Shown: positions 1 to 28,359 of the stretch, one piece after another
How positions within the stretch are numbered: the stretch's first letter is position 1
Layout of the letters: each line of letters starts with the position of its first letter
IMG/VR virus record: IMGVR_UViG_3300020187_000160
Span: 1 to 28,359 of that record
DNA: 28,359 nt
Direction: 5' to 3' (one strand)
DNA from: a virus
Translations under genes and position numbers: made by a program
The notes under the pieces: model-generated
What the model saw: the letters and a program-made list of their open reading frames with translations, nothing else
Database searches by the model: none
What the model was told of the DNA's origin: nothing

Positions 1-225
1 CATATTAGTAACAGAACTCACATTCCAAGAACTAATGTCTCGGTTGAATGCATCTGCGCCGCTGAACATAGCACTCATATTAGTAACAGAACTCACATTC
101 CAAGAACTAATGTTTCGGTTGAATGCAGTAGCACCGTTGAACGCATAGGACATATCAGTAACAGTACTCACATCCCAAGAAGCAATGTCTGGGTCAAGCC
201 CAGTATTTGCGTAATTGTTCCAAGC
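1..225 (-). repeat. 75-bp tandem repeats encoding DUF285 units
   Basis: Copies span 1-75 and 76-150, with a more diverged copy at about 151-225. The first 41 bases of the first two copies differ at only one position. Each copy encodes one 25-residue repeat in frame. The array continues off the window edge, so the copy number is unknown. Confidence 0.9.
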
Positions 226-855
226 TTCTTTTAATGTTGTTATGGGTGCTTCGGTGACAATACCAAAGTTTGGGACAAAAGTATAACCAGCAGTGAGCGT
301 GATATCTCCTTGCGGCGCGCCCGCAGCAGTAGCGGTATTTGTTAGTGGGTAGTAATAAAGACCATCCTCGATGATAATAACCGATGCAGAACGGCTCAAG
401 GTAGAATTACCTAAGCTGTCGTTTGCATCTAGCGTTACTGTAGCAGTTTCAACGCCTTCTACAACACTCTCATCAAGCGCAGTGAAACCGAAAGAATATG
501 CTCCGTTTGTGACGGTAAGCGTGCCTGTCAAAGACGCTAAACTGATATCCTCAACACTAACTCCTGAGATAGTGTATCCGACAGTGGTCCCCTCGGGGAC
601 GTTGACTGTTGTACCGGAAAAAATAGCAGTAACACCATTTCCTTCGGCCAGATACGAGACGTTAAACGAAGGCTGTAACCAACTTGCAGCACCAGATCTT
701 CTCGCTGCCCTGTAAGTCCTTCTGGTGGATCTTGCCGAAGCCAAAATAGCTTCCAAGCCAGAGCGTAGATTCCTAGGCCGTGGCGGTGTTCTTGCAGCAA
801 TACGAGCAGCTCGAGCTGCAGCGATTGTTGCGAATAAGTTTGAATCATATGGCAT
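1..855 (-). CDS. Calx-beta-like plus DUF285 (BspA-like) repeat surface protein, 3' truncated
   Basis: I read an open frame of 285 codons from an ATG at 855 to the window edge with no stop, so the C-terminus is missing. The start follows an AAGGAG ribosome site and a late promoter. Residues about 10-60 are Arg/Ala-rich. Residues about 65-170 form a Calx-beta-like domain, with [18 protein letters not shown] and later [16 protein letters not shown]. From about residue 200 there are roughly 25-residue repeats such as [16 protein letters not shown], the hallmark of the DUF285/BspA-like repeat family found in bacterial surface proteins. No signal peptide is visible, which suits a phage virion part rather than a secreted protein. 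It follows the major capsid gene but is separated from it by a terminator and has its own late promoter. I infer a virion surface or adhesion role; its exact location on the particle (head decoration or fibre) is unknown. Confidence 0.85.
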
Positions 856-901
856 ATGATTAATCTCCTTTGTGTGTTTGTTGCTCCTATTTGAGCGACT
901 T

Positions 902-909
902 TATTTATA
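902..909 (-). promoter_or_regulatory. T4-type late promoter for the DUF285 gene
   Basis: The minus strand reads TATAAATA, the T4 late -10 element. With T4 spacing, transcription would begin near 896, giving a leader of about 40 nt that contains the AAGGAG ribosome site before the ATG at 855. It lies just downstream of the capsid-gene terminator. Confidence 0.75.
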
Positions 910-928
910 TAATTATCAACTTTCAAGT

Positions 929-956
929 AAAAAAAAGGGACTCCGAAGAGTCCCTT
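929..956 (-). terminator. Rho-independent terminator after the capsid gene
   Basis: On the minus strand a GGGACTC/GAGTCCC stem, extendable by two A-T pairs, encloses a TTCG tetraloop and is followed by eight T residues. It lies about 30 bases past the stop of gene 23. C(UUCG)G loops are well known in T4 transcripts. Confidence 0.92.
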
Positions 957-987
957 ATAGAGCAGATCCTTTAAAGGATTCTTTTTC

Positions 988-2295
988 TTAGAGGATCAGC
1001 ATGTTGTCGACGCGGAAAATACGGTAGTACTGGTTGCTCTTAGCAGCAGCCAAGCCATCAGCAGGTGTTTGACCAACGAATGGGTTAGAAGCCATGCCGT
1101 AACGAGTCTTGAAGCCAATCTTAGGTTGGAAAGTATCTTCAGCGACTGCGCGGAACATTTGCAGAGGAACGTAAGGACAGTAGAATACACCGGCGTCATA
1201 AGGATTGGTGCCTTTGTAACCAACAGTTACATAGTCAGCAGTCGCATATGGGTCGATATAAACTCGTGTACGACCGTTAAGAACACCAGCAAAAGTAGAG
1301 CCAGTATCGTCAACTTGTAGGTTAGCTGAGATTGCAGGAGCGTAGTCCAACATGCCAGCAGCGGCCAAAGCAGTAGCAACATCTGATGAACAGATGATGA
1401 AGTTACCTTTACCACGACGAGTGTCTTTAGCGATTTGGTTAGCTTCACGTTCGATTTGAACCATCAAGCCTTTGAACTTCTCAACAGACCAACGGCCATC
1501 AGCGTCTGTAGACAGATCGAAGATACCAGGAATGGTAACGTTTGAGCTTTGTGCGCCCATCTTAGCTTGTGAGTTGATCGTACGGATAACTTCACGGTTG
1601 ATTTCAGCCAAGATTTCTGTTGAAAGAATGTTAGCGAGTTCAGTTTCAGCGTCAAGACCGTGAATTGCTTTCAAGTCTTGTGCGAGTTCGATTGAGTATT
1701 CAGCTTTGAGAGCACGTGACTTTGCAGTTACAGTAGCTTTCTCAATGGTGAAACCCATTTCTGGGAAAGTTGACCCAGCAAGACCAAGACCTTCTGCATC
1801 AGTAGTCGGAAGACCGCCGCCGAAGTCAGGGCCAGAAGCTGAATCAGTAGTTGCCAAACCAGCAAGACCAGAAGTGTCTTGTGCTTGAGTAGCAGCTGAA
1901 TCGCCAGAGAAGTATGAAGGCGCTTCGCCGAACAATGCTTCGTCGCCAGAAGTAGTTGCACCTTGCGTAGTCTTGAAACGTGACTTCATTGCAAAGATAA
2001 GACCAGTAGGACCAGACATGGGCTGAACACCACAAACGTCGTATGCCATCAGATTAGGCATTGCACGACGAACGAGTGCGATCAGTACTGGGTTCCAGTT
2101 AGCAACAGCACCTGTAGTAGTAGGTGATGCTTCGTTTAACAAAGAAGACGTTTCGTCAGATTCACGAAATGCAATTTCTTGGTTTTCTAAAATAGCAGCA
2201 GTAACTGCTTTACGGTGATGATCAGTGATTTTACCAGCTGATTCTTCGTTGAGCACTGGGCTCCACTTTTCAATTAATTTATCGTAAGAAATCAT
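988..2295 (-). CDS. gp23: Major capsid protein precursor (T4 gp23-like)
   Basis: This 435-residue protein is the T4-type major capsid protein, which forms the hexamers of the head. The N-terminus (ISYDKLIEKWSPVLN, then AVTAAILENQE) matches the prohead-targeting region of the family, and NPVLIALVRRAMPNLMAYDV is the conserved start of the mature protein. T4 gp23 is trimmed by the gp21 protease after (I/L)xE sites; here L53-N54-E55|A56 is the best candidate and would remove 55 residues. It is shorter than T4 gp23 (521 aa), as is usual in marine relatives. The start follows an AAGGAG site with good spacing. It is the last gene of the head operon and ends in a strong terminator. No gene for a gp24-type vertex protein follows within the window. 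Confidence 0.98.
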   Translation of the reverse strand: MISYDKLIEKWSPVLNEESAGKITDHHRKAVTAAILENQEIAFRESDETSSLLNEASPTTTGAVANWNPVLIALVRRAMPNLMAYDVCGVQPMSGPTGLIFAMKSRFKTTQGATTSGDEALFGEAPSYFSGDSAATQAQDTSGLAGLATTDSASGPDFGGGLPTTDAEGLGLAGSTFPEMGFTIEKATVTAKSRALKAEYSIELAQDLKAIHGLDAETELANILSTEILAEINREVIRTINSQAKMGAQSSNVTIPGIFDLSTDADGRWSVEKFKGLMVQIEREANQIAKDTRRGKGNFIICSSDVATALAAAGMLDYAPAISANLQVDDTGSTFAGVLNGRTRVYIDPYATADYVTVGYKGTNPYDAGVFYCPYVPLQMFRAVAEDTFQPKIGFKTRYGMASNPFVGQTPADGLAAAKSNQYYRIFRVDNMLIL

Positions 2296-2301
2296 TAGTT
2301 A

Positions 2302-3348
2302 TTACTCCTTGTTTGCTTTCTTAATAGCTTGCAGATAACGATCCATTGATGAACTAGATTCAACAATAACAGCGTCATCGCTCCAGTCTTCTACAATCTC
2401 TTCGACTTCGGTTGAAATTTCTTTCGCAAAGTAAGATTCTTTAACAGTCTTAACTTTATGTGCGAATGATTCTTCGTCTTCAAAATCGAGAGATTCAACT
2501 AGAGAGCGCAGCTTTTCTACTTGAGTTTGTGCGAGGTCGCCAGCAGCTTCACGGATAACCGCTTCGCGCATGTAACCTTCGAGTTGTTGTGTTAGAGCCA
2601 TGGCGGACTCAGTTGTTGAATTCAGTTTTTCTTCTAATTCTTCAACTGAAGATGCTAACTCATCTACTAAGTCAACCTTGGATTCTGGAACATCAATGTA
2701 AGATTCAACAAACAATTCTTTAAGATTGTTCATGAAACCTTCAGCGATTTCTGTTCGTAGACCTTGTTCGATAGCAACTTGGTTATCAGTCATCCACTGT
2801 TCTACTACGTAGTTTAGGTAGGTATCAACTTTCTCGACCAAATCGTTGCGAGTAGCTTCGACTTCTTCTTCGAGTTTTGATTGATATTCTTCTTCTAATC
2901 TTTCTACTTCTGTAGAAATTTTAGAATTAATTGCAGCTTCAAAAATAACTGCTGTTTTTGCTTTGAACTCATCAGAAAGCGTAGCTTCTGATTCGACCAA
3001 TGCGTTGAGATCATCTGAGAAATCGTAAGCAGTTTCGGGCAATTCAATTGCTTCGTCTTCTACCATTTCACCGAATTCTTCATGCATTTTAGCATAAGCG
3101 GCAGCAAGCTGCTCTTTTTTCATTCCAGACATTTTACTGTACATAGCATTAATCATGCCTGCTTTAGTTTTTGGTGCTGGATCTTGTTTGGTTTGATCAC
3201 CCTTACGAGTTGAAGCCTTTGAAATAGACTTGTCTGCTGCAGCGACGGACGCTACAGATTGGTCTTCAGCTTTCTCAGTATCATGAGTTTGGGCTTCCAC
3301 GATTTCGTTGTCCTCATCGTGAAGCTCTACATTTACTTGATCAGTCAT
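2302..3348 (-). CDS. gp22: Prohead core scaffold protein (gp22-like)
   Basis: This 348-residue, very Glu-rich protein sits between the protease and capsid genes, the place of T4 gene 22. T4 gp22 forms the inner scaffold of the prohead and is then degraded by gp21. The sequence is mostly predicted helix, with coiled-coil-like stretches (for example VERLEEEYQSKLEEEVEATR, about residues 150-175, and SSVEELEEKLNST) and a low-complexity acidic N-terminal 60 residues. It is longer than T4 gp22 (269 aa). A clear AAGGAG site precedes the ATG at 3348. The assignment rests on order and composition more than on a diagnostic motif; sequence divergence is normal for this family. Confidence 0.9.
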   Translation of the reverse strand: MTDQVNVELHDEDNEIVEAQTHDTEKAEDQSVASVAAADKSISKASTRKGDQTKQDPAPKTKAGMINAMYSKMSGMKKEQLAAAYAKMHEEFGEMVEDEAIELPETAYDFSDDLNALVESEATLSDEFKAKTAVIFEAAINSKISTEVERLEEEYQSKLEEEVEATRNDLVEKVDTYLNYVVEQWMTDNQVAIEQGLRTEIAEGFMNNLKELFVESYIDVPESKVDLVDELASSVEELEEKLNSTTESAMALTQQLEGYMREAVIREAAGDLAQTQVEKLRSLVESLDFEDEESFAHKVKTVKESYFAKEISTEVEEIVEDWSDDAVIVESSSSMDRYLQAIKKANKE

Positions 3349-3364
3349 GCGTACTCCTTAATTG

Positions 3365-4018
3365 TTATGATTTGAGCAACGAGAGGAAATTTTTAAACTC
3401 ACGAGCTTGGATCTCATACAGATCAGACCGCGGAGCTTTCTTAATTTCTGTCTCCATTTCTTCAATTACTTGAGGTTCAATAATGCCATTATTCCAGACC
3501 CATTCAACACCTTCCATTATTCCATTTACGAAAGCTGCTGGTGCAGATGGATCTTGTACGATATCAACCGTACTAAGAATGAAGTCGTCTTTGACGACCA
3601 TTGTGCCACTACGTTGTTCAAGACTACCCATACCACGAGTTGAAACACCTAGTCTAACACCGCCCTCGAGCAAACCTTTAACGATTTGGCCCATAGGAGT
3701 ATCTAATATAGATGCCTTTCCAATCACATCATTACCTTTCCACTCAAGAGAAGTAATGAGGTGAGAAACTTTGTCGAGGTTAATGGTTGGCCCTTCAGGG
3801 TGATTTAACTCACCTACTGCTCTGCCTTGATTAACCTGTTCAGCCACGTATTTACCTACAGCCCTTTCCATTATGGCTCTGGGATATACACGACCATTGC
3901 GATTCTTTTGTTCTGCCTGTGCGAATATACCTTCAATAGCGAAGGTCTTGCCGCCGGATTTCGTTGCTTCTGTGATAACTTCTAACTCGTTATCAATAAA
4001 TTCAGCCATCAACTTCAT
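3365..4018 (-). CDS. gp21: Prohead core maturation protease (gp21-like)
   Basis: This 217-residue protein matches T4 gp21 in length (212 aa) and position. Gp21 is a serine protease of the phage prohead/herpesvirus protease type that cleaves head proteins after (I/L)xE. Likely catalytic residues are His73 in GELNHPE and Ser126 in RLGVSTRG. KNRNGRVYPRAI (about 38-49) is another conserved family block. The N-terminus contains I15-T16-E17|A18, which fits the enzyme's own cleavage rule and may be an auto-processing site. Its ATG overlaps the TAA of the upstream 73-aa gene (TAATG), so the two are probably translationally coupled; an AAAAGGA site lies upstream. ATG codon 4 is an alternative start. 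Confidence 0.96.
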   Translation of the reverse strand: MKLMAEFIDNELEVITEATKSGGKTFAIEGIFAQAEQKNRNGRVYPRAIMERAVGKYVAEQVNQGRAVGELNHPEGPTINLDKVSHLITSLEWKGNDVIGKASILDTPMGQIVKGLLEGGVRLGVSTRGMGSLEQRSGTMVVKDDFILSTVDIVQDPSAPAAFVNGIMEGVEWVWNNGIIEPQVIEEMETEIKKAPRSDLYEIQAREFKNFLSLLKS

Positions 4019-4239
4019 TATCGCATTCCTTTTAATTCTTTTGCAAATTGCACACCTGCTTTCTCTGCTTCTCTTTGAGTAGAGAAGGTGTCCAATTTAT
4101 CCTTGTCGATATAAACAACAAATTTATTTTTAACCTTCAAGACAGTAACATTAATCTTATTAGTTTTCTTAGAGAACACTAAATCGCCAGACATATTTTT
4201 GGCTTTGACTGCTTCTGATATTTGCTTAAAAGTCTTCAT
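4018..4239 (-). CDS. Small basic protein, candidate internal head protein (gp68 position)
   Basis: This 73-residue Lys-rich protein lies between the acidic core protein and the protease, where T4 has gene 68. I see no clear gp68 homology. Its N-terminus, MKTFKQISEA, resembles the T4 internal-protein capsid-targeting sequence (MKTYQEFIAEA) and contains I-S-E|A, a match to the gp21 cleavage rule. The mature part would be a compact basic beta/alpha domain (INVTVLKVKNKFVVYIDKDKL). I infer that it may be packaged in the prohead and cleaved. A late promoter lies only 7 bases before the ATG and no Shine-Dalgarno site is seen, so its translation may be from an almost leaderless transcript or from readthrough mRNA. 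The stop overlaps the gp21 start. Confidence 0.8.
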   Translation of the reverse strand: MKTFKQISEAVKAKNMSGDLVFSKKTNKINVTVLKVKNKFVVYIDKDKLDTFSTQREAEKAGVQFAKELKGMR

Positions 4240-4246
4240 TGTTTTT

Positions 4247-4254
4247 TATTTATA
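4247..4254 (-). promoter_or_regulatory. T4-type late promoter immediately upstream of the 73-aa gene
   Basis: The minus strand reads TATAAATA followed by AAAAACA and then the ATG at 4239. With T4 late-promoter geometry the transcript would start within about two bases of the ATG. It could supply the protease, scaffold and capsid genes downstream. Confidence 0.65.
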
Positions 4255-4259
4255 ATAAA

Positions 4260-4550
4260 TTAATCTTCAAGGTCTGTATCTTCTAAATCAGCTTCGTCAG
4301 AGCCATAATCTTGCTCTAAACCCTGTTCTAATTCAGAGAATACTTCATCTTCTGATGATTCTTCTGAGCCGTAATACTGTGCAGCGACAGCAATTCGTTG
4401 TTGCTCAAGCGCGTCTTGAATTCGGTCACCAAGTAATGTAGAGAATGTTTCGCCCGCTTGGTTAAATTCTTTGTCGGATATGCTGTTGATTAAATCTTCG
4501 ATAGACGCTTCTGGGGTCGCGGCGTCAACTTCAACTTCATGTTCGCTCAT
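4260..4550 (-). CDS. gp67: Acidic prohead core protein (gp67-like)
   Basis: This small acidic protein follows the portal gene, the position of T4 gene 67, whose product is a prohead core component that is cleaved by gp21. The central part, RIQDALEQQRIAVAAQYYG (about residues 49-67), fits the helix typical of the family (a segment of the type ALE..KI.IA...FG). The C-terminus is almost entirely Asp/Glu/Ser, as in T4 gp67. I chose the ATG at 4550 (96 aa), because AAGGA lies seven bases upstream of it; the in-frame ATG at 4568 has no ribosome site and would add six residues. The assignment is by position, composition and this motif. Confidence 0.85.
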   Translation of the reverse strand: MSEHEVEVDAATPEASIEDLINSISDKEFNQAGETFSTLLGDRIQDALEQQRIAVAAQYYGSEESSEDEVFSELEQGLEQDYGSDEADLEDTDLED

Positions 4551-4579
4551 ATTAAAATCCTTATTCATTATTTAAAAAA

Positions 4580-6157
4580 TTATTTAGCCGGTTCGTTAGG
4601 CTCTTCTTTCGGAGCCGGTTCTGGAACCGAAGGTGCTTCATCTGCCGGAGCTTCTTGTTCGGGCTCTGGCAGCTCACCCGCTGCAAACTCTTGATCTATC
4701 TCTTTTTTCATTTTCGCGATATCTTCTTCCGATAATCGCATGACATTTTTCATTACCCATTCTTTAGAGAAATAATCACCAACAAATTGCTGCACTTCAT
4801 TCATTGTACCCAATCTGTCTCTTAGGATTTCGGCTTCTTTCAGTTCAGAGAAATAATTGTCTTTAACAAAATCAACGACGATTTCTGCTTTCCATTCATC
4901 CCAATCTTGGTCGGTAATAATTCCTTTTATGATCAATTGCTTTCGAAGAATACCCAAGAATACCTGTGAGAATTTACGGCGAATACGATCGATAAATTTC
5001 TGAAACTTAACCTCGTCTCGAGTAATCTCTGTTGACCGCCCAAGAGAAAACTGTGCTTCTTGTTCGAGACGATTGATAGGCACATTCAAAGCGCGATACA
5101 ACCGTTTTTGGAAATAAACAATGTCGTCTATCTGACCGAGATTATCTCCTCCAGGAAGAGTAGAGATCTCAGTCCCACGACCACCTTCTCTACGAGGCAA
5201 CCAAAAATCTTCGAGCATAGACATATGCTTTCGGTCGTCTTTGAGTTCACCTGTTGATGCGTCATAAACCAATTTGTTGCGATACTTCGCCATGATGTTT
5301 TTCATATATTCTTCGGCTTTACCACGTGGTAAACTACCGACATCGATATAGAAGATACGCCTTTCCGGTGCTCTCGCGAGACGATAGATGACTAAAGAGT
5401 CTTCCATCATACGCAACTGATTAATTGGCTTTAACGCTTTATGGATGTGTGATATTACTTTCTTTCGACTTTCGTCCAAAAGTCCAGAAGTAACGTAACT
5501 GACCGAATCGGGAGAAAGGCGAACACCAGAATTTGATTGACCTGGTTTTTCTTCAAACACATAAAACTCGTCTACTGTGTCGACCAATTTCGCACCAGTG
5601 ATAGGGTCTTTCTTGTATTTGATGTTCTTCACTTTTCGTATACGGGCAGAGTCGATACTTCTGATCTCTTGTATACCAGCTTTTAAATTTGACTCATTAA
5701 CCAATAGATGATGATAAATTCTTCCATCTACATACCAGCTTCGAAATATATCGTGACCGAGTTCATTGAACTTCAGCATAGAGACGATATTTTCAAATTC
5801 TTCTGTTATTTGGTCTTTGATTTTGTCGGGCGCGTCAACCTTGTCTAGACTAAGTTCAACGTTAGATTCTAGTTCTGATGCGCTAATAGATTCGTTAACA
5901 ATTTCTTCGATTGCCATATCTACTTCTGGGTGCATTGCTACACCACGATATCGCAATACTAACTGATGGTTGTCCTTTGAGTTGTCCCCGTCCATATTGA
6001 TGTACTGGCCATAATGTCCAGCTGCAGCAGTTACATACCCCGCCCCGTCTTCATCAACAGGTGGTACAATAGAAGGAAGTTTCGAACCCGCCGCCTGTGC
6101 TTTGCCAGCGCGCTTAATTTCAAATCCGAAAAGTTTTAATACTCGATCATCAGCCAT
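4580..6157 (-). CDS. gp20: Portal vertex protein (gp20-like)
   Basis: This 525-residue protein matches T4 gp20 (524 aa) in size. It forms the dodecameric portal through which DNA is packaged and to which the neck attaches. Diagnostic stretches include VDMAIEEIVNESI near residue 80, RLARAPERRIFYIDVGSLPR near 265, and LPGGDNLGQIDDIVYFQKRL near 340, followed by a basic helical region around IDRIRRKFSQVFLGILRKQL. The last 30 residues are a low-complexity Pro/Glu/Ala tail. The ribosome site is weak (AGAGAAACC). It is the first gene after the tail-tube terminator and heads the head-assembly gene group. Confidence 0.98.
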   Translation of the reverse strand: MADDRVLKLFGFEIKRAGKAQAAGSKLPSIVPPVDEDGAGYVTAAAGHYGQYINMDGDNSKDNHQLVLRYRGVAMHPEVDMAIEEIVNESISASELESNVELSLDKVDAPDKIKDQITEEFENIVSMLKFNELGHDIFRSWYVDGRIYHHLLVNESNLKAGIQEIRSIDSARIRKVKNIKYKKDPITGAKLVDTVDEFYVFEEKPGQSNSGVRLSPDSVSYVTSGLLDESRKKVISHIHKALKPINQLRMMEDSLVIYRLARAPERRIFYIDVGSLPRGKAEEYMKNIMAKYRNKLVYDASTGELKDDRKHMSMLEDFWLPRREGGRGTEISTLPGGDNLGQIDDIVYFQKRLYRALNVPINRLEQEAQFSLGRSTEITRDEVKFQKFIDRIRRKFSQVFLGILRKQLIIKGIITDQDWDEWKAEIVVDFVKDNYFSELKEAEILRDRLGTMNEVQQFVGDYFSKEWVMKNVMRLSEEDIAKMKKEIDQEFAAGELPEPEQEAPADEAPSVPEPAPKEEPNEPAK

Positions 6158-6183
6158 TTGGTTTCTCTAATAATAATTATAAA

Positions 6184-6219
6184 AAATAAAGGGAGAGGTA
6201 TTTCACTCTCCCTTTATTT
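6184..6219 (-). terminator. Rho-independent terminator after the tail tube gene
   Basis: A perfect inverted repeat of about 14 bp (core GGGAGAG/CTCTCCC, flanked by AAATAAA/TTTATTT) encloses an 8-base loop. It lies just after the gp19 stop and continues into a T-rich run on the minus strand. Because the arms are symmetrical it could work on either strand, but only minus-strand genes are present. Confidence 0.88.
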
Positions 6220-6228
6220 AGTGTCAAG

Positions 6229-6756
6229 TTAAGATGTCGTGTTTGATTCCCAGTATTGTACTTGGAACTCAACAGTGAATCTTTCGATTTCATCTACTGA
6301 TGTATATGCTACGTCGATAGGTGAAACCAAAGTCGGGAAACAGCCTCGAAGATTATAAGTCTTCAATACTGATGCGTCTTTGTCCAATTGCTCGACCAAC
6401 AAGTCTGATTGATAATCAGTTGGGTTGGTAAGACCAGTGTTAGCTGAATGTGCGTTAATGCCATTCATCCAACGCTCCATTGAATCGCGAACAGTGAAGT
6501 CTGTATCATTGATAACAGTCACGGTCCAAGGTTCGAATGTGCGATCACCAGCAATCTTTAACTGACGACCACGGAAAGGTACTGTAATAAGACCAACCGT
6601 AGACCCAGGTAATTGTGCTGCTTCGCAGAGGAAAGACGTCAATTCTGCGTCTCCTGCTGCAAACTGCGGAAAGTTAATGGTTGCTTTGAACAGATTTGGT
6701 CTAGCACCACCACCACGCAGCTTTGATTTAAAGTCATCGACTCCTAAAATTGCCAT
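6229..6756 (-). CDS. gp19: Tail tube protein (gp19-like)
   Basis: This 175-residue protein is close in length to T4 gp19 (163 aa) and directly follows the sheath gene, as in T4. It polymerises into the inner tube of the contractile tail. The N-terminus (MAILGVDDFKSKLRGGGARPNLFKA) and the central QLPGSTVGLITVPFRGRQLKIAGDRTF region are typical of T4-type tube proteins, as is the C-terminal IERFTVEFQVQYW strand. A good AAGGAG site precedes the ATG. It shares the transcript started at the late promoter before the sheath gene and ends in a terminator. Confidence 0.97.
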   Translation of the reverse strand: MAILGVDDFKSKLRGGGARPNLFKATINFPQFAAGDAELTSFLCEAAQLPGSTVGLITVPFRGRQLKIAGDRTFEPWTVTVINDTDFTVRDSMERWMNGINAHSANTGLTNPTDYQSDLLVEQLDKDASVLKTYNLRGCFPTLVSPIDVAYTSVDEIERFTVEFQVQYWESNTTS

Positions 6757-6778
6757 TTAATATTCTCCTTAATGGTGC

Positions 6779-8506
6779 TTAGACGCTGCCAACAACTTCT
6801 TCAAACTCAACACCAGTTCGAACAGCTACGAAATTTAGAGTAACATAGTTGATTGAACGTGCGGGTTTAATGAAGATATTTGCAACAAATCGGTTTTGAT
6901 CAATTACCGCTGCAGTGTTATTTGTTTCATCACAAACAACGCGGAAGTCTGTGATCCCGCGTCGACCTTTAATTTCCCGAAGGAAAGGTACAACAACGTT
7001 AACAAACTCTGCTCGGGTGAATTCATCGTTGAATTCAAACATAACGTTCCTAGCAGCGCCTTTAATAGATCGCTCAACAGCAAGGAATAAACGACGAACG
7101 TTAATTCGGTCGAATGCTGACGGACGCGACTCTTTAGTCTTGTCGCCAAACAGAATGATACCTTGTCCTGGAACATTGATTACTGGGTTAACACCAGCTT
7201 TATATAATGAATCTCGTTCGCTCTTAGTAGCATTGTAGGCCAAAGAAGTAACGCCAAAATATTGGCCTCTTCGTGAACCTGCAGGTGAGAACCAAGGAGC
7301 GGCAACAGCGTCTGTACCAGCCATAACACCAGCGGTTACTGGGGCAGCGGGGATAAAGACATACTGATCGTTATACTTGTCATAAACTTTCAAGTAGTTA
7401 TTATCTACGATCAGATATGACGAACCATTAAAATCGTTCGTCGTAGATAACGTAGAGGATACTGGCGAGGGGTTGTAAACAACAGCAGCTCGGTCAGGTG
7501 AAGTAACAACAACACAGTCCATTCTACCATTCGTGCCGGCAGCGATTGAAACCAAATGTGCAACAACAGTTTTCTGTTTTTCCTTGTCTGCCATTCCTGG
7601 CGCGATCAAGAAATCTACTTCAATAGTGTTCACGTCTTGGAATTGATCAAACCCAAACATAATTGCTGCTGTGTCTAAAACACCAGACTCAACGCCATGA
7701 ACTAGACTTACCTCCTGAACTTCAGGGGTGGGCATCACGAAGTTTTTGTTAAGAGCCGGCACACCGGCACCCAGATCGCTAGGGGCAGAAGCACACCAGA
7801 CGTATTGTGAACGATTGTTTAACACGTCAACCAAGTAGTTTGCAGTGCCATCAGAAGTCTTGGCGTCTGATGCGAGAGACGCGAACGCGAAGGATTCTAA
7901 AACCGAACCGCGAGTTCCTGAGAAAGCACCGTCTTCATCGATTACTAGAACGTGGACTTCGTCGTTATTACCACCTTGCTCACCAACATAAGTTGATGTG
8001 CTTGGCGCGCCGTCAAAGTATCCAGAATAAGCTGAGTCACCCCAAGCTTCAAAAACTGCATCTGATGCAGAATATGGACATACTTCAACTTTAATGCTGT
8101 TGCCTGCAGTTCCAGGATACTTTGATACAAAGGTAAGACCTTCAGTAGCTAAATTGCCTTTCTGTGCGTTCCAGTTGTCCATGTTCTTGACAAGAGGAGC
8201 GGCTCCAGCAGAATCTGCTGAACTTGCGTTACGTGCTGTTGATGTTACTTCTCTAACAACGTAGAGAGAGTCTGAGTATTGTAGGAATGCTGACGCTGAT
8301 AAAAAATCAACGGCGGAATTCTGATCGGGAGATCCGAAATTAGAAACCAAGTTCGACTCGTTACTTACGAGAATTGGTTCTTCAACTGGACCCCACCTAA
8401 AGTCGCCCACAAAAGCGCCAGTAGAGGTTGTTACGGCTGGTACAACGCCGGTTAAATCAATTTCCTTTACTGCAATTGAGGGAGACGAACCTGGTAAAAT
8501 TGCCAT
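6779..8506 (-). CDS. gp18: Contractile tail sheath protein (gp18-like)
   Basis: This 575-residue protein forms the contractile sheath. The N-terminus (PGSSPSIAVKEIDLTGVVPA, then TGAFVGDFRWGPVEEPILV) and the C-terminal sheath domain (GQGIILFGDKTKESR, FDRINVRRLFLAVERSI, FMFEFND-type strand, then NFVAVRTGVEFEEVVG) are characteristic. T4 gp18 has 659 residues, so one of the surface-exposed middle domains is probably smaller here. The start follows AAAAGGA and a late promoter about 65 bases upstream. It is followed by the tube gene with a 22-base gap. Confidence 0.98.
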   Translation of the reverse strand: MAILPGSSPSIAVKEIDLTGVVPAVTTSTGAFVGDFRWGPVEEPILVSNESNLVSNFGSPDQNSAVDFLSASAFLQYSDSLYVVREVTSTARNASSADSAGAAPLVKNMDNWNAQKGNLATEGLTFVSKYPGTAGNSIKVEVCPYSASDAVFEAWGDSAYSGYFDGAPSTSTYVGEQGGNNDEVHVLVIDEDGAFSGTRGSVLESFAFASLASDAKTSDGTANYLVDVLNNRSQYVWCASAPSDLGAGVPALNKNFVMPTPEVQEVSLVHGVESGVLDTAAIMFGFDQFQDVNTIEVDFLIAPGMADKEKQKTVVAHLVSIAAGTNGRMDCVVVTSPDRAAVVYNPSPVSSTLSTTNDFNGSSYLIVDNNYLKVYDKYNDQYVFIPAAPVTAGVMAGTDAVAAPWFSPAGSRRGQYFGVTSLAYNATKSERDSLYKAGVNPVINVPGQGIILFGDKTKESRPSAFDRINVRRLFLAVERSIKGAARNVMFEFNDEFTRAEFVNVVVPFLREIKGRRGITDFRVVCDETNNTAAVIDQNRFVANIFIKPARSINYVTLNFVAVRTGVEFEEVVGSV

Positions 8507-8570
8507 AGTTGTATCCTTTTCGTTAGCTATATGATAAGAGTTTCATTATACGATTATATTCAATAGAGGT

Positions 8571-8578
8571 TATTTATA
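8571..8578 (-). promoter_or_regulatory. T4-type late promoter for sheath and tube genes
   Basis: The minus strand reads TATAAATA just after the terminase gene stop. A start near 8565 would give a leader of about 60 nt carrying the AAAAGGA ribosome site of the sheath gene. Confidence 0.85.
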
Positions 8579-8589
8579 AAAATCTAATC

Positions 8590-10209
8590 TTAGAAATTTG
8601 GGTCGTGTTCGTACACTTGCCATTGCCACTTACCATCTTCTTCTTTATTCTCGATAGCGTTAATTGCATCAGATCCATCGTCGATAAATCCAAAGGGAAC
8701 GACGTCATTTTCGATTTCTTGCATTCTATTATCGAACATCATTTTCTTTAGATTTATATCTGTCATGTCAGAGAAAAATTCTGTGGTGACAAAGTAACCG
8801 AACATGACAAGATTCATCATTAAATCATCATGGTTTCCTTCACTGGCTTCATAAGAAGTACCCTTCGAGATAAAGGTTGAAATCTCCACAATTGTATCGT
8901 CGTCGAAAATTTCTAGTTTCTTTTCTTCTAATATATCTTTGATACCCGAACATCCAAGTCGCTTTGTTTTGCGCGTGATTTCGACGCCAATGCTGTTAGA
9001 TTTTACTGAGGAGGACAGGTGGCAATTATCATATTCTAGATCGTGGTACAGCCCGTTACAAACAACAGTACCCTGATCGTTAGATTCTATTACAACATAA
9101 GCGGTGTTATAAGCAGTTGCATACTTATATATAATATCTGGGAAGAGTATTGGAGAGATAGTGTTATCCCGATACACAGCTACTTGTTGAAAGGGGCGTG
9201 TCGTAATGTCAATAATATTGAACGTAGAATAGTCCTGTCCTCTTCCTTTCGAGACATCAACGGTCATGATGTACTCGTGACTCGGCCGAGTTTCAGAATA
9301 AATTTTTAGAAGACCGCCCTCTAAAACTCGTAGAGGCGCTGATGCAACAAACGCCATCAGCGTCTCTGCATTTATTAGAGTATCTCCTTTACCGAAGAAT
9401 GTGTTTCCATATTCTTGGTCAAACTGCAGCTGAGAAGTATTCGAGATCGTTTCTTCTTTCCAGCTTTCGTCTCTTCCAGGGACATCCCACCAATCTACTC
9501 GGAAAGGCTTAAATGTATTAGTTTTCTGTACAGCGCCTTGCCACAATTTGTGGTACATGTTTCCGATGCCATTGGCAGTAGAGGTGATAATTACCTTTGT
9601 GTCTCGTCCCGCTGTGACAACAGGATACGTGGAAGTATAGAATTCAGCTGCTCGCTCAACAAAAGCAAACTCATCGAGATAGAGCAAATTGACAGACATA
9701 CCACGAATAGAAGACCCGCTAGTGGCAGCAGCAATAATCCGACTATTATTAGAAAACTCAATAGAACCTTTATTGAGAGTTTTACAGCCAGGTTGTAGAA
9801 AGAACGGCAGATTCTCAAGCATAAGTGTAATGCGTCCGAGCATTTCTCGAGACGTGGCACCTTTATTTGCGAGAACCGCGATTGTTTTTTCTGACTGGAA
9901 GATTGCGTACCAGAGCAAGTAGGCGACTGATGAGATTGATTTCCCAGACTGTCGACAAGCAAGTACAATGTTAAAGCGATTATCGTTAAAGTGGTTGAAC
10001 ATACGTTCTTGATATGGGTAAAGCTCGAATGGAACAAGACCATCGTCCAATGAAATAATCTTAACATATTTCTGGGCAAAGTAAGAAGGGTCGCCCATAC
10101 ACTTTTTATATTCAAGGATCTGCTCCCTTGACCATTCTTGCGTAACGCCATCGCGTTTTACATTGATGTTGCCAAGATAGGTTTCATTCATCATTCTCTG
10201 TGCCAACAT
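8590..10209 (-). CDS. gp17: Terminase large subunit (gp17-like)
   Basis: This protein of about 540 residues is the packaging motor and nuclease. Positions counted from the ATG at 10209: Walker A ACRQSGKS near 83-90, Walker B LLYLDEFAF near 175-183, a TSTANG coupling motif near 210, and the RNase H-like nuclease with acidic residues in MTVDVSKGRGQDYS (about 314), VIESND (about 372) and NHDDLMMN (about 457). T4 gp17 has 610 residues. The gene overlaps the end of the small-subunit gene. The start is uncertain: a TTG at 10212, ATG at 10209, and ATGs at 10194 and 10191 are all in frame, none with a strong ribosome site. I use 10209; 10194 or 10191 is also plausible. Confidence 0.97.
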   Translation of the reverse strand: MLAQRMMNETYLGNINVKRDGVTQEWSREQILEYKKCMGDPSYFAQKYVKIISLDDGLVPFELYPYQERMFNHFNDNRFNIVLACRQSGKSISSVAYLLWYAIFQSEKTIAVLANKGATSREMLGRITLMLENLPFFLQPGCKTLNKGSIEFSNNSRIIAAATSGSSIRGMSVNLLYLDEFAFVERAAEFYTSTYPVVTAGRDTKVIITSTANGIGNMYHKLWQGAVQKTNTFKPFRVDWWDVPGRDESWKEETISNTSQLQFDQEYGNTFFGKGDTLINAETLMAFVASAPLRVLEGGLLKIYSETRPSHEYIMTVDVSKGRGQDYSTFNIIDITTRPFQQVAVYRDNTISPILFPDIIYKYATAYNTAYVVIESNDQGTVVCNGLYHDLEYDNCHLSSSVKSNSIGVEITRKTKRLGCSGIKDILEEKKLEIFDDDTIVEISTFISKGTSYEASEGNHDDLMMNLVMFGYFVTTEFFSDMTDINLKKMMFDNRMQEIENDVVPFGFIDDGSDAINAIENKEEDGKWQWQVYEHDPNF

Positions 10210-10534
10210 CAATTACCGCCCTTTCTTCATCATGTAGTAAACGTTGTAGTTCAGTTGTGCTACCTAAGAACAAATTGTTATTCGTAATTTGTTTTTTAGG
10301 CTCGTCTGATTTATTGATGTCTTTGTGTTTTTTATTCAGATCCATCAACTTATCATTCACATCAGAAACGTTTTTAATCATTCCTGATAATACTTCGAAC
10401 GCTCTGGGATGCTCTGATTCTCTCGCGACTTCTATCATGAGTTCAAGGCTACGTTTACCGTTTTCTATCAACTCATAATAGGTGTCGCGAGAATATTCAT
10501 AATCAGTCTTTACGTTTGGATCATCTTCTTTCAT
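10184..10534 (-). CDS. gp16: Terminase small subunit (gp16-like)
   Basis: This 116-residue protein lies directly before the large terminase gene and overlaps it, the T4 arrangement. T4 gp16 (164 aa) is a helical ring-forming protein that recognises DNA and stimulates gp17. The sequence is mostly helical, with DTYYELIENGKRSLELMIEV (about 18-37), HPRAFEVLSGMIKNVSDVND (about 43-62) and LMDLNKKHKDINK. These match the usual small-terminase pattern of T4-like phages. The ribosome site is poor (GTGAG). The gene begins 7 bases after the stop of the 1839-aa gene, so it is probably cotranscribed with it. Confidence 0.93.
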   Translation of the reverse strand: MKEDDPNVKTDYEYSRDTYYELIENGKRSLELMIEVARESEHPRAFEVLSGMIKNVSDVNDKLMDLNKKHKDINKSDEPKKQITNNNLFLGSTTELQRLLHDEERAVIDVGTENDE

Positions 10535-10540
10535 TTATAC

Positions 10541-13500
10541 TCACAATTTTTTCAAATAACTCATATCACCAATTGTTATAGATTTTGTCGCGTCATTTCC
10601 AGAGAACCTGATGTATCCTTCTCTCGGGAAAATAGAACATTCTCCTGCCGCCAGAGAGTCAAGGGTTTCATCTTCTACGATAGTAGCAGCAACACCGTCT
10701 ATCTTAATATTTAGTGCTGGTTTATTTCGCGTCGAGAGAATCATAAGGTCTGAGTCGAAAGAACCATTGCCAGCAGTACCGACTCTTACATAAAAGTCTT
10801 CAGATTTAACCTTCCAATCTTTCAGGACAATCCCATTAGTAATGTTGGCGCCAGCAACTGAGTAATCTTGTTCTGTTATCTCAACAAAGGTTGCCGGACC
10901 AACGGAACCGGTTGATGTTTGTAAAGAAGTGTAAACCAATACATCGTTGATGTAGTACGTTATCGCCGTCCCAATTCGTTTGACAGAGAACGCCATTCCT
11001 CGAATAGCGTGCTGCGCCATATCTGTACTTACAGTTGTGTTATTGACAGATTCTAGGGCTTCTTTGGAGGATTGGTTGTATGCATCAATATCTTGTTGAA
11101 TATAAGCAAGCGTATATTCTCCGCTACTTACTGTGTCTACCACTACACCATTCTCGACAATATGGATATCGATATTCGGAGTATTCCACAATAGAGAACG
11201 GTCGTCACCGGTAATTGATGATCTCTCTAATCTAAATCCAAAATCGATATGGTTTAATTCAGTAGGAAACAGCGCGCCAGAATATTGGTGAGAAGACAGG
11301 CCGAACGAAGGCTTGACCCAAGCCGAACCTTCTCCAGAAGACCCTGCTTTTAAGTCAGGATAAAGAAAGGATCTGTTGTGTGCCCCGCGCTGATTACAGA
11401 TATTATACACAACTTCACAGTCAGAATTCCCTCTAAGATTGTCAGCGACTCGAAATCCTACTTTAAAATTACTACGGTAACCGCTAATGTTGCTTTGGGC
11501 ATAATTATATGTTGACAACAAAGTTCCAATCGGTTGCATAAAATGTCTCACCTGGGCTCTCATATAATTATTATAACTCGTGCTATAGGCCGTTGGGTTA
11601 GTTTCAAGCCACATGGCGCCACCGACTATGGTATCTGTTGAAACCACACCAATATCACTGTAAGCCGCGCTGCTTAATACTGGGTCGGAAGCCGTCGCTG
11701 ATGATGACGCATTCCCGCCATAACCATCGTTCAATAAAGAACGTAAGGTAACACTGATCGGCGCGTGAGTTCCATTGAGACTCAAAGTTTCTGTTTTCCC
11801 TAATGCTGTTGCACTCGGATAGATAGAAGTCGTGTCTGATTCGAACGTCCATTCTTCATTATTATCATTCCAAATACCGTGCATGATTCCAGTAGAATGA
11901 TGCTCATCCGCGACAAAGGTTTGTGTCCCAGAAAGATCGTCGAAAGAAACCTTAACGCCGTCAATTGTGGCGTCAGAAGAAGAATGCGTAGTTTTATAAG
12001 ATATTGCTGTGTCGTCGACAACCTTAACCCAATCAGAACCATTCCAAGAATACTCGTCCCAAAAGAATCTAGAGTAATAGTCGTCGGCGACATTTAAGTT
12101 TTTGTCAGGAGTACCGGCAGACTCAATCCACCATCCGTCTTGGTTTGTTGTGATAAAGGCACCAAATGCGTGAGAATAAAAACGATACGCTTGATGATCA
12201 GCGCCGGTATTAAAATTAAACGAATTGTCTTTAAACGCAAACTCGTCAGGATGAGTTACGTTGTCGAATGGGTAGAAAATAATATCTTTACTAAATTGTG
12301 ATGTGGACTGATCCCAGACATAATTCCTTCGAATAATACCCTTTACCCCATCCTTTCTGGTGAATCCAATAGGCGTATTGAGAGACCACCCATGTGCGAA
12401 CCCAAAGTAAGAAGCTGAACTCCAGCCATTCAGCGCGTCATCATTATGGAGGCTTGTATATCCACTTTGATTAACATACGAAGTGCTGTAACCGATATTG
12501 GAAACGTTTGCTGGATTTACCATCGCTGTTATAGTAGAAGAACCATATGACAGCGTTGCCGGTCTAGCGCGAGGCACACCATCATTTGTAGTTATTTTAA
12601 GCGAATCAGGGGAGTAATTAGAAAGATACCAATTGCCGTCATAACAACCCATCAACTTACGAGACCAATCAAAGGTTGTAGACGCGGGAAGCGTATTGTT
12701 AGCGTTACTCCAGAAATTACCACCTCCAGAAATTACCAAACCTGTGCGGTTTTGATAGTTAATATACCCACCAAAGTTCACGTTGGTCCTATTCGCTTGT
12801 GTTCCGTTGATCTCGTCCCACCAAGAAAAATATGTGTTGAACGATGTATTAGTAGCATAGTTATTATTGTAGCTATATGAACTACTATCATTATAAACAA
12901 TAGCCAATTCATCGTTGAGTTTATTCGCAACTAGAGCAGCCGTCGATCCCCAATACCATAACGTGTTATTTTCGTCGAAAGCGACTGCAGTGGTCGAATC
13001 AAACCCAGTCCAAGTAACACCACGGTCTGTAGATTTAACTAACGCGCCTTCAATAATTGCCCAAACGACTCTGTTTGTTCCACCAACAGAAGAACCTGTG
13101 GTAACACAGTACCCTATATTATCAGGATTTGACCCAACTGTTAAAGATCCTGCTGTTCCTGGTGTATACAACTTCACTGTTCCAGTTGTATTACCGGTGG
13201 GATCACCGACAGCAACAAACGTAGAAGTAATACCAACAGATCCGGAAACGATTTCTAAATGTTCTTCTACACTATAGTCTGAGAGTTTATAGATGAAAGT
13301 GTCGTCTGATTGAGAAACCGCTAACCTACTGCCGCCAGCATCAATACTGATAGAAGAACCAAAGCGGATATTGTCTGCGGTGTGCGTAGAATTAATTGTT
13401 TGCAACAAATTTCCCGAGATCAAATCATAAACATACACCACCCCCGCCGCATCATGCGTGTCCGATGCGGTTTCTGGTGCACCTACGATCAGCAGATTCT

Positions 13501-16060
13501 GGGATGTTGCTAGAGTTTTACCAAACTCATTGCCTGTCGGTGTCGCGTTTGGGTTTGATATAGATCTCTCTAATTGAGGATCCTCAAAACCGCCAGTAGG
13601 AGAATGGAAGACATAAACAGCACCACTAGCAGCACCCTGTGACTCATAAGGAGAGCCGATGATAGCTCTGTCGCCAGATATCGAAACAGTAAATCCGAAA
13701 CGATCTCCGGCTGAGTTTGAGCTTGTGTCTGGGTTTTGAATAGCACCAACCCAATTTGGACTCGAGACATCATCGATATTGAAAATATAACACATACCAC
13801 TAGACTGAGTTATTCCAGCACTGCTGTCTTCATCGGGTGCACTGGCTATCAAGAATGTTCCACCCGAGCTAATTGACATCGCCACGGAAGTGCCAAACGC
13901 GTCCCCAGCTGCATTGGCAACCGAGTTAGGGTTTGTGATCGTACTGTCTGGCGTAATGTTTCCAGATGTTTTTGTGTTTAAGTCATAAAGATAAACCGTC
14001 CCCGAATCATCAGGTGCACCGATCGCTAATATATGCGTGTCGCCTGTAGTTAAATCCATTGCTTGACCGAACAAAGAATCGCTACCCACAGTTCCACCAG
14101 CGGGGTCGAGAGCAGTATATAGAAAGTTCATATCATTATCATAGATATCGACTCGACACACACCAGCGCCGGTGGGATTTGAGTTGACGCAAATATAATT
14201 TCTGTTAACTGTAATATTGGTTCCGAAATCAACGCTGTCTGCAGCGGACTCAACTGTTGTTGTCGACTGTAATATGGCTGCGTCGAAACTAGTATTAAAA
14301 GACATGTTTTCGACAGTAGGTTCAACACCAACAGTCAGCATATCTTTGACAAGTGTGATCCCCTTGTCATGACTCGTGATCCAAAGGTCACCGCTAAGAT
14401 CGTCCCAAGAAAACCCACTGATTTTACCTGCTGTGGGGAAATCAGTAAATTTAACTGGATCTACGATGGACAGAACTTCTGGTTCTGTAGGCACAAAAAT
14501 ATACATGTATGATCGGCGATGGTTTAGTACAAAAATCGCACTGCGGCCATCAGAAAGAACGACATCTTCTTTAGTTGCGTACATATCCTCGTTACTGCCG
14601 TTGACACCCAACCTGTAGTGGATTCCGTCCAGCGGAGCTCTCCATTGTGTTTGAACCTCACCGAATGTGTCATTGGAGATCTCGGAAGAGTTGTTGGTAG
14701 AATCGTTAAGATACCCTGGATGATCTAAAATTTCTTCTCTATACGAGAATGTGTTATTGTTAGTGCCCGTAATAATTCTACGAGCAATGTTATATGTCGA
14801 CGAGCCCACACCACCACTAGTTGCATAATTAACACGCCAATATTCAGGTAATCTCTTATCTGGAAAAGTAGAAGCGTCAACAGCAACCGAGCCAGTTGTT
14901 TGAGCAATATCGAGCGCGTCAAAAAACGGGCCAGTCTTTGTGGGTGTATGCGCATATATATTTTGGGCTTTATTGAAACCCGCCGGCAAAATATCAAACC
15001 AAGAATGAGCAAAAGATCGGTTATTTGAATATGACCCAACACCATACATCGTGCCTCGAATTCGCCCGAGATCCGTGTCTAATAATTCCTTTGTGTATCT
15101 CGCATAATGTGTCTTGTAGAAGTAATCTAGAAAACTGGTTGTGCCTGTGCTTCTAAACTCTTGTCTGTCATGATACTGTCTTCTCCACAAATTATACTCA
15201 TCTCCCAGTGTGGGCAATGGAGTCGTGGAAGCATTGCCCATTAACTCATGAGGCTTCTTGATCCCCCCGAGCCATCCATCGCGAAGATAAGTCATATGAA
15301 AATCTCTCGCGATTGAATAATTCTTGTATCCGTGTCCAAGAGCAGACATACCAGCGAACCAAAGAGGTTTGGTTATCTCAGTCAAACCCGTTGGTTGCTC
15401 AAATACAATTTTGTAGTCGATGATTAGAGTTTCTGTTAACTCTTGGACTACAGCCGGTGAAACGGCAGTATAAGAAAGTATAGGAAGGTCAATATTTTTG
15501 CCAGTATAATCATTCCAGTCGGTAATTTTGGTGGTATCATTATGCCCATTTGTGAAGTAAGATGCCCCGAAGCTGGTATTAGTGGAAATTGATAATGCTA
15601 GAGTATTTACTGTAAACGCAGTGCCTGTGGGTGGTAGGAATTGTTGTGTTAATTTAATATAGAATTCATTGGTCACTTCATCATACGTCAACCACTCGTA
15701 TGGCAAAACGCCAGGAATAACATTTCCGAACCTCACCTCAAACCGTGGGTCTGTTTGCAGCTTGGGTTGCTCACTAGCGAGTTCGGTTTTAACTTCATCG
15801 GAAGCGATGATGAAAGAGTTACCGATCAAACTCGCGCGAGTACCGTAGGTAAAACGATCGTCGAGCCACCAACCGGAGGTGTCCCCATAGTTGTTTAACG
15901 TGTTTGTTCTAGCGTCATGATATGACGTAGCAACTCCAGTAGAAGACATCGTTCGATCAAATGCAAATTCTGTAATTCTATTTTCGATCCAGTCAGTAGT
16001 AAAAACAACCTCACCGAGTGCGTTCTGCTTTTGGATTCTATAAAGACCTTTATACATCAT
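10541..16060 (-). CDS. Giant FG-GAP/BNR-repeat virion protein, 1839 aa (putative adhesin or fibre)
   Basis: I do not recognise this protein as a whole. The N-terminal 600 residues have no motif I know. Residues about 640-960 hold a beta-propeller with FG-GAP-like blades: ILAIGAPDDSGTVYLYDL, AIIGSPYESQGAASGAVYVF and LLIVGAPETASD. Near residue 1010, STDRGVTW is a BNR/Asp-box motif. The region around 1510-1760 resembles a concanavalin/LamG-like jelly roll, with AFSVKRIGTAITYYINDVLV. No signal peptide or membrane segment is seen. It follows the related 1386-aa gene by 14 bases and starts at tandem ATG codons after CAGGAA. Its position in the late virion operon suggests a fibre or adhesin that contacts the host surface; that is inference. 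The dependence of FG-GAP blades on bound calcium is known for the family. Confidence 0.85.
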   Translation of the reverse strand: MMYKGLYRIQKQNALGEVVFTTDWIENRITEFAFDRTMSSTGVATSYHDARTNTLNNYGDTSGWWLDDRFTYGTRASLIGNSFIIASDEVKTELASEQPKLQTDPRFEVRFGNVIPGVLPYEWLTYDEVTNEFYIKLTQQFLPPTGTAFTVNTLALSISTNTSFGASYFTNGHNDTTKITDWNDYTGKNIDLPILSYTAVSPAVVQELTETLIIDYKIVFEQPTGLTEITKPLWFAGMSALGHGYKNYSIARDFHMTYLRDGWLGGIKKPHELMGNASTTPLPTLGDEYNLWRRQYHDRQEFRSTGTTSFLDYFYKTHYARYTKELLDTDLGRIRGTMYGVGSYSNNRSFAHSWFDILPAGFNKAQNIYAHTPTKTGPFFDALDIAQTTGSVAVDASTFPDKRLPEYWRVNYATSGGVGSSTYNIARRIITGTNNNTFSYREEILDHPGYLNDSTNNSSEISNDTFGEVQTQWRAPLDGIHYRLGVNGSNEDMYATKEDVVLSDGRSAIFVLNHRRSYMYIFVPTEPEVLSIVDPVKFTDFPTAGKISGFSWDDLSGDLWITSHDKGITLVKDMLTVGVEPTVENMSFNTSFDAAILQSTTTVESAADSVDFGTNITVNRNYICVNSNPTGAGVCRVDIYDNDMNFLYTALDPAGGTVGSDSLFGQAMDLTTGDTHILAIGAPDDSGTVYLYDLNTKTSGNITPDSTITNPNSVANAAGDAFGTSVAMSISSGGTFLIASAPDEDSSAGITQSSGMCYIFNIDDVSSPNWVGAIQNPDTSSNSAGDRFGFTVSISGDRAIIGSPYESQGAASGAVYVFHSPTGGFEDPQLERSISNPNATPTGNEFGKTLATSQNLLIVGAPETASDTHDAAGVVYVYDLISGNLLQTINSTHTADNIRFGSSISIDAGGSRLAVSQSDDTFIYKLSDYSVEEHLEIVSGSVGITSTFVAVGDPTGNTTGTVKLYTPGTAGSLTVGSNPDNIGYCVTTGSSVGGTNRVVWAIIEGALVKSTDRGVTWTGFDSTTAVAFDENNTLWYWGSTAALVANKLNDELAIVYNDSSSYSYNNNYATNTSFNTYFSWWDEINGTQANRTNVNFGGYINYQNRTGLVISGGGNFWSNANNTLPASTTFDWSRKLMGCYDGNWYLSNYSPDSLKITTNDGVPRARPATLSYGSSTITAMVNPANVSNIGYSTSYVNQSGYTSLHNDDALNGWSSASYFGFAHGWSLNTPIGFTRKDGVKGIIRRNYVWDQSTSQFSKDIIFYPFDNVTHPDEFAFKDNSFNFNTGADHQAYRFYSHAFGAFITTNQDGWWIESAGTPDKNLNVADDYYSRFFWDEYSWNGSDWVKVVDDTAISYKTTHSSSDATIDGVKVSFDDLSGTQTFVADEHHSTGIMHGIWNDNNEEWTFESDTTSIYPSATALGKTETLSLNGTHAPISVTLRSLLNDGYGGNASSSATASDPVLSSAAYSDIGVVSTDTIVGGAMWLETNPTAYSTSYNNYMRAQVRHFMQPIGTLLSTYNYAQSNISGYRSNFKVGFRVADNLRGNSDCEVVYNICNQRGAHNRSFLYPDLKAGSSGEGSAWVKPSFGLSSHQYSGALFPTELNHIDFGFRLERSSITGDDRSLLWNTPNIDIHIVENGVVVDTVSSGEYTLAYIQQDIDAYNQSSKEALESVNNTTVSTDMAQHAIRGMAFSVKRIGTAITYYINDVLVYTSLQTSTGSVGPATFVEITEQDYSVAGANITNGIVLKDWKVKSEDFYVRVGTAGNGSFDSDLMILSTRNKPALNIKIDGVAATIVEDETLDSLAAGECSIFPREGYIRFSGNDATKSITIGDMSYLKKL

Positions 16061-16074
16061 TAATTCCTGTAATT

Positions 16075-19000
16075 CTAATTCCTTGTTAGAGTTAAGCTCG
16101 CACCATTTATTCCAATACCACCTGTAATGGGAACAGTGGTTGAATTTGAAGAGCTTTCTGGGGTATATTTATCTAGCTGCAATGCGCTATATTTTGCGAT
16201 ACCTGCGCCGGTCAGTGGCACAGTCGATTGTTGCTTGTTATATTCTACGCCATATCTTAAGATAGTGAATGATGGCTCAAAGACAGTATTGAGCGCGCCG
16301 GTCAATGGCGATATCGCACTCGTGACAACAGACTCAGGAACATATCTCGTAAGACTCAAGCTTGAAGTTTCTTGTCCGTCTTCTCCAATTTCTGGTGTTA
16401 AGCTGGTGTCTATAATATTGACAGAGCTTGATAAACTGCCTGTTGGCGACCCAGTACTATCTGTAGCGTCTAGAGTAATAACTAATGTCTTGTCTCCATC
16501 AGTGTCATTATCCGCTGTTGCTAAAATCGACAAAGTTGCTGTGTTGGAAGTTATTGAGAGATCGTTCGACAACGAGGATAAGTTAATATCCCCCGCCGTT
16601 ACTCCTGTGATAGTGTAACCAACAGTCGTTCCATCATCAACGTTCGAAGTATTTATTGTCAGCGTTGCTGTATCTGAATTGTTTTCTTCGATCGAAAGAA
16701 CATCAAATGTCATTGAATCATACGAAGGAGTCAAACTAGTGTCTTGTATCACAACAGAAACGCTTGGCGAACCTGTTCCAAACCCGTCGCTGTCAGTGTC
16801 CGCAAGCGTCAATACAAGCGTCTCTTCGCCTTCAGTTATTCTATCGGTCAATACGTTGAATGAAAGTGTCGCGGCGCTGGAGAGCACCGTTAGAGTCCCT
16901 GTCAACGAGCTAAGGCTTATGTCGTCAACAGTTACGCCAGTAATTGTATAGTCAACCGTAGAAGCGTCTGGTACATTAATGGTGTTTAATGTAAGAGTAA
17001 CAAGCTCGTTGGCTTCTGTGACAGTAGCAACATCAAACGCTATATCATATGCGACGGAAACATTGACAACAAGTATCGTCGTTGACGCAACAATGTCACC
17101 GAGTATGCCGTCTTTTCGCAGATTAATCGTATATGTTTCGTCTTGACTGATCGTCTCAAAAACGCTGACTAGACCGAATGAAGCAGTGCTTGAACCAAAG
17201 TTGCCGGTTGGAGTAAACGAACCAGAAACAGATTCAAATATACCTGTTGCTGATTCAATGGTCCAGTAGAGAGATTCTAGTTCTTTGTTCTCTATAGAGA
17301 CATTTACTGTAGTACTGCCACCTTCTGTAATGCTTTCTGAGGCGTTAACGAAGGATATGGTTTCTGGGCCATAAGATGTGTCAAGGACGTTGACTTCTAC
17401 AGAATCTATTATTGGACCAATCGTACTTGTTTTTCTTAGGTTTAATGTAAATGTTTCACCACGGTCGTTTCCAGTGTATTCTGTTAATGCGTCTTCAATT
17501 GTTTGTAATGTTATTACGCCAAACGCATTAGCAAAATCGCCGATTAATGAAACTGTTCCTGATATCGCCAAAAAGTCAGAATCGGCAGAACCTTCTAAAG
17601 TCCAGTACAAATCATCCGCTTCAAAATTCGCAAAGTTCCAGTTTTGTGTCTCTACGAAGATAGAAGAATCTGTCACACCTTCGCCGATTGAAATTGTTGT
17701 TAGATTGTTTCCTGCTCCGTTGGTAATAAGAATACTTTCAGCGCCGTAAGATGTATCGTCAACAGTTAAAGGAAGAAAGGCTACAACGGGAGAAGTCTTG
17801 CTGTTTGCTCTTATTGATAACTGTCTCGTTTCGCCACCTAATTCAGTAAGAGAATCTGCGATAGTTTCAATAGAAAAAGACCCTGTCGAAGTCTCAAACG
17901 AACCCGACATTTCGAATTGGCCGTCTATGCTTTGAAAGTCTGCTGTTGTGGCGTCATCTAATGTCCAGTAGTATGTTCCTACTGGTGTACTCTGCCCCAA
18001 CATATTGACCACAACACTTGATCCCTCGAACAAAGTGAGTTCGGTAATTATTGTTACTCCTGGTTCGTCTAAGAATTTGATATCAACTGGAGTAGTAGAA
18101 GAATCAATCAAAGTTAATGTTAGGCTGTCTACTAACTCAAGCGCGCCGTTAACATCTTTCTTCAGTGTTAAAGTATAAGTTTGATCTTCTTCTGTGGTCA
18201 GGTCGGCAATTGGTTGCAAGAGAAATGACCCAGTAGAATATTCGAAATCACCCGATGTTTGAACTATTCCTGAAGTTGCGGTAAAATCAGAAATCGTCGC
18301 AGATTCTAATTTCCACCAGAGAGTCGCTGGTTCCCAATTATTCGCCTCAACATGCACAAAGAATTCATCTCCTTCATTCATAGTAAGGTATAACACCCCA
18401 CTAGTATCAGAATTCATTAATCGAATTCTTTCCATATTAGCGTAATCAATAAAAAGATAATTCGCTTCATGTATATGAATTTCATTTGTTCTATTATTTG
18501 AAGTTACAAATGCGCCACCATCCTTTGTCATCCAAATGTTTCCATCCGGATATAAATCATACGCTGCACCGTCAGTGTCGTAGAAAGTATCAACCTGTTC
18601 CCAAGTTTCTCGTTGGCGTTTGAATAACTTTACTGAGCCAAAGTTTCTTTCTGAATTCGGGCCAGCATCTTCTCTTACTGCAGAAACAAGCCAAGAACCG
18701 TCATGATCAAGATAGAAGGAAGAGCCAAAACGATCAGAAAGAACTCCTGGCTCAGAAACATTTTCTGCGTATTCATCATGGATTAATTTAGCGTCAAAAA
18801 CATATGAGCCAGCATAAAATTTATATACAAACAGAGAACCATGAGCGGCGTCATATGATATCGGATTTAATGACGCGTCATCCGGCGCGTTGATCACTAA
18901 GAAACTACCATCACCACTAAATTCTACTTGAGTTCCCGTAAATCCAACTCTCGGCGCGCCTTGTGCTACTAAAATAGTTTGTTCTAAAGACCACGTAGCA

Positions 19001-20235
19001 CCCACTCTATTGAATACATATGTCGCCCCATTACCAAAAACAGGACTAGACTCTAGTCGAGGTATAGAAGAAACCGCGAGTTTGTTTCCGGTTTCTGTAA
19101 TGGAAATGCTTTGTCCAAAAGCGGGGTAGCCTAGTGCCATACCGTCCGGATTTGCTATTTTTTCTTGCAGCGACCAAACGCCCGATTCGTCTTTGTTGTA
19201 AATATAAACAGAACCTAAATTTGCGTTACCGTTAGACAAATCATTTCGAGCAGCGACAACTACATAGTCTCCGTCTTGGTTTATCCTAACTTCTCGCCCA
19301 AACCATCCGTTATCGCTGAAGGTCGCGTCGTGAGTCCATGTATCAACATCATTGAGACAGCTTCTGGAATAAATGTGTATGTAACCCAATTCTGTAGAGT
19401 CGTCAGATTCGGAAGGTTGAGCAACCACAAGATAGTAACCATTCTCGCTGATTGAAACGCTTTCGCCGAAACCTGGAAGTTCGGTCTCTAGAGGACTATA
19501 AAGTGTTGTGTTTAATTCCCAGTTCGACGGTTGGTTCAAATAATCTGCACCATAATGACTGTTACGCTTCATTATTTGTACAGCGCGGCGCGGGGGAACT
19601 GCGTTGCCATCGCTAGAAGAAACCAACCAAATACCGTTACGGCTAAACGCGATGTGATCCCCAAAGGAAATATCGTTAACAACTGGAGAAGTTATCTCAA
19701 CTTTATTGTGTGTAGACCAATCGACATTGTATGAGACCATTGTAGTGTCAGCCAACAGGTATGTGTTGTCAGCTGAAATTATGGTGTCGTCGACAGTAAG
19801 GAATCCGCCGATAGAAGAATCTACTACGAGAGTGATTTCGAATAATGTCTTTCTTTTAGAAAAGGTTTCAGTAACAGAGTAAACAATCTGTTCTGTGCCG
19901 ATAAAATTTGGTCGTGGGCGGTATGTCAAGACACCAGTGTCGATATCTAAATCATAATCGCCATTATCTACATTCGCGCTTTCTACACAAAACTTAACGG
20001 GTTCGCCTGAAGAAATGTATGTTCCTTCTAACAGGTTTAATACGTTTACTTGGTTGGTGTACATCTGAATGTTACCGGATGGCGCGGTAAGTTTCCAATA
20101 ATTGTCTATGTCTCTTTTTGCAATTGGAACAAGCTGTCGGTCGACATAGTTGCCATCAACCCGCGCAGCTTCGCCTGGATTGTAATTAAGAGTTCCGTCA
20201 AATGACAGTAATGGGGTATTCTTCTTATCGCTCAT
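16075..20235 (-). CDS. Giant FG-GAP propeller plus Calx-beta repeat virion protein, 1386 aa
   Basis: This large modular protein has no clear named relative. Residues about 165-540 form a propeller of FG-GAP-like blades (FGESVSISENGYYLVVAQPS, FGQSISITETGNKLAVSSIP, SFLVINAPDDAS). Residues about 600-1275 hold about seven Calx-beta-like repeats of two types: one with YWTLE.....DF and TYTLTLKKD, the other with VDYTITGVTVDDISLSSLTG and TEGEETLVLTL. The last 96 residues are a separate threefold repeat. The second Calx-beta type closely resembles the domain in the DUF285 gene at the left edge. A late promoter ends 6 bases before the ATG, and no ribosome site is visible. Cotranscription with the 1839-aa gene is likely. 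I infer an extended, calcium-dependent surface fibre or adhesin. Confidence 0.87.
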   Translation of the reverse strand: MSDKKNTPLLSFDGTLNYNPGEAARVDGNYVDRQLVPIAKRDIDNYWKLTAPSGNIQMYTNQVNVLNLLEGTYISSGEPVKFCVESANVDNGDYDLDIDTGVLTYRPRPNFIGTEQIVYSVTETFSKRKTLFEITLVVDSSIGGFLTVDDTIISADNTYLLADTTMVSYNVDWSTHNKVEITSPVVNDISFGDHIAFSRNGIWLVSSSDGNAVPPRRAVQIMKRNSHYGADYLNQPSNWELNTTLYSPLETELPGFGESVSISENGYYLVVAQPSESDDSTELGYIHIYSRSCLNDVDTWTHDATFSDNGWFGREVRINQDGDYVVVAARNDLSNGNANLGSVYIYNKDESGVWSLQEKIANPDGMALGYPAFGQSISITETGNKLAVSSIPRLESSPVFGNGATYVFNRVGATWSLEQTILVAQGAPRVGFTGTQVEFSGDGSFLVINAPDDASLNPISYDAAHGSLFVYKFYAGSYVFDAKLIHDEYAENVSEPGVLSDRFGSSFYLDHDGSWLVSAVREDAGPNSERNFGSVKLFKRQRETWEQVDTFYDTDGAAYDLYPDGNIWMTKDGGAFVTSNNRTNEIHIHEANYLFIDYANMERIRLMNSDTSGVLYLTMNEGDEFFVHVEANNWEPATLWWKLESATISDFTATSGIVQTSGDFEYSTGSFLLQPIADLTTEEDQTYTLTLKKDVNGALELVDSLTLTLIDSSTTPVDIKFLDEPGVTIITELTLFEGSSVVVNMLGQSTPVGTYYWTLDDATTADFQSIDGQFEMSGSFETSTGSFSIETIADSLTELGGETRQLSIRANSKTSPVVAFLPLTVDDTSYGAESILITNGAGNNLTTISIGEGVTDSSIFVETQNWNFANFEADDLYWTLEGSADSDFLAISGTVSLIGDFANAFGVITLQTIEDALTEYTGNDRGETFTLNLRKTSTIGPIIDSVEVNVLDTSYGPETISFVNASESITEGGSTTVNVSIENKELESLYWTIESATGIFESVSGSFTPTGNFGSSTASFGLVSVFETISQDETYTINLRKDGILGDIVASTTILVVNVSVAYDIAFDVATVTEANELVTLTLNTINVPDASTVDYTITGVTVDDISLSSLTGTLTVLSSAATLSFNVLTDRITEGEETLVLTLADTDSDGFGTGSPSVSVVIQDTSLTPSYDSMTFDVLSIEENNSDTATLTINTSNVDDGTTVGYTITGVTAGDINLSSLSNDLSITSNTATLSILATADNDTDGDKTLVITLDATDSTGSPTGSLSSSVNIIDTSLTPEIGEDGQETSSLSLTRYVPESVVTSAISPLTGALNTVFEPSFTILRYGVEYNKQQSTVPLTGAGIAKYSALQLDKYTPESSSNSTTVPITGGIGINGASLTLTRN
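16078..16365 (-). repeat. Threefold ~29-residue repeat at the C-terminus of the 1386-aa protein
   Basis: The protein segments begin SLSLTRYVPES, SFTILRYGVEY and ALQLDKYTPES, each followed by a V/ISPLTG-, VPLTG- or VPITG-type turn with a Gly-rich tail. The final SLTLTRN starts a fourth unit. The DNA copies have diverged, so this is an old protein-level repeat. Confidence 0.75.
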
Positions 20236-20241
20236 AAGCTG

Positions 20242-20249
20242 TATTTATA
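20242..20249 (-). promoter_or_regulatory. T4-type late promoter at the start of the giant-protein genes
   Basis: The minus strand reads TATAAATA, then CAGCTT and the ATG at 20235. In T4 geometry transcription would begin on the base just before the ATG, giving an essentially leaderless message for the 1386-aa protein. Confidence 0.7.
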
Positions 20250-20257
20250 ACCCTTCT

Positions 20258-20980
20258 CTACAAGACTTCGGCTTGCTCAATTGCGAAATGCTCTCCGTAA
20301 ACTCTGGTCACAACAGACGCAACAGGCGCTGCAGGTGAACCGAATTCATATTCGTCTCCAGGAGCAGGTAAATTTTCTAATTCGAAAGAATCTTCACTGA
20401 CAATTAAAACCTTTGCACCCAGATACATTCCAGCTGGGTGTACAAACAATTTGTAGATCTCTTCCCATTGAGCGATCGATAAACCAACTTTCAGGAGAAT
20501 TGAAAACGTTTGATATAATTCGTTGTCTGTGATGTACGAAAGCGAATCTGGCCCGATAGCCGATTGACCCACTTTGAATATTTTTTCTTTGGGGTATTCT
20601 ATTTCAGGGTCGATCCCATAAAAACTTCTAAAAAACCATTGTATAGAATACTTCGAGCCTTTAGACTTAAACAGCACGCTTGAGAAATTGGCTGCGGCTC
20701 TTTTATCAGGAAACCCTTGGAAATAGCTTTGACCCAACAAAAGTTCGTCTTCGATAAACTGCAGAAGTCTTTCGTCTGTTTGTGTAATATCTCGCGTAGT
20801 GAATAAATGATTAAAGAGATCAGTAGTCTCGTGCGCGTCATCAAATTTATAATATGCTTTTAGTAAAGAAATTAATTTCGGGTATTGCTCAACAAAATGT
20901 TCAGGCAATACATTCTCTACTTGCGGGTCGCGAAAGTTAAACGCCCGTCTATTTTTATCTTCTAAACCGCGATGTGACAT
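20258..20980 (-). CDS. Virion structural protein, tail-associated (240 aa)
   Basis: I recognise a pattern found in structural proteins of marine T4-like phages: ENVLPEHFVEQYPKLISLLKAYYKF at the N-terminus, then FLDE-type helix LLQFIEDELLLGQ, then a block with SVLFKSKGSKYSIQWFFRSF followed by GIDPEIEYPKEKIFKVG. In this type the SKGS...FFR..YG..PEI.YP segment is the constant part. The C-terminal 60 residues are variable and include a Pro/Ala-rich turn. It begins 12 bases after the gp15 stop, with no obvious ribosome site, and precedes the giant-protein genes. A role in the tail or baseplate is likely from context; I cannot match it to a named T4 gene. Confidence 0.8.
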   Translation of the reverse strand: MSHRGLEDKNRRAFNFRDPQVENVLPEHFVEQYPKLISLLKAYYKFDDAHETTDLFNHLFTTRDITQTDERLLQFIEDELLLGQSYFQGFPDKRAAANFSSVLFKSKGSKYSIQWFFRSFYGIDPEIEYPKEKIFKVGQSAIGPDSLSYITDNELYQTFSILLKVGLSIAQWEEIYKLFVHPAGMYLGAKVLIVSEDSFELENLPAPGDEYEFGSPAAPVASVVTRVYGEHFAIEQAEVL

Positions 20981-20992
20981 AGTATGATATTA

Positions 20993-21964
20993 TTAATTAA
21001 TAGTTAATGTTATGGTAAATGTTTCAGTAACACCCATACCAACTTCAACCGCAACTTGGAACGTTACGATTCCTGTATAAGAATTATCCGGAGTATATAC
21101 CCAAACCCCTGTTTGAGAATCGATCGTAGCAGACCCGTATAATGGATCCGAAGATATAGCAAACGCGTCACCAGTAATAGGTTCTATGGTATTATCTATA
21201 ATGAGAGTTCCAGTAATATCTTCACCAGAACGTGAACCAGACCCAGTGTTTCCTCTCGGGTCATTCGCACTCATAGCAAAATATGATAGCAACTTTGTCT
21301 CATCGTCGTAATCATAATAACTGACTTCAACATCATTAATAACGCTTGACGCGTCGTTAATGCGTTTATACAAATTGATCTTCATATCAAAATCTAATTG
21401 ATACACGATTGTTCTTCTCGCGTCCAATGAACCTTCATAATCATCTGAGAATGTTATGGCTTCTAATTTAATCGGGACGTCTTCTTTAACGTCAGGAAAA
21501 TCGTCAAGAGGCTTCATTGTGACTGTATACTGTGGAGTAAAATATGGCAAAATTTGTTCTACAACCTGCAACGCGTCGTCTTGATTCTTTGCGTATACGC
21601 TAAGTTGAAATTGTATGTTATAAGGAACAGGAGTGTACATCTTATATGCTGTTGAAGCAGAAGACGCCATTGCCATCGAATTCATTTTGGGTAGTTGGCG
21701 GGAAGGATCGTAATTCATCGCCAATATTTCGAAAGACATTCTCGGTAGCTTGATTGCTACTTGCCTTTCTTGATTCTCGCCATTGTCCATTTGAGCAATG
21801 CGCTCTAAGAAATTACGACTGGGGCCATAGCTGAGAGGAACCTTCACTTGGCTCAAAGTCCCACCACCCGAGTTTTTTCTAATAACATTAATGTTATTGA
21901 ATAAAGATCCGAACACTGCAACAGATTTGCGTATTCTTTGATGGTAGAACCAAGAGCCAAACAT
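20993..21964 (-). CDS. gp15: Tail completion and sheath stabiliser protein (gp15-like) with added Ig-like C-terminus
   Basis: Residues 1 to about 205 match T4 gp15, the hexameric cap of the tail that joins it to the neck. The start MFGSWFYHQRIRKSVAVFGS, then VKVPLSYGPSRNFLERI, LPRMSFEILAMNYDP and VVEQILPYFTPQYTVTMKP all fit the family. T4 gp15 has 272 residues. Here, residues about 215-323 contain a Gly/Ser-rich linker (RGNTGSGSRSGED) and a segment, YGSATIDSQTGVWVYTPD, typical of VCBS/cadherin-type Ig-like domains, followed by strands ending in TFTITLTIN. This extra domain is not part of T4 gp15. The ribosome site is AAAGG. The gene lies between the two accessory blocks. Confidence 0.94.
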   Translation of the reverse strand: MFGSWFYHQRIRKSVAVFGSLFNNINVIRKNSGGGTLSQVKVPLSYGPSRNFLERIAQMDNGENQERQVAIKLPRMSFEILAMNYDPSRQLPKMNSMAMASSASTAYKMYTPVPYNIQFQLSVYAKNQDDALQVVEQILPYFTPQYTVTMKPLDDFPDVKEDVPIKLEAITFSDDYEGSLDARRTIVYQLDFDMKINLYKRINDASSVINDVEVSYYDYDDETKLLSYFAMSANDPRGNTGSGSRSGEDITGTLIIDNTIEPITGDAFAISSDPLYGSATIDSQTGVWVYTPDNSYTGIVTFQVAVEVGMGVTETFTITLTIN

Positions 21965-22046
21965 AAAAAAGGTGCCTTTATTCGTTAATAATTACTTCTT
22001 TATTTAGTAGTAATTGCAAACAAATTCAGGCAATATTAAGTTAAAA

Positions 22047-22160
22047 TTACTTGGCAGCTTTCTTAGCAGCCCTTTCAGCCTTGCGAGCAGCTACTCTTTC
22101 CTCGTGAGCGGCTTTCTTAGCTGCTACTACTGCAGCGCGTTCTTCTTTAGGTGTTGGCAT
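22047..22160 (-). CDS. 37-residue Lys/Ala-rich basic protein
   Basis: A 37-codon frame begins MPTPKEERAAVVAAKKAAHE and ends ERAAKKAAK before TAA. It has one of the best ribosome sites in the window, AAGGAGGG, at good spacing before the ATG. The product is almost all Ala, Lys, Arg and Glu and should form one amphipathic, strongly basic helix, similar in composition to histone H1 tails or nucleic-acid-binding peptides. It sits between the UUCG hairpin that follows the 1065-aa gene and gp15. I recognise no family. Function is unknown; DNA binding inside the head or a small structural role are guesses. Composition and the ribosome site are the evidence that it is real. Confidence 0.78.
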   Translation of the reverse strand: MPTPKEERAAVVAAKKAAHEERVAARKAERAAKKAAK

Positions 22161-22184
22161 ATTATGCCCTCCTTTAAGTTAATA

Positions 22185-22204
22185 CCTCTCCCCGAAGGGA
22201 GAGG
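22185..22204 (-). terminator. C(UUCG)G hairpin after the 1065-aa gene
   Basis: The minus strand has an 8-bp perfect stem CCTCTCCC/GGGAGAGG with a TTCG loop. It begins about 24 bases after the stop of the 1065-aa gene. The following TATTAACTT is a poor T-run, so it may act as a partial terminator or protect the 3' end of the message, as UUCG hairpins do in T4. Confidence 0.7.
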
Positions 22205-22228
22205 GTTTTAGTTTAACGTTAGTAAGTC

Positions 22229-25200
22229 TTATGCGTCAACAGCGTGACGAACGACTTTGTGTACCATTGCATCAGCAGTTGCAGCAGTTACTGACAACTC
22301 AACGTTACCAGAAACGATTGCAGCTGAGAAATCAGCTTCAGCAGAATCACCAGTGTAGAGAGTACCGAATTCAGTGACGTGAGTATTAGTCCCATCATGA
22401 ATCAACAGAATTTCTGTTGACTGGTACTTGCTATCAGTTGTGTTGGTCGTCTGTACAGTGAACTTGGCTGAACGGAAATCCGCAGCAGCAAAGGTATCAA
22501 GGACAGTCGGAGTAACAGATGAAGTAGATACTGAACCGGTCTTGGTAGCTGTACCAGCCATTACCAATGAAGTCGCAGAAAGATTGAAAGAATCGTCTGA
22601 ATCTTTGAATCGAATACGATCAACACCGTCAGTGCGCATTACAACGTCTTTAGCGAACGCGTCAGCGTAGTAGCCTATAGCGATACCTTGAGCACCTTGA
22701 ACTGTAGCGTACCCACCAATTGCGACACCATATGATCCAGCAGATGTTGCAGAGTAACCAATACCGATTGAACCACTTGAAGATGAGTTTAATGATTTCG
22801 CTTTCGCACCAACCATTACACTCTTATCAGAAAGATCCTGGGTATAAGCACCAAACAACGTTGAATACTGCCCATCGGCGTCAGCTTTAAAGCCAACAAC
22901 TGTAGAGTATTCAAAGGCCGTAGTCGAATTGTAACCAATAAGGACACTACCCGCAGCGGCGGAGGGGTTGTTCGTCTTGGAACCGATGGTGACCTGTTTG
23001 GGTGCATATGAATAAGCCATATGACCAACACTAATTGTATAGTCACCCTCAACCCACGCGTAATATCCAACAGCTGTGCCGTATTTAAAGTCTTCTTCGA
23101 CTTTAGCCTTTGCTCCGACAGCGACTGACTTATACTCTGCGTATGCAGAAGCACCTATCGCAGTGCCGTATTGGCCTACCGTTCTAGCGTCATAACCAAT
23201 AGCGACACCGTGTGATGCACTAACCCTAGCGCTGCCGCCAACGAGGGTGCTATAATCTCCTTGAACATTGGAAAATGTTCCTATTGCAATAGCATACCTA
23301 CCTGTAACGCCGTTCCAATAACCCGACGCGATAGCGTAATCGGATGAACCATATATCGTAGCGCCATAACCCAAAGACGTACAAAAACTAGACTCAGAAC
23401 TAGACCATCCACCAACGCAGGTATTGTGACTTTGTTGGGCTGGAGTATATCGGTAACCAGCTTGATACCCAATAGATACGGTATATGTGTTTGCGGCGTA
23501 ACCTGAAGCACCAGCCGAATGACCCGACGCATTCCAACCGATAGCGACAGATTGTTTATCTTTGGGTTCCGTCAGAGTTGACGCTGTTGAACCACCAGCG
23601 TAAGGGCCCACGAATACTGAGCTGCCTGCTGAGTCAGAAGCCAACAAGGATACCATACCTAAGCCAAGACCAAAGTCAAAACCGTTGTCTGACACCGTCT
23701 TGTTGTAACTAATAATGCGTGAATAGTTGTATCCAGCTGCTGCGCTTGTACCAAGTGTGATGTTACCGATAGCGGTATAAAGGTTACCAGCATGAGTACC
23801 TACGTCACCGTAGTAAGAAGTGATTGAACCGTTATACGCATAGATTTCACCACTCTTTGAGTAGATGTTACCTGCATCAGTTTCGAAACCAACTGAACCG
23901 TAACCAGGATCAGCCGCGCCAGCAACAACCTTATTGATGAAAATATCAGCAGATGAATCTACAGACATTACACCAGCAGTGAAGTCGAGACCGTGTCCAG
24001 CTTGGATACCAGCACCTGCTGAAGCAGAGATAATACCAGTTGCAGGATCATAAGAGATTGAACCAGTACCAGAAACAGCGTTCTTGGCGTCTGAGTCTGC
24101 GCGAGCAGTCGTGTAGTACAAGTTGTCGCCTTCTGATAAATCAGTAGTCGACTTAGCAACAAAGGCTGCATCGATATCAGAATCAACTCGAGCCAATGTG
24201 TAGTACTTGTTCGTGCCTTCTGACAAGTCAGAAGTAGAGCTGGCAGTTAAGTCTGAATCAAACCCTTGGTAAATACCAGTAAGAGTTGTACCAGAAATAG
24301 CACCGGCAGAAGTTACACTAGAAACTTCGATCGCACCAGCTACAAGAGCAGCTGCTGAGAAGGTAGGATCAGAAATATCAACAACGTTAGTTGATTCTAA
24401 GTCTTGAGTCAAGCCTTGGAACAAGTGGTATTTTTGAGTCGTCGCGTCACGGAATAGACCCGTGTGCATTTGATCAATACCATCAGAGTAGTGAGATACG
24501 AAACCCATGTCCAAAACGTCAGAAGCATCGTTGCTGTCTGCGAGGTGGAGGAGAGGATCGTTGATTGTTACAGTAGTTGAATTAACTGTAGTAGTTGTAC
24601 CGTTAACTGTTAAGTCGCCAGCCAATACCAAGTTGTTAAATTCAACGTCATCGCCAGAACCAAGTGCCTGACCTGCAGAGATAACACCAGTAGCTGCATC
24701 ATAAGAGATACCAGTACCAGCAGACATCAAGCCACGTACTTCAGCGTCAGTTCTTTCTGTGAAAGAAACTACACCAGTAACCGAGTCGTAAGACAGATCA
24801 CCACCAGCTGATAAATGAGCGCGAACCTCAGAAGCTGAAGGTCCAGTAACTGTGATAACACCAGTAGCTGCATCGTAAGAAGCAGAGCCATCGCCGCCGC
24901 CATCAGTGAGACTGATTAAACCGCGAACTTCAGCGTCAGTTCTTTCTGTGAAAGAAACTACACCAGTAGCTGGGTCGTAAGCGAGATCGCCGCCTGCAGA
25001 CAAATGTGCACGTACTTCAGCGGCAGAAGGGCCAGTGAACGTAAATGCACCAGTAGCTGCATCGTAACTTAAAGAACCGTCGCCACCATTATCAACTGCT
25101 GATAAAGAAGCGCGGACTTCAGAGGCCGAAGGGCCAGTATATGTTAAAACACCAGTTGAAGCGTTGTACGAAAGTGCACCATCGCCGCCAGTGTCGTTAA

Positions 25201-25426
25201 CAGAAAGAACAGGAATTGGAAGTTCAGTTACAGCAGATACGCGACCTTTCGCGTCAAGTGTAACAGAAACGCGTTTGGCAGAATCGCCATACGTTCCAGC
25301 TGTGCCAACGTCAGGTAACGTATTACCACTGATCGGAGCTACAAGCTCCCCCTGTGCGTTTACGATTAACTGGCCGCCAGCCTCAAGCCCGCTCTTTAGA
25401 ACGAAATTGTGGTTAGATTGAGACAT
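22229..25426 (-). CDS. Fibre/adhesin-like structural protein with YadA-head-like repeats, 1065 aa
   Basis: The N-terminal 255 residues carry repeated SYDAATGVLT....GPSASEVRAHLSA units, including a 63-residue duplicated block. Residues about 260-300 contain LTVNGTTTTVNSTTVTI then DPLLHLAD, a linker common in structural proteins of marine T4-like phages. DLSEGTNKYYT and DLSEGDNLYYTTARADSD repeats follow. Residues about 625-930 consist of short repeats of the form AIGYxAxxxGxYGxAIG, matching the left-handed beta-roll of YadA-type adhesin heads. The last 107 residues are homologous to the C-terminus of the neighbouring 431-aa protein. No signal peptide is seen. A strong GGAGGA ribosome site precedes the start. 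I infer a trimeric fibre on the virion that contacts the host. Confidence 0.88.
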   Translation of the reverse strand: MSQSNHNFVLKSGLEAGGQLIVNAQGELVAPISGNTLPDVGTAGTYGDSAKRVSVTLDAKGRVSAVTELPIPVLSVNDTGGDGALSYNASTGVLTYTGPSASEVRASLSAVDNGGDGSLSYDAATGAFTFTGPSAAEVRAHLSAGGDLAYDPATGVVSFTERTDAEVRGLISLTDGGGDGSASYDAATGVITVTGPSASEVRAHLSAGGDLSYDSVTGVVSFTERTDAEVRGLMSAGTGISYDAATGVISAGQALGSGDDVEFNNLVLAGDLTVNGTTTTVNSTTVTINDPLLHLADSNDASDVLDMGFVSHYSDGIDQMHTGLFRDATTQKYHLFQGLTQDLESTNVVDISDPTFSAAALVAGAIEVSSVTSAGAISGTTLTGIYQGFDSDLTASSTSDLSEGTNKYYTLARVDSDIDAAFVAKSTTDLSEGDNLYYTTARADSDAKNAVSGTGSISYDPATGIISASAGAGIQAGHGLDFTAGVMSVDSSADIFINKVVAGAADPGYGSVGFETDAGNIYSKSGEIYAYNGSITSYYGDVGTHAGNLYTAIGNITLGTSAAAGYNYSRIISYNKTVSDNGFDFGLGLGMVSLLASDSAGSSVFVGPYAGGSTASTLTEPKDKQSVAIGWNASGHSAGASGYAANTYTVSIGYQAGYRYTPAQQSHNTCVGGWSSSESSFCTSLGYGATIYGSSDYAIASGYWNGVTGRYAIAIGTFSNVQGDYSTLVGGSARVSASHGVAIGYDARTVGQYGTAIGASAYAEYKSVAVGAKAKVEEDFKYGTAVGYYAWVEGDYTISVGHMAYSYAPKQVTIGSKTNNPSAAAGSVLIGYNSTTAFEYSTVVGFKADADGQYSTLFGAYTQDLSDKSVMVGAKAKSLNSSSSGSIGIGYSATSAGSYGVAIGGYATVQGAQGIAIGYYADAFAKDVVMRTDGVDRIRFKDSDDSFNLSATSLVMAGTATKTGSVSTSSVTPTVLDTFAAADFRSAKFTVQTTNTTDSKYQSTEILLIHDGTNTHVTEFGTLYTGDSAEADFSAAIVSGNVELSVTAATADAMVHKVVRHAVDA
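24738..24968 (-). repeat. 189-bp duplicated coding block in the 1065-aa gene
   Basis: Identical 42-base stretches occur at 24738-24779 and 24927-24968. They encode the same SFTERTDAEVRG segment 63 residues apart. The intervening SYDAATG and SEVRAHLSAGGDL units are also repeated further out, up to about 25170. The repeats are in frame and close at DNA level. Confidence 0.85.
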
Positions 25427-25482
25427 AATTGTCCTCCATTTGTTTATAGAATATTACAAAGGAATCACAAAAGAGTAAGAAA

Positions 25483-26778
25483 TCAAATATCAATTGATTG
25501 TCTTATCACCTTAAAAGTCATATTGTTAGACGTAGACGGGGTACATAATAATCGAACTTCGCCGCCGAAAACATCGGCAGAGAAACTTGCTTCTTCATCC
25601 TGTCCAGTATATATACTACCGAATTCAGTAATGTGAGTGTCCGTATTGTCTTGAAGCAGAAGAATTTCTGATGTGTGAAAGGTAGATTGTGTGTGATTTT
25701 CTACCTGTAGAGTATATCTAGCCGATCTGTATTTTGAGACCGGAAATGTATCTAGAGTTGTTACTGATACATCGTTTGTTTGTGTTACGATAGTGTCGAT
25801 GGTCATTTGACCTGAAATTTTAACACTACTTGTAAAAAAAGTATTTTGGCTTGAGTCAATCAACATCCCGACATTACCTTCGCCATCAGATAAAACAACT
25901 TGGTTGCTTTTCCCTATGATGTCCGTTCCATCGTTACTGCCAATTATGACATTATTGTTTCCGAGAGTGAGCGCCGAACCAGCAGAACCTCCTAGTGCTA
26001 GGTTGTTTGATCCTGTCGCCAGCCGTAGAGCGTCTTTACCCACGGCAGTATTATCTGTTCCGATTTGATTGGAATACAATGAGCGGTAGCCAACGCTGAC
26101 ATTATCAGAACCGCTGACATTAGATCGTAAAGATTCGGTGCCTGTCGAAGTATTTCTGCTACCACCAACATTACTCAGTTGAGACTGAGTTCCAAGCGCA
26201 GTATTCATTTCACCATTGAAATTAGACTTTAACGCTTTAGACCCTAGCCCAACATTATACTGCCCAACAAGATTAGGGTTTTGTAACGATTCTCGACCGA
26301 CTGCAACATTAGTAGCGATCCCGTTACTCCCCATAGACAGCATGTGCTGCCCGTTTAATTTGTACGAGCGAGTATTGGACCCACCACCAAGACCACCCAT
26401 CTCAATAGAACCAGAATCGAGAAGGTTATAACTTCCTTGTTTGTGATATACTTCACCGATATGCCAATTCAAGTCGGGTAAATCTGTGAGATCGTTATAA
26501 CTACCCGAAAGAGCTGATGCTGGCAATTGGTTAATGATAACAAGCACGTCAGTTAAAGACCCCGAAGAATCTGTTAACTGAGAGATGTCTGAAGGGATAA
26601 ACGGTTTATTAATTAAATCATCATAATCTCCGGAAGTAGCAACGTCTGCAAAATCACCGCCACCAGTGGCTGTATACAGTTCTCCAAAGTTCTCATTAAC
26701 CTTGGAGAACGCGTCTCGTAAAGTGTCGCCTGTTCTGTCGTTGACATTTGACCCGATGTATATTAATTGCTTTGGCAT
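25483..26778 (-). CDS. Fibre/adhesin-like structural protein, 431 aa
   Basis: The N-terminus NDRTGDTLRDAFSKVNENF (about 11-29) is a motif frequent at the start of virion and fibre proteins of marine T4-like phages. It probably anchors the protein to the particle. Residues about 136-280 hold six or more 22-residue repeats such as NVSVGYRSLYSNQIGTDN, again of the YadA-like beta-roll type. Residues about 325-431 form a C-terminal domain also found in the 1065-aa neighbour (both have LDTF, then SEILL..D or TEILL..D, then THITEFGS or THVTEFGT). Its late promoter overlaps the end of the sulfotransferase gene. The ribosome site is weak (AGGT). It is likely a virion fibre subunit. Its function is inferred. 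Confidence 0.87.
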   Translation of the reverse strand: MPKQLIYIGSNVNDRTGDTLRDAFSKVNENFGELYTATGGGDFADVATSGDYDDLINKPFIPSDISQLTDSSGSLTDVLVIINQLPASALSGSYNDLTDLPDLNWHIGEVYHKQGSYNLLDSGSIEMGGLGGGSNTRSYKLNGQHMLSMGSNGIATNVAVGRESLQNPNLVGQYNVGLGSKALKSNFNGEMNTALGTQSQLSNVGGSRNTSTGTESLRSNVSGSDNVSVGYRSLYSNQIGTDNTAVGKDALRLATGSNNLALGGSAGSALTLGNNNVIIGSNDGTDIIGKSNQVVLSDGEGNVGMLIDSSQNTFFTSSVKISGQMTIDTIVTQTNDVSVTTLDTFPVSKYRSARYTLQVENHTQSTFHTSEILLLQDNTDTHITEFGSIYTGQDEEASFSADVFGGEVRLLCTPSTSNNMTFKVIRQSIDI

Positions 26779-26806
26779 GTTTAAAAAGTAAACCTGTTTT
26801 TAATCT

Positions 26807-27826
26807 TTATTTATATAAGTTTGCCAAACTTTGGTTTTCTAATTGTGAAAGATCTGTCAAAGAAGTTTGTGGTTGCGGTTGCTGCGCCTGTTGAGGAGCC
26901 GGTTGTGCTGGTGGGTTATTAGTCTCCAGTGTTTTAGCGTAAGTTGAAGCTTCCGCAGTTACTCTCTCAGATTGTTGGATTTGTTCAGGTGTTCTATTGT
27001 CGATCCCAACCCAATTCAAACGTTGTTTGGGAAAATCTGGGCTTCTCCAGAACGATCGGTTTGCGTATTTGTTCCAAACCATTGGAGACATAACGGTAGG
27101 ACGTTCTACATACTCGACCTTCTGTTTCACATCGTGAAGACCATCTAGTCCGAGCTCGGCGTCATACTCGTCATATGTTTTCGCAACATTATTATAATCA
27201 TGAGCATAGTATTCTTCTCCTAAGAAGTCGTATACTAATCGCATACAACCTTCAGGATCTTGCGCCAGAGCTTCATATTCCAAATACATGATATGTTCTC
27301 TGTTTTCTGGGCAGTTAAGTGAATGTTGAACCAGCGACAGTGGCCCAGTAACAAACCCGCTTTGCGCGCCCATTTCACCCATTAAGAATGCTGCGCGTTC
27401 ATTTGACCCAGGCCAGTTTTGTTGACCGAAAATTGCTTTAAGAGTTAATGGGTTTTTGTTGTTCAACTTTTCGACCGAATCGAGAATCCAAGGGATGTGT
27501 CTGAGACAAACAATCATTTTGAATTCTGGGAATAATTTTTTCAGCCTTCCTGTGGCACCTGTCCAAGCGCGGTTCGTATTGAAAACTACTTCTGGAGCGT
27601 CTTTGTACTGCACTTCAAACAACGACCGAACCATTTCTAATCTGGTTTCTTCGGTGACTGTAGTTCGCCCACCCAACGCTTGACTATCGTTGAAAAAGAT
27701 GGAATCACTAAACCCTAGCATAGAATCCGTGATTCCTGTTTGAAATTTAGGGTTTTGATCTAAAATCGAACTCAAAAGGGTTGAACCTGAACGTGGTAGT
27801 CCAGAAATAAAATTATACTTCCTCAT
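26807..27826 (-). CDS. PAPS-dependent sulfotransferase
   Basis: This 339-residue protein transfers sulfate from 3'-phosphoadenosine-5'-phosphosulfate (PAPS) to an unknown acceptor. The N-terminus contains GLPRSGSTLL (residues 9-18), the 5'-phosphosulfate-binding loop of the sulfotransferase superfamily. CLRHIPWILDS (about 105-115) fits the 3'-phosphate-binding segment, with Arg about 107 and Ser about 115. The last 50 residues are Gln/Pro-rich (PAQPAPQQAQQPQPQ) and look like a linker or a virion-tethering tail; sulfotransferases do not need one. It has a GAGG ribosome site and lies 16 bases after gp14, before two fibre-like genes. I infer that it may sulfate virion glycans or host surface sugars. 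No PAPS synthesis gene is seen, so the host would supply PAPS. Confidence 0.92.
   Translation of the reverse strand: MRKYNFISGLPRSGSTLLSSILDQNPKFQTGITDSMLGFSDSIFFNDSQALGGRTTVTEETRLEMVRSLFEVQYKDAPEVVFNTNRAWTGATGRLKKLFPEFKMIVCLRHIPWILDSVEKLNNKNPLTLKAIFGQQNWPGSNERAAFLMGEMGAQSGFVTGPLSLVQHSLNCPENREHIMYLEYEALAQDPEGCMRLVYDFLGEEYYAHDYNNVAKTYDEYDAELGLDGLHDVKQKVEYVERPTVMSPMVWNKYANRSFWRSPDFPKQRLNWVGIDNRTPEQIQQSERVTAEASTYAKTLETNNPPAQPAPQQAQQPQPQTSLTDLSQLENQSLANLYK
26808..26815 (-). promoter_or_regulatory. T4-type late promoter overlapping the sulfotransferase stop
   Basis: The minus strand reads TATAAATA within the last codons (Tyr-Lys-stop) of the sulfotransferase gene. A start near 26802 would give a leader of about 24 nt before the ATG at 26778. 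It would drive the 431-aa and probably the 1065-aa gene. Confidence 0.75.
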
Positions 27827-27841
27827 GTAATATACCTCAAA

Positions 27842-28359
27842 TTAAAATGTATCGCCGAATGGATTCGACTCTGTAAAATCTATGAATGAATCGCCAATGG
27901 TGTCAAAGGTATCATTCTGGCTTGTTCGCTGAGTATTTATTAGTTCTTCTATGACGGTTATGTTGCCAGTAGCAGAAGAAACGTCAGCCGAGATTTGAGA
28001 GCCATTAACAACAAACTCGTGATACTCTCCGTCATCTGCGCCAATGTGGGCCAAATAAAGTTTAGACGCGCTGCTGTCCCAATTGACAACCTCGCCCTGC
28101 ATTGATGTATTATTGGTCAACGCTTGTGTAACAACCTCACCAACTTGGAAATCGCCGACTACCGAATCTAACGTCAAGACGTGTTGATAAGCAAACGCTT
28201 TTTCGACATCGTCAATACTTTCAATACCAGTATCGAAATTCTCATCGTTATACTCAAACAGCTCGCAGGTCATTCTGAACACTGGTAAGTTTTTCAGCTG
28301 GTAGAATGGAGTTTCGTCCTGGACGAGTGTTATTTGGAATATGGAGTTTGATAAGGGCA
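27842..28359 (-). CDS. gp14: Neck protein (gp14-like), 5' truncated
   Basis: The open frame runs from the right edge of the window to a TAA at 27842, giving the last 172 residues or so; the N-terminus lies outside. Reading upstream of the internal ATG at 28282 continues as DETPFYQLKNLPVFRMTCE and then LFEYNDENFDTG, which is the conserved core of T4-type gp14. Gp14 forms part of the neck collar between head and tail. T4 gp14 has 256 residues. The C-terminal region, from about 28150, resembles a small beta domain (VVGDFQVGEVVTQ, QGEVVNWDSSASKLYL). It is followed directly by the sulfotransferase gene, whereas T4 has gene 15 next. Confidence 0.9.
   Translation of the reverse strand, partial: PLSNSIFQITLVQDETPFYQLKNLPVFRMTCELFEYNDENFDTGIESIDDVEKAFAYQHVLTLDSVVGDFQVGEVVTQALTNNTSMQGEVVNWDSSASKLYLAHIGADDGEYHEFVVNGSQISADVSSATGNITVIEELINTQRTSQNDTFDTIGDSFIDFTESNPFGDTF

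Follow-up and report, generated by a model that had tools for sequence, protein, structure and literature searches.

Organization of the gp15-gp16 insertion

The analysed stretch of DNA (28,359 nucleotides; IMG/VR virus record IMGVR_UViG_3300020187_000160), hereafter the window, comes from a T4-like aquatic phage and contains a T4-like virion block in which P0001 and P0002, two giant minus-strand genes, occupy the interval between gp15 and gp16. The insertion comprises three genes, with gp15 on one side and gp16, gp17 and gp18 on the other:

20993-21964, minus strand: gp15 tail sheath stabiliser (PF16724, E 3.5e-69) with a C-terminal Ig-like (Big_9/cadherin-like) domain at about 21002-21226
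20258-20980, minus strand: 240-aa baseplate-wedge module, proposed tail adaptor (PF23786, E 2.5e-12)
16075-20235, minus strand: P0002, 1386 aa, an N-terminal region, a propeller, six Ig-like repeats and C-terminal repeats; proposed linker or shaft
10541-16060, minus strand: P0001, 1839 aa, a new-family core with an inserted FG-GAP propeller; 35% identity over the full length to a 1859-aa protein of L004 (IMG/VR siphovirus 3300025889_000467)
10184-10534, minus strand: small terminase gp16, which bounds the insertion downstream (phrog_445, E 2.4e-38)

An earlier note on this DNA had described two giant genes inserted between genes 15 and 16; its coordinates and lengths are exact and the location holds, but the third gene and the Ig-like extension of gp15 had been missed. 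Two metagenome contigs each contain part of this layout, which speaks against a chimera: L002 is 100% identical and carries most of P0001 together with gp16, gp17 and gp18, and L005 extends from gp14 through P0002 (P0002, 97%). Compared by terminase, phage C48C1 (Kyanoviridae, 72%), whose host is unstated, is the best cultured relative, so that the term cyanomyovirus used in the earlier note stands for the lineage but not for a cyanobacterial host.

The g15-g18 zone is a documented hypervariable region in cyanomyoviruses (PMC2984593), as stated in that note, and the gp15-gp16 cargo varies among relatives. In relatives without the wedge module, gp15 adjoins gp16 (interval of -6 to 344 bp), whereas the interval is 3.3-10.5 kb in relatives with the module. 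Base composition gives no sign of a recent import, as the G+C content of P0001 and P0002 (0.42-0.43) falls inside the range of the neighbouring genes.

Wedge module and extended gp15

The wedge module matches PF23786 above threshold (47.3 bits; gathering cut-off 27), and its nearest cultured homologue (39%) lies in the baseplate cluster of C48C1, adjoining gp6. A comparison with the PDB reveals no credible match, so the baseplate role is taken from the family names and the gene position in C48C1; these sequence relationships suggest that the module may attach the adhesin to the baseplate. In relatives, the module is usually the N-terminus of Ig-like-repeat giants (586-1508 aa), and this fusion, which co-occurs with an extended gp15, is consistent with a role as an anchor.

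The extension of gp15 is a Big_9 match (E 3e-7). Extended forms of gp15 (323-653 aa) are present in 11 of 13 loci with the wedge module and in none of 25 loci without it; the insertion occurs with a short gp15 in L039 and L086. Ig plus concanavalin-like domains are found in the gp15 of relatives, only in loci with the wedge module. In T4, gp15 is a head-proximal tail protein, and its neighbourhood is therefore by itself no argument for the baseplate. P0002 and P0001 could instead be joined to the Ig-like extension near the head-tail joint, as accessory adsorption or surface-binding fibres of the neck or whiskers. The domains added to gp15, the start of the insertion directly behind it and the position of the P0001 homologue of phage XacN1, three genes from the sheath stabiliser, are consistent with such an arrangement, which is nevertheless unlikely: the wedge module is similar to a baseplate protein, and the siphovirus copies of the pair are grouped with the gpM/L/K/I/J tail-tip genes, behind linkers that start with gpM, a tail-tip protein.

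Domains of P0002

The following regions are distinguished in P0002:

18505-19689, minus strand: FG-GAP seven-bladed propeller, residues 183-577 (FG-GAP_2 match and AlphaFold2 model)
16384-18399, minus strand: six Ig-like/Calx-beta-like repeats, residues 613-1284 (repeat alignment)
16078-16380, minus strand: C-terminal repeats of about 30 aa each, residues 1286-1386, to which P0001 is proposed to dock

P0002 matches FG-GAP_2 (PF14312) in two stretches (E 3.4e-11, 43.6 bits), as does P0001 in three (E 1.1e-15, 58 bits; cut-off 23 bits for both), and the FG-GAP blades reported previously in both giants are thereby recovered. The AlphaFold2 model of residues 183-577 has moderate pLDDT and predicts a propeller, with a VIA-align Z of about 22 against WD40 and integrin-alpha propellers. 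The six repeats, of about 105 aa each, are related to one another, and the better-modelled ones are beta-sandwiches; since the Pfam Calx-beta profile has no match in P0002 at E<=1, they are described as Ig-like only, and the Calx-beta character assigned to them earlier is dropped.

The repeats share 32% identity over 343 aa with the 573-aa linker of L004 (E 9e-28), and the C-termini of the two proteins are also homologous (score 92 versus a shuffle maximum of 53, 0/1000). A C-terminal repeat universal to linkers was considered and rejected, as only this pair is clear and most other pairs fail to beat shuffles. The gpM domain (PF05939), present in the L004 linkers, is absent from P0002 in the Pfam search. 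P0002 has no match among the PHROGs tail fibre and tail spike families, and a PDB sequence search gave nothing usable.

Domains of P0001

Four features are located in P0001:

13151-14284, minus strand: integrin-type seven-bladed propeller inserted in the core, residues 593-970 (AlphaFold2 model and absence in homologues)
13010-13033, minus strand: Asp-box motif STDRGVTW, residues 1010-1017
11846-12061, minus strand: conserved domain W-x2-Y-x-WNGSxW ... K-x2-H ... DG, residues 1334-1405
10544-10999, minus strand: conserved C-terminal domain, residues 1688-1839, common to L004 and XacN1 and partly to R22Y

The AlphaFold2 model of residues 593-970 is a confident propeller that superimposes on the integrin alpha-M headpiece with a VIA-align Z of 34.7 (332 residues aligned at an rmsd of 3.1 A); VIA-align was used because the Foldseek rows for the PDB were dominated by long alignments of low TM. 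The insert is missing from the 1468-aa L004 copy and from the R22Y, XacN1, Mic1 and Chlorogloeopsis copies; by these alignments, the propeller is a later insertion into the core. The core around it is modelled at pLDDT under 50, and a propeller inside a propeller is not claimed. The single Asp-box, which the earlier note had assigned to this protein, is real and is also retained in the siphovirus copies. The calcium-loop motif DxDxDG (PMC3192720) is absent from both propellers in a pattern scan and occurs only twice, in the fifth and sixth Ig-like repeats of P0002, which does not bear out the calcium-dependent adhesion suggested previously.

P0001 matches none of the annotated tail fibre or tail spike families in PHROGs, where its one match is phrog_13760 (E 0.032; function unknown). 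For P0001, Mic1_25 and profiles A2-A4, sequence searches of the PDB likewise produced no usable match; a weak match of profile A2 to the lambda gpM chain 8iyk (E 0.47) was discarded, as it reflects the siphovirus rows of A2.

The P0001-core family

As judged by sequence comparison, the P0001 core is a family that is absent from Pfam, PHROGs and NCBIfam and has been unrecognised until here; its best-conserved stretch is the WNGSxW domain. Its members are found in L004 (twice), the Microcystis siphophage Mic1, R22Y, XacN1 and a prophage-like cluster of Chlorogloeopsis, and the relatives of P0001 in these four other phages and the prophage-like cluster all sit in tail or structural clusters. P0001 shares the WNGSxW core and, like them, its gene lies directly behind a linker in a structural cluster (alignments A1 and A3). 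The L004 tail operon is lambda-like (tape measure, gpM, gpL, NlpC/P60-JAB protein, gpI-like and gpJ-like), and both of its copies directly follow a linker of gpM plus Ig repeats (PF05939, E 2e-13 and 9e-11). The same order recurs in Mic1, R22Y, XacN1 and the Chlorogloeopsis cluster, with gaps of -8 to +14 nt. The N-terminus of the Mic1 linker is gpM-like (27% to Mic1_27, E 4e-10), and the pair is retained in all six close Mic1 relatives found. The linkers of the six lineages form three sequence clusters (P0002 with the 583- and 573-aa L004 linkers; XacN1 with R22Y; Mic1 with Chlorogloeopsis), among which homology is not demonstrable.

No further member was detected with profile A3 in 25 related or FG-GAP-bearing phage records, with the R22Y protein in viral contigs or with the 573-aa L004 linker in phages; the A3 search of 386 genomes of the Chlorogloeopsis phylum, which served as the positive control, gave nothing beyond Chlorogloeopsis itself.

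Because the g15-g18 zone accepts varied genes (PMC2984593) and its cargo is unlike between relatives, P0001 and P0002 might be independent accessory virion proteins that are neighbours by chance and share no assembly. Such a coincidence is quite improbable in view of the adjacency in six lineages, twice within L004, the near-zero spacing and the presence of the closest homologues of both proteins in one siphovirus pair.

A proposed modular tail adhesin

The insertion probably encodes a modular tail adhesin, composed of a wedge adaptor, the P0002 linker and the P0001 receptor binder. This interpretation draws on the full-length alignment of P0001 with a protein of the L004 tail operon, the linker-binder order repeated in Mic1, R22Y, XacN1 and the Chlorogloeopsis cluster, and the match of the P0002 repeats and C-terminus to a siphovirus linker. 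A virion context is further suggested by Mic1, in which, in the part of PMC7156551 available, virion proteins identified by mass spectrometry map, at the level of the region, to the ORF20-ORF35 tail region holding ORF25 and ORF26. Together with the fusions of the wedge module to giants, these relatives make the virion-bound adhesin or fibre of the earlier note the best-supported reading, and we infer from gene context and homology that P0001 and P0002 are located in the virion and bind the host.

In the proposed assembly, the products of three late structural genes would form one adhesin: the wedge module, by homology, would anchor it on the baseplate; P0002, with its propeller, six Ig-like repeats and an end of about 30-aa repeats, would be the long linker; and P0001 would be the distal host-binding protein, its core enlarged by the integrin-type propeller. 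The contact between them may be formed by the linker C-terminus and the binder N-terminus. Linker and binder genes form a fixed adjacent pair in contractile, long non-contractile and short-tailed phages, and the part that differs between tail types would be the linker N-terminus, which in siphoviruses is the domain of the minor tail protein gpM.

Bacterial surface proteins commonly carry FG-GAP and Ig-like repeats, and the pair could accordingly act outside the virion, late in infection, as an adhesin or exclusion factor on the host surface or released from it. This is very improbable, since no export domain was found in Pfam and NCBIfam searches, the genes lie in structural clusters in all phages, and the Mic1 region has products in the virion set (PMC7156551, in the part available). 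Slimmer still is the chance that the propellers are only a scaffold for a C-terminal enzyme. Large propeller/Ig proteins with variable ends occur in depolymerase and polymorphic-toxin-like systems, and no fold was assigned to the C-terminus of P0001 in this analysis; however, no enzymatic domain was found in Pfam or NCBIfam searches, and this C-terminal domain is conserved between lineages, not swapped.

Possible exchange between tail types

The tree of P0001 and the L004 copies has the topology (L004-1468,(window P0001, L004-1859)), with support of 100/99 and 100/100, so that the myovirus copy of P0001 groups with siphovirus paralogues. Since the family is also present among the tail genes of phages whose tails are long and flexible, short or giant, otherwise unrelated viruses seem to exchange host-binding parts. 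A further step, which we put forward tentatively and rate at slightly less than an even chance, is that linker and P0001 core constitute a portable host-recognition plug-in for any tail, of which only the N-terminal adaptor of the linker is swapped (gpM in siphoviruses, the baseplate-wedge module in the window) and the joint between linker and binder kept, that the window copy moved as a pair between siphovirus and myovirus lineages, and that the propeller adds or changes receptor specificity.

Tail adhesins determine which bacteria a phage attacks, and most are unrecognisable by sequence. The P0001 family offers a handle to annotate proteins for host recognition, both in aquatic metagenomes and in phages that infect cyanobacteria, Alteromonas or Xanthomonas. 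With it, the exchange of adhesins between phages with differently built tail tips also becomes testable.

Comparison with known systems

The host recognition cluster of marine T4-like phages and the g15-g18 hyperplastic region also place variable adhesion or cargo genes in the structural block; however, the pelagimyophage cluster sits between VrlC and gp14, and the g15-g18 cargo has been described in print chiefly as metabolic genes, unlike the window giants (PMC7029224, PMC2984593). Cyanophage S-TIM5 and Vibrio phage nt-1 also encode proteins with FG-GAP propellers (that of S-TIM5 has 408 aa and is annotated as a virion structural protein), but these stand alone, without the P0001 core and outside a linker-binder pair. 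The P0001 propeller is predicted to share the seven-bladed FG-GAP fold of the integrin alpha chain, whereas it lacks the DxDxDG loops, has 14-17% identity and is embedded in a phage tail protein; it provides a testable case in which an integrin-like propeller may bind the receptor as part of a phage tail.

In Xanthomonas jumbo phage XacN1 (ORF372/ORF371), for which no tail fibre homologues were reported (PMC5852040), and Alteromonas phage R22Y (330 aa/1147 aa), the P0001-family core lies directly behind a linker, and the XacN1 pair is near the sheath stabiliser as the window pair is near gp15; both differ in their PKD-like linkers and in having no FG-GAP insertion. Mic1 ORF26 (the linker) and ORF25 (796 aa) reproduce the gene order and core, although the linker is short (435 aa), the FG-GAP insertion is missing and the proteins are annotated as hypothetical; products of this tail region are in the virion set (PMC7156551, in the part available). 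The two L004 pairs (573 + 1859 aa and 583 + 1468 aa) differ from the window in the gpM linker N-terminus, the absence of the P0002 propeller and the lambda-like operon, and yet L004 encodes both a homologue of P0002 in its repeats and C-terminus and a full-length homologue of P0001 with the FG-GAP insert.

Gene content of the insertion

This 28,359-base IMG/VR fragment keeps its conserved genes in T4 order, all of them on the minus strand: a partial gp14, a sulfotransferase-like gene, a pair of fibre-like genes, gp15, the insertion, gp16, gp17, gp18, gp19-like, gp20-like, gp21-like, gp22-like, gp23-like and the start of a DUF285 protein ("-like" gene names were assigned by order and length). 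The two giant neighbouring ORFs that the earlier note placed between gp15 and gp16 are found at exactly its coordinates, and both carry the FG-GAP blades it described; its count of two inserted proteins falls short by a third gene.

10541-16060, minus strand: P0001, the proposed host-binding protein, 1839 aa, FG-GAP_2 repeats well over the Pfam cut-off
16075-20235, minus strand: P0002, the proposed linker, 1386 aa, FG-GAP_2 repeats well over the Pfam cut-off
20258-20980, between gp15 and P0002: wedge module, the third inserted gene, 240 aa, Baseplate_wedge PF23786 (E 2.5e-12)

Additionally, the window gp15 carries an added Ig-like domain at its C-terminus (Big_9, E 3e-7). The layout is partly present on two further metagenome contigs, L002 and L005, with P0001/P0002 identities of 97-100%. 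The L005 versions of gp15, the wedge module and P0002 match those of the window at 97-100% identity; the YadA-head fibre-like protein (window 22229-25426) shares just 83% identity and looks like a fast-changing host-range part between near-identical phages. A sulfotransferase-family gene (26807-27826; PF13469, E 1e-13) lies between gp14 and the fibre genes. The DUF285 (BspA-like) protein (1-855), downstream of gp23, has an Ig-like repeat that shares 42-45% identity with repeats 5 and 6 of P0002, which suggests that repeat units are common to separate virion genes.

Predicted folds of P0001 and P0002

The AlphaFold2 model of P0001, built from an eight-row alignment, contains a confident propeller of 28-29 strands at residues 589-969, with the remaining modelled residues at low confidence. 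The prediction shows a propeller fold for residues 593-970 (model residues 164-541), which align with integrin alpha headpieces with a Z of 34.7 and an rmsd of 3.1 A over 332 residues (VIA-align). In P0002, a propeller is predicted at residues 183-577 with moderate confidence (Z about 22 against WD40 and integrin chains), and six repeats, each about 105 aa long, come after it; the repeats inside 730-1060 are modelled as beta-rich domains (block pLDDT mostly 53-84). The calcium dependence and Calx-beta repeats suggested earlier are not borne out: neither the P0001 nor the P0002 propeller has a DxDxDG calcium loop, two such motifs being located in Ig-like repeats 5 and 6 of P0002, and Pfam Calx-beta gives no match.

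Comparison of occupied and empty sites

The survey of the site took in 80 viral contigs whose gp17 is related (74-100% identity), together with the window and cultured phage C48C1; both gp15 and gp16 are present in 38 loci. Of these, 25, including C48C1, lack the wedge module and have a gp15 of 256-267 aa and a gp15-gp16 interval of -6 to 344 bp. The module is present in the other 13, with an interval of 3,340-10,459 bp and a gp15 of 323-653 aa (11 loci) or 234-236 aa (two loci). Extended gp15 is associated with the wedge module (Fisher p 9e-5 over 23 distinct size classes, kinship ignored). This tail sheath stabiliser reaches 535-653 aa with Ig-like domains in L042 (1850-3811), L045 and L080, and that of L042 has a C-terminal concanavalin-like domain (Laminin_G_3, E 8e-13).

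In the relatives, the wedge module has no gene of its own; giant proteins of 586-1508 aa carry it at their N-terminus, and several of them align either with the repeats of P0002 (e.g., 27% over 364 aa, E 8e-9) or with the linker of a siphovirus (30% over 171 aa, E 6e-7). The window thus carries a wedge-anchored Ig-repeat protein in split form, to which P0001 was added. The insertion fits the g15-g18 hypervariable zone documented in cyanomyoviruses (PMC2984593), as the earlier note stated. T4 gp7 is missing from pelagi- and cyanomyophages, with VrlC in its place (PMC7029224). Distant sulfotransferase-like genes occur near gp15-gp16 in L032, L053, L075 and L076; in L075 (1736-3891) and L076 (6298-8453), such a gene and then a possible oxygenase-like gene directly precede gp16.

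The P0001 family and its linkers

A full-length P0001 homologue (35% identity, tblastn) is contained in the siphovirus contig L004, and L003 has a nearly identical copy. L004 carries a lambda-like tail operon consisting of the tape measure, a 583-aa linker (gpM domain and Ig-like repeats), a P0001 paralogue of 1468 aa that lacks FG-GAP, a second linker of 573 aa, the FG-GAP-bearing P0001 homologue of 1859 aa, gpM, gpL, an NlpC/P60-JAB protein, and gpI-like and gpJ-like proteins. Metagenome 3300025889 yielded both L004 and L023, the latter a T4-like contig related to the window phage (82% gp17); the siphovirus and T4-like lineages may therefore share one habitat.

Iterated searches extend the family to Alteromonas phage R22Y (1147 aa), which is regarded as short-tailed solely on its name and head genes, to ORF371 of the Xanthomonas jumbo phage XacN1, to ORF25 of Microcystis phage Mic1 together with six close relatives, and to a prophage-like cluster of Chlorogloeopsis fritschii that includes phage head genes. 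The last, from strain PCC 6912 (L104, 25-3943), encodes an 861-aa family protein and a 446-aa linker whose C-terminal end holds near-perfect repeats, each about 30 aa long. The most conserved part of the family is a W-x2-Y-x-WNGSxW ... K-x2-H ... DG stretch. The copies without FG-GAP from L004, R22Y, XacN1 and Mic1 match nothing in Pfam or PHROGs.

In every case, a linker gene lies upstream of the P0001-family gene (spacing -8 to +14 nt), and its product has Ig-, PKD- or gpM-like segments. Sequence comparison sorts the linkers into three clusters: P0002 with the L004 573- and 583-aa linkers (E 9e-28 and 4e-22), XacN1 ORF372 with the 330-aa R22Y linker (score 136, 0/500 shuffles), and Mic1 ORF26 with the 446-aa Chlorogloeopsis linker (score 75, 0/200 shuffles). 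At the C-terminus of P0002, the repeats score 92 (shuffle maximum 53) against the linker paired with the 1859-aa protein and 44 (20/1000 shuffles) against the one paired with the 1468-aa paralogue; the stronger match to the former is as expected if the linker end and binder co-travel, in a comparison of three pairs only.

Exchange between tail types

In a maximum-likelihood tree of the family core with FG-GAP removed, window P0001 groups with the 1859-aa L004 homologue (support 100/100), and the two join the 1468-aa paralogue (100/99), separate from the other four copies. With a midpoint root between the two groups, placed for drawing only, the siphovirus paralogue split predates the split between the myovirus and siphovirus copies, which indicates that the P0001 gene crossed between tail types; a siphovirus-to-myovirus direction is suggested. 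The FG-GAP propeller is confined to the branch of P0001 and the 1859-aa homologue, consistent with a single insertion at about P0001 residue 593.

Proposed mechanism

The analysis shows the gene order, the homologies, the predicted propeller of P0001 (593-970), the site comparison and the tree. Going beyond these, we propose that the wedge module would anchor to the baseplate, P0002 would serve as the shaft, and P0001 would dock on the P0002 C-terminus and bind the host surface. The closest experimental support comes from mass spectrometry of Mic1 virions: at region level, the proteins identified map within ORF20-ORF35 of the tail region, where ORF25 and ORF26 lie (PMC7156551). The earlier observation is right, and a virion adhesin is the likeliest reading of the pair. 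On this reading, the window pair is a probable modular phage tail adhesin, a known kind, with a protein family outside the libraries searched, and the P0001 gene illustrates exchange across tail types.

Follow-up and report, generated by a model that had tools for sequence, protein, structure and literature searches.

A predicted PAPS-dependent sulfotransferase between the neck and fibre genes of a T4-like phage, with a possible role in sulfation of the attachment apparatus

Analysis of a 28-kb virus record from a T4-like phage of bacteria (IMG/VR record IMGVR_UViG_3300020187_000160; the window, i.e. the whole stretch analysed, is 28,359 nucleotides long) revealed between the neck and fibre genes a gene that securely qualifies as a predicted PAPS-dependent sulfotransferase of the Sulfotransfer_3 class, with both PAPS-binding motifs intact. 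The gene (26807..27826, minus strand) starts with ATG and encodes 339 aa, internal stops being absent. From the gene company that the family keeps, we tentatively propose, at slightly less than an even chance, that the enzyme sulfates the phage's own attachment apparatus during assembly, and we take this as the best reading, ahead of sulfation of a host surface glycan. The contexts in phages and in bacteria have attachment in common (fibres, lectin-like proteins, giant surface proteins and possibly decorating glycans), hence this choice of acceptor. An active PAPS-dependent sulfotransferase would be made late, from a unit in which its gene comes third after gp13 and gp14, and would draw on the cell's own PAPS; sulfate would be added to a tyrosine or an attached glycan of a fibre or neck protein while the virion is assembled, and the added negative charge would tune host binding. 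Sulfotransferases annotated in GenBank phages are already known, and their biological function remains unclear according to the accessible part of a 2023 paper (PMC10580990); new here is the context argument across phage and bacterial loci.

The initial annotation had recognized a sulfotransferase by its clear GLPRSGSTLL motif, and the domain searches agree: Pfam Sulfotransfer_3 (PF13469; E 1.1e-13, 52.3 bits against a cut-off of 27) and Sulfotransfer_1 (E 2.7e-8, 34 bits against a cut-off of 22) both match approximately residues 6-209 of the 339-aa protein, and the motif lies at residues 9-18 (27773..27802, minus strand). An alignment of 62 sequences further revealed the second PAPS-binding motif, R109-x7-S117 (residues 109-117; 27476..27502, minus strand), which the initial annotation had not named; G9, L10, P11, R12, G14, S15, R109 and S117 are invariant in 62/62 aligned sequences. 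A domain above the curated cut-off together with the 5' PAPS motif and the 3' Arg-Ser motif assigns the protein to Sulfotransfer_3. It also matches phrog_27463, a family of unannotated function (E 4.1e-32), and falls outside NoeE (NF052394), the sole NCBIfam family listed for it, as it scores 19.1 bits against a cut-off of 500 over residues 5-28 only. The PAPS loop is not lost in another assembly: the independent contig L002 (98% identity) keeps the motif intact. The GC content of the gene is 0.423 and that of the window 0.424. Sequence and model together support the enzyme class and the intact cofactor site, the activity itself being predicted.

The AlphaFold2 model that we used, built with 62 sequences, has a mean pLDDT of 84.3 and drops below 50 at residues 279-286 and 312-339; a single-sequence model (pLDDT 34.1) was useless and was dropped. 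Fold comparison of residues 1-278 placed seven TPST entries on top (Z 19.1-19.5 over 231-240 residues at 15-18% identity), and the model belongs with the TPST fold at Z 19.5 over 239 residues, the next family reaching 16.4. The sulfotransferase domains of CurM (16.4) and of an olefin synthase (15.6) follow, then heparan sulfate enzymes (~14), with the SULT small-molecule sulfotransferases lower in the list (Z ~11-13 versus 19.5 for TPST). A family profile search matched TPST1 (E 2.7e-9), and the seven hits that it gave below 1e-4 are all TPSTs. In the profile alignment R12, R86, R109, S117 and Y184 meet the Arg, Lys, Arg, Ser and Tyr of TPST, respectively, and the catalytic Glu of TPST, presumably its catalytic base, aligns within a region of low identity with T33, a position held by S or T in 61/62 sequences. 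By this profile alignment, which is not a residue-level structure comparison, the protein lacks the catalytic Glu that follows the first PAPS motif in TPST. Glu is given as the base in general form in the available text of PMC6637879. Conserved residues of the phage protein that are candidates for a catalytic base are S33/D34, E119, H209, D222 and H231. On model and alignment, the sulfotransferase is predicted to be built like TPST, and the residue defining TPST chemistry is not matched in the profile alignment. Given that few solved structures lie near this family, the nearest fold need not mean the same acceptor.

The window genes from gp23 to gp14 run in one direction. At the portal, the phage shares 70% identity with C48C1, a phage listed under Kyanoviridae, and ~50% with Methylophilales, Pelagibacter and cyanobacterial phages. 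The placement of the sulfotransferase between gp14 and two fibre-like genes, as initially described, was confirmed. gp14 (27842..28357, minus strand, truncated where the window ends; a match to phrog_460, head closure Hc2, at E 2.9e-22) is separated from the sulfotransferase by 15 nt, after which come fibre A (25483..26778, minus strand; 431 aa, with a T4_gp9_10_N start, PF07880 25.2 bits against a cut-off of 25, and phrog tail and structural matches), fibre B (22229..25426, minus strand; 1065 aa, with YadA_head repeats, PF05658 E 3e-12) and the tail sheath stabiliser gp15 (20993..21964, minus strand; T4-gp15_tss, PF16724 E 3.5e-69, residues 6-223), which carries an extra Ig-like C-terminal domain (Big_9, residues 247-321). 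L002 has the same order, gp13, gp14, sulfotransferase, fibre A, fibre B and gp15, and this together with its intact motif indicates that the locus is not an assembly accident. In C48C1, gp14 and gp15 are adjacent, and no relative of the protein was found, C48C1 being absent from the nine phage records that match at E 1e-5; the sulfotransferase and the two fibres thus form an insertion relative to C48C1. The terminase small subunit gene of C48C1 lies directly after its gp15, which at 258 aa is too short for the full Big_9 domain of the window gp15. By eye, fibres A and B (window 22229-26778) seem to have a similar C-terminal region of ~100 residues, which in fibre A also matches S-SM2 tail fibres. 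In the window, by contrast with C48C1, gp16 and gp15 are separated by gp53 and two giant genes of 1839 and 1386 aa (window 10541-20235). Upstream of gp13, L002 encodes a 408-aa protein (L002:3-1229) with repeated PAVTPTP units and an intein/Hint-like end (TIGR01443, 17.3 bits against a cut-off of 15.6), features that suggest a fibre or adhesin able to cleave itself.

The window contains five copies of the motif TATAAATA, which we take to be the core of T4-type late promoters, every copy on the coding strand and four of the five in intergenic gaps (1.31 expected; five reached by 1/100 shuffles). The remaining copy (26808..26815, minus strand) lies upstream of fibre A, where it overlaps the stop codon of the sulfotransferase gene, and is a possible late promoter of fibre A. 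A motif search of the window placed no copy in the 15 nt that separate the sulfotransferase from gp14, and L002 has one just upstream of gp13. From gene spacing and promoter positions, gp13, gp14 and the sulfotransferase seem to be one late cotranscribed unit.

Relatives of the sulfotransferase are encoded by 588/600 candidate stretches of the viral collection. The 88 phage loci that we compared, namely the best 80 of the 588, the window, L002 and six GenBank loci, are samples and not a census; L001 (the window itself) and L003-L004 (C48C1, gene absent) were left out of the phage counts. Fibre-type genes were those encoding Lcl_C, RCC1-repeat or phrog_6002-like proteins or relatives of the window fibres, and the neighbour labels came from clusters first found beside sulfotransferase genes, which biases the near counts upward. 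Fibre or glycan genes lie within three genes of the sulfotransferase in 80/88 loci, fibre-type genes in 60/88 and glycan genes in 38/88, and in 20/88 the retrieved stretch includes neck genes of the gp13-gp15 group (all among the matches listed). After 70% clustering, again among the matches listed, either class lies within three genes in 21/28, glycan genes in 17 and fibre genes in 10; glycan genes fill 38/160 slots at distance 1-3, 20/217 at 4-8 and 2/142 beyond, and fibre genes 14/160 at distance 1-3 versus 15/217 at 4-8. Counted by gene slots, glycan genes are the only class clearly enriched near the sulfotransferase after clustering. A simple rule of fibre linkage is weakened, the raw 60/88 (among the matches listed) being inflated by one clade. 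That clade has the layout Lcl_C gene, 143-aa gene, sulfotransferase and APS kinase; a second layout consists of RCC1 fibres, a TPR/glycosyltransferase-like gene, the sulfotransferase and often a glycosyltransferase. The third, found in most nearest kin of the window protein, runs from GT9 through a NodU carbamoyltransferase and the sulfotransferase to glycosyltransferases; in the nearest phage relatives the NodU-like carbamoyltransferase (PF16861 E 1.5e-60) lies directly before the sulfotransferase. In three single-cell marine virus contigs (AG-345; L008, L009, L010) the sulfotransferase lies among large repeat proteins, with 2OG-Fe(II) oxygenase-like and sugar-enzyme-like genes also nearby, and that of L010 has an altered PAPS loop, LPRTCSS.

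An APS-kinase-like gene is present on 55/88 stretches, directly downstream of the sulfotransferase in 38, and directly downstream in 2/28 after 70% clustering (all among the matches listed). The kinase passes Pfam APS_kinase (38.5 bits, cut-off 21.1), and its short versions match apsK at ~E 1e-15, under the NCBIfam equivalog cut-off. Starting from 80 kinase loci among the matches listed, we found the sulfotransferase adjacent in 16, near in 12 and lacking in 52. There is no fixed link between the kinase and the sulfotransferase, and where adjacent the kinase comes mostly from one clade. The family is common in phages with and without a sulfotransferase; in L073:7031-7816 and relatives the APS-kinase-like domain is joined to an NMNAT-like nucleotidyltransferase, and shorter kinase-only versions exist. 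We do not claim a phage-made PAPS synthetase, as the C-terminal nucleotidyltransferase of the long kinases best matches nicotinamide-nucleotide adenylyltransferases and not ATP sulfurylase. RecA chains that topped the list of matches had no matched stretch passing alone and were set aside.

On the bacterial side, we analyzed 79 distinct loci (L169-L247) from the best 80 matches, likewise a sample and not a census. An open frame of at least 1000 aa lies directly beside the sulfotransferase in 34/79 loci among the matches listed; frames of this size fill 24/77 slots at +1 and 10/76 at -1, versus 10/337 at distances 3-6 (among the matches listed). Domains were scanned in 24/34 giant neighbours, the unscanned ones being L174, L184, L232 and L237, which are on the opposite strand and perhaps spurious frames, and the Bradyrhizobium loci L185, L193, L199, L203, L207 and L215, which looked like near-duplicates. 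The 24 scanned giants carry DUF4347 in 10 cases, ESPR, a type V secretion signal, in 9 and Big_12 in 8 (among the matches listed), and others have further bacterial Ig-like, PATR or TPS domains; judged by these domains, they are for the most part secreted surface proteins of giant size. A quickly built tree, which omits one short row and has long branches for the GenBank phage rows, explains the phage label with two changes and places the window inside an all-phage clade of 19 rows (SH-aLRT 99). The giant-neighbour label needs 19 changes (gains and losses pooled), indicating an association that is dispersed among the bacterial rows and not due to one inheritance. Bacterial contig L171 falls among the phages on this tree and may be phage DNA.

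These contexts bear on several explanations. Sulfation of a host surface glycan (LPS or capsule) would alter the receptor and keep sister phages and released virions from re-adsorbing; we regard this as possible, yet appreciably less probable than the reading we favour. It would account for the glycosyltransferases and the NodU-like carbamoyltransferase of the nearest relatives and for glycan genes being the clearest enrichment after clustering (among the matches listed), and polysaccharide sulfotransferase structures do come after the TPSTs in the fold list; however, the window gene lies in a late neck/fibre unit, a glycosyltransferase is absent from the 28 kb, exclusion by surface change might be expected earlier in infection, and the bacterial relatives adjoin giant secreted proteins. 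The place among neck and fibre genes and the recurrent glycan/fibre company also argue against an auxiliary metabolic gene for small-molecule sulfation or sulfur metabolism, as does the lower rank of SULTs (Z ~11-13 against 19.5 for TPST). We consider such a role improbable, even though enzymes of this fold that are unrelated to TPST have small-molecule acceptors and viral sulfotransferases are listed as metabolic genes in the available portions of PMC12285232 and PMC13079714.

The Gln/Pro-rich C-terminal tail had been described as 50 residues long and as a possible tether to the particle. An enriched stretch is indeed present; it covers ~23 residues (303-325; 26852..26920, minus strand), with 57% Q+P versus 9% in residues 1-279, and is preceded in the model by a helix (280-302) and followed by a short helix of low confidence (326-335). 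The function as a tether was not supported: among the 62 sequences the tail occurs only in the window phage and its 98% sister L002, the next closest relatives end in tails that are shorter and dissimilar, and the segment is predicted to be disordered. A search of the viral collection with the tail peptide, one of six patterns, found no relative beyond L002 among the whole-protein relatives that the scan kept, unrelated proteins with a like tail being outside its reach. A flexible linker ending in a possible short helix (residues 303-339) and the adjoining structural genes would suit a virion-borne enzyme acting on the host surface at adsorption; with the tail limited to the two phages, and PAPS being a cytoplasmic donor that an extracellular enzyme would be without, we deem this very unlikely. 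Equally remote is a passenger gene without useful activity: the frame is intact in two contigs, the family-invariant residues are kept and the GC content resembles that of the neighbours, although the TPST Glu aligns with T33 with no other base identified in the profile alignment, and C48C1 has no relative of the gene.

Sulfation of the phage's own attachment apparatus is consistent with the invariant PAPS motifs, the TPST-nearest fold, the insertion together with two fibres, the late-unit spacing, the fibre/glycan company and APS-kinase-like genes in phages, and the giant proteins beside bacterial relatives. It is weakened by the fall of the clustered fibre counts to 10/28 (among the matches listed), fibre genes being hardly commoner close by, by the alignment of the TPST Glu with T33, by the small number of acidic tyrosines in fibres A and B, by kinases often found without a sulfotransferase and by the location of the S-SKS1, S-SRM01 and S-SCSM1 genes away from neck genes. 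Of the initial suggestion that virion or host-surface structures are modified, the attachment-related acceptor is favoured by context, and protein is not told apart from glycan, nor virion from host. Acidic tyrosines (net acidity of at least 3) make up 2/13 in fibre A, 0/59 in fibre B and 4/19 in gp15, where SYYDYDDE (residues 215-222; 21299..21322, minus strand), between the T4-like core and the extra Ig-like domain, holds speculative acceptor tyrosines; since eleven proteins were scanned, this cluster is a lead only. SYYDYDDE is not in the gp15 of C48C1; for gp15 proteins outside the window the comparison was visual and covered one segment. A bolder reading, which we hold doubtful, is that the phage's own fibre or neck tyrosines or glycans are sulfated, with gp15 SYYDYDDE as candidate, by a member of a wider adhesin-linked sulfotransferase family. 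Just as doubtfully, one lineage of this family would pair with bacterial giant adhesins, with phage attachment/glycan cassettes and sometimes with an APS-kinase-like gene. We found no report of phage tyrosine sulfation or of an adhesin-linked sulfotransferase family in titles and abstract openings, a search that left subscription journals mostly outside. Phage sulfotransferases are common but unexplained, and the fibre/glycan cassettes of phages, together with the giant surface proteins beside bacterial relatives, name a testable acceptor class. If the proposal is true, the virion made by a bacterial virus carries sulfate, and chemical modification would add to host recognition a layer that is invisible in sequence alone.

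Among known systems, TPST1 and TPST2 are the closest solved fold to the phage protein and its sole profile matches below E 1e-4; TPSTs are Golgi enzymes, whereas the phage protein is cytosolic and without a secretory signal. The initial assignment also agrees with annotated PF13469-type relatives in other phages: the sulfotransferases of cyanophages S-SKS1, S-SRM01 and S-SCSM1 have the same domain and keep both PAPS motifs at 23-26% identity over the alignment, but they are without the extended tail and lie outside the gp13-gp15 block, that of S-SRM01 adjoining a glycosyltransferase and a nucleotide-sugar epimerase. Glycan decoration by NodH/NoeE and NodU has a parallel in the NodU-like gene and glycosyltransferases that adjoin the nearest phage relatives, the window itself being without NodU. 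Virions that carry glycans have precedents among mycobacteriophages, Che8 and Rita being cited in the accessible text of PMC11256854. The bacterial tyrosine sulfotransferase RaxST of Xanthomonas, modelled on TPST2, has the active-site residues Arg-11 and Ser-118, whose residue numbers correspond to R12 and S117 of the phage protein, and it acts on a small secreted peptide within a raxX-raxSTAB cluster (PMC6637879, accessible part), genes that the window is without. RaxST nevertheless illustrates that a bacterial enzyme of TPST-like build can sulfate tyrosine (PMC4216712 and PMC6637879, in the parts available).
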